Assembly (NCBI RefSeq): GCF_024802625.1
Contig: NZ_CP103371.1
Coordinates: forward strand, 1,736,001-1,800,000
Source: Massilia sp. H6
GTDB lineage: Bacteria > Pseudomonadota > Gammaproteobacteria > Burkholderiales > Burkholderiaceae_D
Direction of reading: 5' to 3'
DNA: 64,000 bases
Shown piece by piece: positions 1 to 64,000 of the stretch (positions within the stretch are counted from its first letter, which is position 1; every line of letters begins with the position of its first letter). Both the position numbers and the translations under genes were made by a program. The notes beneath the pieces are model-generated. The model saw only the letters and a program-made list of their open reading frames with translations. It searched no databases and was not told the origin of the DNA.

Positions 1-239
1 TCCTTGATGGCGCCAGCGGCTTCGTCGCCCGCCAGCCAGACCCCGAGCTCGGCGCGCTCGGCACGCCGGAGCAAAGACTCGCGCCGTGACAGCCAGACGG
101 CCAGCGGCACGATCAGCTTGCCGTCCGGGAGCGCGACGGTTTCCGCCGACTCGCCCTCGGCCAGGCGCAGCACGCTCCAGTCGTCGTCGACCACGGCGCG
201 GCCCTTGATGACCTGCGGGTGTTGGTCCAGATTAGGCAT
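1..239 (-). CDS. DUF934 family protein (C-terminal part cut by window edge)
   Basis: The first 79 or so residues of a DUF934 protein are visible; the rest runs off the left edge. In beta- and gammaproteobacteria this small cytoplasmic family sits directly after the siroheme sulfite/nitrite reductase gene in assimilatory sulfate operons, and it is thought to assist that pathway, but no reaction is firmly assigned. The ATG overlaps the last 8 bases of the upstream reductase gene, which indicates translational coupling. The visible sequence includes typical family features such as a WSVLRL stretch and a GKLIVPL/WLSRRE segment. Family identity comes from both sequence and context; function is not claimed. 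Confidence 0.8.
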   Translation of the reverse strand, partial: MPNLDQHPQVIKGRAVVDDDWSVLRLAEGESAETVALPDGKLIVPLAVWLSRRESLLRRAERAELGVWLAGDEAAGAIK

Positions 240-1920
240 AGTGGTCTTCTCCAGTGAGTGCACCGGCCACGATCGGCGTGGCATACACATGTTCCTTGAA
301 CGGCCCAATGCCGAGGCGCTGCGCGGTATCGACGAAGCGTTCGCCTTCAAAGCGTTCGCGCACATAGACTTCAAGCAGGCGCCCGACCACTTCCGGCATC
401 TGCAGGGCCGAGAACGACGGCCCGATGATCTTGCCGATCGCAGAGTGGTTGCCCTGGGCGCCGCCGATCGACACCTGGTACCACTCGCTGCCGTCCTTGT
501 CGACGCCGAGGATGCCGATGGCACCCACGTGATGGTGGCCGCAGGCATTGATGCAGCCCGAGATGTTCAGTTCGATGTCGCCGATATCGTGCTGGAAGTC
601 GAGGTTGTCGAAGCGCTCGGCGATGGCGGCCGCGATCGGCAGCGACTTGGCATTGGCCAGCGAGCAGAAATCGCCGCCGGGGCAGGCGATCATGTCGGTC
701 AGCAGGCCGATGTTGGGCGTGGCCAGGCCCCTGGCCTTGACCAGCTGCCATAGCTCGAACAGCTTGCCCTGCTCGACGTCGGCCAGCACCAGGTTCTGCT
801 CGTGCGTGACGCGCACTTCGCCATAGCTGTAGCGATCGGCCAGGTCGGCCACGAAGTCCATTTGCTCGGCGGTGGCATCGCCCGGCGGCACGCCGGTCTT
901 TTTAAGGGACAGCACCACGGCGGCGTAGCCCGGCACCTTGTGTGGCTTGACGTTGCGGTTGAGCCAGTTGGCGAAGGCCCGGTTCTCCGGATGGGCGGCG
1001 CTCGGGTCGGTGTCGTCGCGCTGTTCGTAGCCATGCGGCTGGAACCAGGCGGCGACGCGGTCGAATTCTTCCTGGGTCAGGGTTTCCGGACCGTCTTTCA
1101 AGTCCAGCCATTCGGCTTCGACCTGGCGCGTGAATTCTTCGACGCCTATGGCTTTGAGTAAAATCTTGATGCGGGCCTTGTACTTGTTGTCGCGCCGGCC
1201 CTGCTGGTTGTAGACCCGCATCACGGCTTCGGTATAGGTCAGCAGGTGGCGCCACGGCAAGAAGTCGCGAATGACCGAGCCCAGGATGGGCGTGCGGCCC
1301 ATGCCGCCGCCAGCCATGAACTTGAAGCCGACTTCACCAGTCTCGTTGTGCACCAACGTCAGGCCGATGTCGTGGATGGCAATCGCGGCGCGGTCTTCGA
1401 CGGCGCCGTTGATCGCAACCTTGAACTTGCGGGGCAGGGCGATGAATTCCGGGTGGAAGGTGCTCCATTGGCGAAGGATTTCCGCGAACGGCCGCGGATC
1501 GATGATCTCGTCGGCGGCGACACCGGCGAATTCATCGGTCGTGATGTTGCGGATGCAATTGCCCGAAGTCTGGATCGCATGCATTTCGACCGAGGCCAGG
1601 TCTTCCAGGATGTTGGGCGTCTGTTCCAGTTCGATCCAGTTGTACTGGATGTTCTGGCGGGTGGTGAAATGGCCGTAGCCGCGGTCGTACTTGCGGGCGA
1701 TATGGGCGAACATGCGCATCTGGCTCGACGACAGCAGGCCGTAGGGAACCGCGACACGCAGCATGTAGGCATGGCGCTGCATGTACAGGCCGTTCTGCAG
1801 GCGCAGGGGCACGAATTCTTCTTCCAGCAGCTCATCGTTCAGGCGGCGCTGCACCTGGTCGCGGTATTGCGCAATGCGCTCGCGCACGATGAGATGGTCG
1901 TAATGGTCGTAGCGGTACAT
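232..1920 (-). CDS. cysI: Siroheme-dependent nitrite/sulfite reductase (CysI-like hemoprotein)
   Basis: A 562-residue cytoplasmic reductase that makes the six-electron reduction of sulfite to sulfide (or nitrite to ammonia) using coupled siroheme and a 4Fe-4S cluster. The cluster/siroheme cysteines are plain near the C-terminus: a CPGGDFC motif (CX5C) followed by CINAC (CX3C) with the usual GHHHVG. Length fits the ferredoxin-linked or NADPH-hemoprotein family. I start at the ATG at 1920 because an AGGAAGAG ribosome site lies just upstream; an in-frame extension of 17 residues to 1971 lacks such support. It is divergent from cysB and overlaps the DUF934 gene by 8 bp, so sulfite is the more likely substrate. 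CysB control is inferred. Confidence 0.9.
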   Translation of the reverse strand: MYRYDHYDHLIVRERIAQYRDQVQRRLNDELLEEEFVPLRLQNGLYMQRHAYMLRVAVPYGLLSSSQMRMFAHIARKYDRGYGHFTTRQNIQYNWIELEQTPNILEDLASVEMHAIQTSGNCIRNITTDEFAGVAADEIIDPRPFAEILRQWSTFHPEFIALPRKFKVAINGAVEDRAAIAIHDIGLTLVHNETGEVGFKFMAGGGMGRTPILGSVIRDFLPWRHLLTYTEAVMRVYNQQGRRDNKYKARIKILLKAIGVEEFTRQVEAEWLDLKDGPETLTQEEFDRVAAWFQPHGYEQRDDTDPSAAHPENRAFANWLNRNVKPHKVPGYAAVVLSLKKTGVPPGDATAEQMDFVADLADRYSYGEVRVTHEQNLVLADVEQGKLFELWQLVKARGLATPNIGLLTDMIACPGGDFCSLANAKSLPIAAAIAERFDNLDFQHDIGDIELNISGCINACGHHHVGAIGILGVDKDGSEWYQVSIGGAQGNHSAIGKIIGPSFSALQMPEVVGRLLEVYVRERFEGERFVDTAQRLGIGPFKEHVYATPIVAGALTGEDHYA

Positions 1921-2035
1921 GGTCTCTTCCTGGGGGGCGGGCCTTGTCCTGGCTCGACAAACATTGTCCACCCGTTAAATGGTTGACCCCAGTGTACGGA
2001 TCGCTCTATATATTCCAAACTACGGAGAATTCATT

Positions 2036-2062
2036 TGCTTATATGCGTAACTTGAATAAGCA
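2036..2062. promoter_or_regulatory. Inverted repeat in the cysI-cysB divergent promoter region, candidate CysB operator
   Basis: Perfect 7-bp arms TGCTTAT (2036-2042) and ATAAGCA (2056-2062) with a 13-bp spacer lie in the AT-rich part of the 214-bp gap between cysI and cysB. A T-N11-A-type palindrome with TTAT/ATAA arms is what LysR regulators, including CysB, commonly bind. The position between the two genes fits autoregulation and activation of cysI. Binding is inferred, not shown. Confidence 0.55.
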
Positions 2063-2134
2063 TCTTAAAATGTCGCCTGATGCAGGATTTGCAAGCCATC
2101 GCCACCAGAATAATCAAAAGAACAACACACCTTC

Positions 2135-3073
2135 ATGAATCTTCACCAACTGCGCTTCGTGCGCGAGGCCGTCCGCCAAAACTACAACTTGACCGATGCG
2201 GCCAAGTCGCTGTTCACCTCCCAGCCGGGAGTGTCGAAAGCCATCATCGAACTCGAAGAAGAGCTCGGCGTCGACATCTTCACCCGCCATGGCAAGCGCA
2301 TCCGCGGGTTGACCGAGCCGGGGCGACTGGTGCTGCAGTCTGTCGAGCTGATCATGCAGGAGATCGAAAGCCTCAAGCGCATCGGCAAGGAATACGCGGC
2401 CCACGATAGCGGCAGCTTCACCATTGCCACCACCCATACCCAGGCCCGCTACATGCTGCCCAGGGTGGTGCAGGCCTTCATGGTGAAATACCCGAAGGTG
2501 CGCTTGTCGCTGTTGCAGGGAAACCCGAAGCAGATCGCCGACATGGTCAAGAACGACCAGGCCGACCTGGCCATCGCCACCGAATCGATCGCCGCCATCG
2601 ATGGCTTGATCAGCTTGCCCTGCTACCAGTGGGAGCACGTGCTGGTGGTGCCGCACGAACACCCGCTGACACGTTCGAAGGCGGTGTCGCTCGAAGAGAT
2701 CGCCAGTTACCCGGTGATTACGTATGATGCGGCCTTTGCCGGACGCAGCAAGATCGACCATGCCTTCGGCTTGCGCAGCCTGAAGCCGGACGTGCTGCTC
2801 GAAGCGATCGATGCCGACGTCATCAAGACCTATGTCGAACTGGGCATGGGCGTGGGCATCATCGCCGGCATGGCCTTCGATCCGGAACGCGACCGCAACC
2901 TGCGCGCAATTCCCGTCGGGCAATTGTTTGGCATGAATATCTCGCGGGTGGCGATCAAGCAGGGCGCTTATCTGCGCAGCTATGTCTATACTTTCATCGA
3001 ACTGCTGGCGCCTACGCTCAACCGCGACATGGTCGAGTCGGCAATGCGCGGCGGCGAGAACTATGAGCTTTAA
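2135..3073 (+). CDS. cysB: LysR-type regulator CysB
   Basis: A 312-residue LysR-family regulator. The N-terminal winged helix-turn-helix (residues about 1-60: MNLHQLRFVREA..., TDAAKSLFTSQPGVSKAI, HGKRIRGLTEPG) matches the CysB/Cbl subgroup, followed by a periplasmic-binding-protein-like effector domain (about 90-300). CysB activates sulfate assimilation genes in response to O- or N-acetylserine. Its divergent position to the sulfite reductase gene and the DUF934 gene strongly supports the assignment. Length (about 310) is standard. The closely related regulator Cbl/SsuR is an alternative but context favours CysB. Confidence 0.9.
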   Translation: MNLHQLRFVREAVRQNYNLTDAAKSLFTSQPGVSKAIIELEEELGVDIFTRHGKRIRGLTEPGRLVLQSVELIMQEIESLKRIGKEYAAHDSGSFTIATTHTQARYMLPRVVQAFMVKYPKVRLSLLQGNPKQIADMVKNDQADLAIATESIAAIDGLISLPCYQWEHVLVVPHEHPLTRSKAVSLEEIASYPVITYDAAFAGRSKIDHAFGLRSLKPDVLLEAIDADVIKTYVELGMGVGIIAGMAFDPERDRNLRAIPVGQLFGMNISRVAIKQGAYLRSYVYTFIELLAPTLNRDMVESAMRGGENYEL

Positions 3074-3104
3074 TCACGACGAACCGAGAACCAAGGAACA
3101 CCCC

Positions 3105-3773
3105 ATGAGCACCAACCCAGTCGCGGACTTTTTCACGGCCATCGCTGACCACTACGACAGCCAGTTCCACGACGAAGCCGACGAAGACCGCCAGGACGAC
3201 CTCGACGACGTGGCCGAACAGGTCACCGAACTGCTGCGCGGGCATACCGTGCTGGAACTGGGCTGCGGCACCGGCTACTGGACCGACGTGCTGGCCGAGA
3301 GCGCCAAATCGGTGATCGCCACCGACATCAGCGAAGCAATGGTCGATGTCGCGCGCGAGCATGGCGGCGACCACGAGAACGTGCTGTACCGCGTGGTCGA
3401 TGCACTCGACGTTCCGGCCAACATCGGCGGCGACGAAAAAATCAGCGCCGTGTTCGCGGGATTCCTGTGGTCGCACCTGCGCCGCGAGCAGCAGGACGCT
3501 TTCCTGGCCGGGCTGCGCGCGCGCATCGGCAAGGATGCGCTCCTGGTACTGATCGACGACGTCTACATCGAGGGCGTGAGCCCGACCGTCTGCCGCACCG
3601 ATGCGCAGGGCAACACCTGGGCGCAGTTCATCGATGCCGAAGGCAAGCGCCATGAGCTGCCAAAGAACTACCCGACCGACAGCGCGCTGCGCAAGCGCCT
3701 CGGCAGTGCGGTACGCGAGATCAAGATCGGGCGCTGGGATTCGTGCTGGGCGCTGACCTGCCGCCTGAAGTAA
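3105..3773 (+). CDS. Class I SAM-dependent methyltransferase
   Basis: A 222-residue cytoplasmic methyltransferase. Motif I for S-adenosylmethionine is LELGCGTGYW at about residues 50-59, followed by an acidic strand end (VIATDIS) and a post-I region typical of the Methyltransf_25/11 fold. The substrate is unknown. The start at 3105 is chosen because AAGGAA precedes it by 8 bases; the open frame extends back into cysB without a ribosome site. It lies 31 bp after cysB on the same strand and may share its transcript. A strong hairpin follows the gene. Confidence 0.8.
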   Translation: MSTNPVADFFTAIADHYDSQFHDEADEDRQDDLDDVAEQVTELLRGHTVLELGCGTGYWTDVLAESAKSVIATDISEAMVDVAREHGGDHENVLYRVVDALDVPANIGGDEKISAVFAGFLWSHLRREQQDAFLAGLRARIGKDALLVLIDDVYIEGVSPTVCRTDAQGNTWAQFIDAEGKRHELPKNYPTDSALRKRLGSAVREIKIGRWDSCWALTCRLK

Positions 3774-3814
3774 GCCAGCGGCGGTAAGCGCCGGCGCGGT
3801 CCGCTTCGGGCTGC

Positions 3815-3854
3815 CCAAACAAACACTGCCGCGAATGCGGCAGTGTTTGTTTGG
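3815..3854. terminator. Bidirectional intrinsic terminator between converging genes
   Basis: An 18-bp perfect stem (3815-3832 with 3837-3854) with a GAAT loop. The outer part is A/T rich (CCAAACAAACACTG and complement), giving A- and T-rich flanks for both directions. It sits between the methyltransferase and the converging symporter gene. Confidence 0.85.
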
Positions 3855-3867
3855 CGGGCAGCTTGGC

Positions 3868-5349
3868 TCAGCCGATGATGTCGGCCTTGGCCGGATCGCC
3901 CGACTTCTGCTTGTCCAGCGCTACGCGCTGCTCCCAGAAATGCGCGTTCTTGATGCCCAGCGCGGCCGGGTCGAACACCGGGTCCTTGCCCAGCTTTTTC
4001 TGGGCTTCGTAGTCGCGCAGGCACTTGAACGCCACGTCGCGCATCAAGAGAATGGCGATCAGGTTCAGCCAGGCCATCAGGCCAACCCCCAGGTCGCCCA
4101 GCGCCCATGCCACGTCGGCGGTCTTGAGCGCGCCGTAGATGGTCGCGCCGATCATGGCCAGCTTGAGCAGGACACCCATCCACGGCCGCTTGGTGGTGCG
4201 GTTCAGGTAGGCGATATTGGTTTCGGCGATGTAGTAGTAGGCCACGATGGTGGTGCCCGCGAAGAACATCAGGGCAATCGCGACGAACATCGAGCCGAAA
4301 CCCGGCAGCACGTTTTCCAGCGCGGTCTGGACATAGCCCGGACCCGAGGCAACGCCCTGGACGCCGACGAACATCGGGGTGCCGTCAGGCGCTTCGACGT
4401 TGTACTGACCGGTAATCAATAGCATGAAGGCGGTAGCCGAGCACACGAACAGGGTGTCGATATACACCGAGAAGCCCTGCACCAGGCCTTGCTTGGCCGG
4501 GTGGCTCACTTCCGCGGCCGACGAGGCGTGCGGGCCGGTACCCTGGCCGGCTTCGTTCGAGTACACGCCGCGCTTGACGCCCCACATGATGGCCATGCCG
4601 ATGATGGCGCCGAATGCGGCGTCGGTACCGAAGGCAGACGTGAAGATCAGGCTCAGGACGCCTGGCAGTTTCTCGAGGTTCATGGCGATGATCGCGCAGG
4701 CCACCAGAATATAGCCCAGTGCCATGAAGGGCACCACGAACTCGGCAAAGCGCGCGATGCGCTTGACGCCGCCGAAGATGATAAAGGCCAGTACCGCAGC
4801 GAGCACCACGCCGGTATAGGCGGTGTCGACGCCGGCCGCGGTCTTGAGGCTTTCGGCCATCGCGTTGGCCTGTACGCCTGGCAACAGCACGCCGGTGGCG
4901 AGGATGGTGGTGATCGCAAACACGACTGCATACCACTTGATGCCCAGGCCTTTCTCGATATAAAAGGCCGGGCCGCCACGGAACTGCTTGTCGACCGATT
5001 CCTTGTACACCTGGCCCAGGGTCGATTCCACGAAGGCCGAGCTGGCGCCGAGGAAGGCCACCATCCACATCCAGAACACCGCGCCCGGTCCGCCGAAGGT
5101 GATGGCAGTGGCCACGCCAGCGATGTTGCCGGTGCCGACACGCCCGGCCAGGGTCATGGTCAGCGCCTGGAAGGACGAGACGCCCTGGTCGGAGCTTTTT
5201 CCCTTCCACATCAGGCGCAGCATTTCACCGAAGTGGCGCACCTGCAGGAAGCGCGAGCGGATGGAAAAATACAGGCCTGCGCCCAGGCACAGCGCGATCA
5301 GCGCCGGACTCCAGACGACACCGTTGATGGCAGTGACCAACTCGTTCAT
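3868..5349 (-). CDS. Alanine/glycine:sodium symporter (AGCS family)
   Basis: A 493-residue inner-membrane transporter of the Na+:alanine/glycine symporter family (AgcS/DagA/AlsT). The family signature appears as AGRVGTGNIAGVATA near residue 68, and about 10-11 hydrophobic segments span the protein, including a WGVKRGVYSNEAGQGTGPHASSAA stretch characteristic of the family's substrate-binding region. It would take up alanine or glycine using the sodium gradient. It is monocistronic: a terminator lies downstream and a 150-bp gap separates it from the next gene. Exact amino-acid preference cannot be read from the sequence. Confidence 0.9.
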   Translation of the reverse strand: MNELVTAINGVVWSPALIALCLGAGLYFSIRSRFLQVRHFGEMLRLMWKGKSSDQGVSSFQALTMTLAGRVGTGNIAGVATAITFGGPGAVFWMWMVAFLGASSAFVESTLGQVYKESVDKQFRGGPAFYIEKGLGIKWYAVVFAITTILATGVLLPGVQANAMAESLKTAAGVDTAYTGVVLAAVLAFIIFGGVKRIARFAEFVVPFMALGYILVACAIIAMNLEKLPGVLSLIFTSAFGTDAAFGAIIGMAIMWGVKRGVYSNEAGQGTGPHASSAAEVSHPAKQGLVQGFSVYIDTLFVCSATAFMLLITGQYNVEAPDGTPMFVGVQGVASGPGYVQTALENVLPGFGSMFVAIALMFFAGTTIVAYYYIAETNIAYLNRTTKRPWMGVLLKLAMIGATIYGALKTADVAWALGDLGVGLMAWLNLIAILLMRDVAFKCLRDYEAQKKLGKDPVFDPAALGIKNAHFWEQRVALDKQKSGDPAKADIIG

Positions 5350-5501
5350 TTACTTTGTTCCCCGTAGCAAGCAATCGCAGGTGGTAGCGCCTGCGTTCAT
5401 GTGATCGATCATGGCCGGAAACGCTGCCCGGCCGCTCGTGGGGTACAAAGATACCTGAAGAGTTAATTGATTCCTATCCTTATTTTTGCAGCGGGCCGGG
5501 C

Positions 5502-5918
5502 TCAGCGCAGCCGGATCGCGACCGGGGTGGTGCCATCGCGCACCTCGATGGCGGCATCGTCGAAACCCGGCGGCCCGAAGCGGCCGGCGGCGGCGCGGCT
5601 AAAGCCGTAATTCTCGCGTGGAATGCCGATGAAATTGCGGTCCAGCTCGCCATTCTCGTTTTCGTCCTGGTAGGCCAGCACGGCCCAGGTACCAAGCGGT
5701 ATGTCCTGCAGGCTGGCCACCACCTCGGCGGCCTGGGCCGGCACCGAGCTACTGTAGAGGCATTGCTTGAGGAAGCGCTCGCGGTCGCAGACGGCGACGT
5801 TGACCTTGCCTTTGCCGGCGGCTACGCCACTGATCCGTACTTCGAGGGTCGCGCTCGAGGCCGGCATGGCCGCCAGCAGCAGTGCGCCGCCCAGCAGGGA
5901 TGTGAATGCAAATCGCAT
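5502..5918 (-). CDS. Secreted DUF2141 domain protein
   Basis: A 138-residue protein with an obvious Sec signal peptide (about residues 1-22, ending PASSA) and a DUF2141 beta-sandwich. The family's calcium-like DENENGELD segment and the GIPRENYGFS motif are present. No function is established; DUF2141 proteins often lie next to carotenoid or outer-membrane genes. Here it is divergent from crtZ across a 122-bp gap, so the two may share regulation. Two cysteines (in AVCDRERFLKQC) could form a disulfide in the periplasm. Confidence 0.85.
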   Translation of the reverse strand: MRFAFTSLLGGALLLAAMPASSATLEVRISGVAAGKGKVNVAVCDRERFLKQCLYSSSVPAQAAEVVASLQDIPLGTWAVLAYQDENENGELDRNFIGIPRENYGFSRAAAGRFGPPGFDDAAIEVRDGTTPVAIRLR

Positions 5919-6040
5919 GGTATTCCTTTCGTGAATCGGGTTGTGTACCGTCGCTGACCCGCACGCCAGCGCGCCTTGCGGCGCGGGGCCGGGTGGGTAT
6001 GGTAGGCTCTGGCCATCGTGTTCACAGGCCTGTCATTTCC

Positions 6041-6580
6041 ATGTTGCTCAACACTTTCATTGTCGTGCTGACCGTCGTGCTGATGGAGCTGTTTTCCATC
6101 GTGGCGCACAAGCACGTGATGCACGGCTTCGGCTGGGGCTGGCACAAGTCGCACCACGAGCCGCGTACGGGCTGGTTCGAAAAGAACGACCTGTACGCCG
6201 TGGTGTTCGCGGGCGTGGCCATTGCGCTGATCTGGTTCGGCACCGAGGGCGCCCACCCGCTCGAATGGATCGGCGCCGGCATGACCGCCTATGGCCTGCT
6301 GTATTTCGTCGCCCACGATGGCCTGGTGCACCGGCGCTGGCCGTTCAAGGTGACCCCGCGCAGCGGCTACCTCAAGCGCCTGTACCAGGCCCACCGCATG
6401 CACCATGCGGTCGAGGGCAAGGACGGTGCGGTGTCCTTCGGCTTCTTGTATGCGCCGCCCGTGGCCAGCCTCAAACGGCAGCTGCATGCGCTGCATGGGG
6501 GGCGCTTGCCGCGTCACCCGGACGCTGCCACAGCGCCGCCGGACGCGCCGGCAGCGGACGCGCGCGAACGCGCGAGCTGA
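6041..6580 (+). CDS. crtZ: Beta-carotene 3-hydroxylase CrtZ
   Basis: A 179-residue membrane di-iron hydroxylase that converts beta-carotene to zeaxanthin through beta-cryptoxanthin. The eight-histidine signature is visible as HKHVMH, HKSHH, HDGLVH and HRMHHA. Three or four hydrophobic segments place it in the inner membrane. I use the ATG at 6041, the start of the conserved core; earlier in-frame codons would overlap the divergent DUF2141 gene. Its last 110 bases overlap the 3' end of crtB on the other strand, so its extra Pro/Ala-rich tail is antisense to the crtB tail. Together with crtEXYIB it completes zeaxanthin synthesis. Confidence 0.92.
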   Translation: MLLNTFIVVLTVVLMELFSIVAHKHVMHGFGWGWHKSHHEPRTGWFEKNDLYAVVFAGVAIALIWFGTEGAHPLEWIGAGMTAYGLLYFVAHDGLVHRRWPFKVTPRSGYLKRLYQAHRMHHAVEGKDGAVSFGFLYAPPVASLKRQLHALHGGRLPRHPDAATAPPDAPAADARERAS

Positions 6581-7454
6581 GCGCGCTCGCTGCGCCCCTG
6601 GCCAGCAACCATAGTTTCATCGCCTTGCCGGTTCCGGCGCGCCGGTCCCATGCACGCGGTCCGCGCCGCTTGACCTCGATGCCGATCTGGCGATACACGT
6701 GGCGCGCGCTGGCAATTGCCCATGCCGATCGCAGGGGCAAACAAGCGATGCCCTCGAGCGCCGAATCGTAATAGGGCTCGGCCTGGTCGACCAGCCGCGC
6801 CGCCACCTTCGCCAGTGCCGCGCGGTGGCGCGGATCGGCTACTTCGTCGGCCGCAATACCGGCATCGAGCAGCCACTGGGCCGGCACGTAGCAGCGCCCC
6901 ATGCGCGCGTCTTCTACAATATCACGCGCGATATTGGTGAGCTGAAAGGCCAGGCCGAGGTCGCAGGCCCGATCAAGCACCCTTGGGTCGCGCGCGCCCA
7001 TGATCGACGCCATCATCAGGCCGACCACCCCGGCCACATGGTAGCAGTAGCGCAGGGTGTCGCCGAAGACTTCGTAGCGCACGTCGTGCACGTCCATGGC
7101 AAAGCCGGCCAGGTGGTCGAGCGCATAGCGCGGCTCGATGCGGTGGCGCAGCGCTACTTCCTGGAAGGCGGCAAAGGCCGGGTCGGCCATCTTCTCGCCG
7201 GCGTAGGCGCGGCGGGTCTGGTCTTCGAGCATGGCCAGGCCGGCGGCGCCGTCGTGCGGGGCGTGTTGCGCATGGCTGGCGAGGTTGAAGCCGAGCTCCT
7301 GGCCGTCGACTACGTCGTCGCAGTGGCGGCACCAGGCATACAGCATCAGCACGCTGCGCCGGGTGGCCGGCTCGAACAGGCGCGCCGCCGCGGCGAAGCT
7401 CTTCGAGCCGACCTCGATGGTGCGGGTGGCATGCTCCATCAGGTCCTGGCTCAT
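6471..7454 (-). CDS. crtB: 15-cis-phytoene synthase CrtB
   Basis: A 327-residue squalene/phytoene synthase condensing two geranylgeranyl diphosphates to phytoene. The first Asp-rich motif is YAWCRHCDDVVD (about residues 41-52), and the second is LTNIARDIVEDARMGR; both bind the Mg-diphosphates. The ATG at 7454 overlaps the crtI stop by 4 bases (ATGA), fixing the start. The final 40 residues are Ala/Arg/Pro-rich and extend past the usual family end; that stretch is also where the gene overlaps converging crtZ. Last gene of the crtEXYIB operon. Confidence 0.93.
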   Translation of the reverse strand: MSQDLMEHATRTIEVGSKSFAAAARLFEPATRRSVLMLYAWCRHCDDVVDGQELGFNLASHAQHAPHDGAAGLAMLEDQTRRAYAGEKMADPAFAAFQEVALRHRIEPRYALDHLAGFAMDVHDVRYEVFGDTLRYCYHVAGVVGLMMASIMGARDPRVLDRACDLGLAFQLTNIARDIVEDARMGRCYVPAQWLLDAGIAADEVADPRHRAALAKVAARLVDQAEPYYDSALEGIACLPLRSAWAIASARHVYRQIGIEVKRRGPRAWDRRAGTGKAMKLWLLARGAASALSSRVRARPLPARPAALWQRPGDAASAPHAAHAAAV

Positions 7455-8959
7455 GCCGGCGTCCTTTCCCCCATGTCCTGCACCATCAGCCCGGCCGTCG
7501 CCTTGGCCGAGCCGATCACGCCCGGTACCCCCGCGCCCGGATGGGTGCCGGCGCCAACCAGGTAGAGGTTGAACAGGGTGCTGTCGCGGTTGTGCGGACG
7601 GAACCAGGCGCTCTGGGTCAGGATCGGTTCCAGCGAGAAGGCCGAGCCGACGTGGGCATTGAGCTGGTCGCGGAAGTCGTGCGGCGTGAAGATGCGGCTG
7701 GTGACCAGCTGGCCGCGCAGGCCAGGCATGTAGCGCTGTTCCAGGTACTCGAAGATGCGGTCGCGATAGCGCGGGCCTTCGGTTTCCCAGTCGATCGGTG
7801 CATTGCCCAGGTGCGGCACCGGGGCCAGCACGTAATGGCTGCCGCAGCCTGGCGGCGCCAGCGACGGATCGGTGATGCAGGGCGCATGCAGGTAGAGCGA
7901 GAAATCGTCGGCCAGCGTCTCGCCCTTGAAGATGTCCTTGATCAGCTCGCGATAGCGCGGGCCGAAGCACACGGTGTGGTGCTGCAGCTGCTCGTGGTGA
8001 TGGTCCAGCCCGAAGTAGAGCACGAACAGCGAATTGGAAAAGCGCTTCTTCTGCAAGGCCCGGCCTTCGGCCACGCCGCGCGGGTGCTGGCCCAGCAGCG
8101 ACGCATAGGTATGCACCACGTCGGCATTCGACGCTACCGCGTCGGCCGCGAACAGGCGCCCGTCTTCGAGCCGCACGCCGCTGACCCGGTTGCCGCTGGC
8201 TTCGATGCGGGCCACCGATGCATTGACTTCGATCCTGCCGCCGATGTCTTCGAACAGCTTGACCATGCCACGCACCAGCGCGCCAGTGCCGCCGCGCGGG
8301 AACCAGACGCCCCATTTGCGCTCGAGCGCATGGATCAACGTATAGATCGAACTGGTGGCAAACGGATTGCCGCCCACCAGCAGCGAGTGGAAGGAAAACG
8401 CCTGGCGCAGGTGATCGTTCTGGATGAACTTGGCCACCAGGCTGTACACGCTGCGCCAGGCTTGCAGGCGCGCCAGTTGCGGACCGGCCGCGATCATGTC
8501 GCGAAACGACAGGAAGGGCACCGCGCCCAGTTTCAGGTAGCCTTCTTCGAACACCGCCTTGGAATAGGCCAGGAAGCGCCGGTAGCCCTCGACGTCGGCC
8601 GGATTGAGCGCGTGGATCTGGCGGTCCAGCGCGTCCTGGTCGTTAACATAGTCGAAATGGCTGCCGTCTTCCCAGCACAGGCGGTAGAACGGCGCCACCG
8701 GCAGCAGCTCGACATAGTCGCTCAGGCGCTTGCCGGCCGCGGTAAACAGCTCTTCGATGCAGGAGGGGTCGGTAATCACGGTGGGGCCGGCGTCGAACAC
8801 GAAGCCCTGGTCTTCGTACACATAGGCACGCCCGCCCGGCTTGTCGCGCTTTTCCAGCAAGGTGACCTGCATGCCGCTGGCCTGCAGGCGAATCGCCAGG
8901 GCCAGGCCGCCGAAGCCGGCGCCGACCACTACTGCTTGTTTCTGTTCGTTGTTAGCCAT
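7451..8959 (-). CDS. crtI: Phytoene desaturase CrtI (lycopene-forming)
   Basis: A 502-residue FAD-dependent desaturase introducing four double bases-worth of unsaturation to turn phytoene into lycopene. The N-terminal dinucleotide fold is VVGAGFGGLA (residues 11-20) followed by the LLEKRDKPGGRA segment; the C-terminal bacterial CrtI signature includes GAGTHPGAGVPGV. Length (about 490-510) is typical. It is 2 bp after crtY and overlaps crtB by 4 bp, so the three are translationally coupled. The four-step (lycopene) rather than three-step activity is inferred from the presence of crtY and crtZ. Confidence 0.93.
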   Translation of the reverse strand: MANNEQKQAVVVGAGFGGLALAIRLQASGMQVTLLEKRDKPGGRAYVYEDQGFVFDAGPTVITDPSCIEELFTAAGKRLSDYVELLPVAPFYRLCWEDGSHFDYVNDQDALDRQIHALNPADVEGYRRFLAYSKAVFEEGYLKLGAVPFLSFRDMIAAGPQLARLQAWRSVYSLVAKFIQNDHLRQAFSFHSLLVGGNPFATSSIYTLIHALERKWGVWFPRGGTGALVRGMVKLFEDIGGRIEVNASVARIEASGNRVSGVRLEDGRLFAADAVASNADVVHTYASLLGQHPRGVAEGRALQKKRFSNSLFVLYFGLDHHHEQLQHHTVCFGPRYRELIKDIFKGETLADDFSLYLHAPCITDPSLAPPGCGSHYVLAPVPHLGNAPIDWETEGPRYRDRIFEYLEQRYMPGLRGQLVTSRIFTPHDFRDQLNAHVGSAFSLEPILTQSAWFRPHNRDSTLFNLYLVGAGTHPGAGVPGVIGSAKATAGLMVQDMGERTPA

Positions 8960-8961
8960 GC

Positions 8962-10149
8962 TTATGCAACTTTCCTGATCTGATCGGGATGAATCTTGAG
9001 GGCGGCCGACATGGCCTGTCCTACCGGAACCGGCGGCTTGCCGCTCAACAGGCGCGCCTTGTCGCGCAGGCGCAGGCGCCCGGCGTAAAAGCGCGCGATG
9101 AGCGGCGCCGGCAAATGGTAGAAACGCTGCATCACGCGCCAGCGCTGCTCCGGGCGTCCGGCCAGGAACAGCATGCGGTTGAGCAGCCTGAAAAAACCCT
9201 GGGCGCGCCAGGCTTGCGCGGCCTCGGCGCGGAGTGTGGCAAACAGCGCCGGCGCGTGCAGTGCGCCAGGGTCCAGCGCCAGGTCGGCGATACGGTCGGC
9301 CAGGCGCACTGCGTGCGGCAGCGAATAGCCGGTAGTCGGGTGGAACAGGCCGGCGCGCAGGCCGGCGCTGGGCTGGCCGGCGAGCCCGGCCCAGTGGGCG
9401 TCGAAGTCGCCCGCCAGCACGATCGGCAGCGAGCCGTGCTCTTCGCGCAGTACCTCGGCGATCTGCCAGCCGCGCCCATGCGCATAGGCTGCGATGTTAG
9501 CGCGCAGCCGGTCTGGCTCCCAGGCTGCGCTGTCGACATAATGGGTATCTTCGACCAATACCCGGTCGCATCCGAACGGCAGCAGGTAGACGAAGCGGTA
9601 GCCGCCGCTTTGTTCGACGCTGGCGTCCATGATCACCGGCGCGGTCAAGCCATGCGGCGCGGCCAGGCGCAGCTCCTGGCCAAGAAAGGTCTGGTAGCCG
9701 AGCGACAGGTGCGGGGTCGGGCGCATGCCGCGGCCGTCGATCACGGCCCTGGCCTGGAGCGTCTCGCCGCCCGCCAGGCGCACCGTGGTTGGGGTGAGCG
9801 CCTCGATCTGCGCGCCAAGGCGCAGCGCGGGGCCCAGCTCGGCCTCGATGACGCGGGCGAAATCGTCCGAGGCGATGCTGGCATAGCCACCGTCGAGCGT
9901 GCGCGCCAGGTTCGGAAACAGCACGTCGTAGCGCGGCCAGCGGTGCGACACCAGCGGCGCCAGCCACGCGTTCTGCGCCGGCGTCAGGTCGGTATCGTGA
10001 AACGACCAGGTATGGTTGCCGCCGATGTGTTCGGCCGCTTCGAGCAGCACGATGCGTAGCCCGGGACGCAGGCAGCGCAGGCGCCAGGCGATCAAGCCAT
10101 TGGCCAGGCCGCCGCCGGCCAGGATCAGGTCGTAGGGCGGCTTATCCAT
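8962..10149 (-). CDS. crtY: Lycopene beta-cyclase CrtY
   Basis: A 395-residue flavoprotein that cyclises both ends of lycopene to beta-carotene. The N-terminal LAGGGLANGL (residues 10-19) binds the cofactor, and NHTWSFHDTDL is a diagnostic CrtY motif of the proteobacterial (Pantoea-like) type. The start at 10149 overlaps crtX by 8 bases. Length matches the family (380-395). Position between crtX and crtI reproduces the enterobacterial crtEXYIB order. Confidence 0.93.
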   Translation of the reverse strand: MDKPPYDLILAGGGLANGLIAWRLRCLRPGLRIVLLEAAEHIGGNHTWSFHDTDLTPAQNAWLAPLVSHRWPRYDVLFPNLARTLDGGYASIASDDFARVIEAELGPALRLGAQIEALTPTTVRLAGGETLQARAVIDGRGMRPTPHLSLGYQTFLGQELRLAAPHGLTAPVIMDASVEQSGGYRFVYLLPFGCDRVLVEDTHYVDSAAWEPDRLRANIAAYAHGRGWQIAEVLREEHGSLPIVLAGDFDAHWAGLAGQPSAGLRAGLFHPTTGYSLPHAVRLADRIADLALDPGALHAPALFATLRAEAAQAWRAQGFFRLLNRMLFLAGRPEQRWRVMQRFYHLPAPLIARFYAGRLRLRDKARLLSGKPPVPVGQAMSAALKIHPDQIRKVA

Positions 10150-11440
10150 GGCTGGCCGCGGCTTGCGCCAGGGGCGGGCGGGCCGACCGCAGCGCCGCTT
10201 CGATCAGGTCGGCGGCGCGCGCCGCGCCGCCGCTGGCCGCGACGCTGCCGGCCAGCGCGTCCAGGCGCGCCCCGAAGCTGGCGTCGTCGAGCAGGCGCCG
10301 CAGCTGCGCCGCCAGGTGCCGGCTGCCCGAGAAATGGGGCGAGGCCTTCAGGCCGATGCCGGCGTGGACGATGCGGGCCGCCGCACCGGGCTGGTCGAAG
10401 GCGATCGGCAAGGCCAGGATCGGGGTGCGCGCCGCGATGGCGTCCATCACCGTGTTCAGGCCCGCGTGCGACACCACCGCGTCGGCACGCGCCAGCGCCG
10501 CCTGCTGTGGCGCGAACGCGCAGACCCAGGTCGCGCCAGCGCGTTCGAGGGCGCGTTCCTGGGCCGCATCGAGGCCGCCGCAATGGGCCACCAGCAGCTG
10601 GGCATCGAGCCGGCGGCAGGCTGTCGCGATCCGTTTGAACAGGGCCAGGCGCTGGCCTTGCAGGGTGCCGAGCGAGGCGAACACGAAGGGGCGGCCCGGC
10701 GCGATGTCCGGCAAGGGCGTTACCGCGTCGGGGGCGCTGGACGCGCGCAGCGGACCGACATGATGAAAATGCGGCGGCAGCGCGCGCCGCGGAAAATCAT
10801 AGCCGTCGACGGTCTGGCTGACCTGCACCAGCGGCGACAGGCAGTCGTGCAGCGCGCCGCGCGGCGCCAGCTGGAGGCGGCGCGCATTGGCCTCGATGCT
10901 GCGCCGGTGCGGTCCCATCATCCAGTCGTACACGCGGGTGCTGCCGTCGACGATCTGGTGGGCGCGCTCGCTGTCTTCAAACCCGAAGGGCATCACCGGC
11001 AGTGGTATGCCGGGTTCGCGGTTGACCGGCAGCGCGCAGGCGACCGACACGAAAGGCATGCGCAAGGCCTCGGCCACCAGGCCGCCGGCCGCTTCCATCT
11101 GGTCGGCAATGATGGTGTCGATGCCGAGCACCTCGATCGCACGCGGCAACTCGCGGCACAGCATCGAGGTCGCATCGGCCATGTCGAGGATCACGCGGCG
11201 CAGTCCCAGTGGACTGCCGGGGTTGGCGGCCAGCCGCAGCGACGCCTCCAGCGATCCGGGCGGGTGGGTGGCGGCGCCGATGGCCCGGAAACCGATGCGC
11301 CGGTCGCGCAGGAAGCGCGCCGCATCCGGGCGGTGCAGGAAAGTGACGCGGTGGCCGCGCTCGACCAGCACGCCCGCGAGCGCTTCGAGGGCATTGAAGT
11401 GACTGTAGAACGCAGGTGCGACGACCCCGAAATGCGCCAT
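10142..11440 (-). CDS. crtX: Zeaxanthin glucosyltransferase CrtX
   Basis: A 432-residue GT1-family UDP-glycosyltransferase adding glucose to the 3-hydroxyl groups of zeaxanthin. The N-terminal acceptor domain begins MAHFGVVAPAFYSHFNALEA, and the C-terminal donor domain shows FASLGTLQG and the signature region VSHAGLNTVMDAIAARTPILALP (about residues 320-345). It resembles Pantoea CrtX and MGT-type macrolide transferases; the operon setting decides the role. It lies 20 bp after crtE and overlaps crtY by 8 bp. The cell therefore probably makes zeaxanthin glucosides, which are more polar membrane pigments. Confidence 0.9.
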   Translation of the reverse strand: MAHFGVVAPAFYSHFNALEALAGVLVERGHRVTFLHRPDAARFLRDRRIGFRAIGAATHPPGSLEASLRLAANPGSPLGLRRVILDMADATSMLCRELPRAIEVLGIDTIIADQMEAAGGLVAEALRMPFVSVACALPVNREPGIPLPVMPFGFEDSERAHQIVDGSTRVYDWMMGPHRRSIEANARRLQLAPRGALHDCLSPLVQVSQTVDGYDFPRRALPPHFHHVGPLRASSAPDAVTPLPDIAPGRPFVFASLGTLQGQRLALFKRIATACRRLDAQLLVAHCGGLDAAQERALERAGATWVCAFAPQQAALARADAVVSHAGLNTVMDAIAARTPILALPIAFDQPGAAARIVHAGIGLKASPHFSGSRHLAAQLRRLLDDASFGARLDALAGSVAASGGAARAADLIEAALRSARPPLAQAAASHG

Positions 11441-11460
11441 GCGATCGCTTTCGGCCGGGG

Positions 11461-12486
11461 TCAGTTGAGGTGAACTTCGCGTACCCGCGCAGCGACGCTG
11501 TCGCCGAACGGCGCGCCGCTGTCGGCATCGGGGTGCTTGCGCGCGCGGCCCTGAGCGAACAGGCTATCGAGAAAGCGGCGGGTGCCGCCGCCGGCGCCGA
11601 GCGCATCGCCCAGGTGGCGGTCGGCGTCCTTCAGGTAGGCCGCCAGGCGGCGCTGGGTTTCCTCTTGCCCGAGCGAGGCCAGCAAGGTAGCCTTGCCGAT
11701 GTCCTTGCCGGTGTCCTTGCCGGTGAGCGCGCTGTCATTGCCCGGGATGTCGTGGAAATCGTCGCGGATCTGGAAGGCGTGGCCTGCCGCCAGCGCGAAC
11801 GCGCGCAGCGAGTGCGACACGCCGTCGCAGGTCTGGGCGATGATCGCGGCCATGTCGACGGCGACGCCGAGCAGTACCCCGGTCTTGAGTTCGTTGGTGG
11901 TGGCAATGGCGTCGGCCGTGCGCGAGCCGGACCCGCGCAGGTCTTCGAACTGCCCGCGCACCAGGCCCTGGGTGCCGATGGTGTCGGCCAGGCGGGCCAC
12001 CAGGCGGGTACGGGTGATCGGCGCGATGTCCTGGGCTGCCGCCAGCACGCCGAAGGCGCGGCTGAGCAGGGCCACCGAGGCCAGGATGGCAACGTCTTCG
12101 CCGAATTCGACGTGGATCGCCGGCTTGCCGCGCCGCAGCCGCGCATTGTCCATGCACGGCATGTCGTCCAGCATCAGCGAGGCGGCATGCACCATCTCGA
12201 CGGCGCAGGCCACATCGACCACGGCTGGCGAGGTGCAGCCGAGGTCGCGCGCCACCAGCATCACCAGCAAGGGGCGCATGCGCTTGCCGGCGCTGAGGGC
12301 GCCGGCGCGCATGGCCGCGGCCAGCATGTCGGCCTGGCTGCCAGAGTCTGCCAGCAGCTGCGTGATGCGCTCTTCGATGGTGCCGCGCATGCGTTCGAGC
12401 TCAAGGTGGTGTGCGTCGCCATGCCCGGGTTTGGCGAACTCCCCGAGCCCGCTGTAGCTGTCGAACCGCCGTGTCGCTGTTGTCAT
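11461..12486 (-). CDS. crtE: Geranylgeranyl diphosphate synthase CrtE
   Basis: A 341-residue trans-prenyltransferase that makes C20 geranylgeranyl diphosphate from FPP/DMAPP and IPP, committing isoprenoids to carotenoids. The first Asp-rich motif is DDMPCMD (107-113), the second is DDFHD, with GKRMRP upstream for IPP binding. The first 35 residues are a non-conserved extension. The start is supported by AAAAGGAG 8 bases upstream. First gene of the crtEXYIB operon, preceded by a plausible sigma70 promoter. A farnesyl diphosphate synthase is the main alternative, but context favours CrtE. Confidence 0.92.
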   Translation of the reverse strand: MTTATRRFDSYSGLGEFAKPGHGDAHHLELERMRGTIEERITQLLADSGSQADMLAAAMRAGALSAGKRMRPLLVMLVARDLGCTSPAVVDVACAVEMVHAASLMLDDMPCMDNARLRRGKPAIHVEFGEDVAILASVALLSRAFGVLAAAQDIAPITRTRLVARLADTIGTQGLVRGQFEDLRGSGSRTADAIATTNELKTGVLLGVAVDMAAIIAQTCDGVSHSLRAFALAAGHAFQIRDDFHDIPGNDSALTGKDTGKDIGKATLLASLGQEETQRRLAAYLKDADRHLGDALGAGGGTRRFLDSLFAQGRARKHPDADSGAPFGDSVAARVREVHLN

Positions 12487-12554
12487 GCGTGACTCCTTTT
12501 GCCGAATGCAGGGGCTGCGGAAAATAATCCATTCGACGCTGATAATACATGATC

Positions 12555-12583
12555 AAAATATCAACGATTTGCGAATATTTCAA
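12555..12583 (-). promoter_or_regulatory. Candidate sigma70 promoter of the crtEXYIB operon
   Basis: Read on the minus strand: TTGAAA (12583-12578), a 17-bp spacer and TATTTT (12560-12555), about 70 bases before the crtE ATG in a locally AT-rich stretch. Matches to consensus are 4 of 6 or better in each box. No known carotenoid regulator gene or site (CrtR, LitR/CarH) is visible nearby. Confidence 0.4.
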
Positions 12584-12766
12584 TCGTGCGAGCGCCTGCG
12601 CAAGTTGCCGCATGGCTGTGTCTACATAGTAAGCTTGAATAAAAGGCCACGCCGTCCTACTTTACCTCGCCTTGGCAGCTTTGGGGGACAAACTCGGGAC
12701 AGCAGAACGGTCGTGCGCGCGGCACCGGGGGGCGGCGCCGCGCCAATGACGGAGGGAAGTGGAGGC

Positions 12767-13780
12767 TTAGAAGCTGTGGCGCAGGCCGACGGTAAATACC
12801 GAGGGATCAGCGCCAGGGGCGGTGGCCGGCGGGGTGACTGCGGTCGACGACGAACTGATCCCGAACACGCCGCTGCCGTTGTTGCGCAGCTGGGCATAGG
12901 TGGTGTACACATTGGTGCGCTTGGACAGCGAGTAGGTATAGGCCACCGACACGGTCTCGCCCCTGGCGCCGGTATCGATTTCCTGCCGCTGGTAATTCAC
13001 GAAGAACTTGCCGGGGCCGACCGTGTAGGCGAGCCCGAGGTTGGCATTGGTGTACGCGTTGCTGGCGCCGGTCGGGTCGGATTTCAGGTAGTTGCCCTTG
13101 ATCTCGAACGGACCCACGGTATAGCCGGCGCCAAAGGCCAGCTCCTGGTCGTCCCCGAGCGCCAGGCGTTCAATCGCATGGTAGCCGGCGCCCAGGTACA
13201 GGCCGCCGGTCTTGTATTCGAGCGACAGGCCCATCAGGTCGCCTGAAGGTTCGACGCTACGCTCGCCGCTCGAGTACGCCGCGTTGACCGTGAATCCGCT
13301 GATGGCCGGGCTCTTGTAGTTGACCGAATTGGCCAGCCGCCGGGTCAGGCGGTTGCTGGCAAAGGCCGACAGGTTACTGCCGAACATGCCCTGGCCCAGG
13401 ATATCGCTGGCGGCGGCAACCGCGGCGATCGGGCTGTACTCGCGCCCGAGTGTGACGGTGCCGAAGGCGCCCTGCAGGCCGAGCACGGCGCGGCGGCCAA
13501 ACAGCGCCGAATCGGCGGCGCCGCTGTCGAGGGCGACGCCGGCTTCGATGTTGAACAAAGCCTTCAGGCCGTTACCCAGATCTTCGGTGCCGCGAAAGCC
13601 GATGCGGCTGCTCGACTGGTTGCCCGAGTTGATCACGGTGCGGCTGTCCTGGCCAGGAGCATCGGTGTCTTCCACGGCAAGCGCCGCATCCATCACGCCA
13701 TAGATGGTGACATTGGTCTGGGCGTGGGCGAACAGCGGGAGGGTGGACAGCAGCGCGGCTGCCAGGTACGTGAACTTCAT
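12767..13780 (-). CDS. Trimeric outer-membrane porin (betaproteobacterial Porin_4 type)
   Basis: A 337-residue outer-membrane porin. It has a Sec signal peptide (residues 1-20, ending AHA), the standard start of the mature protein QTNVTIYGVMDAALA, alternating beta-strand patterning throughout, a SSRIGFRGTEDLGNGLKALF segment typical of Burkholderiales porins and a C-terminal phenylalanine (GLRHSF) recognised by the BAM machinery. It would form a general diffusion pore for small solutes. A GGAG ribosome site precedes the ATG. It lies 151 bp after an orphan histidine kinase gene on the same strand and is probably transcribed independently. Confidence 0.92.
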   Translation of the reverse strand: MKFTYLAAALLSTLPLFAHAQTNVTIYGVMDAALAVEDTDAPGQDSRTVINSGNQSSSRIGFRGTEDLGNGLKALFNIEAGVALDSGAADSALFGRRAVLGLQGAFGTVTLGREYSPIAAVAAASDILGQGMFGSNLSAFASNRLTRRLANSVNYKSPAISGFTVNAAYSSGERSVEPSGDLMGLSLEYKTGGLYLGAGYHAIERLALGDDQELAFGAGYTVGPFEIKGNYLKSDPTGASNAYTNANLGLAYTVGPGKFFVNYQRQEIDTGARGETVSVAYTYSLSKRTNVYTTYAQLRNNGSGVFGISSSSTAVTPPATAPGADPSVFTVGLRHSF

Positions 13781-13910
13781 GCAGGTCTCCGGTGGGTGTG
13801 AACGAGATGTCGGGTTCGCGAACGAACCTGATCGACCGGAATGCTACCCAGCGAATATGTCGTGCCCATGACATTCCGATACGCTTGGGGCAGGGAGACT
13901 GACTGCGCGC

Positions 13911-13925
13911 GAGCCAAGCTGGCTC
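13911..13925 (-). terminator. Small hairpin after the orphan kinase gene
   Basis: GAGCCA (13911-13916) pairs with TGGCTC (13920-13925) across a 3-base loop, just beyond the kinase stop. There is no T-run, so it is only a weak candidate terminator. Confidence 0.25.
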
Positions 13926-13931
13926 AGGCCC

Positions 13932-15110
13932 CTACATGGCGCGATCGGCGAGCGGGAGGATGATGGCGATGCGGGTGCCGCACGGCTGGTCGGCATGGAT
14001 GGTGATCTCGCCGTGCATGGCCCAGACGCGTTCGCGCATGCCGACCAGGCCGAGCGAAGCGGCTTTTTCCATGTCTTCAGCGCGGATGCCGCGGCCGTCG
14101 TCGCGGATCGTGAGCAGCAGCCTGCCGTCGAGGCGCGCGAGTTCGAGCAGCACACCGGTGGCCCCGGCATGGCGCGCGATATTGGTCAGGGCTTCTTGCA
14201 CGATGCGGAAGATGGCGGTGCTGGCGCTGTCGTCGAGACGCAGTTCAGCCTCGTCGGCGATCAGTTCGCAGGCAATGCCGTGGCGCTCGACGAACTCGTT
14301 GCGCAGGCCCTGCAGCGCAAAGTACAGTCCGCCCTCGTCGAGCGCGCGCGGGCGCAGGTTGGTGGCGATGCGGCGCAGCGAAGCGATCGCCGTCAGCAGG
14401 TTCGCTTCCATGCCTTCGGTCAGGCGCCGGGCGGGCTCTTGCAGGGTGGCGCTGCCCTGCAGCAGGGTCAGGTCCATGCGCAGCGAGGCCAGCAGCTGCC
14501 CGAGGTCGTCGTGCAGCTCGCGCGCGATGTGGGTGCGTTCTTCTTCGCGAATGGTCTGCAGCGCCGATGACAGCTGGCGCAGCTGGTCGTGCGAGCGCGA
14601 CAGCTTTTGCTGGACCAGGTGGCGTTCGGAGACGTCGCGCAGGATCACGGTGCAGATGGGTTCGCCATCGTGCTCGATCACGGAAATCGAGCCTTCGATC
14701 GGAAACAATTGGCCGGTGGCGCGGATGCCGGTGACGGCATAGTCGGTGGCGCGGCGCCCGGCACGGCCGGCGCCGGCCGTGAAATAGTCGAGCGGGCTGC
14801 GCGCATCGCGTCCGGGCGCCTGGATGAAGCGCGCCAGCGCGCCCCCCTGCATGGCAGACACGCTGGTGGCGAACATGTGCGCCGCTGCCGGGTTGGCGAA
14901 CAGGATGACGGCATGCTTGTCGAGCGAAATGATGGCATCGCTGGCGCTGTGGACGATGCGGCGGCCTTCGAGTTCGCGCGCCACCCGGTGCAGTTTGCGC
15001 GCCCGCCGCAGCGCAGCTGCCTTGGCGCCAGCGCAAACCCCGCCTACAAAGCCGAACACAAGAACTGCCGTGCCCGCGCGGCCGCGCCGTTGGCGTCGCT
15101 GTGGTGTCAT
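13932..15110 (-). CDS. PAS-containing sensor histidine kinase (NarX/DegS-type HisKA_3)
   Basis: A 392-residue kinase: one N-terminal hydrophobic segment (about 13-33), a PAS domain (about 50-170) with DKHAVILFANPAAAHMF, a HisKA_3 dimerisation domain with phosphoacceptor His200 in ARELHDDLGQ, and a HATPase domain with EALTNIARHA, DDGRG and GLVGMRERV. Partners of this class are usually NarL/FixJ regulators, but none is adjacent; the neighbouring regulator is LytTR-type and pairs with its own LytS kinase. The kinase is therefore an orphan here. The ATG has no clear ribosome site, so the exact start is uncertain. Confidence 0.85.
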   Translation of the reverse strand: MTPQRRQRRGRAGTAVLVFGFVGGVCAGAKAAALRRARKLHRVARELEGRRIVHSASDAIISLDKHAVILFANPAAAHMFATSVSAMQGGALARFIQAPGRDARSPLDYFTAGAGRAGRRATDYAVTGIRATGQLFPIEGSISVIEHDGEPICTVILRDVSERHLVQQKLSRSHDQLRQLSSALQTIREEERTHIARELHDDLGQLLASLRMDLTLLQGSATLQEPARRLTEGMEANLLTAIASLRRIATNLRPRALDEGGLYFALQGLRNEFVERHGIACELIADEAELRLDDSASTAIFRIVQEALTNIARHAGATGVLLELARLDGRLLLTIRDDGRGIRAEDMEKAASLGLVGMRERVWAMHGEITIHADQPCGTRIAIILPLADRAM

Positions 15111-15196
15111 GCGGGAATGCCAGAAAGCAGCCCGAAAAAGGCCGGAAGCTCTACATTACTGGGCAGGGCAGCAGCGGTGCTTGAGGCCAGACAAAC

Positions 15197-15223
15197 GGGG
15201 GGGGGGCCGTAGCACCCCCCCCC
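15197..15223. repeat. G10 / C9 homopolymer inverted repeat between two sensory genes
   Basis: Ten consecutive G (15197-15206) and, after an 8-base spacer, nine consecutive C (15215-15223) can fold into a very GC-rich hairpin. It lies directly after the LytTR regulator stop and 87 bases upstream of the orphan kinase ATG. It may act as a rho-independent-like stop without T-run, or as a slippage-prone tract in the kinase leader. Confidence 0.6.
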
Positions 15224-15230
15224 GCTTGCA

Positions 15231-15992
15231 TCACATCTGCTTGAACAAATGCAAGAAACTCCGGCTCACTTCGAGCTTTTCCGGGCGTCCCTTGACCAGC
15301 ACCAGGTGACGGCCGCGGATGTCGCGGGTCACGCCTTCGATTGCATTGACGTTGACCAGGGTGGCGCGGTGAATTTGCCAGAACAGCGACGGGTCGAGTT
15401 CGTCGGCCAGGTCGCGCACCGGCTTGCGGATCAAGGCCTCGAACGACGCCGTCTGCACGCAGGTGTATTTTTCGTCCGAGCGGAAGAACAGGATGTCTTC
15501 CACCGGGATCATGCGCAGGTCCTGGCCGATGCTGGCCTGGATCCATTGCAGGTGCTTGGGCTTGGGCTGGCCGATCTTCTCGGCCAGCTGCGACAGCATC
15601 GCCTGCACACTGTCGTTGACCTTGCCGGCCGGGCGCTCGAGGCGCTGCTTGAGGCGGTCGACGGTGAGCTTCAGGCGGTCCGGCTCGGTCGGCTTGAGCA
15701 CGTAGTCGACCGCGCCGCGCTCGAAGGCCTCGACCGCGTACTGGTCGTAGGCGGTGACGAACACCACCTGGCTGCGCTCGCCAATGTCGCGCGCCGCTTC
15801 CATGCCGGTCTTGCCCGGCATCCGGATATCCAAAAAAGTCAGGTCGGGCTTGAGCTGCTCGACCAGTTCCACCGCCTCTTCACCGTTCTTCGCTTCGCCG
15901 ACGATCTCCAGCTCGGGCCAGGTCTCGGTCAGGCGCATGCGCAGCTGCTCGCGCATCAGTCTTTCATCGTCGGCAATAATCGCGGTGGGCAT
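15231..15992 (-). CDS. LytTR-family response regulator
   Basis: A 253-residue AlgR/LytR-type regulator. The N-terminal receiver (1-120) has DDE at 8-10, phosphoacceptor Asp55 in FLDIRMPG, and K in VLKPTEPDRL. A linker follows, then a C-terminal LytTR DNA-binding domain (about 150-250) with FFRSDEKYTCV, FWQIHRATLVNVNAI and the final FLHLFKQM. LytTR proteins bind tandem direct repeats. It lies 76 bp downstream of a LytS-type kinase on the same strand and is its likely partner. Targets are unknown. Confidence 0.9.
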   Translation of the reverse strand: MPTAIIADDERLMREQLRMRLTETWPELEIVGEAKNGEEAVELVEQLKPDLTFLDIRMPGKTGMEAARDIGERSQVVFVTAYDQYAVEAFERGAVDYVLKPTEPDRLKLTVDRLKQRLERPAGKVNDSVQAMLSQLAEKIGQPKPKHLQWIQASIGQDLRMIPVEDILFFRSDEKYTCVQTASFEALIRKPVRDLADELDPSLFWQIHRATLVNVNAIEGVTRDIRGRHLVLVKGRPEKLEVSRSFLHLFKQM

Positions 15993-16068
15993 GGCGGTCC
16001 TGGGAGCAGAAGATTAGCTGTCAATTATTCAACGAAACGGCGCGCCAGGCAAGTCACCACGCATGACT

Positions 16069-17361
16069 CTAGCCCTGTTTCGCCAACGCATACGGCACTT
16101 CGATCATCGCGATCACGCCGCTCGGGCTGTTGGCGGCGATGTGCAGCTGGCCGGCCTCGCCATGCAGCAGCTTGAGGCGGTCGCGGATCGTCTGCAGGCC
16201 CAGGCCGGTACCGTCGCTGGGCACCACGCCGAAGCCCACGCCGTCGTCGAGCACCGTCACGCGCAGCCGGTTGTCGACGACTTCGGCGGTGATCTTGAGG
16301 GTGCCGCCTTCGGGCTTGCACTCGAGACCATGCTTGATCGCATTCTCGACCATCGACTGCAGCATCATGGGCGGGAAGGCGGCGCTACGCAGGCCATCGG
16401 GTATCTGCATCAGCACGGTCAGCCGTTCTTCCATGCGCATCTTGAGCAGGGCCAGGTAGGCCGTGACCATGTCGACCTCGCGCCCGAGGCCGGTGACCAC
16501 GGCGTTGTCGCGCATCTGCGGCAGCACCGCGCGCAGGTACTGGATCAGGCTGCGCTGCATGGCCGAGGCGCGCGGTGGGTCGACCTGGATCAGGTGCTCG
16601 ACCGAAGCCAGGGTGTTGAACAGGAAATGCGGTTCGACCTGGGCCTGCATCATTTGCATTTTGGTCTCCGACAGCTGGCGTTGCATGGCTTCGCGCTCGG
16701 CGGCCGCGTTGGCGACCTGGGCCTGGGCCACGGCGCGCTTCTTGCCGCCGACCAGCGCCTTGGTGCCGAACAGCGCCAGCACGAGCAGCAGCACGAAGTT
16801 CATGAACCAGGTCGAAGCCTGCTTGTGGTAGCGCGACACTTTCTGCTCTGCAGCATCCTCGACCGCCATTTCGATCGCGTTCGAGAGCTCTTCGCCGATC
16901 TGGGGCGGCAGCTCGATATGGACCGATTCGCCGTTCGGGTAGTCTGCCGCGGTAGGCGTGGCAGGCGTGGTAGGCGAGGTAGCCGGTGCCGGCACCGCCC
17001 CCGGCAAGGTCTCTGGTGACATCGCGGGTGGGGCTTCCGGTGGCGCCGGCGGCGGCGGCACGCTGCCGCCGGCGCCGCGCGGCCTGGTCCGCGGGTTGAA
17101 GCGGATGCCGCTCTCGTCGATCATGATCGCGGCGCTGCCGCGCCGGTTCGACTCGCGTTCGGCGCGCGCCTGTTCTTCCAGTACCGGGCCGGAAAACAAT
17201 TCTTCTTGCAGGATGGCACCCGCAGCCAGGGTCAGCAGCGCAAACAGGAAAAACTTCCACCACGACAGCTGGGTGACCCAGGTCGCAACGGCATCGAAGC
17301 CACGGAAGATCCACGACAGGATGCTGGAAAAATAGTGCTGGCTTGTATTCCTGTCTTGCAT
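16069..17361 (-). CDS. LytS/YpdA-type sensor histidine kinase (His_kinase PF06580)
   Basis: A 430-residue inner-membrane kinase. A short cytoplasmic start is followed by TM1 (about 34-50), a periplasmic loop of roughly 130 residues with a Pro/Ala/Thr-rich tract (PPPPAPPEAPP...), TM2 (about 184-204), a coiled coil, the His_kinase domain with PHFLFNTLASVEHL, and a HATPase domain with DDGVGF and GLGLQTIRDRL. The ATG at 17361 is chosen; a 31-residue in-frame extension upstream is Arg/His-rich and unlikely. It is followed after 76 bp by a LytTR regulator, its probable partner. The signal is unknown. Confidence 0.88.
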   Translation of the reverse strand: MQDRNTSQHYFSSILSWIFRGFDAVATWVTQLSWWKFFLFALLTLAAGAILQEELFSGPVLEEQARAERESNRRGSAAIMIDESGIRFNPRTRPRGAGGSVPPPPAPPEAPPAMSPETLPGAVPAPATSPTTPATPTAADYPNGESVHIELPPQIGEELSNAIEMAVEDAAEQKVSRYHKQASTWFMNFVLLLVLALFGTKALVGGKKRAVAQAQVANAAAEREAMQRQLSETKMQMMQAQVEPHFLFNTLASVEHLIQVDPPRASAMQRSLIQYLRAVLPQMRDNAVVTGLGREVDMVTAYLALLKMRMEERLTVLMQIPDGLRSAAFPPMMLQSMVENAIKHGLECKPEGGTLKITAEVVDNRLRVTVLDDGVGFGVVPSDGTGLGLQTIRDRLKLLHGEAGQLHIAANSPSGVIAMIEVPYALAKQG

Positions 17362-17652
17362 GCTTGCGGTGCTGTCTTTCGGCTGTACGGGAGGCGAATG
17401 GCGAGTGTACCGCGTCGCAGGCTGCGCGTGTCGGAAATGCAACATCTCCGGCATCCGTCACGATGTGGATGAGGTAAGTTTGCCGCCGGCGCCGCCCGGG
17501 AGCGAGCCCGGTGCGACAGCCTGCACGATCCGGGGCATGGGCTGCGCGCTGTGGAGCCAGGATGCGCTAGCGCAAGGGCTGCGATATGGAAACATTGCAA
17601 GGTATGTTTTTTCAGTTCCGCAATCCGTTTCTTTCCACGAAAGGATGTGCCG

Positions 17653-18606
17653 ATGTCAGCCGTTTATAAAACACTTCCAGGAGAAAAATTCCGGCTCGTC
17701 ACCCGCAGCGATTTCGACGGGCTGGTCTGTGCGGTGCTGCTGCGCCACCTCGATCTGATCGACGACATTCTGTTCGTGCACCCAAAGGACATGCAGGACG
17801 GAAAAATCGCCATCGGCCCGCGCGACATCACCACCAACCTGCCTTACATGCCAGCGGCCCACCTCGCATTCGATCATCATCTTTCGGAAACCATCCGCCA
17901 CCCGGGCCTGCGCGAGAACCACGTGATCCATCCAGAGGCGCCCTCGGCCGCGCGCGTGGTGTTCGGCTACTATGGCGGCGCGAACACCTTCCCTGCGGCC
18001 TGGCACGACATGCTGGCGGCGGTCGACAAGTGCGACGCGGCGCGCTTCTCGCGCGACGAGGTGCTGTTCGCGCAAGGCTGGAATTTGCTGAACTTCTTGA
18101 TGGACGCCCGGACCGGACTGGGGCGTTTCCATGGCTTCCGGATCTCGAACTACCAGTTGATGATGGACCTGATCGACTACTGCGCGACCCATCCGATCGA
18201 GCAGATCATGGCGCTGCCCGACGTGTGTGAGCGCACCGCGCTGTATGCGCAGCATGCCGACGCCTGCCGCGAACAGATCCGCCGCTGCGCCATGGTGCAC
18301 CAGAACCTGGTGGTGCTCGACCTGCGCGCCGAACCGGTCATCTATGCTGGCAACCGCTTCATCGTCTATGCATTGTTTCCTGAAACGAACATCTCGATCC
18401 ACGTGCTATGGGGTGTGAAGCAGCGAAATACGGTATTTGCCACAGGCAAGTCGATCCTCGACCGCAGTTCCCGGACCAATATCGGCGCGCTGATGCTCGA
18501 GTATGGTGGTGGCGGCCATGAAAACGCCGGCACCTGCCAGGTGGACAACGATTTGGCCGAAGATGTGCTCGGTGCGCTGATCAACCGGATCAACCGGGAT
18601 GGCTGA
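17653..18606 (+). CDS. DHH/DHHA1 family phosphoesterase
   Basis: A 317-residue cytoplasmic protein of the DHH superfamily (exopolyphosphatase, RecJ, NrnA, GdpP-like). The first metal motif is RSDFDGLVCAVLL (about 19-31), DHH is in LAFDHHLSE, and the DHHA1 substrate motif is YGGGGHENAGTC near the C-terminus. Substrate could be oligoribonucleotides, a cyclic dinucleotide breakdown product or polyphosphate; sequence alone does not settle it. Start chosen at ATG 17653; upstream in-frame codons lie in the promoter region shared with the divergent LytS gene. The stop codon lies inside the first unit of a 12-bp tandem repeat. Confidence 0.8.
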   Translation: MSAVYKTLPGEKFRLVTRSDFDGLVCAVLLRHLDLIDDILFVHPKDMQDGKIAIGPRDITTNLPYMPAAHLAFDHHLSETIRHPGLRENHVIHPEAPSAARVVFGYYGGANTFPAAWHDMLAAVDKCDAARFSRDEVLFAQGWNLLNFLMDARTGLGRFHGFRISNYQLMMDLIDYCATHPIEQIMALPDVCERTALYAQHADACREQIRRCAMVHQNLVVLDLRAEPVIYAGNRFIVYALFPETNISIHVLWGVKQRNTVFATGKSILDRSSRTNIGALMLEYGGGGHENAGTCQVDNDLAEDVLGALINRINRDG

Positions 18607-18650
18607 AATGCGTCATGAAATGCGTCATGAAATGCGCCATGAAATGCGTC
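18605..18650. repeat. 12-bp tandem repeat (nearly four copies) between converging genes
   Basis: The unit GAAATGCGTCAT occurs at 18605-18616, 18617-18628, 18629-18640 (one change, GCC for GTC) and 18641-18650 (incomplete). It begins at the stop codon of the DHH gene and ends just before the stop of the converging GGDEF-EAL gene. Confidence 0.9.
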
Positions 18651-18651
18651 G

Positions 18652-21021
18652 TCATGAGTGATGCCGCTGCTCCAGCATCGCGCGGACTGCCTCCGCAGCG
18701 AGCGGTTCGCTGAACCAAGTACCCTGCAATTGATCGCAGCCGTGCGAGGTGAGGAAAGCCATCTGGGCCTCGGTCTCGACCGCTTCGCCGACCACCGACA
18801 GTTCCAGGTTGTGGCCGAGGTCGATCAGGGTCTTGGCCATCATGCTGCCGCGACCGATTCCGGCGATGTCGTGCACGGCCGTCTTGGACAGTTTGACCTG
18901 GCGCACCGACAGTTGCTGCAGGAAGGTGAGATCGGAAATGCCCTTGCCGAATTCGTCGATCGACAGCGCGACCCCGGCTTCGCGCAATTGTTCGGATATA
19001 TCGCGGCCCAGGGCGGGATTGCTGATCAGGTCGGCCTCGGGAATCTCGATCTCGATGCTGCCGGGCGGCAGGCCGTAGTGCTGCATGCGCGCTGCGATGC
19101 CGGCGACAAAGCCATGCTGGCTGTATTCGCGGTGCGACACGTTCACCGACACCGGCATGCCCTTATGACCGAGCTGGAGCAACTGCTGCTGGAATTCGCA
19201 GGCCTGGTCCAGCACCCAGTTGCCGATGTCGACCATCTGGCCGGATTCCTCGGCCTCGGCCAGGAAGCTGGCAGGCAACATGACCCCATTTTTTGGGTGG
19301 CGCCAGCGCAGCAGCGCTTCGAAGCCGCGCACCTTGCCGTTACGCGCATCCATGCGCGGCTGAAACAGCAAGAACAGCTCGTCATGGTCGAGCGCCGCCC
19401 GGATGCCGTCGGCCAGCGCGGCGCGCTTGGCGTTGGCCGAGCGCATTTCGGGCGAATAGAAATGCACGCCGCCGCCATCGCCCTTGGCGTGGTACATCGC
19501 CAGGTCGGCGGCGCGTACCAGCTCCGCCGGCAGCTTGCCGTCGTGCGGGAACAGCGCCACCCCCAGACTGGCGCCCACGGGAATCTCGTTGCCGCCAAAG
19601 GCGACCGGCATTGTCATGGCGCGCCGCAGCCGCTCGACCATGCGCAGCGTGAAGCGCAGCGACGGCTGGTCGACCAGCACCAGCACGAACTCGTCGCCCG
19701 ACATGCGCGCCACCGTGTCGCTTTCGCGTACCGCCGACTGCAGGCGCCGCGCCACGACCTTGAGCACAACGTCGCCCGCCTCGTGCCCGAAGGTATCGTT
19801 GATGGTCTTGAAGTTGTTCAGGTCGATCAGCACCGTGGCCACCATGGATTGATGGCGCTGCGCCAGGTGCACTGCATGGTCCAGCCGGTCCCACAGCAAG
19901 GTGCGGTTGGCAAGGCCGGTGAGCGCGTCGTGGTTGACTTCGTGCTCGAGGTGGTCGGTGCGCTGCTTGATGGCCGTCACGTCCTGCAAGATGCCAATGA
20001 AGTGGGTGACTTCGCCATATTCGTCGCGCACCGGGGTGATGTTCAGGTCGTTCCAGAACAGCTCGCCGTTCTTGCGCATGTTGCGAAAGACCACGCCAAC
20101 CTGGCGCCGTTCGGCCAGGGCCAGGCGGACCTGGCTGCGCTCGTGCTTGTCGAACTCGGGCGCGGCCATGAAGCGCGGGTCGCGCCCGATGGCTTCGGCG
20201 GCAGGGTAGCCGGCAATGCGCTCGAAGGCGGGGTTGACGTATTCGATGATGTTGTCGCGCCCGCTGCAGCGGGTGATCACGATGCCGTTGCTGGCGGCGT
20301 GCAGCGCGCGCTCGCTCAGCAGCAGGCGGCGCTCTTTTTCGCGCCGCCTGGCGATGTCGATGCCCATGCCGAACAGGTAGTCGCCGCCGTCGCAGGAGAC
20401 CCGGGCGCCGCCCAGCATGATGGGGGTTTCGCGGCCGCTGCGGGCCACGAAATTGATCTCCATCGAGACCTCGGCGCCTTCTTCGAACACGCGGCGAAAG
20501 TTTTCGAGCGCAAGCTCGCGGTCGCGTGGTTCGAACATGTCGATCACATGGGCCGCGCCGAGTTCGTCGGGCGTCATCTCGGTGACGCGTTCGAGATTGT
20601 GGTTCCAGAGCACGAAGCGGCCGGCGCGGTTAATGGCGTAGAAGGTGCCGGGCAGTAAATCGACGACCTGCGACAAGGGAGTGCCGCCGACGCGTTCGGA
20701 TTCATGCACCGACTCGGAAGGCGAAATGGTGATGCTGGCGCTCCAGCCTTGCGGTTCGCCCGTGGCGTCGTACTGGCGGATCAGGCTCAGGCAGGCAGGG
20801 CCGTCGCGGCCGCCGGAAAAGCGCAGCCGGACCCGTCCGCCGCCGGCGGCAGCCAGCGCCGGCCAGCGCGCATCGCCTGCGATGAGTTCGCTCAACAGGC
20901 GGCCGGGTGCACCCTCGGCGGTCCATCCGAACATGCGCGCACAGGCCGGATTCCAGGTCAGCACCTTGCCGGCGTCGTCGGTCAGGAACGTGGCCTGGGC
21001 AGTTGGATCGATGGTGGTCAT
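18652..21021 (-). CDS. PAS-PAS-PAS-GGDEF-EAL protein with altered GGDEF and degenerate EAL site
   Basis: A 789-residue soluble c-di-GMP protein with three PAS domains (about 1-100, 115-230, 235-360), a GGDEF domain (about 365-525) and an EAL domain (about 535-785). The signature loop reads SGDEF (441-445) instead of GGDEF; such variants can still be active. The EAL domain keeps Glu568 in EALLRW but the metal pair DDFGTG has become DEFGKG (689-694) and the KxD motif reads KLS (Asp replaced by Ser712). Phosphodiesterase activity is therefore doubtful and the domain may be a c-di-GMP sensor. No membrane segment is visible, so the PAS domains probably sense cytoplasmic cues. Confidence 0.9.
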   Translation of the reverse strand: MTTIDPTAQATFLTDDAGKVLTWNPACARMFGWTAEGAPGRLLSELIAGDARWPALAAAGGGRVRLRFSGGRDGPACLSLIRQYDATGEPQGWSASITISPSESVHESERVGGTPLSQVVDLLPGTFYAINRAGRFVLWNHNLERVTEMTPDELGAAHVIDMFEPRDRELALENFRRVFEEGAEVSMEINFVARSGRETPIMLGGARVSCDGGDYLFGMGIDIARRREKERRLLLSERALHAASNGIVITRCSGRDNIIEYVNPAFERIAGYPAAEAIGRDPRFMAAPEFDKHERSQVRLALAERRQVGVVFRNMRKNGELFWNDLNITPVRDEYGEVTHFIGILQDVTAIKQRTDHLEHEVNHDALTGLANRTLLWDRLDHAVHLAQRHQSMVATVLIDLNNFKTINDTFGHEAGDVVLKVVARRLQSAVRESDTVARMSGDEFVLVLVDQPSLRFTLRMVERLRRAMTMPVAFGGNEIPVGASLGVALFPHDGKLPAELVRAADLAMYHAKGDGGGVHFYSPEMRSANAKRAALADGIRAALDHDELFLLFQPRMDARNGKVRGFEALLRWRHPKNGVMLPASFLAEAEESGQMVDIGNWVLDQACEFQQQLLQLGHKGMPVSVNVSHREYSQHGFVAGIAARMQHYGLPPGSIEIEIPEADLISNPALGRDISEQLREAGVALSIDEFGKGISDLTFLQQLSVRQVKLSKTAVHDIAGIGRGSMMAKTLIDLGHNLELSVVGEAVETEAQMAFLTSHGCDQLQGTWFSEPLAAEAVRAMLEQRHHS

Positions 21022-21121
21022 GCCGGCACCCTTCGTGAAAAGCGCTCGCTTGAGTTCTCAGCTTACACGCCTTCCCACCCGTGCGGCGCACCGCCTCGGC
21101 GCACCGCCTTGGCGCCAACAA

Positions 21122-21147
21122 CAAAGCCACGGCAGGCCGTGGCTTTG
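21122..21147 (-). terminator. Intrinsic terminator after the nitronate-monooxygenase-like gene
   Basis: CAAAGCCACGGC (21122-21133) pairs with GCCGTGGCTTTG (21136-21147). On the minus strand it follows the flavoprotein stop at 21190 by about 40 bases; the flank GTTGTTGG is partly T-rich. Confidence 0.7.
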
Positions 21148-21189
21148 AGGGAAGAACTGCGCTGAAGCGGCCGTGCCGGCCGATGTGGT

Positions 21190-22458
21190 TCAGGCCAGCG
21201 CGATTTCCTGCTTCGGCGGCAAGGCCACCTGGTGGTCGACGCTGAACTGGTAGTCTTCGAACACGTGCTGGGCCGACAGGATCTGGTAACTGCCGTCGGC
21301 CAGGCGGTGGCTGGTATCCTTGAGGCGGTAGGTGGTATGGCCGCAGGTCCAGCAGTTGAAGTTGCGCATGTGCGTGCACAGGCAGGTCTTGTCCAGCACC
21401 GAGATGTTCTTGCCATCCGGGCTGGCCTGTACTTCGCGGTTATACGAATTGATGTAGGCGCAATTTCCGGTGGCGTCGAGCAGATAGCCATACGATTCGC
21501 AGCCCGGGCGGATGCCGGAACCGATCGCCGGCGTGCTCTTGAGCATGCGCATAGGGTAGCCGGTCGGCGAGACGCCGTTGACAATGATGTCTTCTTCGCT
21601 GGCGCGGAAGTATTCCTGCTTGACGTCGTCGGGCATGCCGCATTCGGTCGTGACGGTGAAGCGGGTGGCAACCTGCACGCCAGCCGCACCTTTTTCGAGG
21701 AAGCCGACCGCATCCGAGCCGGTGAACACGCCGCCCGCGGCGATCACCGGGATATCGAGCTGTTCGGCGCGCATGTAGGCATGGATTTCATCCATGATGG
21801 TGTGCAGGTCGTACTGCTTCCAGTCGTCGATGCCGAAGCCGAGGTGGCCGCCGGCCAGCGGACCTTCGACGATGATGAAGTCGGGCAAGCGGTCCAGGCG
21901 CGAGACCTTGCGCAGGAACAGTTGCAGCGCGCGCACCGAGGACACGATGATGCCCAGCTTGGCGTCGCGAAAGCGCGGGTGATCCTTGATCAGGTCGAAG
22001 GAGCCGAGGTGCAGGCCGGCCGACATGGTGATGCCGTCGATGCCCGCGTCGAGCGCCGATGCCAGGCGCGTGCGCAGGGTTTCCTTCGGCGCGTTCATGG
22101 TCAGCTTTTCCATGCAGTTCACGAAAATCAGGCCGCTGCCTTTTTTCGCTTCCATGGTTGCGCCCACGTGCAGGCGGGTCGCTTCGGCCAGGCGCTCGAG
22201 GTCGAACTGGACCACCGCCTTGTTCATGTTGTTGATGTTGAACTTGTAGAGCTTGGTCTTTTCCTTGACGAAGCTGGTGTCGAACTTGCGGTCGGACACG
22301 TCTTGCACCATTGCATCGGAAATATGGCCAATGCCGCCCAGGCGCGCCGCCTCGAGCGCCAGCTCGGACGTCGAGATATCCACGCCCATGCCGCCGATCA
22401 TGATGGGAACATATTCCTTGTTGCCCATTCGCAGGCGGAAATCATCAACACGTTTCAT
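21190..22458 (-). CDS. Nitronate monooxygenase-like FMN oxidoreductase with C-terminal cysteine cluster
   Basis: A 422-residue TIM-barrel flavoprotein of the NMO/2-nitropropane dioxygenase superfamily. Recognisable elements are PIMIGGMGVDIST at the start, VEGPLAGGHLGFG (FMN phosphate and active-site region), PVIAAGGVFTGSDAVGFLEKGAAGVQVATRF, and a C-terminal extension from about residue 320 with several cysteines (CGH, CLCTHMRNFNCWTCG). This extended form, with possible metal or Fe-S binding cysteines, is distinct from classical NMO and close to NAD(P)H-dependent flavin oxidoreductases. Substrate unknown. It lies 138 bp from yajQ on the same strand and ends at a terminator. Confidence 0.8.
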   Translation of the reverse strand: MKRVDDFRLRMGNKEYVPIMIGGMGVDISTSELALEAARLGGIGHISDAMVQDVSDRKFDTSFVKEKTKLYKFNINNMNKAVVQFDLERLAEATRLHVGATMEAKKGSGLIFVNCMEKLTMNAPKETLRTRLASALDAGIDGITMSAGLHLGSFDLIKDHPRFRDAKLGIIVSSVRALQLFLRKVSRLDRLPDFIIVEGPLAGGHLGFGIDDWKQYDLHTIMDEIHAYMRAEQLDIPVIAAGGVFTGSDAVGFLEKGAAGVQVATRFTVTTECGMPDDVKQEYFRASEEDIIVNGVSPTGYPMRMLKSTPAIGSGIRPGCESYGYLLDATGNCAYINSYNREVQASPDGKNISVLDKTCLCTHMRNFNCWTCGHTTYRLKDTSHRLADGSYQILSAQHVFEDYQFSVDHQVALPPKQEIALA

Positions 22459-22596
22459 TGCAATCCTTAGAACGACCGTAGTTTCCTACGCGTACATATG
22501 CATCGACGACCGTGCACCGGCACGGGCGTCATTCTACCCCAAGGCGGGAAAGGGCTTGCGCAGCGTTCGCCGCGCGGCCGGGCTGGCCAGGGCCGA

Positions 22597-23082
22597 TCAG
22601 TCGCGGAAGTTGTTGAACGCCAGCGGCAGGTCTTCGACATCCTTGCGCAGCATGGCCATGGCGGCCTGCAGGTCGTCGCGCTTGGCGCCGGTAATGCGCA
22701 CCGATTCGCCCTGGATACTGGCCTGTACCTTCATCTTGCTTTCCTTGACCAGCTTGGTGATCTTCTTGGCGTCCTCGGTCTCGATGCCGTTGCGCACCTT
22801 GATCACCTGCTTGACCTTGTCGCCGCCGATCTTCTCGACCTTGCCTTCGTCAAGGAAGCGCACGTCAACCTTGCGCTTGGCCATCTTGTTGACGAGCACG
22901 TCCTTGACCTGGCTGAGCTGGAAGTCGGAGTCGGCGAACAGGGTCAATTCCTTCTCTTTCTGCTCGACATTGGCCGAGCTGCCCTTGAAGTCGAAGCGGG
23001 TGGTGATTTCCTTGTTCGATTGTTCTACGGCATTCTTTACTTCGACCATGTCTGCTTCGCAGACGACATCAAACGATGGCAT
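22597..23082 (-). CDS. yajQ: YajQ-family nucleotide-binding protein
   Basis: A 161-residue cytoplasmic protein starting [19 protein letters not shown], the hallmark of the YajQ/UPF0234 family, with two RNP-like alpha-beta folds. In Xanthomonas a homologue binds c-di-GMP and acts as a transcriptional co-regulator; in other species it binds nucleotides or tRNA. Two c-di-GMP-type proteins are encoded nearby, but no direct link is shown. Divergent from murB across 159 bp. Confidence 0.93.
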
Positions 23083-23212
23083 GGGGTTTCCTTTTTTTCG
23101 ATATTGCTAATAGATGAACCCCTCTATTTTAACGGACAACGGCTACCGCACGCGATCACAATTTGCCGCGCAGGCAACAGGCGCGCCCGGCCCAGGCCGC
23201 CCCACTTGCCCC

Positions 23213-23218
23213 TATAAT
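23213..23218 (+). promoter_or_regulatory. Perfect TATAAT -10 box upstream of murB
   Basis: TATAAT lies 23 bases before the murB ATG in a GC-rich setting; no good -35 hexamer is found at 16-18 bp upstream. The implied leader is about 17 bases and lacks a Shine-Dalgarno sequence. Confidence 0.4.
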
Positions 23219-23241
23219 GGACGAAAACACCATCACGCCCC

Positions 23242-24270
23242 ATGCCTGCCTACGCCCCCATCGTCCACGACCATTCACTCGTTTCGCTCAACACCTTTCG
23301 CATCCCGGCGCGCGCCCGGCATTACCTGCGGGTAAACAGCGCTGCCGAGCTCGACGCGGTGCGCTGCGATCCCGCGCTGGCCGGCCTGCCGCGCCTGGTA
23401 CTCGGCGGCGGCAGCAACGTGCTGTTTACGCGCGACTTCGACGGCATCGTGCTGCACATGACGGGCCAGGGCCGGCAAGTGCTGGGGGAGCAGGCCGGCT
23501 ACCGCCTGGTGCGCGCCCAGGCCGGCGAGAACTGGCACGCCTTTGTGCAGTGGACGCTGGCCCAGGGCTTCGGTGGACTGGAAAACCTGTCCCTGATCCC
23601 GGGCACGGTCGGCGCCGCGCCGATCCAGAACGTGGGCGCCTACGGCACCGAAACCCGGGATCGCTTTCATTCGCTGACGGTCTACGACATGGCCAGCGGC
23701 ACAACCCGCACCCTCGACGCCGCGGCCTGCCGTTTCGGCTATCGCGACAGCATCTTCAAGCACCCCGAGGGCAATGCCCTGGTGGTGCTGGACGTGACCT
23801 TTGCGCTGCCGCTGGCCTGGACGCCGAACCTGCGCTATGCGGAACTGGCGCAGGCGGTGGACGCCGCCGGCCTGGCCGCGCCCACGCCACAGGAGATCGG
23901 ACGCATCGTGGAAGCCATCCGGCGCCGCAAGCTGCCCGACCCGCTCGAGATCGGCAACGCCGGCAGCTTCTTCAAGAACCCGGTCGTCTCCAGCGCGCAG
24001 TGCACCGAGCTGCTGGCGCAGTTCCCCCAGCTCGTGCACCACGCCCAGCCAGACGGCAGCCAGAAGCTGGCCGCCGGCTGGCTGATCGACCAGTGCGGCT
24101 GGAAGGGCAAGGCCCTGGGCGCGGCCGGCGTCTATCCGAAGCAGGCGCTGGTGCTGGTCAACCTGGGCGGCGCAACGGGCCAGGACGTGGTGCGGCTGGC
24201 AGGCGCGATCCAGGCCGACGTGGCAGCGCGCTACGGCGTGCAACTGGAACCGGAACCGGTGTTCATTTGA
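23242..24270 (+). CDS. murB: UDP-N-acetylmuramate dehydrogenase MurB (type I)
   Basis: A 342-residue cytoplasmic FAD/NADPH enzyme that reduces enolpyruvyl-UDP-GlcNAc to UDP-MurNAc in peptidoglycan synthesis. The FAD-binding segment LVLGGGSNVLF and NLSLIPGTVGAAPIQNVGAYG are clear, the type I loop with YRDSIFK is present, and the catalytic serine lies in AGSFFKNP. Length fits the type I (E. coli-like) enzyme. It is followed after 11 bp by an SDR gene, probably on the same transcript. Confidence 0.95.
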   Translation: MPAYAPIVHDHSLVSLNTFRIPARARHYLRVNSAAELDAVRCDPALAGLPRLVLGGGSNVLFTRDFDGIVLHMTGQGRQVLGEQAGYRLVRAQAGENWHAFVQWTLAQGFGGLENLSLIPGTVGAAPIQNVGAYGTETRDRFHSLTVYDMASGTTRTLDAAACRFGYRDSIFKHPEGNALVVLDVTFALPLAWTPNLRYAELAQAVDAAGLAAPTPQEIGRIVEAIRRRKLPDPLEIGNAGSFFKNPVVSSAQCTELLAQFPQLVHHAQPDGSQKLAAGWLIDQCGWKGKALGAAGVYPKQALVLVNLGGATGQDVVRLAGAIQADVAARYGVQLEPEPVFI

Positions 24271-24281
24271 GAGAGGTAGCC

Positions 24282-24992
24282 ATGATCAAGGCAGTCGTCA
24301 CGGGCCACACACGGGGGCTGGGCGCCGCGGTGGCGGCGCAATTGTTGGCGCGCGGTATTGCCGTGCTGGGACTGGCGCGCGGCCATGCCGAGGGCGGCGA
24401 AGGCATGGAGCAAGCCAGCGTCGACCTCGGGGACGGCGCGGCGCTGGCCGCCTGGCTGCAGGGAGATACGCTGCGCCGTTTCCTGGCCGGCTGCGATACC
24501 GCGTTGCTGGTCAATAATGCCGGCGTGGTCAGTCCGGTCGGACCGCTGGCGCAGCAGGACCCGCTGGCAGCGCTGCGCGCCGCGACGATCAACGTGGCGG
24601 CGCCGCTGGCGCTGGCGGCGGCTTTCGTGCAGGCCGCGCCCCAGGCCCAGCGGCGCATCGTGCATGTCTCGAGCGGCGCCGCGCGCAATGCCTACCCGGG
24701 CTGGAGCGTCTACTGCGCCACCAAGGCCGCGCTCGACCAGCATGCGCGCGCCGTGGCACTCGATGCCGATCCCCGGGTGCTGGCCTGCAGCCTGGCGCCG
24801 GGCGTGATCGATACCGACATGCAGGCCGAGATCCGCGCCACGCCAGACGCGCGCTTTCCGCTCAGGCAGCGCTTCGTCGACTTGAAAGAGGGTGGGGACC
24901 TGGTCGCCCCGAGCCAGTGCGCGGCGGCACTGGTCGACTACCTGCTCGGGGCAGGATTCGGGCAGCAAGCGGTGGACGACCTGCGCAACTGA
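24282..24992 (+). CDS. Short-chain dehydrogenase/reductase
   Basis: A 236-residue classical SDR. The nucleotide motif is TGHTRGLG at residues 7-14 (TGxxxGxG), followed by NNAGVV, a catalytic Ser in HVSSGAAR and YCATKAA (YxxxK). The start ATG at 24282 is preceded by GAGAGG. It sits 11 bp after murB. Sepiapterin-reductase-like members are similar, but the substrate cannot be assigned from sequence. Confidence 0.85.
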   Translation: MIKAVVTGHTRGLGAAVAAQLLARGIAVLGLARGHAEGGEGMEQASVDLGDGAALAAWLQGDTLRRFLAGCDTALLVNNAGVVSPVGPLAQQDPLAALRAATINVAAPLALAAAFVQAAPQAQRRIVHVSSGAARNAYPGWSVYCATKAALDQHARAVALDADPRVLACSLAPGVIDTDMQAEIRATPDARFPLRQRFVDLKEGGDLVAPSQCAAALVDYLLGAGFGQQAVDDLRN

Positions 24993-25024
24993 TGCGGCGC
25001 GCGGCGCGCGGTGCCAGGCCGGTA

Positions 25025-27649
25025 CTAGGGCAGCGCCAGCAGCGCCTCGAACTGGTCGGCCGGCAGCGGCCGTGAAAACAGGAAGCCCTGCGCAAAGTCG
25101 CAGCCCGAGGCGCTCAGGCAGCTGCGCTGCTCGGCCGTTTCGACACCCTCGGCAATGACCTTCAGGCCGAGCTTGTGGGCCATGACGATGATGGTGTCGG
25201 TGATCGTGCGGCTGAAGTTGTCGTGGACCAGCTCGGCGACAAAGGACTGGTCGATCTTGAGGTAGTCGATGTCGAGACGCTTGAGGTAGCTCATCGACGA
25301 ATAGCCGGTGCCGAAATCGTCGATCGACACCTGCATGCCGCTGGCCTGCAGCGCGCCCAGCTTCGACAGCACCGTGTCCGACAGGTTCAGCAGCAGGCCT
25401 TCGGTGATCTCGACGTTGATACAGCGCGGCAGCAGATGGATATCGTCCAGGTGGGCTACCCAGTCGGTGGCCCCGGCTTGCGGCTGGAACTGCACCGGCG
25501 ACTTGTTGATGCTGACCTGGAATTCGTGGCCGAGCTGGCCGGACCAGCGCTTGGAGTGATGCGCCGCGGTGCGAAACACCCAGTCGCCAATCTCGTGGAT
25601 CAGGCCGGATTCTTCGGCGACCCCGATGAAGCTGTCCGGCACCAGCAGGACGCCCGAGGGATGGCGCCAGCGCACCAGGGCTTCGGCCTTGACGATCCGG
25701 CCGGAAGCCAGGTCGACGATGGGCTGGAAGTAAAGTTCGAGCTGGTCGTCCGGGACGGCGCGGCGTAGCTCGGCCAGCAGCTTGAGGCGGCGGATCGCGG
25801 CGGCCTGCATGGTGGCTTCGAAGAAGGTGAGCTGGTTGCGTCCCCCGGATTTGGAGCGGTACATGGCATGGTCGGCGTTGCGCATCAGCTCTTCGGGATT
25901 GGCGGCGTCGGCCGGGAAGCGCGCAATGCCGAGGCTGCCGGTGATGTGCAGCAGTTCGCTGCGCACCTGGAACGGCAGGGCGAGCGCATCGAGGATTGCC
26001 TGCGCGGCCGCCTCGACGTGCGCCAGCTCGCGGGTGTCGGTCAGGATCACGGTGAATTCGTCGCCGCCCAGCCGCGCCACCGTGTCGCCCTTATGCACGC
26101 AGGCCTGGATGCGCTGCGCCGCCTCGACCAGCAGCAGGTCGCCGGCGTCGTGGCCGAGCAGGTCGTTGACTTCCTTGAAGCGGTCGAGATCGATGAACAG
26201 CAGGGCCACTTCGCCCGCGTAGCCTTCGGCGCGCTCGATCGCCTGCTCCAGGCGGTCGCGGAACAGGGCGCGATTGGGCAGCCCGGTGAGGGTATCGTAG
26301 TTGGCGCGCTGCTCGAGCTTGCGGGTGAACAGGCGGATCGTGTTTTCGCTATGCTTGCGGGCCGAGATATCGTCGGTAAAGCCATACCAGATGGTGGCGC
26401 CGGCGCCGGCCCTGGCCGGCGTGGCGATGACTTCGCACCAGTGTTGCTCTCCGTTCGCCAGCCTGACCTGGAATTCCACCTGCAGCGGGTGCAGCTGGGC
26501 GGCCGAGCGCTCGAGTGCGCGCCGCAAACGGACCTGGTGGGCCGGTGCGATGCGGGCGCTCAGGCAGCCGAGATCGTCCTGGATCCGGGCTGGCGCCAGT
26601 CCGAACAGCTTGTAGGCCATGTCGCTGATGAACAGGCAGGCCAGCGTGCCGTTGGCATGCCGGACCAGTTCGAACAGCGCGCCCGGCACCTGCTGCGCCA
26701 GCTGCGCCAGCCTTTGGTTGCTGTCGGCCAGCGCTTGCCGCATGAGTTCGGTCTCGGTGATGTCGGTGAGGGTGCCGATCATGCGCAGCGCCTGGCCGGT
26801 CGCACTACGCTCGACCACGCTGCCGCGCGAACGCACGCGGATCCATTCGCCACTCATGCGTTGGACCCGGTATTCGCAGCTGTATATTGGTGTTTCGCCC
26901 CTGAGATAGCGCGTCACGCTGGCACGCACGCGCGCGGCGTCGTCGGGATGGATGCGTTCGAGCCACTGCTGCGTGGTCGCCAGGGCCTGCTCGTCGGCCG
27001 CGCCCATGATCTCTCTCCACTTGGTCGAGAAGCTGGTGGAATTCTCATCCAGGCGCCAGTCCCATACGCCCTCGCCGATACCGTCCAGTGCCAGCAACAG
27101 GCGTTCTTCTTCGCGCCGTACCGATTCGGCCAGCCGGTCGCGCGCTGCAATCGCCTGCTGCAGCGCGTCATTGGCCTGCTTGAGCTTATCCTCGCGCTCG
27201 ATCATGTCGGAAATGTCGTGCACCGTGCCAACCAGGTCGGTGCAGCGGCGCTGTGCGTCGAACACCGGCGTGACCGACACCCGTCCCACCTTGCGCCCGG
27301 CCGGGAAGTCGCTCTGTTCTTGCCAGTGCTGGGTTTGGCCGGAACGAATCGCTTCGCGGTAGTGGCCGAGCACCATCGCCAGCGACGGTTCGGGGATGAC
27401 TTCGCCTACCTGCTTGCCGATGACCTGCTCGGGCCGCAACTGGGTGGCCGCGTAGAACGCCCGATTGACGCTCACGAAGCGAAAGCGTTCGTTCTCCTCG
27501 ACGGCGAGCTGGTAGATGACATCCTGGATGTTGCGGTAAATAATGTCGAGCGCGTTCTCGCGCCCCGCGCCGGCCGGGAGCGCCTGCGAGGGCGGGGGGA
27601 TGTCGATCAGGCGCGGTGAAGCGCTGTCGGGTTCGTCGTCGGAAAGCAT
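25025..27649 (-). CDS. PAS-GGDEF-EAL cyclic-di-GMP protein with intact active sites
   Basis: An 874-residue soluble protein with three PAS domains (about 30-150, 180-310, 320-445), a GGDEF domain with LGGDEF (GGDEF at 528-532) and an EAL domain starting near 640 with EALVRW (Glu656), EITE, DDFGTGYSS and KIDQSFV. All key GGDEF and EAL residues are present, so it could both make and break c-di-GMP. I start at ATG 27649; the only longer option is a TTG 48 bases upstream. It converges on the SDR gene with a 32-bp gap. Confidence 0.9.
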   Translation of the reverse strand: MLSDDEPDSASPRLIDIPPPSQALPAGAGRENALDIIYRNIQDVIYQLAVEENERFRFVSVNRAFYAATQLRPEQVIGKQVGEVIPEPSLAMVLGHYREAIRSGQTQHWQEQSDFPAGRKVGRVSVTPVFDAQRRCTDLVGTVHDISDMIEREDKLKQANDALQQAIAARDRLAESVRREEERLLLALDGIGEGVWDWRLDENSTSFSTKWREIMGAADEQALATTQQWLERIHPDDAARVRASVTRYLRGETPIYSCEYRVQRMSGEWIRVRSRGSVVERSATGQALRMIGTLTDITETELMRQALADSNQRLAQLAQQVPGALFELVRHANGTLACLFISDMAYKLFGLAPARIQDDLGCLSARIAPAHQVRLRRALERSAAQLHPLQVEFQVRLANGEQHWCEVIATPARAGAGATIWYGFTDDISARKHSENTIRLFTRKLEQRANYDTLTGLPNRALFRDRLEQAIERAEGYAGEVALLFIDLDRFKEVNDLLGHDAGDLLLVEAAQRIQACVHKGDTVARLGGDEFTVILTDTRELAHVEAAAQAILDALALPFQVRSELLHITGSLGIARFPADAANPEELMRNADHAMYRSKSGGRNQLTFFEATMQAAAIRRLKLLAELRRAVPDDQLELYFQPIVDLASGRIVKAEALVRWRHPSGVLLVPDSFIGVAEESGLIHEIGDWVFRTAAHHSKRWSGQLGHEFQVSINKSPVQFQPQAGATDWVAHLDDIHLLPRCINVEITEGLLLNLSDTVLSKLGALQASGMQVSIDDFGTGYSSMSYLKRLDIDYLKIDQSFVAELVHDNFSRTITDTIIVMAHKLGLKVIAEGVETAEQRSCLSASGCDFAQGFLFSRPLPADQFEALLALP

Positions 27650-27762
27650 GCTGGGCCGGGGTGGTCTGTGCTTGTACCGATTGTAGACTGAAGACAAAAG
27701 ACCGGTCGCGCGAGGGGAGCTCGGGCGGTCAAGCTAGAGGAAACATGCCAGGCTTGATGTAA

Positions 27763-27784
27763 AAAGCCGCCCTCGGGCGGCTTT
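27763..27784 (-). terminator. Intrinsic terminator of argG
   Basis: AAAGCCGCCC (27763-27772) pairs with GGGCGGCTTT (27775-27784). On the minus strand the stem ends in a T5 run, a standard rho-independent terminator 16 bases beyond the argG stop. Confidence 0.85.
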
Positions 27785-27799
27785 CCAAAGCAGCAGGAT

Positions 27800-29032
<1,233 letters not shown>

Positions 29033-29163
29033 GGGTGTTTCCAGTGTGGAGGGAGGTGGGGGTGATATGGTCAGCTGGCGCTTGCTGCCGTTCCCGGGCA
29101 GGAACGGCGCGCCAACGATCAAACTAGGGGTTGGTGCTGACAAGGTGGTAAAAGGGTGCTGCT

Positions 29164-30087
29164 TTACTGGTCCCCGATGCGTCCGAGGAGCAGGTATTCG
29201 ATCAGGGCCTTCTGCACGTGCAGGCGGTTTTCCGCTTCGTCCCAGACCACCGACTGCGGGCCGTCGATGACGGCGGCGGAGACTTCTTCGCCGCGGTGGG
29301 CCGGCAGGCAATGCATGAACAGCGCGTCGGGCGCGGCGCGCGCCATCTTGGCGCTGTCGACGATGAAGCCGTCGAAGGCCTTCAGGCGCTCGGCGTTTTC
29401 CTTTTCATAGCCCATGCTGGTCCAGACATCGGTGCTGACCAGGTGCGCGCCTTCGCAGGCGTGCGCCGGATCGTCGAACAGCGTGAAGCGGTCGGTCGAA
29501 ACCAGCGCCGGGTCGAGCTCGTAGCCCTTGGGGGTGGAGACGTTCAGGTGGAAGCCGAACACTTCGGCCGCCTGCAGCCACGAGTACAGCATGTTGTTGG
29601 CGTCGCCGATCCAGGTGACCAGCTTGCCGGCGATCGGGCCGCGGTGCTCGTAGAAGGTAAAGATGTCGGCCAGTACCTGGCAGGGGTGGTGTTCATTGGT
29701 CAGGCCATTGATCACCGGGACCCGCGAATGGGCGGCGAAGCGCTCGATGATCTCCTGGCCGAAGGTGCGCACCATGATGATGTCGCACATGCGCGACATG
29801 ACCTGGCCCGCGTCTTCCACCGGCTCGCCGCGGCCGAGCTGGCTGTCGCGCGTGTTCAGGTAGATCGCGGCGCCGCCCAGCTGGTGCATGCCGGCCTCGA
29901 AACTCAGGCGGGTGCGGGTCGAGCTTTTCTCGAACACCATTACCAGGGTACGGTCGACCAGCGGGTGGTAGACCTCATAGGCCTTGAACTTGCGCTTGAT
30001 GAGATGGGCGCGCTCGATGACGTATTCGAACTCGTCGCGGGTGAAGTCGGAAAATTGCAGGAAGTGCTTAACTTGAGCAACTGGCAT
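29164..30087 (-). CDS. argF: Ornithine carbamoyltransferase
   Basis: A 307-residue cytoplasmic enzyme producing citrulline from ornithine and carbamoyl phosphate. The carbamoyl phosphate motif [10 protein letters not shown] (about 54-63), HPCQVLAD, and the ornithine-binding [10 protein letters not shown] are intact. It is upstream of argG on the same strand, giving consecutive arginine steps. Length matches the anabolic form. Confidence 0.96.
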
Positions 30088-30162
30088 GGCGTCTGGGCTT
30101 TACTGTTTTATCCCCTGGAATTATAAGGGCTTTACTTGACGTTAGGGAAAGCGGCGGCGCGA

Positions 30163-31062
30163 TCAATACAGCGTCTGCGCCGACTCATGCAGCAGCTGTC
30201 CGTACAGTTCGTGCCGGTAACGCGCGATCTTGCCGGCGGCTACCGCCTCGAGCACCGCGCACTGCGGCTCTTGCAGGTGGCGGCAGTTGTAGTACTTGCA
30301 GCCGCCCAGGTAGGGCTTGAACTCCACGAATGCGCGCTCGAGCATGCCTTCGCTCAGGTGGTACAGGCCAAATTCCTGGAAGCCGGGCGAATCGATGATC
30401 GAGGCGCCGTCTGCCAGCCAGTACAGGCGGGTAAACGTGGTGGTGTGCTTGCCGGTGTCGAGCGCTTCCGAGATTTCGCGCACCGCGATGTCGGCGTCGG
30501 GCACCAACAGGTTGATCAGGGAAGACTTGCCCATGCCCGACTGGCCGATGAAGATCGACGATTGCCCGGCGAGCAGCGGGGTCAGGGTCTGGACCGCGTG
30601 CTCCGGATGGGCGGTGGCCGAGACCTCGTGGATCGGGTAGCCGAGCGAGCCGTACAGGCCGGCGCGTTCGCGCGCGCGCGCCAGGGTGGCCACGACGTCG
30701 ACCTTGTTGAGGATGATGTGGGCCTCGATGCCGGCCGCCTCGGCCGCCACCAGCGAACGCGAGACCAGATCGTCGGCAAAGCCGGGTTCGGTGGCGACGA
30801 CGATGAACAGGCGCGAGATGTTCGCCGCCAGCAGCTTCGACTTGTACTGGTCCGAGCGGTAGAGCAAGGTGGTGCGGTCGGCAATGCGCTCGATGACGGC
30901 CTGGTTGTCCGAGGTCTTCATCAGGTGCACGACGTCGCCCACGGCGACGTTGGTCTTCTTGCCGCGCGTGACGCACTGCAGTTTTTCGCCGCCGGCGTCG
31001 GCCAGGTAATGGCGGCCGTGCGCCGCGATGACGGTGCCGCTGAGTTTGTGTGCGTCGCTCAT
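30163..31062 (-). CDS. rsgA: Ribosome small-subunit-dependent GTPase RsgA
   Basis: A 299-residue circularly permuted GTPase that checks 30S subunit maturation. An OB-fold (about 1-70) precedes the G domain with motifs in permuted order: NKVD (G4), GQSGMGKSSL (G1), then DSPG (G3); a zinc-binding tail follows (GCKYYNCRH...C). Its start overlaps the phhB stop by 4 bases, linking it to phhB and the M48 protease gene in one operon. Confidence 0.95.
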   Translation of the reverse strand: MSDAHKLSGTVIAAHGRHYLADAGGEKLQCVTRGKKTNVAVGDVVHLMKTSDNQAVIERIADRTTLLYRSDQYKSKLLAANISRLFIVVATEPGFADDLVSRSLVAAEAAGIEAHIILNKVDVVATLARARERAGLYGSLGYPIHEVSATAHPEHAVQTLTPLLAGQSSIFIGQSGMGKSSLINLLVPDADIAVREISEALDTGKHTTTFTRLYWLADGASIIDSPGFQEFGLYHLSEGMLERAFVEFKPYLGGCKYYNCRHLQEPQCAVLEAVAAGKIARYRHELYGQLLHESAQTLY

Positions 31063-31391
31063 GCGGCGTTTCCTTGTGCGTACAGCGCATCGGCCTTGGC
31101 CGCGCAGATGAAGTCGTTGGCGCTGAGGGCGCCGCCGGCCGAATGGGTGGAGTAGGCCAGCTTGCAGCGGCGCCAGCCGACCGTCATGTCGGGGTGGTGG
31201 TTTTCGATTTCGGCCATGCCTGCCACCGCGTTGACAAAGGCGATGGTGGCGCGATAGCTGGCAAAGGCATACGCGCGCATGATCGACGCGCCTTCGGCCT
31301 GCCAGTCGGGCAGTTGCGCCAGCAGCGCAAGGATCGCCGCATGATCGAGTGCGGGCGCGCCGTCGGTGCAGTGGCGTTCGAGCAGCTTCAT
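31059..31391 (-). CDS. phhB: 4a-hydroxytetrahydrobiopterin (pterin-4a-carbinolamine) dehydratase
   Basis: A 110-residue enzyme recycling the pterin cofactor after aromatic amino-acid hydroxylation. The active-site motif ENHHPDM, with following TVGWRRCKLAYSTHSAGGAL, is diagnostic. It overlaps rsgA and the M48 protease gene by 4 bases each. No phenylalanine hydroxylase gene is in the window; this operon arrangement with rsgA is common in Burkholderiales. Confidence 0.93.
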   Translation of the reverse strand: MKLLERHCTDGAPALDHAAILALLAQLPDWQAEGASIMRAYAFASYRATIAFVNAVAGMAEIENHHPDMTVGWRRCKLAYSTHSAGGALSANDFICAAKADALYAQGNAA

Positions 31392-32650
31392 GCGCCCGCC
31401 ATGGTCAGGTGCTTGACCCGGACCGAGGCCGGCGGGTGCGAATCGTAGAAGCTGGAATACAGCGGGTCCGGGGTCAGGGTCGAGGCATTGTCTTCGTACA
31501 TTTTTACCAGTGCCGACACCAGGTGGGCGCCGTCGGTGTGACGGGCCGCGAACGCGTCGGCCTCGAATTCGTGCTTGCGCGACGTGATCGCGTTGAGCGG
31601 CGAGAGCACGAACGTAAAGATCGGCAGCACCAGCATGAACAGGATCAGGGCCATGCCATCGTTCGAGGCGCCCAGCAGCGGCGTCACGCCCAGGCCGGTG
31701 TAGAACCAGGCCTGGGTTTTCAGGTAACCCAGCAGCGCCAGCAAGCCCAGCGACAGCGCGAAGATGGTCACGATGCGCTTGACGATGTGGCGCAGCTTGA
31801 AGTGGCCCAGTTCATGCGCCAGCACCGCTTCGATCTCGTGCGGTTCGAGGCGGGCCAGCAGGGTGTCGAAGAAGACGATGCGCTTGTTGCTGCCAAAGCC
31901 AGAGAAATACGCATTGCCATGCGCGCTGCGCTTGCTGCCGTCCATCACGAACAAGCCTTTCGAGGCGAAACCGACGCGCGTCATCAGCGCTTCGATGCGC
32001 TGCTTCAGGCCAGCGTCGTCGAGCGGCGTAAACTTGTTGAACATCGGCGCGATCACGCTCGGATAGAGCACCATCATGAGCAGCTGGAAGCCGCTCCAGA
32101 CGCACCAGGCCCACAGCCACCATAAGTCGCCGCTTTTCTCCATCAGCACCAGGATCACCCATACCAGCGGCAGGCCGATCACGGCGCCCATCAGCGCGCC
32201 CTTGGCCAGGTCGGCCAGCCACAGGCGCGGCGTCATCTTGTTAAAGCCGAAGCGTTGTTCCTGGACGAACTGGCGGTACCAGTCGAGCGGCAGGTCGAGC
32301 AGGGCAGAGAGCACCGCAAAGGCCGCGACCAGGGCGATCTGGTGGGTCATGCCGGGGCCGGTCAGGCCCAGCAGGGTGCTGGACAAGGCCTGCAGGCCGC
32401 CGAGCAGGGTGAACCCGATCAGCACCAGGCCTGCCCACAGCAACCCGACGATGCCCAGGCGGGTCTTGGCCACCGTGTAGTCGGCCGCCTTCTGGTGCGC
32501 GGCGAGCGATACCTTCGAGGCGAACTCGGCCGGTACCGAGGCGCGGTGGCGCAGCACGTGCCGGATGTGGCGGTTGGCCAGCCAGAAACGCAAACCGAGG
32601 GTCAACGCAAAGAAAACAACGAACAAAACCGAAAACCCGAATGAAGACAT
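31388..32650 (-). CDS. M48-family (Ste24-like) membrane metallopeptidase
   Basis: A 420-residue inner-membrane zinc protease resembling CAAX prenyl protease 1. Several transmembrane segments flank the catalytic domain; the zinc site HELGH lies in VLAHELGHFK, with the third ligand Glu in KHEFEADAFAARH. The ATG at 32650 is used rather than an upstream in-frame codon, as it begins the first membrane segment. It overlaps phhB by 4 bases and is divergent from orn. Substrates in bacteria are unknown; membrane protein quality control is a general inference. Confidence 0.9.
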   Translation of the reverse strand: MSSFGFSVLFVVFFALTLGLRFWLANRHIRHVLRHRASVPAEFASKVSLAAHQKAADYTVAKTRLGIVGLLWAGLVLIGFTLLGGLQALSSTLLGLTGPGMTHQIALVAAFAVLSALLDLPLDWYRQFVQEQRFGFNKMTPRLWLADLAKGALMGAVIGLPLVWVILVLMEKSGDLWWLWAWCVWSGFQLLMMVLYPSVIAPMFNKFTPLDDAGLKQRIEALMTRVGFASKGLFVMDGSKRSAHGNAYFSGFGSNKRIVFFDTLLARLEPHEIEAVLAHELGHFKLRHIVKRIVTIFALSLGLLALLGYLKTQAWFYTGLGVTPLLGASNDGMALILFMLVLPIFTFVLSPLNAITSRKHEFEADAFAARHTDGAHLVSALVKMYEDNASTLTPDPLYSSFYDSHPPASVRVKHLTMAGA

Positions 32651-32721
32651 TCTGTGCCTGTGAGAAAATGCAGGATACCCTTGCACACCGAAGTGCACAT
32701 CAATAAGGCAAAGAGAGAATT

Positions 32722-33306
32722 ATGTCACAAGCTACCCAAACCGATGCGGCGGCAAAGCCTGCGCGTCCGAACGAGTTCAACCTGGTCTGGCTCGACATGG
32801 AGATGACCGGACTGGACCCGGACAACGACCGCATCATCGAGGTGGCCGTGGTCGTGACCGACCCGGACCTGAACATCATCGCCGAAGGCCCGGTGTTCGC
32901 GATCCACCAGTCCGACGAGACCCTGGACAAGATGGACAACTGGAACAAGGGCACCCACGGCAAGTCGGGCCTGATCGACCGCGTCAAGGCGTCCACCGTG
33001 ACCGAGGCCCAGGCCGAGCTCGAACTGATCGCCTTCTTGAAGCAATACGTGCCGGCCAATAAATCGCCCATGTGCGGCAATTCGATCTGCCAGGACCGCC
33101 GTTTCATGGCGCGCGGCATGCCCAAGCTCGAGGCCTTCTTCCATTACCGTAACCTCGATGTGTCGACCCTGAAGGAATTGTGCCGCCGCTGGAAGCCCGA
33201 ACTCGCATCCGGCTTCAAGAAGCACCAGAAGCACACCGCACTGGCCGACATCGTCGAATCGGTCGAAGAACTGCGCTACTACCGCGAGCACTTCATCAAG
33301 CTCTGA
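32722..33306 (+). CDS. orn: Oligoribonuclease
   Basis: A 194-residue DEDDh 3'-5' exoribonuclease that finishes RNA decay by cutting 2-5-mers, especially dinucleotides; it also clears pGpG from c-di-GMP turnover. Exo [15 protein letters not shown], Exo [13 protein letters not shown] and Exo III HTALADI are present. AAGAGAGA precedes the ATG. A short non-conserved N-terminal extension (about 17 residues) is seen. Relevant here because two c-di-GMP proteins are encoded nearby. Confidence 0.96.
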
Positions 33307-33359
33307 GTGCCGCTCGCCGGTGAGGCGGCGCGGCATGACGAATGTGCTCCCGGGCCGGT

Positions 33360-34310
33360 TTACCGCATCTGGGTATAGTTGACCGGAATGAAACGGTAGC
33401 CCTTGCCTTCGGTTGCAAGATGGCCCAGGCCCGGGAATTGCAGGTGGGCGCCGCCTATCAGGTAGCCGCCCTTGGCCGCGGCGTCAAAGGCTTTCTTGCG
33501 CGCCGGAACAGCGGCTTGCTGGTCGCTGTCGAACTCGATCGTCACCGCCGGATTGTCCATCTGCACCGCCGCCACGTGGATCAGGTCGCCGATCAGGTGC
33601 AGCTTGCGCTTGCCGCTTTCCACCACATAGGTGGTGTGGCCGGGCGTGTGCCCCAAGGCCGCCTGGGCGCGGATGCCCGGCACCAGCTCGACGTCGCCGT
33701 CGAAGGCCTTGAACTTGCCTGCCTTGATATACGGGGTAATGGCGGCCCTGGCGGCCTTGAAGCCATCCTTGCTCTTGGCCTTGTCCATGTTTTCCTCGCT
33801 CAGCCAGTAGTCGGATTCTTTCTTGTTGGCGCGCACGGTGGCGTTCGGGAACACCAGCCTGCCATCGTCGACCAGGCCGCCCGCATGGTCGCCATGGAAG
33901 TGGGTGATGTAGATTTCGTCCACCTGGCCCGGCTGGTAGCCGGCGGCCTTCATGTTGGCGACCAGGCGGCCCAGGGTCGGGCCGAAGAACGATCCGGCGC
34001 CGCTGTCGATCATGATCAGCTTGCTTCCGGTATTGATCAGGTAGGCGTTGGCCGAGGTCTCCAGCGGCGCTTCCAGGTGCGCCTTCGCCAGCGCCGCGGC
34101 GGTTTTCTTGGGGTCTTGCGCCAGCAGCTTGTCCACCGGCAGGTCGACCGTGCCGTCCGACAGCGGGGTGACCTCGAACTGGCCCAGCATGATGCGCGAC
34201 CAGCCGGGGGCAGGGGTCTTGGCCATCGGGGCGGCGGCCCAGGCGGGGCTGGCCAGGACGGCCGCTGCCACGGCGGTGGCCAGCAGGATAGGGGTAAGGC
34301 GGTTTGTCAT
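33360..34310 (-). CDS. Exported metallo-beta-lactamase-fold hydrolase
   Basis: A 316-residue periplasmic MBL-fold protein. A Sec signal peptide covers residues 1-25 (cleavage after PAWA). The metal motif is THFHGDHAGG, with the further ligands in GHTPGHT and a late GAH. The family includes lactonases and organophosphate hydrolases of the MPH type; substrate cannot be stated. The start at ATG 34310 gives the complete signal peptide. It converges on orn across 53 bp and follows the UPF0149 gene by 101 bp. Confidence 0.88.
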   Translation of the reverse strand: MTNRLTPILLATAVAAAVLASPAWAAAPMAKTPAPGWSRIMLGQFEVTPLSDGTVDLPVDKLLAQDPKKTAAALAKAHLEAPLETSANAYLINTGSKLIMIDSGAGSFFGPTLGRLVANMKAAGYQPGQVDEIYITHFHGDHAGGLVDDGRLVFPNATVRANKKESDYWLSEENMDKAKSKDGFKAARAAITPYIKAGKFKAFDGDVELVPGIRAQAALGHTPGHTTYVVESGKRKLHLIGDLIHVAAVQMDNPAVTIEFDSDQQAAVPARKKAFDAAAKGGYLIGGAHLQFPGLGHLATEGKGYRFIPVNYTQMR

Positions 34311-34411
34311 CGCAGGTCCTTGGGTCTGTGTGCGGCGCGGGCCGGCCGCAAGCATTGCATATCGTACATGATTGCATGCCTGGCGTGCCGGCGCCGCGCG
34401 CAGCCCAAGCG

Positions 34412-35107
34412 TCACTGCGTTGGCTGGGCCCCGCAACACTTCTTGTGCTTCTTGCCGCTGCCGCAAGGGCAGTCGTCGTTGCGGCCGATTTTCGGCTCGT
34501 CGCGCACCACGGTTTCCACCGCCGGCTGGCGCAGCGGCAGCCAGTAGCGGTAGATGGCCGGCAGGTTCGCTTCGATTTCCAGCGCCAGCGCGTGCGCCTT
34601 TTTCGGGTCTTCGACTTCTGGCAGTTCGGATTCTTCGATTTCGTCGGCGCCGAGCAGGTAGATCGGGCGCATCAGTTCGGCCACCTCGGAGCTCCAGATC
34701 GGCTCCCATGAACCCGGGCGCAGTTCCATGCCTTCCCAGAAGCCCCAGCACCAGGCTTCGCCATCGATCAGGTTGCTGCCGTTGACTTCGTGCTCGCAAA
34801 ACAGCGGCTCGAACTCTTTCGGGGCGACTTCGAACGTGACCAGCACTTCGTTCATGAAGCGCATGATCAGGTTGATGATCTTTTCTTCGTCGCGGCTGTT
34901 CTTCCAGGCCGGCGCCTGCTGGCCGTCCTGGCCCCAGACCCGTGGCAGCCACTCGGCCGGCATGATGGTTTCCGGACCGATCGCAATCGCCGTCAGGTAG
35001 CCGTGCAGGGTGTCCATCGTCATCGCGTCCTCGGGGGAGCGGTCGGATAGCAAAAACTGGTCGAGGTCGTCGAATTCTTTGTCGCTGAGGGGCTGGTCGA
35101 GATGCAT
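34412..35107 (-). CDS. UPF0149/YecA family protein with C-terminal SEC-C zinc motif
   Basis: A 231-residue cytoplasmic protein. The N-terminal two-thirds is a UPF0149 (YgfB/YecA) helical domain, with [12 protein letters not shown] and [10 protein letters not shown]; the C-terminus is a SEC-C motif, [13 protein letters not shown], which binds zinc and in SecA contacts SecB and ribosomes. YecA associates with ribosomes in E. coli; this protein may do the same. AAGAG precedes the ATG. Divergent from srkA. Confidence 0.88.
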
Positions 35108-35218
35108 GAGGGGCTCTTGTTGCGTGGGAAGGCGACAGTTTAACCGCTGTGGGACGCCCGAGCACGGAAATCGCATGCGCGGCGCGACGCCCGCCACGGC
35201 GGCGCTTACAATGTCCAT

Positions 35219-36244
35219 ATGGATAATCTGTCTTTCCCTGAACTGCCCCGCGCCAATACCCCGGCCCATCCGTACGCGCAACTCGACCCGCAAGTGGTGC
35301 TCGAAGCCGTCGAGAGCCTGGGCCTGTACTGCGACGGCCGCCTGCTCGCGCTCAACAGCTACGAGAACCGCGTCTACCAGGTCGGCCTCGAAGAGGGCGC
35401 TCCGGTGGTGGTCAAGTTCTACCGCCCGCAGCGCTGGACCGATGCGGCCATCCTCGAAGATCATGCCTTCGTGACCGAACTGGCCGAGCGCGAGATTCCG
35501 GTGGTGCCGGCCATGCTGATCGACGGGCGCAGCCTGCACAGCTGCCAGGGTTACCGCTTCTCGGTGTTTCCGCGCCGCGGCGGGCGCGCGCCCGAACTGG
35601 GCGATCCGGCCACGCTGGAATGGATCGGGCGCTTCATCGGCCGCATCCACGCGGTGGGCGCCCTGGCGCCCTATACGGCGCGTCCGGAACTGAACCAGCA
35701 AACTTTCGGGCGCGAGCCCGTCGACTGGCTGCGCAGCCATGGCTTCATTCCGCTTGAACTGGCCGCTACCTATGCCAGCGTGGTCGAGCAGGCGCTCGAT
35801 GGGGTGGCGCGCTGTTACGAGCGCGCCGGCGAGCTGCCCTCGCTGCGCCTGCATGGCGACTGCCACGCCGGCAACGTGCTGTGGACGCCGGACGGCCCGC
35901 ATTTCGTCGACTTCGACGATAGCCGCATGGGGCCGGCCATCCAGGACCTGTGGATGCTGCTCTCCGGCGAGCGCCACGAGATGGTCGGGCAGATGGCCGA
36001 CGTGCTGGCCGGCTATGAAGACTTCTGCGACTTCCATCCGCGCCAGCTCTACCTGGTCGAGGCGCTGCGCACGCTGCGGCTGATCCATTATTCGTGCTGG
36101 CTGGCGATGCGCTGGGACGACCCGGCTTTTCCGGCGGCCTTTCCCTGGTTTAATACCCAGCGTTACTGGCAGGACCGCATTCTCGAGCTGCGCGAACAGG
36201 TGGCGCTGATGGACGAGCCGCCGCTGTGGGGACACAATGCCTGA
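35219..36244 (+). CDS. srkA: Stress response serine/threonine kinase SrkA (YihE/RdoA)
   Basis: A 341-residue APH/choline-kinase-fold protein kinase. [10 protein letters not shown] and [11 protein letters not shown] are diagnostic of SrkA, the catalytic loop is [12 protein letters not shown] and the metal Asp lies in [10 protein letters not shown]. SrkA protects against stress-induced death, in part by counteracting MazF-type toxin activity in E. coli. A TACAAT box ends only 6 bases before the ATG and there is no Shine-Dalgarno, so the mRNA may be leaderless. Confidence 0.93.
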
Positions 36245-36291
36245 ATTGAGCCGGTTTGCGGCCCCAGTTCGGCGTGTCGACTTCTTGAAAT

Positions 36292-36310
36292 TTGCCGGAT
36301 AATCCGGTAA
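36292..36310. promoter_or_regulatory. Short palindrome upstream of the coiled-coil gene
   Basis: CCGGAT and ATCCGG (36295-36300 and 36302-36307), extended by T/A pairs at both ends, lie 40 bases before the ATG of the 771-residue protein. It includes a GATAAT hexamer that could be a -10 box. Operator or promoter function is a guess. Confidence 0.3.
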
Positions 36311-36349
36311 CGCGTCCCACGCCCGGGGCCGCCGTCAGCGAGAACCACT

Positions 36350-38665
36350 ATGGATCACCAATCACCCAAGCACGACGAACACGATTTCGCGATCGACTTG
36401 TCGCATGCCGGCCTGCCAGCCGCGCCCGGCCGCGCACCGATGGAGATGCGGGAAATCCAGGAAGCCATCGCCCGCGTCGAAGCCGAAGCCAAGGCCAATG
36501 TGGCGGCCGAGAGCCGGGCCCATGCCGAATCGCGCGCGCGTACGCTGGCCGAGGAGCGCGCCGCGCTGGACGCGGCGGCCACCGCAGCGGCGCTGGCCAA
36601 TGCGCAGGCATCCGAAGAAGCGATCGCCGCCAACCGCGAGCGGCTCGATTCGCTGCGCGCGGCGGCCCAGGCATCGAGCGAGCGGCTGGAGGCGATTCGC
36701 CAGGAAACCGCCGAGTTGCGCGCCCGCGTGCAGCGCGAGACCGAAACCCGCAAGGCCTGCGAAGCGCGTTCGCGGGTAGAAGACGAATCGCGCCGGCGCG
36801 CGGCGGCCCAGGTGGAGGCGCAGGCCGAAATGGCGGTGCAGGCCGAAAAGGCGGCCGATGAGTTGATGGTCCAGACCGAACGCGCGCGCCAGCAGGCGCT
36901 CGAGCGCATGGCGGCGGTGGAGGCGGCGCGCGAAGAAGTGCTGCACACCGCCAGCGCCGACGCGCGCGTGGCGATCCTGGCGCGCGAGCGCGAGCGCGCC
37001 GAGCACGGCGCCCGCCAGACCGCCGAAATGCTGGCCGAAGCCGAGGCCGAGGCGCTGGAACTGACGCTCCAGCGCGAGCGCGCCGACCAGGTGGCGCTGG
37101 CCTCGAGCTTCGCGCGGGCCGCAGCCGAGGCGCGCGCGCTGGAAGAGGCGCGCGCCATGGCCCACATCGAGCAGGAACGTGAAGCCATCGCGCTGGCCCA
37201 GGCCGAATCGGACCGGGTCGCGGCGCAGTCGATGCGCATGCGCATGCAGACCGAAAAAGAACTGCGTGACGCCGCTACCCACCGGCTACGCCTGGAACAG
37301 ATGGCGGCCAGCGGGGCGCAGGCACGGCGCGACGCCGAGGCCCGCATCCTGGCGGCGACCGAGGCGCGCATCGAGGCCGACCGCCAGTTGCGCGAACTGG
37401 CCGGCGAACGCGCGCGCGCCGAAGAAGACGCCAGCGTCCAGGTGCAGGCGCGGCTGGAAGCCGAAGCGGCCGCCGCCGACCATGCGCGCGCGCGCGCCGC
37501 GGCCGACGAGGCGGCCGCGCAGGCTGCCCAGCGCGACGCCGCCGAACACGAGCGCGAACGGGCGCTGGCCCTCGAGCGCGCCGCCCTGCTGCAGACTGGT
37601 GCCAATGCCCGCGCCGCCGAAAACGCCGCGCAGGACGCGGCCTTGCAGGCCGAGCGCGAACTGGCCGCGGCGCAGCAGCAGGCGTTTGAGGCAGCCGAGC
37701 GCCGCAGCGAAGGGGCGCAGCGCCTGCTGCAGGCCGAGCGTGCGCGCGCGGCGGCCGAAGAAGCCGCACTGGCAAGCCAGCAAGAACAGGAACAGGCCGA
37801 GCACGCGCTGGCGCAGGCAGCGACCGCCCGCGCCACGGCGGCCCAGGCAGCGGCGGCCCAGCTGCGCGAGCAGGCCGAGGCCGAACGCCGCGCCGAGGCG
37901 GTCCAGGTGGCGATGTTCGAGGCACAACAGGAGCAGGCCCGCGCCGCCATCGACGAGGCCGAGCATGCCGAAGCGGCGGCGGCGGCCCAGCAGGCGCAGG
38001 CGCAGCGCGCGGCCGAACTGGCTGCGGAGCAAGCCGCGCGCGCAGCCGCCGAGCAGCAGCAACTGGCGCTGACCGAGGCGGCCATCGCGGCCGAACGCGC
38101 CGCCACCGAGGCTGCGCGCGAAGCGCTGGTGCTCATCGAGCGCAAGCTGGCCGCGCAGCGCCTGCAGGCGGCGGCCGATGCGCGCGCCAGCGAAGCGGCC
38201 AGCGCGCGCCTGGCCTCGGAGCAGGCGGCCGCACAGGCTGCGCTAGCCAGGGCGGCGGCCGAAGAAGAGCAGGCACGCCTGGCGCGCGAGCGCGAAGCGG
38301 CCGAGCAAGAAGGCTTGGCGGCAGCGGTGCACAAGCGCGAGGCCCAGCGTGCGCTGCTGGAACACGCGCAGCGCCACGCCGACATGCAGCACAAGGCAGC
38401 CGAGGCTACCGAGCGCATGGCCAAGGCGCGCAAGGTGCTGGCAGACCTGGAAACGCAGCGCTACGAAGATGGTTCGGCCGACCTGGCGGCGCTGGGTCGC
38501 GCCATTGGCTCGCGCACCGAGGAAGCCGAGCAGCGGGTGGCATCGGTCAATATCACGCGCGAAGTGCTGGGACGCTTCAAGCAAGCCGCACCGGCATCGG
38601 CCTCGCAGGCCGCCACCCGGCTGGCGGAGGTGATCCTGAACCAGCGCAAGAACGAACAGGAATAA
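36350..38665 (+). CDS. Large Ala/Glu/Arg-rich coiled-coil protein of unknown function
   Basis: A 771-residue protein almost wholly made of charged, alanine-rich helix with heptad-like spacing from about residue 30 to 700 (TolA- or tropomyosin-like). There is one cysteine (in TRKACEARSR), no signal peptide and no membrane segment, so it is probably a long cytoplasmic rod. A short N-terminal non-helical stretch (MDHQSPKHDEHDFAIDLSHAGLPAAPG) and a non-repetitive C-terminal 90 residues (DLETQRYEDGSADLAALGRAIGS..., EVLGRFKQAAP) are less biased and may carry the specific function. Local GC exceeds 70%, which produces long empty frames on both strands. I do not recognise a family. It follows srkA by 105 bp on the same strand. 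Confidence 0.8.
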   Translation: MDHQSPKHDEHDFAIDLSHAGLPAAPGRAPMEMREIQEAIARVEAEAKANVAAESRAHAESRARTLAEERAALDAAATAAALANAQASEEAIAANRERLDSLRAAAQASSERLEAIRQETAELRARVQRETETRKACEARSRVEDESRRRAAAQVEAQAEMAVQAEKAADELMVQTERARQQALERMAAVEAAREEVLHTASADARVAILARERERAEHGARQTAEMLAEAEAEALELTLQRERADQVALASSFARAAAEARALEEARAMAHIEQEREAIALAQAESDRVAAQSMRMRMQTEKELRDAATHRLRLEQMAASGAQARRDAEARILAATEARIEADRQLRELAGERARAEEDASVQVQARLEAEAAAADHARARAAADEAAAQAAQRDAAEHERERALALERAALLQTGANARAAENAAQDAALQAERELAAAQQQAFEAAERRSEGAQRLLQAERARAAAEEAALASQQEQEQAEHALAQAATARATAAQAAAAQLREQAEAERRAEAVQVAMFEAQQEQARAAIDEAEHAEAAAAAQQAQAQRAAELAAEQAARAAAEQQQLALTEAAIAAERAATEAAREALVLIERKLAAQRLQAAADARASEAASARLASEQAAAQAALARAAAEEEQARLAREREAAEQEGLAAAVHKREAQRALLEHAQRHADMQHKAAEATERMAKARKVLADLETQRYEDGSADLAALGRAIGSRTEEAEQRVASVNITREVLGRFKQAAPASASQAATRLAEVILNQRKNEQE

Positions 38666-38704
38666 GGCCGGGCGCGCTGCAACACGTCAGCCGCGCTGGC
38701 TATC

Positions 38705-38741
38705 CCCATGCTGTGATATCTCAGGCGTATCACAGCATGGG
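38705..38741. terminator. 14-bp hairpin between converging genes
   Basis: CCCATGCTGTGATA (38705-38718) pairs perfectly with TATCACAGCATGGG (38728-38741) around a 9-base loop. It sits in the 95-bp gap where the coiled-coil gene and a small membrane protein gene converge. It probably acts as a two-way terminator although T-runs are lacking. Confidence 0.6.
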
Positions 38742-38760
38742 AATCAATATGAAATGTGTA

Positions 38761-39177
38761 TTACTGCGCCGACGGCGCATCGCTAGGGGCTACCGGATTG
38801 ACCGGCCCGGTACTGGCCCTGGTGGCGAAATACTCGGTCTCGCCGAAGCAGGAGCTGGGCACGCCACGGTGCTGTTCATAGGTTACCTGCACGCGCTGGC
38901 CCATCGCGGCGAGCAGCTGCTTGGCCACCGCGTCGTCGCGCACCGTGAACGAGAAGCGTTCAGGAATCGCTCCCGGCATGCTCGAGAGAAGGATTTCGCC
39001 TTCCCAGGTCTTGCACAGCCAGCCTTTTTTCGAGAACTTCTGCAGGTAGCCTGCGCGCTCGCCTTCGGAATAAGACCAGCTCAGCGTAAACCAGGTGTAC
39101 AGCGCGAACAGCACCGTGACGGCGGCGATGGCCGCGAGCAGAAGGACGGAGGTACGTTTTGGCAGGGCGTTGGGCAT
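38761..39177 (-). CDS. Conserved small inner-membrane-anchored protein of unknown function
   Basis: A 138-residue protein with one N-terminal membrane helix (about 11-30: VLLLAAIAAVTVLFALYTWF) and an exported domain of about 100 residues. GYLQKFSKKGWLCKTWEGE and QRVQVTYEQHRGVPSSCFGETEYF are typical of a Burkholderiales family without a known role (sometimes misnamed 6-phosphogluconate dehydrogenase). Two cysteines may pair in the periplasm. No operon partner is close. Confidence 0.75.
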   Translation of the reverse strand: MPNALPKRTSVLLLAAIAAVTVLFALYTWFTLSWSYSEGERAGYLQKFSKKGWLCKTWEGEILLSSMPGAIPERFSFTVRDDAVAKQLLAAMGQRVQVTYEQHRGVPSSCFGETEYFATRASTGPVNPVAPSDAPSAQ

Positions 39178-39314
39178 GGGGCGGCTATCGTAAAAGTAAA
39201 GGTCGGATTAGAACTGGCTAGTGGGCGGGGACCGGGCACCGATGCGATGCTGGCCCGGCACAGCCGCGCCCATTCTGCCACGGCTTGGCAGAATAACAAA
39301 ATGGCGCTGTCGGT

Positions 39315-40352
39315 TCAGGGCGCCGCGCTCTCGAGGCGGCGCCGGTAGCGGATCGAGGACCACAGCGACACCAGGATGAACGCCAGCCCCGACAGCCCGG
39401 TGAACCATTCGGGGATGTGATAGTGGACGCTGGCGAACATGATCAGCGCCAGGATGCCGATCGCGTAATGCGCGCCGTGCTCGAGAAAGACGAATTCTTC
39501 GAGCGTGCCCTTGTAGACCAGGAATACCGTCATCGAGCGCACGAACATGGCGCCGATCGCCAGGCCGAGCATGATGATGACCACGTCGTTGGTGATCGCA
39601 AATGCACCGATCACGCCATCGAAGCTGAACGAGGCGTCCAGCACTTCAAGGTAGAGAAAGCCGCCGATGCTGCCCTGCGAGAGCATCTTGCCGACCGCCG
39701 GCTCGTCTTCCTGGTGTTCGAGCAGGCCGCTGAGCCATTGCACCCCTATATAGATGAGCACGCCGGTAACGCCGGCCACCAGCACCGGCAGCTTGCGCGC
39801 AACCGGCATCAGCGACATCGCGCCGCACACCGCCGACAGGGTGATCAGGATGGCCAGGCCCTCGGTGCCATACTTGCCGACTTTTTCCTCGACCCAGCCG
39901 AGCCAGTGCAGCTGCTTTTCCTGGTCGAACAAAAAGTTCAGGAATACCAGCAACAGGAAGGCGCCCCCGAAAGAGGCGACCTCGGCATGCTTTTCGGTGA
40001 GGTGGCGCGAATATTCGCGTGGATTGTCGATGGCCAGTTGCCATACCTCGATCAGGCCGAGCCCGGTTGCGGCCGAGACGATCACGAGCGGGAACAGCAG
40101 CCGCATGCCGAACACGGCCACCAGGATGCCGACGGTGAGGAATAATTTGCGCCAGAACTCGTTCCAGCCGCGCAGCACCGAGGCGTTGACGACCGCGTTG
40201 TCGAAAGAAAGCGACACTTCGAGTACGCCCAGCACGGCGGTGATTCCGAGCGCGTGCAGCATGCCGGCGATGCCACGGTGCTCGTAACCCCACCAGCCGG
40301 CAAGGCCCATCAGGATGAGCGTGACCGCTATCGACAACCTGAAATGCCGCAT
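39315..40352 (-). CDS. DUF475 / TerC-like integral membrane protein
   Basis: A 345-residue inner-membrane protein with about nine transmembrane helices. The two TerC-superfamily acidic motifs are visible as LEVSLSFDNAVVNASVLRGW and LEVLDASFSFDGVIGAFAIT. The superfamily is linked to metal (Mn, tellurite) handling; DUF475 members often lie in tellurium-resistance loci, but no ter genes are seen here. The ATG at 40352 is preferred because AAGGGGG precedes it; another ATG exists 7 codons upstream. Confidence 0.88.
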   Translation of the reverse strand: MRHFRLSIAVTLILMGLAGWWGYEHRGIAGMLHALGITAVLGVLEVSLSFDNAVVNASVLRGWNEFWRKLFLTVGILVAVFGMRLLFPLVIVSAATGLGLIEVWQLAIDNPREYSRHLTEKHAEVASFGGAFLLLVFLNFLFDQEKQLHWLGWVEEKVGKYGTEGLAILITLSAVCGAMSLMPVARKLPVLVAGVTGVLIYIGVQWLSGLLEHQEDEPAVGKMLSQGSIGGFLYLEVLDASFSFDGVIGAFAITNDVVIIMLGLAIGAMFVRSMTVFLVYKGTLEEFVFLEHGAHYAIGILALIMFASVHYHIPEWFTGLSGLAFILVSLWSSIRYRRRLESAAP

Positions 40353-40506
40353 CACGCCCCCTTGGCTGTGCATTCGCGTTGTATCAATAGTACCGTTCCG
40401 GGCACCGGGGTGGCGCGGGAATGCCGCCGCGACCGTTCGAATAGGTATCGGCTAAGGCTTGCATCTGAGATAATTCTGGCCGGCATCAATTCACCTGGAC
40501 CGAGAC

Positions 40507-40929
40507 ATGGATCTTGTTTACCTTGTAACACCCGTGCTGACCTGGATGGTGGTCGGCCCGATCAAATTCTTGATTACCAGCCTGCGCCAGCGGCGCTGGG
40601 CATTCAACCTGGTGGGCAACGGCGGCTTTCCCAGCAACCATAGCTCCGTCGTTAGCAGCATGGCCACCCTGATTGCCTTGCGCGAGGGCCTGGACCATCC
40701 TGCCTTCGGGGTCGCCGTGACCTTGGCCTTTATTGTGATGATCGACGCCAACAGCTTGCGCCAGCACGTCGGCCGCCAGGCGGCGGCGATCAACCAGCTG
40801 GCGTGCGACACGGTCGGACACACGGTCCTGCGCGAGCGCATGGGCCATACCTTGGTAGAAATTACCGGCGGAATCGCCACCGGCATCGGCATGGGCTTTC
40901 TGATCCATGCGGTGTTGGGCGCCGCTTAA
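40507..40929 (+). CDS. Divergent PAP2 (DUF212) family membrane protein
   Basis: A 140-residue protein with about four hydrophobic helices and the conserved GNGGFPSNHSSVVSSMATL motif near residues 38-56 and RQHVGRQA later. DUF212 proteins resemble acid phosphatase/vanadium haloperoxidases but in shortened form; a phosphatase activity on a lipid is possible but unproven. Divergent from the DUF475 gene. Confidence 0.85.
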   Translation: MDLVYLVTPVLTWMVVGPIKFLITSLRQRRWAFNLVGNGGFPSNHSSVVSSMATLIALREGLDHPAFGVAVTLAFIVMIDANSLRQHVGRQAAAINQLACDTVGHTVLRERMGHTLVEITGGIATGIGMGFLIHAVLGAA

Positions 40930-41161
40930 GCGGCGCGCAGCGCAGGCAGGGCGGGCCGGCTCGGTCCGCATTCTGGTGTTGTTGCCATGCATCCTGGTTG
41001 TCCAGAATGCAGCTCATCGCGAAATTCCGCAGTTCATCCCACGATTTCCGCGTTATGCAGAGTCGTCAATTGACGCTGCCCGGGCGCTAATCGATACTGC
41101 GCGCTGACTATCCATCTACGCATTTTTACAAGATTACCGAGTCCTTCTCTGGAGACCCACC

Positions 41162-42298
41162 ATGCTGCGCACATCACTACTCGTTCTTGCCATCGCCACG
41201 GCGCTTGCCGCCTGCGGCAAGGATTCCAAGGATTCGGCCGAGTTCAAGGACAAGCGTCCGTCGCAGCTGAAGGTCGCTTCCGAAGATGTGCTGACCATCC
41301 AGAGCGGCACCCTCAATAGCGGTCCGGTGGTCACCGGCTCGATCCAGCCGGAGCGCAAGGCCGACCTGCGCGCCGAAGTGTCGGCCGTGGTCCTTGAGGT
41401 TCTGAAAGACAATGGCCAAGCGGTCAAGCGCGGCGACGTGCTGGTGCGCCTGGACGAGACCGCGATCCGCGACAGCCTGGTGTCGGCCGAAGCGGCCGTG
41501 CGCTCGTCTAGCCTGGCGCTGGACCAGGCCAAGCGCCAGCTCGAGCGCATGCAAACCCTGCGCGCCTCGGGCATGGCCACCGCCGTCGGCCTGGACGATG
41601 CCGAAGTGCGCCGCAACAATGCCCAGAGCGAATTGTCGGCCGCCAGGAGCCGCGCCGCGAGCGCGCGCCAGCTGCTCAGTCGCACCGTGGTGCGTGCGCC
41701 CTTCGACGGCATCGTCTCCGAGCGCAAGGTGTCGGCCGGCGACACCGCCAACATTGGCAAGGAACTGGTCAAGGTGATCGATCCGACCAGCATGCGTTTC
41801 GAAGCGCGCGTGTCGTCCGATGCGATCGCGACCCTGAAAGTCGGCCAGAAGGTCAATTTCCGCGTCAATGGCTATGGTGACCAGCAGTTTGCCGGCGTCA
41901 TCAAGCGCATCGACCCGGCCGCCAATGCCATCACCCGCCAGGTCGAATTGCTGGTCGAGTTCGCCGACAAGGCACAGCCGCGCGTGGCCGGCCTGTACGC
42001 CGAAGGCCGGGTCGACGCCCAGAGCAGCACCGCCCTGATGCTGCCGGAAGCGGCGCTGGTGAAAGCCGGCGACAAGGCCTATACCTGGCGCATCAAGGAC
42101 AAGACCCTGAACAAGGTTCCGCTGGTGGTCGGCGCGCGCGATCCGCGTACCGGCAATGTCGAGATCAAGCAGGGCCTGCTGGCCGGCGACGTGGTGCTGC
42201 GCTCGCCCACCTCGAACCTGAAAGACGGCCAGAAGGTCGAGATGCCGTCGGCGCGCATGGCCAGCGCCGCCAGCGCCACGCCAGTGCAAGGGAAATAA
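41162..42298 (+). CDS. RND efflux periplasmic adaptor lipoprotein (membrane fusion protein)
   Basis: A 378-residue adaptor. Signal peptide with a lipobox (LAAC, Cys18) anchors it to the inner membrane. Barrel-sandwich halves flank an alpha-helical hairpin: ADLRAEVSAVVLEVLKDNGQAVKRGDVLVRLD, then a coiled coil, then RTVVRAPFDGIVSERKVSAGD. A beta-barrel and a membrane-proximal domain follow. It is 3 bp upstream of the RND pump gene; the outer-membrane channel gene is not present, so a TolC-like protein elsewhere must be used. Substrate unknown. Confidence 0.93.
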   Translation: MLRTSLLVLAIATALAACGKDSKDSAEFKDKRPSQLKVASEDVLTIQSGTLNSGPVVTGSIQPERKADLRAEVSAVVLEVLKDNGQAVKRGDVLVRLDETAIRDSLVSAEAAVRSSSLALDQAKRQLERMQTLRASGMATAVGLDDAEVRRNNAQSELSAARSRAASARQLLSRTVVRAPFDGIVSERKVSAGDTANIGKELVKVIDPTSMRFEARVSSDAIATLKVGQKVNFRVNGYGDQQFAGVIKRIDPAANAITRQVELLVEFADKAQPRVAGLYAEGRVDAQSSTALMLPEAALVKAGDKAYTWRIKDKTLNKVPLVVGARDPRTGNVEIKQGLLAGDVVLRSPTSNLKDGQKVEMPSARMASAASATPVQGK

Positions 42299-42301
42299 AC
42301 C

Positions 42302-45300
42302 ATGTTCCTGTCTAATTTCAGCGTCAAGAAGCCGGTCGCCACGGTCGTGGTGATCCTGGCGATGATGGCCATGGGCCTGCTTGCCCTGTCCAAGCTCAAG
42401 GTCAACCAGAATCCGGACGTCGAGGTGCCGGTCATCGTGGTCGACATCCCGTATCCGGGCGCTTCGCCCGAAACCGTCGAGCGCGAGATCACCAACCGCC
42501 TCGAAAAGCAGATGCTCGCGATCCAGGGCGTGACCGAGCTCAATTCCAACTCCTACGAAGGCGGCGTGTCGATCTGGATGGAATTCGACTTCGACCGCAA
42601 TGTCATCGAAGCCTCGGACGACGTGCGCAACGCCATCGCAGCGGTGCGCTACAAGCTGCCGATCGAGATGCGCGAGCCGGTGCTGCGGCGCTGGGACCCG
42701 GCTTCGGAGCCGGTGATGCAGCTGGCGCTGTCCTCGAGCAGCCAGTCGCATGCCGAGATCTCGCGCTATGCCGAAGACGTGCTGGCCGATCGGTTCCGCG
42801 CCATCGAAGGGGTCTCGACCGTAAACGTGAACGGCGCGCTGCGCCGCGAACTGTCGGTCTTGCTGCGCGCCGAGCAGCTGCGCGAATTCAATGTGTCGGT
42901 GTCGGAAGTGACCAGCGCCCTGCGCACCCAGAACACCAATGCCCCGGTGGGCAAGCTGCGCAGCGAGCTCGACGAGAAGGGCATCCGCCTGGTCGGCCGC
43001 ATCGAGCGTCCGGAAGACTTTTCGCAAATCGTGGTCAAGCGCAGCGGCGACCAGATCGTGCGGCTGGGCCAGGTGGCCGAGATCAAGGACGGCTTCGCCG
43101 ATGTCAACAGCCTGTCGATTCGCAGCGGCAAGCCCAACGTCGGCCTGCAGATCGCCCGTTCGCGCGACGCCTCGACCGTATCGCTGGCCAAGAAAGTCCA
43201 TCAGGTCGTCGAAGAAGCCAACAAGGAAATGCCCGAAGGCACCAAGCTGGACGTCGTGCGCGATGGCGGCGAAGAAGCGCAGAGCAGCCTGAACAATGTG
43301 ATCGAATCGCTGGTGCTGGGCGCCGTGCTGACCGTCTTCGTGGTCTACGCTTTCCTCAACTCCTGGCGCTCGACCCTGATTACCGCGCTGTCGCTGCCGA
43401 CCTCGGTGCTGGCCGCCTTTATCGCGGTCTGGCTGAGCGGCTTCACGCTCAACTTCATGACCCTGCTCGGCCTGTCGCTGGCGATCGGGGTGCTGATCGA
43501 CGACGCGATCGTGGTGCGCGAGAACATCGTGCGCCACATGGAAAAAGGCTCCGACCGCCGCACCGCCGCGCTCGAAGGCACGGCCGAGATCGGCATGGCG
43601 GTAGCCGCCACCACGTTCTCGATCATGGCCGTGTTCGTGCCGGTGGCCTTCATGCCGGGCGTCTCCGGCGAATGGTTCCGGCCGTTCGCGCTGACCGTCA
43701 CCTGCTCGGTGATCGTATCGCTGTTCATTTCGTTCACGCTCGACCCGATGCTGTCGGCTTACTGGGGCGACCCGGCCGACTACCACCACCAGCCGAAAAA
43801 AGGCCTGAGCCGCCAGCTCGAGCGCTTCAACGTCTGGTTCGACCACCAGGCCGACCGCTACGGCAACGTGATCGCCTGGGCGCTGCACCACCGCAAATGG
43901 ATGGCCGTCATTGCGGTCGGCAGCCTGATCGGCGCGTTCACCTTGCACCATTTCTTTGGCGGCTCGAGCTTCCTGCCGAAATCCGACGGCGGTAACCTGA
44001 TGGTCGAAGTACGTACCCCGGCCTCGTCGAGCGTCGAGTATGCGCGCCGCAAGATCGAAGCCGCCGCCGAGATCGCCCGTTCGATCCCGGAAACCAAGGA
44101 CACCAACAGCTCGATCAACCCGAACGGCGGCCGCATCTATATCGACATCGGCAAGCGCGGCAGCCGCGAGCGCAGTGCGACCGAGATCGGCGCCGAACTG
44201 CGCAGCAAGATCGCGCCGCTGGTGGGCGCCGAATACGTCGTCATCGACGACCTCAGCGGCGGCGGCAAGCCGGTCCAGGTCGAGTTCACCGGCCCCGATT
44301 CGCGCAAGCTGATGGAACTGACCGCCGCCTACATGGAAAAGCTGCGCCAGGTGCCGGGCGCGGTCGACGTCACGCTGTCAGAGCAGGACCCGAAGAACGA
44401 GCTGCAGATCGTGCTCGACCGCGGGCTGGCCAACGCCATGGGCATCTCGGTCAACGACGCCGCCCAGGCGCTGCGGGTGGCCTTTGCCGGCATCGAGGTG
44501 GGCGACTGGGTCGACCCGACCAACGAGACCCGCGACGTCGCCGTGCGCCTGCATCCGGACGACCGGGTCAATACCGGGAACATCGAGCGCCTGCCGATCG
44601 CGGTGGCCGGCACCGGCATGATGGTGCCGCTCGAGCAGATCGCCACCATCACCATGGGCAAGGGCCCGGCCGGTATCCGCCACAAGGATGGCGAACGCAT
44701 GATCACGGTGTCGGCCAACGCCCAGGGCCGCTCGGCCGGCGAAGTCACTGCCGACGCCATGAAGCTGGCCAAGACCTTTGATTTCCCGCCGGGCTATGGC
44801 CTGGCGCTGGGTGGCCAGGGTGAAGACCAGGCGGAGCTGTTCACCCAGATGCTGATCGCGCTCGGCTCCGGCATCGGCCTGATGTACCTGATCCTGGTGA
44901 TGCAGTTCGGCTCGTTCACGGCGCCGCTGGGCGTGATGCTGTCGCTGCCGCTGTCGCTGATCGGGGTGGTGCTGGCCCTGATCCTGACCAAGAACACCCT
45001 CAACCTGATGAGCATGATCGGCGTGTTGATGCTGATGGGCCTGGTGGCGAAGAATGCCATCTTGCTGCTCGACGCCGCCCGCGTGCTCGAACACGAAGGC
45101 ATGGACCGCGAAGAAGCATTGATGCAGGCCGGCCGCAAGCGCCTGCGTCCGATCCTGATGACCACGTTCGCCCTGATCGCCGGCATGTTGCCGGTGGCCC
45201 TGGCGCTGGGCGACGCCGGCCAGTTCTACCAGCCGCTGGCGATCGCGATCATCGGCGGCACGATCACCTCGACGCTGCTCACGCTGCTGGTGGTGCCGAC

Positions 45301-45508
45301 CTTCTACGACAGCATCGAGATCGCCCGCGACCGGATGTTTGCCAAGTTCCAGCGCCGCGCCGCGCGCTACAACGTGTTGGCCGCGTTCTTCGTGACCTTT
45401 GTCGAGGCACTCCTGACCTTGCTGATGGTGCGCTTGCTCGTGCGTACCGTGGTGCGCATCGGACGCTACTTGACTGGCCGCGGCCGCGGCAAGGCGTTGC
45501 CAGCCTGA
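42302..45508 (+). CDS. RND-family efflux pump (inner-membrane permease)
   Basis: A 1068-residue HAE1-type proton-driven pump with 12 core transmembrane helices and two large periplasmic loops. TM4 carries the proton-relay pair in GVLIDDAIVVREN. The start MFLSNFSVKKPVATVVVILAMM is typical. An additional hydrophobic stretch near the C-terminus (about 1020-1050) extends past the usual end. Translationally close to the adaptor gene. A strong terminator follows. Confidence 0.95.
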   Translation: MFLSNFSVKKPVATVVVILAMMAMGLLALSKLKVNQNPDVEVPVIVVDIPYPGASPETVEREITNRLEKQMLAIQGVTELNSNSYEGGVSIWMEFDFDRNVIEASDDVRNAIAAVRYKLPIEMREPVLRRWDPASEPVMQLALSSSSQSHAEISRYAEDVLADRFRAIEGVSTVNVNGALRRELSVLLRAEQLREFNVSVSEVTSALRTQNTNAPVGKLRSELDEKGIRLVGRIERPEDFSQIVVKRSGDQIVRLGQVAEIKDGFADVNSLSIRSGKPNVGLQIARSRDASTVSLAKKVHQVVEEANKEMPEGTKLDVVRDGGEEAQSSLNNVIESLVLGAVLTVFVVYAFLNSWRSTLITALSLPTSVLAAFIAVWLSGFTLNFMTLLGLSLAIGVLIDDAIVVRENIVRHMEKGSDRRTAALEGTAEIGMAVAATTFSIMAVFVPVAFMPGVSGEWFRPFALTVTCSVIVSLFISFTLDPMLSAYWGDPADYHHQPKKGLSRQLERFNVWFDHQADRYGNVIAWALHHRKWMAVIAVGSLIGAFTLHHFFGGSSFLPKSDGGNLMVEVRTPASSSVEYARRKIEAAAEIARSIPETKDTNSSINPNGGRIYIDIGKRGSRERSATEIGAELRSKIAPLVGAEYVVIDDLSGGGKPVQVEFTGPDSRKLMELTAAYMEKLRQVPGAVDVTLSEQDPKNELQIVLDRGLANAMGISVNDAAQALRVAFAGIEVGDWVDPTNETRDVAVRLHPDDRVNTGNIERLPIAVAGTGMMVPLEQIATITMGKGPAGIRHKDGERMITVSANAQGRSAGEVTADAMKLAKTFDFPPGYGLALGGQGEDQAELFTQMLIALGSGIGLMYLILVMQFGSFTAPLGVMLSLPLSLIGVVLALILTKNTLNLMSMIGVLMLMGLVAKNAILLLDAARVLEHEGMDREEALMQAGRKRLRPILMTTFALIAGMLPVALALGDAGQFYQPLAIAIIGGTITSTLLTLLVVPTFYDSIEIARDRMFAKFQRRAARYNVLAAFFVTFVEALLTLLMVRLLVRTVVRIGRYLTGRGRGKALPA

Positions 45509-45528
45509 CCCACGCCCGGGCATGAAAA

Positions 45529-45552
45529 AAGCCAGCCCGGCGGGGCTGGCTT
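45529..45552 (+). terminator. Intrinsic terminator after the RND operon
   Basis: AAGCCAGCCC (45529-45538) pairs with GGGCTGGCTT (45543-45552) with a GGCG loop. An A-run precedes it, so it would be strongest on the minus strand, where it follows the low-complexity lipoprotein gene; it may serve both converging transcripts. Confidence 0.75.
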
Positions 45553-45617
45553 GTGGCCGATGAGCTCTAGATGAGCTCTAGATCAGCTGTATCGGGCAGG
45601 AACCCTTTATTAGCCGA

Positions 45618-45656
45618 TCACTGGCCACTCACTGGCCACTCACTGGCCACTCACCG
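45618..45656. repeat. 11-bp tandem repeat (3.5 copies)
   Basis: The unit TCACTGGCCAC is repeated three times in full and once in part. It spans the 3' end of the low-complexity lipoprotein gene, whose stop codon lies inside it, so copy changes would shift the end of that protein. Confidence 0.85.
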
Positions 45657-46008
45657 GCGGCGTGGTGGTGCCGGTGGCGCTGTTGCCCACTGGCGGCGGT
45701 GCTGCCGGATCGGTTGGCGTGGTCATGGCCGGATCGGTCACGGTGCCAGTTGGCGTGGTCGCGGGATCGGTCATGGTGCCGGTGGTGCCAGTGGTGCCGG
45801 TGGCGCCGGTACCGGTAGCGCCAGTGCCGGTGTCACCCATGGTGCCGGTGGTGCCGCTGGTGCCCGAGGTGGTGCTGGGGACGGTGGCCGACATGTCGCC
45901 GGTGGTGGTGGCATCGGTGACCGGTTCGTTCTTGCGGCATGCGCCGAGCAGGGAAGCCAACACGGCAGCAGTCAGCAGGATTTTTGGTGCTTGGGTCAGT
46001 GCGTTCAT
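45640..46008 (-). CDS. Thr/Gly/Pro-rich low-complexity lipoprotein
   Basis: A 122-residue exported lipoprotein: signal peptide with lipobox LLGAC (Cys24), followed by a low-complexity mature part built from TG, TTGT, GATGTG and TDPATTPTG units. GAGGAG precedes the ATG. No folded domain is visible; the protein is probably a flexible surface or periplasmic linker. The coding DNA is itself internally repetitive (GGTGCC/GGTGGTGCC-type units). No function is assigned. Confidence 0.7.
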   Translation of the reverse strand: MNALTQAPKILLTAAVLASLLGACRKNEPVTDATTTGDMSATVPSTTSGTSGTTGTMGDTGTGATGTGATGTTGTTGTMTDPATTPTGTVTDPAMTTPTDPAAPPPVGNSATGTTTPPVSGQ

Positions 46009-46325
46009 TGTTTAACTCCTCGTTCACGTCTATCTTGTGCCGCGCGCACTCCGGATGGAGCCTTGGAGGCTTGCGGCGCCAGGGTTAGGTCCTCCGAGGG
46101 TCCATTGGAACCCAGCAGTGGAACCATCAGGGAACCGACGCAACACGCGGCCCCATCAGCGCACGATACGACGGTGAAACCTACTGGCGGCAGCTGTGCC
46201 AGTTCGCCGGATCGCAGGCCTCTTGCTTTTCTGCTTGTTGCTAACTACTTGCTGCTTGTTTCCGCGATGCAGGCTGCGGATCGGTCGGAGCATGGGTGTC
46301 AGCCACCCATTGCTCCATCCACCGG
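46009..46325. other. 317-bp intergenic region without a recognised gene
   Basis: Between the NAD(P)H-hydrate dehydratase stop and the lipoprotein start, both on the minus strand. It holds the lipoprotein ribosome site (GAGGAG) and presumably its promoter. I see no RNA gene, repeat or convincing open frame. Confidence 0.5.
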
Positions 46326-47309
46326 CTAAGACCGGATGGTTGCTGCGCCGCCGGCATCGGTGCCCGCGACCTGTTCCAGTAGCGCGGGGATTTCCTGAGA
46401 AATTTCCCGCGCGAGATAACCGAGCCTTCCCATGCGCGCCGCCAAGCGTTCGCCGGCGCGTGCGTGCAGTGCCACACCCCAGCACGCGGCTTGCGCGAGT
46501 TGCGCGCCGCGCGCCGCCAGCCCTGCGATGATCCCTGCCAGCACGTCGCCCGAACCAGAGACCGCCAGGCCGATATTGCCGCCCTCGTGCTGATACAACG
46601 TTCCATCCGGCGTTGCGATGACAGTGCGCGCACCTTTTAATGCGACTACCGCATTCCAGTCGTGCGCCGCAGTCCTGGCCGTGGTGTCGGGGGCGCTGCA
46701 GACAGCCTCCTTGCCGGTGCCGGTCAGGTGCGCCATCTCGCCCGCGTGCGGGGTGAGCACCACCGGCCGCGCGAAACGCCAGGGCGCGCCCGCAGCGTGG
46801 GCCGGGGGCGGATAGAGCAGGGCGCTCATGGCGCACGCATCGAGCACCACGGCAACGCCTGCCTCCATCAGGCGCGGCAGCAGCGCATGCACCAGTTCGG
46901 CGGTAGATGCTTCGTCTTGCATGCCGGGCCCGATCAGCACGGCGTCGACACGGTCGGCCAGCGGCAGCAGGCTGGCGACGGCGCTGATGCACAGGCCGGC
47001 ACTGGCGTGCTCTGGCAAGCCGATCACGCGCGCCTCGGGCATGGCCAGCGCCACGAGCTGGGCCACGCTCTGGCCGGTGGCGATGGTCAGCTTGCCGGCG
47101 CCTGCACGCAGCGCGGCGGTGGCCGCCAGGATGATGGCGCCCGGCATCTCGCACGACCCGCCCAATACCAGCACGTGTCCGCGAATTTCCTTGTCGCCAT
47201 CGACGCCAGGCATCGGCACAGGCCAGCTGCGCAGCAGGGTGCTATCAACGTTGTGAACGGCGGCGTCGCAGGCCAGGGCGCGGGCGCCCGAGTCAGTCAG
47301 GGTGTCCAT
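46326..47309 (-). CDS. nnrD: ADP-dependent (S)-NAD(P)H-hydrate dehydratase
   Basis: A 327-residue ribokinase-fold enzyme that repairs hydrated NAD(P)H using ADP. It corresponds to the C-terminal YjeF domain: GHVLVLGGSCEMPGAIILAA, VLTPHAGEMAHLTG, VALKGARTVIATPDG and the ATP/ADP anion-hole GLAVSGSGDVLAGIIAGL are all visible. The epimerase (NnrE) domain found in bifunctional forms is absent. It lies 8 bp after a histidine phosphatase gene. Confidence 0.92.
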   Translation of the reverse strand: MDTLTDSGARALACDAAVHNVDSTLLRSWPVPMPGVDGDKEIRGHVLVLGGSCEMPGAIILAATAALRAGAGKLTIATGQSVAQLVALAMPEARVIGLPEHASAGLCISAVASLLPLADRVDAVLIGPGMQDEASTAELVHALLPRLMEAGVAVVLDACAMSALLYPPPAHAAGAPWRFARPVVLTPHAGEMAHLTGTGKEAVCSAPDTTARTAAHDWNAVVALKGARTVIATPDGTLYQHEGGNIGLAVSGSGDVLAGIIAGLAARGAQLAQAACWGVALHARAGERLAARMGRLGYLAREISQEIPALLEQVAGTDAGGAATIRS

Positions 47310-47317
47310 GGCGGATA

Positions 47318-48088
47318 CTAGGCCTTCGGAGCCGCCGGCAGATCCTTGCCGGCGGTAACTGGGGTGCCGCTCGCCTCGAGTGGCGCGACGAAATTCACGA
47401 GGCGCAGGGCAGGGTGGCCGCCCTTGCCGAGCGCGGGATCGAATTCGTAGGACGTCACTGAACAGTTCGGAACATCGCCGGCCCGGTCGGCATCGAGGAT
47501 GGCCTTTTCACTGAGATGCTCGAACAGGTAGCGGAAGCAATTAACCGTGACCTGATGCGCGACGATCAGGACGCGCTCTTCGCGATATTCGCGATTGAGC
47601 GTGTCGATCACGCTGCGCAAACGCAGGATGACGTCGCACCAGCTTTCGCCGCCGGGAGGGCGAAAATAGAATTTGCCGACGTGCTGGCGCTGCTCGTACA
47701 GCTCGGGGAAGTGATGGGCAATGCCATGGGTGGTGAGCCGGTCGAGGACGCCGAACTCTTTCTCGCGCAGGCGTTCGTCGGATTCGACCACCAGCCGCTC
47801 GCGGCTGTCCTGATCGAGGCGCTGCATCATGATGTTGGCGGTGTCGGCAGCGCGAACATAGGGCGAGTGCAGCACCACGGTTGGCCGCTGCCCGGGCGGC
47901 AGCGCGGCGAACCACGCACCGAGCGCCTCGGCCTGTCGTTCGCCCAGCTCGGACAGCGGCACGTCGACGTCACGGTCGGCAATGTCGATATGGTGTCCGG
48001 CGGCGGCCTCGGCCAGGTCACGTGCGACGTTGCCGGCGCTTTGACCATGGCGAACCAGCCAGATTTCTTGAGGCCACTGCTGTTCCAT
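47318..48088 (-). CDS. Histidine phosphatase family protein
   Basis: A 256-residue phosphoglycerate-mutase-like phosphatase. The catalytic motif is LVRHGQSAGN at about residues 11-20, followed by the second conserved Arg in HSPYVRAADTA, an acid/base Glu in REKEFG and the second His in VLIVAHQVTVNCF. Substrate unknown. Start at ATG 48088; a GTG 15 bases earlier is possible. It is 8 bp from the nnrD gene and likely co-transcribed. Confidence 0.85.
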   Translation of the reverse strand: MEQQWPQEIWLVRHGQSAGNVARDLAEAAAGHHIDIADRDVDVPLSELGERQAEALGAWFAALPPGQRPTVVLHSPYVRAADTANIMMQRLDQDSRERLVVESDERLREKEFGVLDRLTTHGIAHHFPELYEQRQHVGKFYFRPPGGESWCDVILRLRSVIDTLNREYREERVLIVAHQVTVNCFRYLFEHLSEKAILDADRAGDVPNCSVTSYEFDPALGKGGHPALRLVNFVAPLEASGTPVTAGKDLPAAPKA

Positions 48089-48220
48089 TACCAGTCCGTC
48101 CACGATGTTGACATGAAGTCATCATAGACGGATTCGACGGCCCCAAAGCGCACGATTGGCGTCCTTGCGCGACGGCTCGCGGCGGCGTCGGCGGGTTCTT
48201 ACACAGCGCCCGCCGGACCC

Positions 48221-49621
48221 TCAAGCGACCTGTTCGTCGCCGTCCAGATTGATCTCCGCGTCGTTCTCGAATACCCGCATGTCGGTCTGGCCGAGCACGC
48301 GGCTGGTGACGGTGCCGGCGGTGATCGAGCCGCTGACATTGAGCGCGGTACGGCCCATGTCGATCAGTGGCTCCACCGAAATCAACAGGCCCGCCAGCGC
48401 CACCGGCAGGTCCATCGCCGACAGTACGATCAGCGCCGCGAAGGTAGCGCCGCCGCCGACGCCGGCCACCCCGATCGAGCCGAAGGCAACCACCGCCAGC
48501 AGCGGCAGCAGGAAAGAAGCGGTCATCGGGTCGATGCCGACCGTGGGCGCGATCATCACCGCCAGCATCGCCGGATAGATGCCGGCGCAGCCGTTCTGGC
48601 CGATGGTGGCGCCGAACGAGGCGGCGAAATTGGCGATGCCCTCGGGCGTGCCCAGCCGCGAGGTCTGGGTGGCAACGCTCATCGGGATCGACCCGGCGCT
48701 GGTGCGCGAGCTGAACGCGAAGGCCAGTACCGGGAAGATCTTGCGCACATAGCGCAGCGGGTTCAGGCCGCTGCCGGCGATCAACAGCAGGTGCACGCAG
48801 AACATCAGCGCCAGCGCGCAATACGAGGCGACCACGAAGTTGGCCAGGCTGAGAATATCCTGCCAGCTCGAGCCGGCCACCATCTTGGCCATCAGCGCGA
48901 ACACGCCGAACGGGGTCAGGCGCAGCACCAGCGTCACCATGCGCATCACGATCACGTGCGCTACATGGACGAAGTCGCTGAACGAGCGGAATACTTCGGG
49001 TTTCTTGCCGGCGATGCCGGTGGCCGAGATACCGATAAAGATCGCGAACACCACCACCGCGATGGTCGAGGTCTTGCGCGCGCCTGTCATGTCGAGAAAA
49101 GGATTGGCCGGAATGAACGACAGGATCATGCTCGGCATCGAGATGTCTTTCGCCGCCGCCAGGTTGCCCTGCAAGTATTCGCCGCGTGCAAGCTCGGCAC
49201 TCGACGCGGTCAGCCCGACCGCGCTCAAGCCGAACAGCTTGGCCATCAGGATGCCGATCGTGGCCGCCACGATGGTGGTCAGGATCAGGATGCCGATCGT
49301 GAGTGTGCTGATGCTGCCGAGCGAGGCGGCGTCGCGCAGTTTCAGGATGGCCTGGACGATCGACACCATGATCAGCGGAATGATGATCATCTGCAGCAGC
49401 TTGACGTAGCCGCTGCCGATCACGTCCAGCCAGGCGTTCGTGGCCGCGATCTCGGGCGAGGTCGCGCCATAGATCGCCTGCAGGGCCGCGCCCAGCGCAA
49501 TACCCAGGCCGAGTCCGGTGAAGACACGCTTGGTGAACGATGCATGGCTTGCCTGCATGCGGTAGAGCAGAGCGCAGCCAGCCAGCGCCACCGCCAGGTT
49601 GAGCAGAAGAGGAAAGTTCAT
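48221..49621 (-). CDS. tcyP: Cation:dicarboxylate-type L-cystine symporter (TcyP/YdjN-like)
   Basis: A 466-residue DAACS-family transporter with about eight membrane helices and two re-entrant loops. The serine-rich loop is FSSRTSAGSIP, and the long MDLPVALAGLLISVEPLIDMGRTALNVSGS segment is typical of TcyP rather than of GltP/DctA. It should take up cystine by symport. The gene begins 25 bp from a four-copy 15-bp repeat. Sulfur link to the cys genes at the left edge is only thematic. Confidence 0.85.
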   Translation of the reverse strand: MNFPLLLNLAVALAGCALLYRMQASHASFTKRVFTGLGLGIALGAALQAIYGATSPEIAATNAWLDVIGSGYVKLLQMIIIPLIMVSIVQAILKLRDAASLGSISTLTIGILILTTIVAATIGILMAKLFGLSAVGLTASSAELARGEYLQGNLAAAKDISMPSMILSFIPANPFLDMTGARKTSTIAVVVFAIFIGISATGIAGKKPEVFRSFSDFVHVAHVIVMRMVTLVLRLTPFGVFALMAKMVAGSSWQDILSLANFVVASYCALALMFCVHLLLIAGSGLNPLRYVRKIFPVLAFAFSSRTSAGSIPMSVATQTSRLGTPEGIANFAASFGATIGQNGCAGIYPAMLAVMIAPTVGIDPMTASFLLPLLAVVAFGSIGVAGVGGGATFAALIVLSAMDLPVALAGLLISVEPLIDMGRTALNVSGSITAGTVTSRVLGQTDMRVFENDAEINLDGDEQVA

Positions 49622-49645
49622 TCGAGCCTTGGTGTCGAGCGGTGA

Positions 49646-49705
49646 CGAATAGGTAATGCGCGAATAGGTAATGCGCGAATAGGTAATGCGCGAATAGGTA
49701 ATGCG
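49646..49705. repeat. Four perfect copies of a 15-bp tandem repeat upstream of tcyP
   Basis: CGAATAGGTAATGCG occurs at 49646-49660, 49661-49675, 49676-49690 and 49691-49705 without mismatch. It occupies the 5' flank of tcyP (minus strand), from 25 to 84 bases before the ATG, where the promoter or leader should be. Confidence 0.95.
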
Positions 49706-49782
49706 CTATAGAAATCTATCGCCAGCATTTTATAGGCAAATCGATATTGCCGCCCGGCGCGACACCAGCGCAGCGCCGGTGC

Positions 49783-49965
49783 TTACTCCATGGCGACGAC
49801 CAGCGCTGCCACGCCGACGCCAAGGCCAAGGGCCACGCCCATGCGCTGGCGAAGGCGACGGCCCTTGGCGACGATGCCCCTGGCGAAGCTGCGCTTGGGC
49901 GCGGCCGGCTTGCTGCGGTCGATGGTGGCTGGATGGATGCTTTCGTGCGGATGGTCGGTATGCAT
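49783..49965 (-). CDS. Small single-span membrane protein (60 residues), unknown
   Basis: A 60-residue protein with a His-rich start (MHTDHPHESIHP), a basic middle (KRSFARGIVAKGRRLRQRM) and a C-terminal hydrophobic helix (GVALGLGVGVAALVVAM). The ATG has an AGGAA site 6 bases upstream, supporting real translation. The layout suggests a tail-anchored inner-membrane peptide with its basic part in the cytoplasm. No family is recognised. Confidence 0.55.
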   Translation of the reverse strand: MHTDHPHESIHPATIDRSKPAAPKRSFARGIVAKGRRLRQRMGVALGLGVGVAALVVAME

Positions 49966-50432
49966 GATCGGTTCCTGTCGCAGTCTCCAGCGGAGACTGC
50001 CTTGATGATGTGTTGGGTGCGAAGTATCGCGCCTTGTATGGGCGGCATGAATGTTGTCTATTTTACATGAATGATCAGCAAACTCGGCGCGCACGCTGCG
50101 TTACATGTGAGATAAGTTGCCTTAGATAAACAATATCCAGCCGTCAGTGGATAAAGTCAAGTCCGCAAGCGCCGCCAGCGGGCGCACTGGCTAATACGAT
50201 ACGAAAAATCGGCAGGAGCGCCAGCTTATGCATCATGTCGTCCCGATCTGACTTACGGCAGTTAGCTATCGTTTCGTGATGTGGACGATCAAGCCCTTGT
50301 GTACCACCAGCGCCGCCCTAGACTGGATCTACCGCCCCCGGCCACAAGACCGGGGTTGCGCTACCGTCCGGCAGGCATCGCCGCTATTGGCGCCAATGCC
50401 GCCAGTGCCCAAATTTTTGCGAAGGAGCTAAC
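49966..50432. other. 467-bp intergenic region without a recognised gene
   Basis: Divergent region between the 60-residue protein and the 138-residue periplasmic protein. It has several AT-rich patches suited to promoters and a GAAGGAGC ribosome site at its right end. No RNA gene, repeat or convincing open frame was seen. Confidence 0.5.
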
Positions 50433-50849
50433 ATGCGTTCCCTATCTTTGGCGGCTTGCGCCAGCGTGCTGGTACTGGCAGTCGATGCCAGCGCCCAGGC
50501 ACCGAAATATCCGATCGCTGGCGACAGCGCCATGTCGAGCGTCCAGGTGATTGCCCCGGCGCGCCGCGTCTTCCAGGAAGACCTCGACACGGTGCGTGGC
50601 CAATATGCCCTGTCCAATGGTTGGCGCCTGAAGGTGGATTCGGCCGCCAACGGAATCAGGGCGACCATTGACAACCAGCGCCCGATCTATCTGGTCGCAC
50701 TATCGAAGGATAAATTCGTCTCGCCCGATGGCAACGTCGACATGGTATTCAACCGCGGCGACTATGGCGAGGACATGGTGATGAGCTACGTTCCCGATCC
50801 GCGCTTGGCACAGGTCATCGTGGTCCGGGCCACCCTGGCACAACGCTGA
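50433..50849 (+). CDS. Small periplasmic protein of unknown function
   Basis: A 138-residue protein with a Sec signal peptide (residues 1-22, cleavage after ASA). The mature part contains GQYALSNGWRLKV, QRPIYLVALSKDKFVSPDGNVDMVF and ends in VIVVRATLAQR, a beta-rich pattern. GAAGGAGC lies 7 bases before the ATG. A terminator hairpin follows. Similar short proteins are seen in Oxalobacteraceae, but I cannot name a family. Confidence 0.7.
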   Translation: MRSLSLAACASVLVLAVDASAQAPKYPIAGDSAMSSVQVIAPARRVFQEDLDTVRGQYALSNGWRLKVDSAANGIRATIDNQRPIYLVALSKDKFVSPDGNVDMVFNRGDYGEDMVMSYVPDPRLAQVIVVRATLAQR

Positions 50850-50877
50850 ACTGGCAAGGGCCTGCGCTGGTCAAAGC

Positions 50878-50907
50878 AGCAACGCCAACCCGCAGGTTGG
50901 CGTTGCT
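50878..50907. terminator. Intrinsic terminator hairpin
   Basis: AGCAACGCCAACC (50878-50890) pairs with GGTTGGCGTTGCT (50895-50907), loop CGCA. It separates the small periplasmic protein gene from the converging 81-residue gene. Confidence 0.8.
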
Positions 50908-50946
50908 TGACCCCACCTGGCAAGAGCGCCGCGCCAGCTATTGGCT

Positions 50947-51192
50947 CTATTGGCCGACGCAGATAATCTTGGTCGCGTACTCCTGCGCATTGCCTTTTTT
51001 CGTGGTCGCCCACTGGACCACTTCTTGCGCCTGGGCCACGGTCATGATGGTCGCCTTGTCCTTGTTCCGGATAAACGACACGCCTTCGAACTTGCCTTCC
51101 TTGCTGCGCATTACCTTGGCGAACACGGGCGCCGTCTTGTCGCCGGCGAGCTTGTTTTGCTGGACGAGGTAGCGCTGGTCCTTGGTTTCCAT
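50947..51192 (-). CDS. Small conserved hypothetical protein (81 residues)
   Basis: An 81-residue soluble, basic protein (starts METKDQRYLVQQNKLAG, ends ATKIICVGQ). No signal peptide or membrane helix. Codon use looks normal, and it converges on the previous gene with a terminator between, which supports a real gene. Function unknown. Confidence 0.6.
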   Translation of the reverse strand: METKDQRYLVQQNKLAGDKTAPVFAKVMRSKEGKFEGVSFIRNKDKATIMTVAQAQEVVQWATTKKGNAQEYATKIICVGQ

Positions 51193-51295
51193 ACGGGTGA
51201 CTGATCGATAAAAGAGGAAAGCCGTATTCTACGGTGTGTCGACAATTGACGCGAGGGCACGGTGACGCTGGAGCGGGTCGCAGCGCGCGCCGGAT

Positions 51296-53407
51296 TCAGG
51301 TCTCGGGTAGTCGTTGCGCAGCCGAGCTGACGCGTGCGATTGTCTGGATCAGTTCTTCCGCCAGAACCGGCTTGACCAGGTGGGCAACAAAGCCTGCTTG
51401 CTGCGACAGTTGGCGATCCTGCTCCTGGCCGTAGCCGCTCACGGCAATGAGGGCGACACCTGTCATCCCCGGGAGCTGCTTCAAGGCCCTGGCCAGTTCA
51501 TGCCCGCCCATGTCCGGCAAACCGATATCGAGCAGCATGACTTCGAACGTTTGCCGCTCGGCCGCCGCGAGCGCGGCGTGCGCCGTGTGTTCGGTGCTCA
51601 CCAGATGCCCGGCGGTTTCGAGCATCATGGCAAGGGTAGTTGCAGCGTCGACATTGTCGTCGACGACCAGAATGCGCCCTGGCTGCGTGATGGATCGACT
51701 AGCGCCGGGGCCTGGGGCCGGGATTGGCGCAGGGGTACGGTCCAGGAGCGGCAGGCGCACCACGAAGGTGCTGCCCTGGCCCGCGCCGGCGCTGTGCGCC
51801 GCGACACTGCCCTCGTGCAATTCGACCAGTTTCCTGACCAAGGCCAGGCCGAGCCCGAGTCCGCCCTGGCTGCGATCGGGGGTGCGCTGGCCCTGGGTGA
51901 ACAGGTCGAATACAACTGGCAGCAGGTCGCTTCCGATGCCAATGCCGGTGTCCTGCACCCGCAGGTTCACGTAGTCGCCCTGCGGGTGCAGGCTGGCGTG
52001 GAGTTCTCCGCCGTCGGGCGTGTACTTGGCCGCGTTATTGAGCAGATTGGCCGCCACCTGGATCAGCCGGGTCCGGTCTCCGCGAACATGCAGTTCGCCT
52101 GCCGGAATGTCCAGCCTCAGCCGGTGCCCACGGGCCTCGATTACCGGCGTCATCTGTTCCACCGCCTCGCGCAGTACGGCCCCGAGTTCGACGTCGGTCT
52201 TGTCGATGGTGACCAGGCCACGTGTCACGCGTGACACATCGAGAAGGTCATCTACAAGGTGCGTCATGTGCGTCACCTGACGCGAAATCACATCGCTGGC
52301 CTGCCTGATCCGGGGCTCGTTCGCGTAGAGCGCACGCAACAGCTGCGCAGCGCTGCTGATGGGAGCAAGCGGATTGCGCAGTTCATGCGCCAGCATGGCC
52401 AGAAACTCATCCTTGCGCTGATGCTCGCTCTGTAAATGTTCCTGCTGCCGATGGAGGCGGTCAAGCATCTGGTTGATGGACCGTGCAAGGGTGATCGTTT
52501 CGCTACTGCCTGCGAGTTCAGCACGATGCTCACTGATGCCTTCTTCGCCGAGTTTCCCCGCGAACTGCTCGAGCGTTCGCAGGTCCCGGGTCAGGCCAAG
52601 GGAGAGGCGCGAACCAAACAGGAAAACAAGCAAGGCAAGCAGGGCTGCAATGCCGCCAATGAGGCTGTACTGCGACCAGGGTGTCTTAAGGATCTGGCCC
52701 ACCGCAGAGGTGTCCGATCGCAGGACCAGGCCGAGGTGCGCGAGTTGGGCAGGCGCGACGATCGGCGTCTCGAGGATCGCTTCGTTCAGCGCGGTCGGCG
52801 CTTTTCCTTTCCACGCCAGTCTCGCGGACGCCACCGGCCGCAGGTCGCGCAGATTGATCTTGTAGACCAGAGCGCCCTCGGGCGTATTGGTGCGCGAGTA
52901 GCGCAACAGGCTGACACCGACCAGTTCGGCTCCAAGGGGCCGGTCAAAAATGGCCGCGCTTTCCTGGCCCTGGTCGATACGCGCGCGTAACCAGGACAAC
53001 TGATCCGGATCGAAGCGATCAATCCCATTGGTGGCGATGGGCTTGCCTTCGAAGTCGGTAAACAACACCTGGACGGGAATGCCATCGATCTGCCGGACAC
53101 CATTGAGAAAGGGCGTCAGGTAGGTGTCTCGTCCAGCACTGTCGACCAGACCAGTGGCCAGGATTGGGCTGGACGCGACCTCGTCAACGCGTGCCACCAG
53201 TGTCGCAAGGGTGTCGCCGACCGTACGCGAGTTGAAAGTCGCCTCCCGTTGCTCGAGCAGTGTGACGGCCGCGTCATGTTGGCGAGTGACCAGCCAGAAT
53301 GAGGTGCCCGCCACCAGCACGACGGCCAGGCCGGAGAGAATGGCGGACGCGATGGCGAAGCGACGCGAGAGACTGCCTGCCTGCAGTGGCGACCAGAAAT
53401 TCATCAC
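51296..53407 (-). CDS. Hybrid sensor histidine kinase with periplasmic domain and C-terminal receiver
   Basis: A 703-residue inner-membrane kinase: TM1 (about 17-39), a periplasmic sensory region of about 200 residues, TM2 (about 250-272), a HAMP-like segment, a HisKA domain with His341 in LAHELRNPL, a HATPase domain (NAAKYTPDGG, DTGIGIG, GLGLGLAL) and a C-terminal receiver with Asp627 in MLLDIGLPD. Its start overlaps by 4 bases the stop of a leucine-binding-like periplasmic protein gene, so the two are coupled and probably act as a ligand-sensing pair. No separate response regulator or output gene is adjacent. Confidence 0.9.
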   Translation of the reverse strand: MMNFWSPLQAGSLSRRFAIASAILSGLAVVLVAGTSFWLVTRQHDAAVTLLEQREATFNSRTVGDTLATLVARVDEVASSPILATGLVDSAGRDTYLTPFLNGVRQIDGIPVQVLFTDFEGKPIATNGIDRFDPDQLSWLRARIDQGQESAAIFDRPLGAELVGVSLLRYSRTNTPEGALVYKINLRDLRPVASARLAWKGKAPTALNEAILETPIVAPAQLAHLGLVLRSDTSAVGQILKTPWSQYSLIGGIAALLALLVFLFGSRLSLGLTRDLRTLEQFAGKLGEEGISEHRAELAGSSETITLARSINQMLDRLHRQQEHLQSEHQRKDEFLAMLAHELRNPLAPISSAAQLLRALYANEPRIRQASDVISRQVTHMTHLVDDLLDVSRVTRGLVTIDKTDVELGAVLREAVEQMTPVIEARGHRLRLDIPAGELHVRGDRTRLIQVAANLLNNAAKYTPDGGELHASLHPQGDYVNLRVQDTGIGIGSDLLPVVFDLFTQGQRTPDRSQGGLGLGLALVRKLVELHEGSVAAHSAGAGQGSTFVVRLPLLDRTPAPIPAPGPGASRSITQPGRILVVDDNVDAATTLAMMLETAGHLVSTEHTAHAALAAAERQTFEVMLLDIGLPDMGGHELARALKQLPGMTGVALIAVSGYGQEQDRQLSQQAGFVAHLVKPVLAEELIQTIARVSSAAQRLPET

Positions 53408-54618
53408 TCGCCGGTCGGCACAAGCACACCGTCTGCGCGGTAACGGGCGATGAGCAATTCATTCACGCCCAGCGCTTCGTGGCGGGCCGGCGTGAACGCA
53501 GGCACGTAGTTCTTGACCAGTCCGCGATGCTCGCGCACCTTTTCCATCGCATCTCGAACCTTCTTGCGGTCCGTGCTTCCTGCCAGGTTGATTGCCTTGG
53601 CCAGAATGTGCATCAAGTCGTAGGCATGCGCCACGCCCACCGGGCCATGGATGTCTTCAATCCGGCGAATGGGAGACACGAGCGCCAGATTTGCCATGAA
53701 CCGTGCAAGTTGTGCCCGGTTCGCCTTGAAAAACGAAAAGGTCTGGATCACGGAAAAGTCGACCTGGCGCAGGGCCGGTCCAGCTTGCGCGGTGAACTCG
53801 CCGCCGGTCACGCCCCAATGGCTCAGGATGGGAATGCGCTGCGCTTCGGGCAGGGCAGCTACCTCGCGCACCAGGACCGCTGCCTCGTCGTCATTTGCGA
53901 CCAGCACAATGGCCTGTGCTCCCGCATTGCGTAACGCCTGGTACTGGGCCACCAGGGTCTGGTCGCGCCAGTTGTACCAGGCTGTCTGCACGATCTTGAC
54001 GTCCTTGTTACGGTCGGTGAATTTTTCCGCCGCAGCCAGGTTGCTGCGTCCCCAAGAGGTATTCGTCAGCAGCAGGCCAACCCGGGGCAGGCCGCGCTTG
54101 CGCGCCGTGCCCAGCAGCTTCGGCATGGCCAGGCTGTCGCGCAGGGACAGACGATAGACATAGTTGGGCGTCATGCCGTTGTCGACAATGCCATCGGCAG
54201 AAGACCACACGGCAAGGAACAAGGTTTTTGTCGCCTTCAAGGTCGGCAACTCTTCGATCACTACCGGGCTGAACCTCCCACCGAATACGGCGACCAGGTC
54301 GGGCATGCGCGCGAACTCTTCGACATTGCGGATGCCGCGGGCGGGAATGGATCGATGATCCCGGGTAACCAGTTCGAGGGGCCGGCCCCCCAGTACGCCG
54401 CCGGCCCGATTGATTTCGCCAATCGCGGTGCGCAGCCCCAGTTCGATCGCCTGGGCCGAGGTGCTGCGATCCAGGCCAAATTCGGCATCGAGACCGATGC
54501 GAACCGGCGTCGGCTCGGCCCTCAGATCAGTGCCGGCAATGCCGAGTGCGGCAATAACGAAGCCGGCGGCGAAGCGGGCAAATATTCTGCCAGGACGGGG
54601 GAAGATCAAGTTCAGCAT
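53404..54618 (-). CDS. Leucine-binding-like periplasmic substrate-binding protein (probable sensor partner)
   Basis: A 404-residue exported protein with a signal peptide (cleavage near LRAEP, residue 34-35) and a type I periplasmic binding fold (Peripla_BP_6): VRIGLDAEFG, AIELGLRTAIGEINRAGGVLGGRPLELVTRDH, VFGGRFSPVVIEELP. These usually serve branched-chain amino acid or amide ABC importers, but no permease or ATPase gene is nearby. It overlaps a hybrid kinase gene by 4 bases, so it more likely presents ligand to that kinase. Ligand unknown. Confidence 0.85.
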   Translation of the reverse strand: MLNLIFPRPGRIFARFAAGFVIAALGIAGTDLRAEPTPVRIGLDAEFGLDRSTSAQAIELGLRTAIGEINRAGGVLGGRPLELVTRDHRSIPARGIRNVEEFARMPDLVAVFGGRFSPVVIEELPTLKATKTLFLAVWSSADGIVDNGMTPNYVYRLSLRDSLAMPKLLGTARKRGLPRVGLLLTNTSWGRSNLAAAEKFTDRNKDVKIVQTAWYNWRDQTLVAQYQALRNAGAQAIVLVANDDEAAVLVREVAALPEAQRIPILSHWGVTGGEFTAQAGPALRQVDFSVIQTFSFFKANRAQLARFMANLALVSPIRRIEDIHGPVGVAHAYDLMHILAKAINLAGSTDRKKVRDAMEKVREHRGLVKNYVPAFTPARHEALGVNELLIARYRADGVLVPTGE

Positions 54619-54675
54619 ATCAATCCAAGCGGGAACAAACGCGCATTCTAGCCGCTAAACGCCGGCGCACGCCGC

Positions 54676-56817
54676 TTATGCAGTCTGCGCGAAGCTATCG
54701 ACCTGGATGACCTTGTCGAGGGCGACGAGAAATGCCAGCGCCTGGGGCGCGCTCGATTCGGCAGCGATCTCTTCGAACGGGCGACGCTGGCGGATCGCCT
54801 TGGCCAGCCGCTCGCTTTCTTGCTCGCCGATTTCCTGTGCCAGGAGCAGCAGGTCTCGGAGGTCGCGCATGCCGCCGCGGGCAGGCGCCTCGACTTCCGG
54901 ACACAGCAGGGCAATGACCGGCGCCTGGCGCAACAGCGCGGCAATTTCCAGCTTGTCGTGGTCGCGAAGCGCATGCAGCGGGCGCAGTCCACCCAGCGCC
55001 ACCTTGGCCGCTACCCGCAGCAGCGGGTTGTGCAGGTTGTCGAACAGGGCGTGCAGCGCCGAACTGGCAAGCCAGATCTGGCGCCGCGCCGCGGCGCGCG
55101 CAATCACGGCCATCTCTTCATTCTCGTGCTGGGCATAGCGCCACAGGCAGGCGCTGGCCATGTACAGATGCGACAAGACGTCTCCCAGGCGCGAAGAGAT
55201 CAGTTCCATCCGTTTGAGTTTGCCGCCGAGCACACCCATGCACATGTCGCTGGCAAACGCGAATTTCGCGGCCAGGCTGGCAATGGTGCGCGCCTCGCGC
55301 TCGAGCGCGCGCGGCGGCTTGCCCACCAGCGGCGCCTTGACGATGCTGCGCCAGGCGTTGCGCGCCAGGTGGGCGCCGTGTCCGAGCAGGGCGCGGCCCA
55401 GCGCCGCACCGTCCTGGCGCTCCACCGCCTCGATTTCCGACAGCACGAACGGATGGCAGCGAATCGCCCCCTGGCCGAAAATGATCAGGGCGCGCGTGAG
55501 GATGTTGGCGCCTTCGACCGTGATCGCGATCGGCGTATTGCGGTAGGCCCCGGACAACAGGTTCGACGGCCCGGCGCAGATGGCCTTGCCGCCAAGGATA
55601 TCCATGCCATGGTTGATCGCGCGGCGTCCCGCTTCGGTGACGTGGTATTTCAGGATGGCGCTGGCGACGCTGGGCTGCTCGCCCTGGTCAAGGATGCTCG
55701 CCGTCAGGCGCCGCGCCGAGTCGCTCGCATACAGGTCGACCGCCATCTCGGCCAGCAGGGCGGCAATATTGTGGAAGCGCTGGATCGGCAAGCCGAACTG
55801 GTTGCGCAGGCCGGCGTAGCCGTTCGCTACGTACAACGAGCTTTGCTGGAGCGCCGAACCGAGCGCCGGCAGCGAGATCGCACGCCCCGCGGCCAGGCAC
55901 TGCATCAGCATGCTCCACCCTTTGCCGATATTGTCGGCCCCGCCGATGACCCAGTCGAGCGGAATGAACATGTCGCTCGCCTCTACCGGGCCGTTCATGA
56001 AGGCGCTGTCCATCGGGCGGTGGCGCGCGCCGATCACCAGGCCCGGATGCGGAACCGGAATTAGTGCACAGGTAATGCCCAGGTCTTGCCGGTCTGCGGG
56101 CAGGGCCGGATCGATGGCATTGAACGAGATGCCGACCACGGTGGCGACCGGCGCCAGCGTGATATAGCGTTTCTTGAACGTCAGCGCAAAGCCCCGCGTC
56201 ATGACGCCATTCCATTCGCGTTCGACCAGCACGCCGACGTCGGTCATCGAGGCGGCGTCCGAGCCGGCGTAGGGCGAGGTCAGGGCGAAGCAGGGCAGTT
56301 CCTGGCCGCTGGCCAGGCGCGGCAGATAATGGTCTTTCTGCGCCTGCGTGCCATAGCGCAGCAGCAGTTCGGCCGGCCCCAGCGAGTTCGGCACCATCAC
56401 CGTCACGGCGGCGGGAATGTTGACGCTGGCAATGCGCGTGACCACTTGCGCGTGGACCGTGTGACTGAACTCCAGGCCACCGTAGGCGCGCGGAATGATC
56501 ATGCCGAAGAAACCATGCTGGCGCAGGTAATCCCAGACTTCTGCCGGCAGGTCGCCGGCCTGGTCGATCTCGAAATCGTCGAGCATGCGGCACAGGGCCG
56601 GCACCTGCTCGTCCAGAAACGCCTGCTCGTGCGCCTGCGGGCGCGCTGGCGCAATTGCCGCCAACGCCGAAAAATCGATCTTGCCTTCGAAAATACGGCC
56701 CTCGAATCCCACCGTCCCGGACTCGAGCGCGGCACGCTCGGTGGCGCCAATCGTCGGCAAGGCTTTCTTGAACACCGGTAACATCGTCCGTCCGAGCAGG
56801 GCTGCCAGCATAGTCAT
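54676..56817 (-). CDS. fadE: Acyl-CoA dehydrogenase (FadE-type, with DUF1974)
   Basis: A 713-residue FAD enzyme for the first step of fatty-acid beta-oxidation. The N-terminal, middle and C-terminal acyl-CoA dehydrogenase domains (about 70-460) contain FFGMIIPRAYGG, FALTSPYAGSDA and ITVEGANILTRALIIFGQGAIRCHP. The C-terminal DUF1974 extension (about 470-710) is specific to FadE. FadE is normally about 810 residues and starts with two membrane helices; this shorter version lacks a clear N-terminal pair. Single gene with 57-78-bp gaps on both sides. Confidence 0.88.
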   Translation of the reverse strand: MTMLAALLGRTMLPVFKKALPTIGATERAALESGTVGFEGRIFEGKIDFSALAAIAPARPQAHEQAFLDEQVPALCRMLDDFEIDQAGDLPAEVWDYLRQHGFFGMIIPRAYGGLEFSHTVHAQVVTRIASVNIPAAVTVMVPNSLGPAELLLRYGTQAQKDHYLPRLASGQELPCFALTSPYAGSDAASMTDVGVLVEREWNGVMTRGFALTFKKRYITLAPVATVVGISFNAIDPALPADRQDLGITCALIPVPHPGLVIGARHRPMDSAFMNGPVEASDMFIPLDWVIGGADNIGKGWSMLMQCLAAGRAISLPALGSALQQSSLYVANGYAGLRNQFGLPIQRFHNIAALLAEMAVDLYASDSARRLTASILDQGEQPSVASAILKYHVTEAGRRAINHGMDILGGKAICAGPSNLLSGAYRNTPIAITVEGANILTRALIIFGQGAIRCHPFVLSEIEAVERQDGAALGRALLGHGAHLARNAWRSIVKAPLVGKPPRALEREARTIASLAAKFAFASDMCMGVLGGKLKRMELISSRLGDVLSHLYMASACLWRYAQHENEEMAVIARAAARRQIWLASSALHALFDNLHNPLLRVAAKVALGGLRPLHALRDHDKLEIAALLRQAPVIALLCPEVEAPARGGMRDLRDLLLLAQEIGEQESERLAKAIRQRRPFEEIAAESSAPQALAFLVALDKVIQVDSFAQTA

Positions 56818-56895
56818 CTCCTTGTTAATCTATAAACATGATGATGAGGCCCATCTGGATCTATGGCAATGTTTTTCGATAGGCCCGCGAGCCCC

Positions 56896-57981
56896 CTAGC
56901 GCAAGCTCAGCGCAGCGATAAACGCAACGATCGCAGCCAGCGGCAGCGTCACCACCCATGACAACAGCACGTTTTTCAGGGTCGCGCGGTCGATCGTCGC
57001 GGCGCCCGTGCCAACGCCGGCAATGGCACCGACGGCCACATGGGTGGTCGATACCGGCAGCGCGACACTGCTGGCGAGCAGTACCATGCCAGCGGTGATC
57101 AGGTTGGCCGTGGTGCCCTGCGCATTGTCCAGGCGCGCCAGGCGCTTGCTCATGGTTTGTGCGACCCGGCGCGCGTACAGCAGGCCGCCGGCGGCCATCG
57201 CCACGGCAATGATGAGCATCGAGTCGCGCGCGCCAGTGACGCTGGCCGCCAGCAGCAGCGCGGCCAGCTTGGGCGTGTCGTTGACGCTGCGTGCAAAGCA
57301 GATCAGGGTCGCCGACGAGACATGCACCAGGTGGGCACCGGCGCGCAGCCCGATGCGCGCCGGTGCCGGCAGCGCGTCGCAGCTGCCTTGTTCGCCCATC
57401 ACCAGTCTGGCCGGTGCCGGCAAGGCGCCCTGCATGGCGATGGCGCCGCCGGGTGCCGGCTGGGGCGCGCCCGGCACCAGGCACAGGCAGTCCTTGTCGG
57501 CCAGGCGGCGGCCAATGCCGCGGTAGGCCAGCAGCCCGAGTGCGGCGGCCAGCAGCGGACTGAGTAACAGTGGCAAGAAGAAGCTCGAGCCCAGGCGTGC
57601 CAGCGCAACCGCGCCTGCCGGCGCGGCCAGTCCGGCCCCGATCAGGCCGCCGATCAGCGCATGGGTTGTCGAGACCGGAAATCCGGCCCGGGTCGCCACC
57701 AGGATGGTCAGCGCCGCGCCTGCCGCGACACTCTGGATGAACCAGGGCGCCGCCGCGATCGCGTCCGGCACCAGCCCGCGTCCCGAGAATTGTTTCACCA
57801 GGCCGTCGGCGAGGTAAAGCGAGGCGATGCTGCCCGCGACGGTGGCCACCGTCGCCAGGGTCAGCGCCTGGCGATAAGTGAGCGTGTCGGCGCCCCAGAC
57901 GGTGGCAAACCCCTTGAAGTTGTCGTTGGCGCCGTTGCCGAAGGCAAGCAAAACGACCACCAGAACGAAGGCGTACTCCAT
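56896..57981 (-). CDS. PiT-family inorganic phosphate transporter
   Basis: A 361-residue inner-membrane transporter with two inverted PiT repeats: GNGANDNFKGFATVW (about 16-30) and RSVNDTPKLAA, plus two FPVSTTHA/LPVSTTHV motifs. About ten membrane segments. It would couple phosphate uptake to protons or sodium; PiT proteins also admit arsenate. It is last in the arsenosugar-like operon, 5 bp after arsM, which makes a role linked to arsenate/phosphate handling likely but unproven. Confidence 0.9.
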   Translation of the reverse strand: MEYAFVLVVVLLAFGNGANDNFKGFATVWGADTLTYRQALTLATVATVAGSIASLYLADGLVKQFSGRGLVPDAIAAAPWFIQSVAAGAALTILVATRAGFPVSTTHALIGGLIGAGLAAPAGAVALARLGSSFFLPLLLSPLLAAALGLLAYRGIGRRLADKDCLCLVPGAPQPAPGGAIAMQGALPAPARLVMGEQGSCDALPAPARIGLRAGAHLVHVSSATLICFARSVNDTPKLAALLLAASVTGARDSMLIIAVAMAAGGLLYARRVAQTMSKRLARLDNAQGTTANLITAGMVLLASSVALPVSTTHVAVGAIAGVGTGAATIDRATLKNVLLSWVVTLPLAAIVAFIAALSLR

Positions 57982-57986
57982 GGCGC

Positions 57987-59024
57987 TTAGCAGCAGGGCG
58001 CGGCGGAGGCCGCGTCCGGGCCGTCAAAGGGGAGTTCGCCGCCGCAGCCCGGGAACAGGCCGTAGTGCCGGCTGAAGTCGCCAATGAAATCGAAATGCCC
58101 GTGCAGGCGGGTGTCGTGCAGCATGCGCCAGGTGTTGCCGCATACCGGGAACACGCGCCCGGTCTCGATCCGGTGATGCTTGTCGAGTGTAAAGTGCTGC
58201 GCCTGGCCGGGAATGCTGCCACGGTAGACGACGGCCTGGCCATAGTCTTCGCAGGCAGGTTCCAGGCCGGCCAGCTTGAACAGGCGGTAGGTGGCCGAAT
58301 AAAAGCCGACGCCGCCGGTCCGTTCGGCCAGCGCCGGATTGGTGACAACCAGGGGCCGGTCTTCGAGCAGGCGCGGATCGTCGAAGCCATGCTGCTTGGC
58401 CAGGGTGAGAAAATCGTTCCAGTACAGGGCGCCGCCCAGGCATTCGCCATACAGGAGCGGGTCGTCGCGTACCGCTGCCGGCACCCGGCGGTCGGCGTAG
58501 ACGTCGGAAAAATAGAACTCGCCGCCGGGTTTGAGCAGGTGCTGCACGCCGCGCAGCACGGCCGCCTTGTCGGGCGAGAGGTTGACCACGCAGTTGGAAA
58601 CAATCACGTCGAAGCTCGCCGCTTCCAGGCCGAGTTCGTCGAGGCGCTCGATATAGCCGTGCAGGAAGCGCACGTTGTCGTAGCCAACGCTGTCGCGGTG
58701 GTAACCGGTGTGGCGCTGGGCCACTGCCAGCTGCTCCTCGGTCATGTCGACCCCGACCACTTCGCCGCTGGCGCCGGCCAGCTGCGACAGCGCGTACACG
58801 TCGCGCCCCGAACCGCAGCCGAGGTCGAGGATGCGGCAGCCTTCGAGTAGCGGCGGGCATACCAGGCCGCAGCCGTAGTAGCGCTCCATGACTTCCGGGT
58901 GGATCCGCGCCAGCAGCGGTTTCAACCAGCCGGGCACGGCGCTGATATCGCAGCAGGCGCTGGTCTGGAGATCGGCAGTGGACTGCAGGGTGTGGCCGTA
59001 GTATTGCTGGACGATGTCGTGCAT
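57987..59024 (-). CDS. arsM: Arsenite S-adenosylmethionine methyltransferase (ArsM-like, arsenosugar type)
   Basis: A 345-residue cytoplasmic methyltransferase. SAM motif I is ILDLGCGSGRD (about 80-90). The three cysteines needed to hold As(III) in ArsM enzymes have counterparts: ERYYGCG, VSNCVVNLSPDK and a later Cys (in FPVCGN). The C-terminus ends in CC, with further cysteine pairs (SACC at about 22-25). AGGAG precedes the ATG. It is 16 bp from the FAD oxidoreductase gene and 5 bp from the PiT gene. Dimethylated arsenic is the precursor for arsenosugars; the flanking glycosyltransferase genes favour that role over simple volatilisation. Confidence 0.85.
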   Translation of the reverse strand: MHDIVQQYYGHTLQSTADLQTSACCDISAVPGWLKPLLARIHPEVMERYYGCGLVCPPLLEGCRILDLGCGSGRDVYALSQLAGASGEVVGVDMTEEQLAVAQRHTGYHRDSVGYDNVRFLHGYIERLDELGLEAASFDVIVSNCVVNLSPDKAAVLRGVQHLLKPGGEFYFSDVYADRRVPAAVRDDPLLYGECLGGALYWNDFLTLAKQHGFDDPRLLEDRPLVVTNPALAERTGGVGFYSATYRLFKLAGLEPACEDYGQAVVYRGSIPGQAQHFTLDKHHRIETGRVFPVCGNTWRMLHDTRLHGHFDFIGDFSRHYGLFPGCGGELPFDGPDAASAAPCC

Positions 59025-59040
59025 GTTGTCTCCTGTGTGA

Positions 59041-60168
59041 TCATGCGGGCCGTGGCCCGCCGTTGTAACGGGCGAGGAAGCGGCGGTCGATCCGCTCCTT
59101 CCAGCGCCATACCCATTTTCCCTGCCATGCGAACGGCCCCCAGGCGGCGATCGCGTGGCGAGCGCCGGTGCCGAGCAAGAACAGGTTGCGCCGCTGCGGC
59201 CGGTAAGGCGCGAGCGGCAGCTCATGCAATGCTGCGTGCAGGTTGTGCGCCAGAACCGGCCCCATGCGTACGGCGAAGACGCCGGCTTTCGGCACCGGCG
59301 CCGGCAGCCCGGCGCAGTCGCCGGCGGCAAATATGTCCGGATGCGATACCGAGCGCAAGGTCGCATCGACACGGATGAAACCGGCTTCGTCGAGTGCTAG
59401 TCCGGCCGCGCCCGGCCAGGCGTGGGGCGCAGCGCCGGTGGCCCACAGCACGACGTCGGCGTCCAGCCGGCGGCCGTCGCATCCGCGCACCCCCATGGCG
59501 TCGACTTCAGCCGCTTCGAAGCCGCGCACGACCTCGATATCATGGGCGCGCAGGTGGCGCTGCACCAGCCTGGCCGCGCGTGCGGCCAGCGCCGGCAACA
59601 GGCCCGCGCCGCTGGTGGCCAGCACGCAGTCGAGACCGACCGCTGGCGCCCAGGCGGCCAGTTGGTGGCGCACGGCCAGCAAGGCTTCGATCCCCGCCGC
59701 GCCGGCGCCGACCATCACCACCCGCAACCGGGCGCCGGCCGGCAGCGCCTGCACCTGGTGGCGCAGCCTTTCCCAGTGCGCCTCGAGCCGCTCCAGCGGC
59801 CGCATCGCCACCAGCGGGGTGCCGGCGCCGGCCAGCGGCAGGGCGGTCGAGCCGATATCGAGCGACAGGAGGTCGTAGGGCAGGCGCGCGCCGTCGGCCA
59901 GTTGCACCGTCCGGGCGTCGGCGTCGATGGCGCTGGCCAGGCCGCGCACGAAGCGCGCGCCGGCGGCGCGGCACAGCTGTTCGGCGTCGATGCAGCACTC
60001 GTCCCAGTCGTAGTGCCCGGCCATCCATCCCGGCACCATGCCGGAATACGGGGCCAGGGACGCGGGCGACACCAGGGTGACCTCGAGATCGCTACTTGCG
60101 CGCGTGCACAGGTCGCGCAGCACTTGCGCATGCGCATGGCCAGCGCCGATGAGTAGCAGGCGCTTCAT
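59041..60168 (-). CDS. FAD-dependent pyridine nucleotide-disulfide oxidoreductase (SelD N-terminal type, TIGR03169-like)
   Basis: A 375-residue flavoprotein resembling the NDH-2-like module fused to or paired with selenophosphate synthase in many bacteria. LLIGAGHAHAQVLRDL (about 5-20) is the FAD motif with the family's HAH signature, PYSGMVPGWMAGHY is diagnostic, VVMVGAGAAGIE binds NAD(P), and FAAGDCA is the second FAD motif. The SelD domain itself is absent. It overlaps DUF3047 by 4 bp and is 16 bp from arsM. Substrate unknown; a redox step in arsenic or selenium chemistry is inferred from context. Confidence 0.8.
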   Translation of the reverse strand: MKRLLLIGAGHAHAQVLRDLCTRASSDLEVTLVSPASLAPYSGMVPGWMAGHYDWDECCIDAEQLCRAAGARFVRGLASAIDADARTVQLADGARLPYDLLSLDIGSTALPLAGAGTPLVAMRPLERLEAHWERLRHQVQALPAGARLRVVMVGAGAAGIEALLAVRHQLAAWAPAVGLDCVLATSGAGLLPALAARAARLVQRHLRAHDIEVVRGFEAAEVDAMGVRGCDGRRLDADVVLWATGAAPHAWPGAAGLALDEAGFIRVDATLRSVSHPDIFAAGDCAGLPAPVPKAGVFAVRMGPVLAHNLHAALHELPLAPYRPQRRNLFLLGTGARHAIAAWGPFAWQGKWVWRWKERIDRRFLARYNGGPRPA

Positions 60169-60905
60169 GGCGACGACGGGCCGGAGGCCGGCAAGAATTC
60201 GATATCGCCGAACCAGGCCAATGCCCGGCCCTTGGTGTTGTCGGTGTCGGTGGCCAGCGCCAGGCCGACCACATCGGGTGCTTCTTCGCCAAAGGCGGCG
60301 CGGAAATCGGCGCGCAGGTCGCGTGTCTCGGTGTGCCACTGTCCTTGTCCGGCGCTGCCGCTGCGTACCACCAGCATGCGTGCGCGGTCGGTATAGGCGT
60401 TGGCACGAATGGTGCCGACCGGCTGGCGGTTGTCCCAGACATAATTCAGGGCCGCTGTCGGGATCGACTGCCGATAGACCGATTCGGCCACCGCCATGCC
60501 GAGCCGGGTCGACAGCGACAGGCGCGCGCGCGGGTAGTCGAACAGCACATACACGCGCGCCGCGTAATCGTCGCCCGCCTTGCTGGTCATGTCGGCGCCG
60601 GCAACTGGCGCGGCAATTTTCCAGCGCCAGCGCAGCAAGGGGAAGCGGCGCGTGTCGACCCGCACTGTATAGGTCAGCGCCGACATGGCGTTGTCGGCCT
60701 CGGCCCGCAGTACCGGCGCGCCGCCATCGGCGACCAGGCTGTAGCGGGTGTCGGCCGCTTTCGGCGCGGGCCGCATCGGCCGCCAGTGCTCGATCGGGCC
60801 GCCCACGGTCATCTGCGAGAAGGGCGGCACGGCCGGCTGGGCGGCGGCGCCGGCCCCCACGCAGCACCCCAGCACCAGTGCCAGTGCCCTCGGCACGCGC
60901 ATCAT
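60165..60905 (-). CDS. Exported DUF3047 protein
   Basis: A 246-residue protein with a signal peptide (1-22, AGAAA) and a DUF3047 beta-sandwich: HWRPM, LRWRWKIAAPV, DDYAARVYVLFDYP, TALNYVWDN and GLALATDTDNTKGRALAWFGDIEFLP are family hallmarks. No function is established for DUF3047. It starts with two Met codons; the first (60905) gives a 4-bp overlap with the TIGR04282 gene. It also overlaps the FAD oxidoreductase by 4 bp, so it is embedded in the operon. Confidence 0.85.
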   Translation of the reverse strand: MMRVPRALALVLGCCVGAGAAAQPAVPPFSQMTVGGPIEHWRPMRPAPKAADTRYSLVADGGAPVLRAEADNAMSALTYTVRVDTRRFPLLRWRWKIAAPVAGADMTSKAGDDYAARVYVLFDYPRARLSLSTRLGMAVAESVYRQSIPTAALNYVWDNRQPVGTIRANAYTDRARMLVVRSGSAGQGQWHTETRDLRADFRAAFGEEAPDVVGLALATDTDNTKGRALAWFGDIEFLPASGPSSP

Positions 60906-61516
60906 GGCAGCCACCCGGACGGTAGGTGCACCAGGTCGGCCGGTTCGTCGACATCGTGCAGCGTCGCCAGTTCGAGCAGGCGCAGGCCCAGGGTGTCGGC
61001 GCGGGCGCGGGTCTGCGCCATGACCGCGTCGGTGCTCCAGGCCACGTCGGCGAACAGTCCGGGCGCCGGCACCGACAAGCCGATGAGCACATAGCCGCCG
61101 TCGCTGGCCGGCGCGGCCACCACATCGTGGGTGCGCAGGCTGGCGCCGGCCTGGCGCAGCACGCCGGCGTCCAGGCCGGGCGCATCGGTGCCGATAAGGA
61201 TCACCGAGCGGTGCCGTTCCAGGCCGCGTGCGCTCGCGCGCGCCATGCGCTGGCCAAGATCGCCTTCGCCCTGGTCGCTCAGGTGAACAGCATGGCGCTG
61301 GTGCGCCAGCGCAAACTGCGGATGCCCGGTATCCGGTGCGCAGCACAGCTCGATCGGGCCGAGCGCGGCGGCCCGCGCTGCCTCGAGCGTGTGCTCGAGC
61401 ATGCGCGCGGCCAGGCGCGCCGCGCCGTCGGGACCGAGTCTTGCGGCCAGGCGCGTCTTGGCGTAGCCAGCCACAGGCGCCTTGGCGAAAATAATCAGGA
61501 GGCAGTCGGATGTCAT
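60902..61516 (-). CDS. TIGR04282-family arsenosugar-type glycosyltransferase
   Basis: A 204-residue GT-A-like transferase. IIFAKAPVAGYAKTRLA (about 7-23) is the hallmark of the TIGR04282 family, with LIGTDAPGLDAGVL later. Members are found beside the radical SAM protein ArsS, ArsM and TIGR04283, and are thought to build the sugar part of arsenosugars. Start at ATG 61516 overlaps the TIGR04283 gene by 4 bp. The reaction is inferred from family and context. Confidence 0.88.
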   Translation of the reverse strand: MTSDCLLIIFAKAPVAGYAKTRLAARLGPDGAARLAARMLEHTLEAARAAALGPIELCCAPDTGHPQFALAHQRHAVHLSDQGEGDLGQRMARASARGLERHRSVILIGTDAPGLDAGVLRQAGASLRTHDVVAAPASDGGYVLIGLSVPAPGLFADVAWSTDAVMAQTRARADTLGLRLLELATLHDVDEPADLVHLPSGWLP

Positions 61517-62208
61517 CGGCGGTATCGTTGTGCAAGCAGTTCGGGGCTGGCGCCGAGCCAGTATTGCAGGCGCAGGCGCCACATCAGCAAGATGGTGCGC
61601 CACAGCCCATTGGTTTCCCATCGCCGTCCCGAGGTCGTCACGCGCGCGGCCAGGCACAGGGGGGAGGACAGCCGTTTCAGGCGTCGCGACAATTCGATGT
61701 CTTCCATCAGGGGTTGCGCCGGGAAACCGCCGGCGTCCTGGTAGGCGGCCCGGGTGGCGAACATGGCCTGGTCGCCGGTGGCGATGCCGCTCAGGCGCGA
61801 GCGCAGGTTAATGAAGGCGCCGACCACGCGCAGCATCGGCGCGCGCCCGCTGATGCGCACGTCGAAGCGCCCCCACACATGCGCGCCAGGCGCCAGGCCG
61901 TCGAGAATCAGGCGGTCGGCATTTTCTGGCAACAAGGTGTCGGCATGCAGGAACAGCAGCACGGCGCCGCGCGCGGCGCGCGCCCCGGCCTGCATCTGCA
62001 GCGCGCGCCCGCGCGCGCTGGCCAGCACCTGGTCGGCCAGCGGCGCGGCCAGCACGGCGGTGGCGTCGCTGCTGCCGCCGTCGGCGACGATCACCTCCAC
62101 GCCGCGTTGGCGCAGCGGCGCCAGCGCTAGCAGGCAAGCTTCGATGCCAGCCGCTTCGTTCAGGGCCGGCACGATGATCGACAGGCGGGGTGCGTGCCTG
62201 GCACTCAT
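61513..62208 (-). CDS. TIGR04283-family arsenosugar-type glycosyltransferase
   Basis: A 231-residue GT2-family transferase. LSIIVPALNEAAGIEACL (about 9-26), VIVADGGSSDAT and LFLHADTLLP are GT2/TIGR04283 signatures; AMFATRAAYQDAGGFPAQPLMEDIELSRRLKR is the acceptor region. It overlaps the oxidoreductase gene upstream and TIGR04282 downstream by 4 bp each. Probably transfers a sugar in arsenosugar assembly together with TIGR04282. Confidence 0.88.
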   Translation of the reverse strand: MSARHAPRLSIIVPALNEAAGIEACLLALAPLRQRGVEVIVADGGSSDATAVLAAPLADQVLASARGRALQMQAGARAARGAVLLFLHADTLLPENADRLILDGLAPGAHVWGRFDVRISGRAPMLRVVGAFINLRSRLSGIATGDQAMFATRAAYQDAGGFPAQPLMEDIELSRRLKRLSSPLCLAARVTTSGRRWETNGLWRTILLMWRLRLQYWLGASPELLAQRYRR

Positions 62209-64000
62209 GCGTCGCCGCCGAGTCCGTGACCACGGCGCCAGCTGTGGAAGCGCCGCGCCAGGGCCAGCAGGCGTTCGGGCGCATGGGCGCGCTTCCAGGC
62301 GCCCGCGGCGTATTTGTTGGCTTCCGACATGGTCGGGTAGACATGGATGGTGCCGAGGATCTTGTTCAGGCCGATGTTGTGCTTCATCGCCAGCACATAT
62401 TCGGCCAGCATCTCGCCGGCGTGATCGGCCACGATGGCCACTCCCAGAATCTTGTCGCTACCCTTCTTGGTCAATACCTTGACGAAGCCGCGCTCGGCGC
62501 CGTCGGTGATTGCCCGATCGAGTTCGCCGATATCGTAGCGCGTCACCTCGACCTCGACCTCCTGCTCGCGCGCTTCGTCCTCGGACAAGCCGACCCGCGC
62601 CGCCTCGGGGGCAGTGAAGGTACACCACGGAATGACACGGTAATCGGCCTTGAATCGCTTGACCACGCCAAACAGGCTGTTAACGGCCGCATACCAGGCC
62701 TGGTGCGCGGCAGTGTGAGTGAACTGGTAAGGACCGGCCACATCGCCGCAGGCATAGATGTTCGGAAAGCGCGTCTGCAGGAACTCGTCGGTATCGACGG
62801 TTTTCTTCGCTGTCAGGGCGATACCGAGCGCTTCCAGCCCGAAGCCCTCGGTGCGGGCCACCCGGCCAACCGCGCACAGCAGGGCGTCGAAGGGCAGTTC
62901 GCTCTCGCCCTGGGCGTGGCGCACCAGCAGGCGCTTGCCGTTTTCATCCTGGATGCAGCGAACTGCTTCGTGACCGGGCAGGATGCGCACGCCATCGCCC
63001 TGCATGGCCGTGGCCACCGCCTGCGCCACATCCACGTCCTCGCGGGGCAGGATGCGCTCGCCGCGTTCGACCTGCATGACCGTCGAACCGAGGCGGGCAA
63101 AGGCCTGGGCCAGTTCGGAGCCGATCGGCCCGCCGCCGAGCACGATCAGCCGCTCGGGCAGGGCAGTGAGCTCCCACAGCGAGTCCGAAGTATAGAAACC
63201 GGTCTCTTTCAGGCCGGGAATCGGCGGCACCATGGCCTGGGCGCCGCTGGCGATCACGATCGAGCGGGTGCGCAGGCGGCGGCCATCGACCTCGACTTCC
63301 CATGGCGAGACGATGGTGGCCTTGCCCTGCACCACGTCGACCCCAAGCCCGGTATAGCGTGCGACCGAATCGTTGGGCGCGATGCGCGCGACAACGCGCT
63401 GCACGCGCGCCATGACGGCGCCGAAGTCGACCTGTGGGTCGAGCGCGCCAACGCCGAAGCTGTCGGCACGCCTGGCCTGGCTGACGAAGGCGGCGCTGCG
63501 GATCAGCGCCTTGGAAGGCACGCAGCCGGTATTGAGGCAGTCGCCACCCATCTTGCCCGCTTCGACCAGCGCTACCTTGGCTTTCACCGCAGCGCCAATG
63601 TAGGACGTAACCAGTCCGGCTGCGCCGGCGCCGATGACGACCAGGTTGTAGTCGAAGGCAGCGGGTTTCTTCCAGCCGCGGTAAAGCTTGCGCGTTCTGA
63701 CCATGCCAAGCCCGAACTTGGCCACGATCGGCAGCAGCCCGAGCACGGCAAAAGAGGCGAGCACGGCGGGCGAAAGGATGCCGGCCAGGCTGTCGATACC
63801 GGCCAGCTGGGTGCCGGCGTTGACGTAGGCGATGGTGCCCGGCAGCATGCCGAGCTGGCTGACCCAGTAATAGGTCCAGGCCCGGATCGAGGTCAAGGCC
63901 ACCACCAGGTTGGTCAGGAAAAACGGAAACAGTGGCACCAGGCGCAAGGTCAGCAGGTAAAAAGCGCCATCCCTGGCGACATTCTTGTCGATGGCGTCGG
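62205..64000 (-). CDS. TVP38 membrane domain fused to FAD-dependent disulfide oxidoreductase (5' end outside window)
   Basis: At least 598 residues are visible; the true start lies beyond base 64,000. The first ~130 visible residues are the end of a TVP38/TMEM64 (SNARE-associated) membrane domain (GAFYLLTLRLVPLFPFF...). The rest is a mercuric-reductase/dihydrolipoamide-dehydrogenase-like enzyme: VVIGAGAAGLVTSYIGA, the redox-active GGDCLNTGCVPSKALI, a NAD(P) fold VLGGGPIGSELAQAFARLG, FAD motif ACGDVAGPYQFTH and the dimerisation domain. It overlaps TIGR04283 by 4 bp. Substrate unknown; the fusion brings a thiol-redox enzyme to the membrane. Confidence 0.88.
   Translation of the reverse strand, partial: DAIDKNVARDGAFYLLTLRLVPLFPFFLTNLVVALTSIRAWTYYWVSQLGMLPGTIAYVNAGTQLAGIDSLAGILSPAVLASFAVLGLLPIVAKFGLGMVRTRKLYRGWKKPAAFDYNLVVIGAGAAGLVTSYIGAAVKAKVALVEAGKMGGDCLNTGCVPSKALIRSAAFVSQARRADSFGVGALDPQVDFGAVMARVQRVVARIAPNDSVARYTGLGVDVVQGKATIVSPWEVEVDGRRLRTRSIVIASGAQAMVPPIPGLKETGFYTSDSLWELTALPERLIVLGGGPIGSELAQAFARLGSTVMQVERGERILPREDVDVAQAVATAMQGDGVRILPGHEAVRCIQDENGKRLLVRHAQGESELPFDALLCAVGRVARTEGFGLEALGIALTAKKTVDTDEFLQTRFPNIYACGDVAGPYQFTHTAAHQAWYAAVNSLFGVVKRFKADYRVIPWCTFTAPEAARVGLSEDEAREQEVEVEVTRYDIGELDRAITDGAERGFVKVLTKKGSDKILGVAIVADHAGEMLAEYVLAMKHNIGLNKILGTIHVYPTMSEANKYAAGAWKRAHAPERLLALARRFHSWRRGHGLGGDA

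What the first reader, a model, noticed from the sequence alone, without database searches (positions are those of the whole stretch)
56896..64000. Seven-gene operon with arsenosugar hallmarks and unassigned extra steps
Seen: seven minus-strand genes joined by four 4-bp ATGA overlaps and gaps of 16 and 5 bp: TVP38-disulfide oxidoreductase, TIGR04283 and TIGR04282 glycosyltransferases, DUF3047 exported protein, SelD-type FAD oxidoreductase, ArsM-like methyltransferase with As-binding cysteines, PiT transporter. Known: TIGR04282, TIGR04283 and ArsM cluster with radical SAM ArsS for arsenosugars. Inference: one arsenic-organification pathway in which DUF3047, the two oxidoreductases and the PiT protein take part; these roles appear undescribed.
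Basis: partly seen in the sequence, partly recalled or inferred. Interest (0 to 1): 0.8.

Follow-up and report, generated by a model that had tools for sequence, protein, structure and literature searches.

The report
Nine-gene arsenic-sugar biosynthesis operon
A bacterium related to Massilia carries a nine-gene operon that looks like an assembly line for turning arsenic into an arsenic-containing sugar, and genome surveys tie several proteins of unknown role to that pathway.

Summary
The seven genes, four ATGA overlaps and 16/5-bp gaps are as stated. Upstream, arsS (TIGR04167, 456 bits, cut-off 300) overlaps the first gene by ATGA, preceded by an MTAP-type nucleoside phosphorylase: nine genes. 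NCBI already names TIGR04282/04283 as arsenosugar genes, so the core is known. What is added is genome-wide linkage. In 250 genomes of the order, ArsS occurs in 68 of 71 with the VTT-oxidoreductase fusion, 69 of 74 with TIGR03169 and 61 of 79 with DUF3047. This PiT subfamily occurs in 7 of 250, each time near organoarsenical genes (six ArsS, one ArsL). In 55 genomes of the genus, MTAP and DUF3047 occur only in the two with ArsS. TIGR04282 aligns and folds as a CofC/FbiD-like nucleotidyltransferase. Proposed route: ArsM methylates, ArsS adenosylates, MTAP releases the sugar-1-phosphate, TIGR04282 activates it, TIGR04283 transfers it; the oxidoreductases, DUF3047 and PiT serve redox, envelope and uptake roles. 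Steps after ArsS are inferred; nothing was assayed. Counts are not corrected for shared ancestry.

The parts
62205..64000 (-). VTT (TVP38/DedA-type) membrane domain fused to an FAD disulfide oxidoreductase; gene runs on to window-equivalent 64364, 719 aa. Two further operon genes lie OUTSIDE the window: arsS at window-equivalent 64361-65323 (L005:11361-12323, minus strand, 320 aa) and an MTAP-family phosphorylase at 65356-66201 (L005:12356-13201, minus strand, 281 aa)
   Evidence: VTT_dom, Pyr_redox_2 and Pyr_redox_dim in Pfam; closest solved relatives are lipoamide dehydrogenase and mercuric reductase; CxxxxC motif in 45 of 45 loci scored, own included. arsS: TIGR04167 456.2 bits, cut-off 300. 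MTAP: TIGR01694 270.3 bits, under its 274.85 cut-off; PRK09136 223.3 against 223; start judged from the AGGAA before the ATG.
61513..62208 (-). TIGR04283 family-2 glycosyltransferase, 231 aa
   Evidence: 274.6 bits, cut-off 182
60902..61516 (-). TIGR04282 / DUF2064 protein, 204 aa, read here as a sugar-phosphate nucleotidyltransferase
   Evidence: 203.7 bits, cut-off 134; profile and predicted fold match CofC/FbiD guanylyltransferases
60165..60905 (-). DUF3047 protein, 246 aa, apparent N-terminal signal sequence, beta-sandwich
   Evidence: PF11249 245.7 bits, cut-off 27; AlphaFold2 model pLDDT 92. Signal sequence judged by eye.
59041..60168 (-). TIGR03169 FAD/NAD(P) oxidoreductase (SelD N-terminal type, free-standing), 375 aa
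   Evidence: 382.1 bits, cut-off 310
57987..59024 (-). ArsM-type As(III) methyltransferase, 345 aa
   Evidence: 347 bits to arsenite methyltransferase 5evj; Cys 24, 52, 145 and 195 plus vicinal 24-25 and 344-345 conserved in 13 of 13 aligned, own included
56896..57981 (-). PiT/PHO4 transporter of a GANDNFKG subfamily, 361 aa; last gene of the operon
   Evidence: PF01384 190.5 bits, cut-off 33.7; subfamily in 7 of 250 genomes, each time near organoarsenical genes

Best explanation
A nine-gene arsenosugar operon in which the extra genes belong to the pathway. SHOWN by sequence: gene identities, operon structure, genomic linkage. INFERRED chemistry: PiT brings in arsenate; after reduction, ArsM makes dimethylarsenite; ArsS adds the 5'-deoxyadenosyl group; the MTAP-type enzyme phosphorolyses this 5'-substituted adenosine to 5-deoxy-5-dimethylarsinoyl-alpha-ribose-1-phosphate; TIGR04282 (CofC/FbiD-like) makes the nucleotide sugar; TIGR04283, a family-2 and so presumably inverting transferase, passes the sugar to a glycerol- or phospholipid-type acceptor, giving the beta-riboside. 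The VTT domain handles the lipid-linked product in the membrane, DUF3047 acts on or binds it in the envelope, and the disulfide oxidoreductase and TIGR03169 protein keep arsenic or thiols reduced. My step estimates: extra genes belong to the pathway 0.9; MTAP step 0.75; TIGR04282 as nucleotidyltransferase 0.85, acting on this sugar phosphate 0.5; PiT as arsenate importer 0.5; roles of VTT, DUF3047 and the oxidoreductases 0.3 each.
For: arsS and MTAP found upstream in the same operon. In one set of 250 genomes of the order: ArsS in 80; DUF3047 in 79, 61 shared; TIGR03169 in 74, 69 shared, or 59 of 64 without frames of 700 aa or more; VTT-oxidoreductase at 600 bits or more in 71, 68 shared. PiT subfamily in 7 of 250: six with ArsS within about 8 kb, one beside ArsL (683 bits, cut-off 450) and an arsinothricin-type ArsM (353, cut-off 240). 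In 55 genomes of the genus, G000 included, ArsS, MTAP and DUF3047 occur in the same 2 and in none of the other 53. Of 47 genomes (of 61 such loci) whose DUF3047 locus shows no ArsS, 40 have ArsS elsewhere. TIGR04282: invariant KTR, GxD, DGG and DxD; profile hits 3cgx, 6bwg and 7p97; no family-2 glycosyltransferase in the 50 fold matches shown. TIGR04283-TIGR04282 share a frame in 2 of 40 and 1 of 32 loci.
Against: No product has been measured. Counts are of related genomes, many of them MAGs, without correction for ancestry; the genus result may be a single block gained or lost together. No base rate of ArsS was taken for DUF3047-free Nitrospirota, so the 40 of 47 has no matched control; in the phylum sample ArsS was over cut-off in 115 of 398. 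18 of 79 DUF3047 genomes lack ArsS, and of the 61 with both only some have the two close together: 26 of 114 DUF3047 matches lie within 15 kb of ArsS. DUF3047 is missing from the ArsS locus of the same-family genome G585 and from that genome. MTAP is in 32 of 36 genomes outside the genus in the same search, while ArsS is in 13 of 36, so its dedication is shown only near this genus. No PiT match lies in the two Massilia loci and the Undibacterium locus. CofC relatives act on three-carbon phosphoacids, so TIGR04282 might activate the aglycone. ArsM, MTAP (TIGR01694) and the oxidoreductase fall below the NCBIfam cut-offs nearest to those roles. Foldseek matches for DUF3047 are weak (TM by query length below 0.5).
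Confidence: 0.72

Rival explanations
1. Only the known core (ArsM, ArsS, TIGR04282, TIGR04283) makes arsenosugar; DUF3047, the VTT-oxidoreductase and TIGR03169 belong to a general envelope or redox-stress module that travels with it.
For: DUF3047 sits beside VTT and oxidoreductase genes, with no ArsS in the stretch held, in many Nitrospirota loci; 18 of 79 DUF3047 genomes of the order lack ArsS; the VTT-oxidoreductase at 600 bits or more is missing from 12 of 80 ArsS genomes.
Against: 40 of 47 genomes with an ArsS-free DUF3047 locus have ArsS elsewhere; only 3 of 71 fusion genomes and 5 of 74 TIGR03169 genomes lack ArsS.
Confidence: 0.15
2. TIGR04282 activates the aglycone (a glycerate or glycerol phosphate) rather than the arsenosugar, or is a glycosyltransferase as its NCBI name says.
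For: The nearest solved relatives with a named substrate use phosphoenolpyruvate, phospholactate or 3-phosphoglycerate; NCBI names the family a glycosyltransferase; the best match of all, 3cgx, is a structural-genomics entry titled 'putative nucleotide-diphospho-sugar transferase', which settles nothing.
Against: Fold and motifs are those of nucleotidyltransferases, with no family-2 transferase among the 50 of 1566 fold matches shown; a phosphorylase in the same operon would supply the sugar-1-phosphate that such an enzyme needs.
Confidence: 0.3
3. The operon is an arsenic detoxification unit whose end product is simple methylated arsenic or a glycerol arsenosugar that is exported; PiT supplies phosphate for phosphorolysis, not arsenate.
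For: PiT proteins carry both ions in general (recalled; the arsinothricin paper calls its PitA a phosphate/arsenate transporter); the phosphorylase would use phosphate.
Against: In this sample the PiT subfamily is confined to organoarsenical loci (7 of 7), also in one where no sugar genes were seen, which fits arsenic supply better than a phosphate need.
Confidence: 0.25
4. The MTAP gene is an ordinary methylthioadenosine salvage gene that lies beside arsS by chance, or adenine is removed by hydrolysis, as proposed for the alga Dunaliella.
For: Below the TIGR01694 cut-off by only 4.6 bits; MTAP is common in other families of the order without ArsS; a review passage gives a nucleosidase for the algal pathway (PMC10456119).
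Against: In the genus it occurs only with ArsS (2 of 2 against 0 of 53). It lies just before ArsS in the same orientation in L098, L099, L100, L188 and the more distant L084, and near ArsS on the other strand in L041, L046, L054, L055 and L090.
Confidence: 0.2

Closest known systems
ArsM-ArsS arsenosugar pathway of Synechocystis sp. PCC 6803 (Xue et al. 2019, seen only as cited in PMC8552651 passages; Cheng et al. 2021 on ArsS, seen only as cited in PMC12159101 passages)
   Same: ArsM and ArsS are both present
   Different: Here they sit in one operon with TIGR04282, TIGR04283, a phosphorylase, VTT-oxidoreductase, TIGR03169, DUF3047 and PiT. That the Synechocystis work covers the initial steps rests on a passage in PMC8552651; I could not read the original.
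NCBIfam arsenosugar families TIGR04167, TIGR04282, TIGR04283
   Same: All three score over their cut-offs
   Different: The name 'glycosyltransferase' for TIGR04282 does not fit its fold and motifs. One paper already labels a TIGR04282 gene fbiD (PMC8801600 passage), so the resemblance to FbiD is in existing annotation.
Arsinothricin cluster arsQML of Burkholderia gladioli GSRB05 (PMC8552651, section 5 and passages read)
   Same: ArsM plus a radical SAM enzyme; a pitA gene lies nearby in that cluster
   Different: A different radical SAM protein (ArsL) and product. The PiT subfamily of our operon also sits beside ArsL and ArsM in G599; whether the published pitA is of this subfamily was not tested.
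CofC/FbiD phospho-acid guanylyltransferases (6bwg, 7p97, 2i5e)
   Same: Fold, KTRL and acidic motifs
   Different: Substrate not known here; 20-24% identity in the fold search; under the TIGR03552 cut-off

Membership tests
Arsenosugar biosynthesis cluster | ArsS radical SAM protein (TIGR04167) over cut-off | tested here: met
   456.2 bits against 300
Arsenosugar biosynthesis cluster | TIGR04282 and TIGR04283 over cut-off | tested here: met
   203.7 against 134; 274.6 against 182
Arsenosugar biosynthesis cluster | As(III) methyltransferase with the four conserved cysteines | tested here: met
   Four cysteines aligned to the arsenic methyltransferase 4kw7 and conserved in 13 of 13; that four are needed is stated in PMC8552651
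Arsenosugar biosynthesis cluster | ArsM over the NCBIfam model AsSugarArsM (NF038099) | tested here: not met
   78 bits against 400; an exception-type model, so another ArsM lineage is possible
Arsenosugar biosynthesis cluster | Arsenosugar product | not testable with these tools
   needs arsenic speciation
S-methyl-5'-thioadenosine phosphorylase | TIGR01694 over cut-off | tested here: not met
   270.3 against 274.85; PRK09136 (methylthioinosine phosphorylase) just met, 223.3 against 223
Mercuric reductase MerA | TIGR02053 over cut-off | tested here: not met
   380.8 against 454.45. No vicinal Cys pair at the C terminus by eye (recalled MerA feature).
Pyridine nucleotide-disulfide oxidoreductase | Redox-active CxxxxC | tested here: met
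   45 of 45 loci scored
CofC/FbiD-like nucleotidyltransferase | Fold, KTR(L) and DxD motifs | tested here: met
2-phospho-L-lactate guanylyltransferase (CofC) | TIGR03552 over cut-off | tested here: not met
   56.3 against 105
DUF3047 | PF11249 over cut-off | tested here: met
   245.7 against 27
PiT/PHO4 transporter | PF01384 over cut-off | tested here: met
   190.5 against 33.7
PitA phosphate transporter | NF033774 over cut-off | tested here: not met
   46.1 against 800

The most novel reading that the evidence does not exclude
The operon encodes a full sugar-nucleotide route to arsenosugar lipids: phosphorolysis of the ArsS product gives an arsenoribose-1-phosphate, a CofC-like enzyme turns it into an arsenic-bearing sugar nucleotide, an inverting transferase puts it on a lipid, and the VTT-oxidoreductase plus an exported DUF3047 protein flip and handle that lipid in the envelope. 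A dedicated PiT subfamily imports arsenate as a nutrient-like substrate, both for this pathway and for arsinothricin-type pathways.
Probability: 0.3. Interest if true: 0.82.

Novelty: new variant of a known kind. Interest (0 to 1): 0.62.

Why it matters
Which bacterial enzymes turn the ArsS product into finished arsenosugars and arsenolipids is not settled in the papers that I could read; for algae a nucleosidase route has been proposed (PMC10456119 passage). One operon offers testable candidates for adenine removal, sugar activation, glycosyl transfer, redox, membrane handling and arsenic uptake, and it would give roles to DUF3047 and the VTT-oxidoreductase fusion. A transporter subfamily confined to organoarsenical loci would mean that some bacteria take up arsenic on purpose.

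Tried and rejected
DUF3047 by sequence against solved structures: no match up to E = 1. Its fold search gave only weak beta-sandwich matches (CFAP20-like axoneme chains, glucuronyl C5-epimerase, carbohydrate-binding modules and others), so I do not name a biochemical function. First gene calling by longest ORF failed in this GC-rich DNA (antisense ORFs); a composition-weighted version was better but still missed genes, so counts come from tblastn. Promoter and terminator scans gave nothing usable: one promoter-like match and no terminator after PiT; no promoter-like match and one terminator-like stem in the spacer before MTAP. GC: operon part of the window 69%, whole window 65%, arsS-MTAP 64%; not a clear sign of recent transfer. 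ArsR: none recognised in 3.8 kb upstream of MTAP. Literature: eight searches of the open library listed no paper that ties DUF3047, TVP38 or an MTAP-type enzyme to arsenosugars; three listings were capped (25 of 619, 15 of 26, 10 of 144), subscription papers are mostly absent, and TIGR03169 was not itself a search term. Rejected: that the PiT is an ordinary phosphate transporter placed by chance (7 of 7 linked). Limit of the genome searches: in genomes with many first-look candidates only the best few were scored (4 to 10; shown), so absences are not proof.
Full report
Observation. The window is G000:C1:1736001-1800000. Reading on, the VTT-oxidoreductase gene starts at window-equivalent 64364 and overlaps arsS by a fifth ATGA; an MTAP-type gene ends 32 bp before arsS. 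The unit is thus nine genes. Upstream of MTAP lie a divergent DUF302 gene, a response regulator and a histidine kinase. No ArsR was recognised in 3.8 kb, by ORFs of 70 aa or more and a motif look in six frames.

Identities. ArsS TIGR04167 456 bits (cut-off 300), TIGR04283 275 (182), TIGR04282 204 (134), TIGR03169 382 (310); DUF3047 246 (27), PHO4 191 (33.7), VTT_dom 80.7 (33.9). ArsM falls under the NCBIfam ArsM cut-offs but matches arsenite methyltransferase 5evj at 347 bits and arsenic methyltransferase 4kw7 at 293, with the four cysteines aligned; these are conserved in 13 of 13 aligned ArsMs, as are two vicinal cysteines at the C terminus. MTAP is 4.6 bits under its cut-off, and the oxidoreductase is under the cut-off of each of the 25 families shown.

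Neighbourhoods. I fetched 60 ArsS sites: 47 of the 83 sites found in the order sample and 13 from the phylum sample, chosen for position within contigs and diversity. With our own locus, 61 were scored by tblastn. On the ArsS strand: oxidoreductase 44, TIGR04283 43, VTT 42, TIGR04282 42, DUF3047 22, DUF547 21, TIGR03169 20, a metallophosphoesterase 18, ArsM 13, PiT 7, ECF sigma 7, an unnamed membrane protein 6, MTAP 2; MTAP on either strand 7. Some loci end at contig ends, so these are lower bounds.

Genome-wide linkage in one draw of 250 genomes of the order: ArsS 80. DUF3047 79, both 61, DUF3047 only 18; 26 of 114 DUF3047 matches and 23 of 77 TIGR03169 matches lie within 15 kb of ArsS, so the link is often by genome and not by neighbourhood. 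TIGR03169 74, both 69, TIGR03169 only 5; dropping matches with open frames of 700 aa or more (probably SelD-type fusions; G000's own 719-aa frame kept) 64, both 59. VTT-oxidoreductase at 600 bits or more 71, both 68, fusion only 3; with full span only 68, both 65. The ArsS genomes fall in 24 families, 22 of which also have the fusion. Fisher tests give p below 1e-24 in each case, but they ignore shared ancestry.

DUF3047 from the other side. In the stretches held (up to 9 kb each side): oxidoreductase 50, VTT 44, TIGR04283 43, TIGR04282 35, ArsS 19 of 80. I checked 50 whole genomes for ArsS: three (L098, L099, L100) with ArsS in the locus and 47 of the 61 without; 43 of 50, that is 40 of 47 unlinked, carry ArsS. 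Several of these are the same genomes as in the order sample (for example the ArsS places of G667 and G567 have identical coordinates), so the two surveys overlap; no matched control of DUF3047-free genomes was run. The nearest named relatives, Massilia eurypsychrophila and M. psychrophila, have MTAP-ArsS-VTT-oxidoreductase-TIGR04283-TIGR04282-DUF3047-TIGR03169-ArsM, with no PiT match. In Nitrospirota, VTT and oxidoreductase are often separate neighbours: the two are in one frame in 39 of 43 ArsS loci but in 21 of 43 DUF3047 loci.

Within the genus (55 genomes, G000 included), ArsS occurs in G000 and G694 only, MTAP at E up to 1e-40 in the same two and DUF3047 in the same two. This may be one block gained or lost together. 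G694 has ECF sigma, MTAP, ArsS, VTT-oxidoreductase, TIGR04283, TIGR04282, DUF3047, ArsM and PiT, with no TIGR03169 match in the 20 kb. Outside the genus, in the same search, MTAP is in 32 of 36 and ArsS in 13 of 36. ArsS is not expected to make methylthioadenosine (general knowledge), so the natural reading is that this phosphorylase cleaves the 5'-substituted adenosine that ArsS makes. Phosphorylases give alpha-ribose-1-phosphate (abstract of PMC7226091). Adenine removal as such is not a new idea: a review passage gives a nucleosidase for the alga Dunaliella (PMC10456119).

TIGR04282. Invariant or nearly invariant KTRL, GxD, DGG and DxD. Profile search of solved structures: 3cgx (E 5e-39; titled putative nucleotide-diphospho-sugar transferase, function untested), 2-phospholactate guanylyltransferase 6bwg (4e-7), 3-phosphoglycerate guanylyltransferase 7p97 (6e-5). 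AlphaFold2 model pLDDT 96; Foldseek ranks 3cgx, then 6bwg/6bwh (Rv2983), 7p97 and 2i5e, then CMP-Kdo synthetases and other nucleotidyltransferases; no family-2 glycosyltransferase among the 50 rows shown of 1566. One paper calls a TIGR04282 gene fbiD (PMC8801600 passage), so this likeness is in existing annotation. TIGR04283 is family 2, distantly like glucosyl-3-phosphoglycerate synthase. The two share a frame in 2 of 40 and 1 of 32 loci, as expected of consecutive steps. If TIGR04283 inverts, as family-2 enzymes do (recalled), alpha-phosphate to alpha-NDP-sugar to beta-riboside gives the beta linkage of natural arsenosugars (recalled).

PiT. Homologues at E up to 1e-30 occur in 7 of 250 genomes. 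Six have ArsS within about 8 kb. The seventh, G599, has two PiT fragments at contig starts, one beside an ArsL (683 bits, cut-off 450) and an arsinothricin-type ArsM (353, cut-off 240). The subfamily has GANDNFKG, and 8 of 9 full-length members aligned have a CxC in the central loop. The published arsinothricin cluster also has a pitA nearby (PMC8552651 section 5); its subfamily was not tested.

DUF3047. Model pLDDT 92, beta-sandwich, with invariant tryptophans and acidic GDD and DxDxT motifs. Matches are weak and mixed, so binding of a sugar-like ligand in the envelope is only a guess.

Known or new. ArsM-ArsS chemistry and the naming of the two TIGR families are known. The wider operon, the linked phosphorylase, and the linkage of the oxidoreductases, DUF3047 and PiT with arsenosugar genes did not appear in eight searches of an open-access library, three of them capped; subscription papers could hold them. 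Papers: PMC8552651 section 5 and passages; passages of PMC8787705, PMC12159101, PMC13077682, PMC8801600, PMC10456119 and PMC11009773; PMC7226091 as the start of its abstract; others as search listings only.

Noticed in passing
L189 (G599:C62) 58-675 with 800-6430; L190: A PiT fragment of the same subfamily lies in an arsinothricin-type locus: ArsL, ArsM2, an MFS transporter, a second protein with weak ArsM similarity and an ATP-grasp-like protein (the last name is my reading).
   Followed up: partly
L051:8552-9511 and 17 further ArsS loci: A calcineurin-like metallophosphoesterase (PF12850 28.6 bits, cut-off 27) is in the cluster in 18 of 61 loci but not in this operon; it might be an alternative dephosphorylation step.
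   Followed up: partly
L057:13766-14584 and 20 further ArsS loci: A DUF547 protein, apparently exported by eye, lies in most cases between the oxidoreductase and TIGR04283, in 21 of 61 loci.
   Followed up: partly
L088:10448-11842, L040, L048, L049, L081, L086: A membrane protein that I took for a sodium:solute symporter follows ArsS in 6 of 61 loci, but Pfam gave it no family at E up to 1e-5.
   Followed up: partly
L048, L061, L154: TIGR04283 and TIGR04282 share one open frame.
   Followed up: yes
window 57378-57490 (PiT central loop): 8 of 9 full-length ArsM-linked PiTs have a CxC, mostly with a further cysteine downstream, a possible trivalent-arsenic site.
   Followed up: partly
L036, L045, L046, L054, L067, L068, L076, L188: An ECF-type sigma factor lies upstream of ArsS, in L036 about 7 kb away; it may be a regulator where no ArsR is seen.
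   Followed up: no
window 54676-56817: An acyl-CoA dehydrogenase gene starts 78 bp after PiT on the same strand, with no terminator found between them.
   Followed up: no
one search matches with open frames of about 750-900 aa: Some TIGR03169 matches lie in long frames, probably SelD fusions, mostly in genomes that also have ArsS.
   Followed up: no
L102, L109, L117: Metagenome bins titled Bordetella parapertussis carry arsenosugar-type genes; the titles are probably wrong.
   Followed up: no
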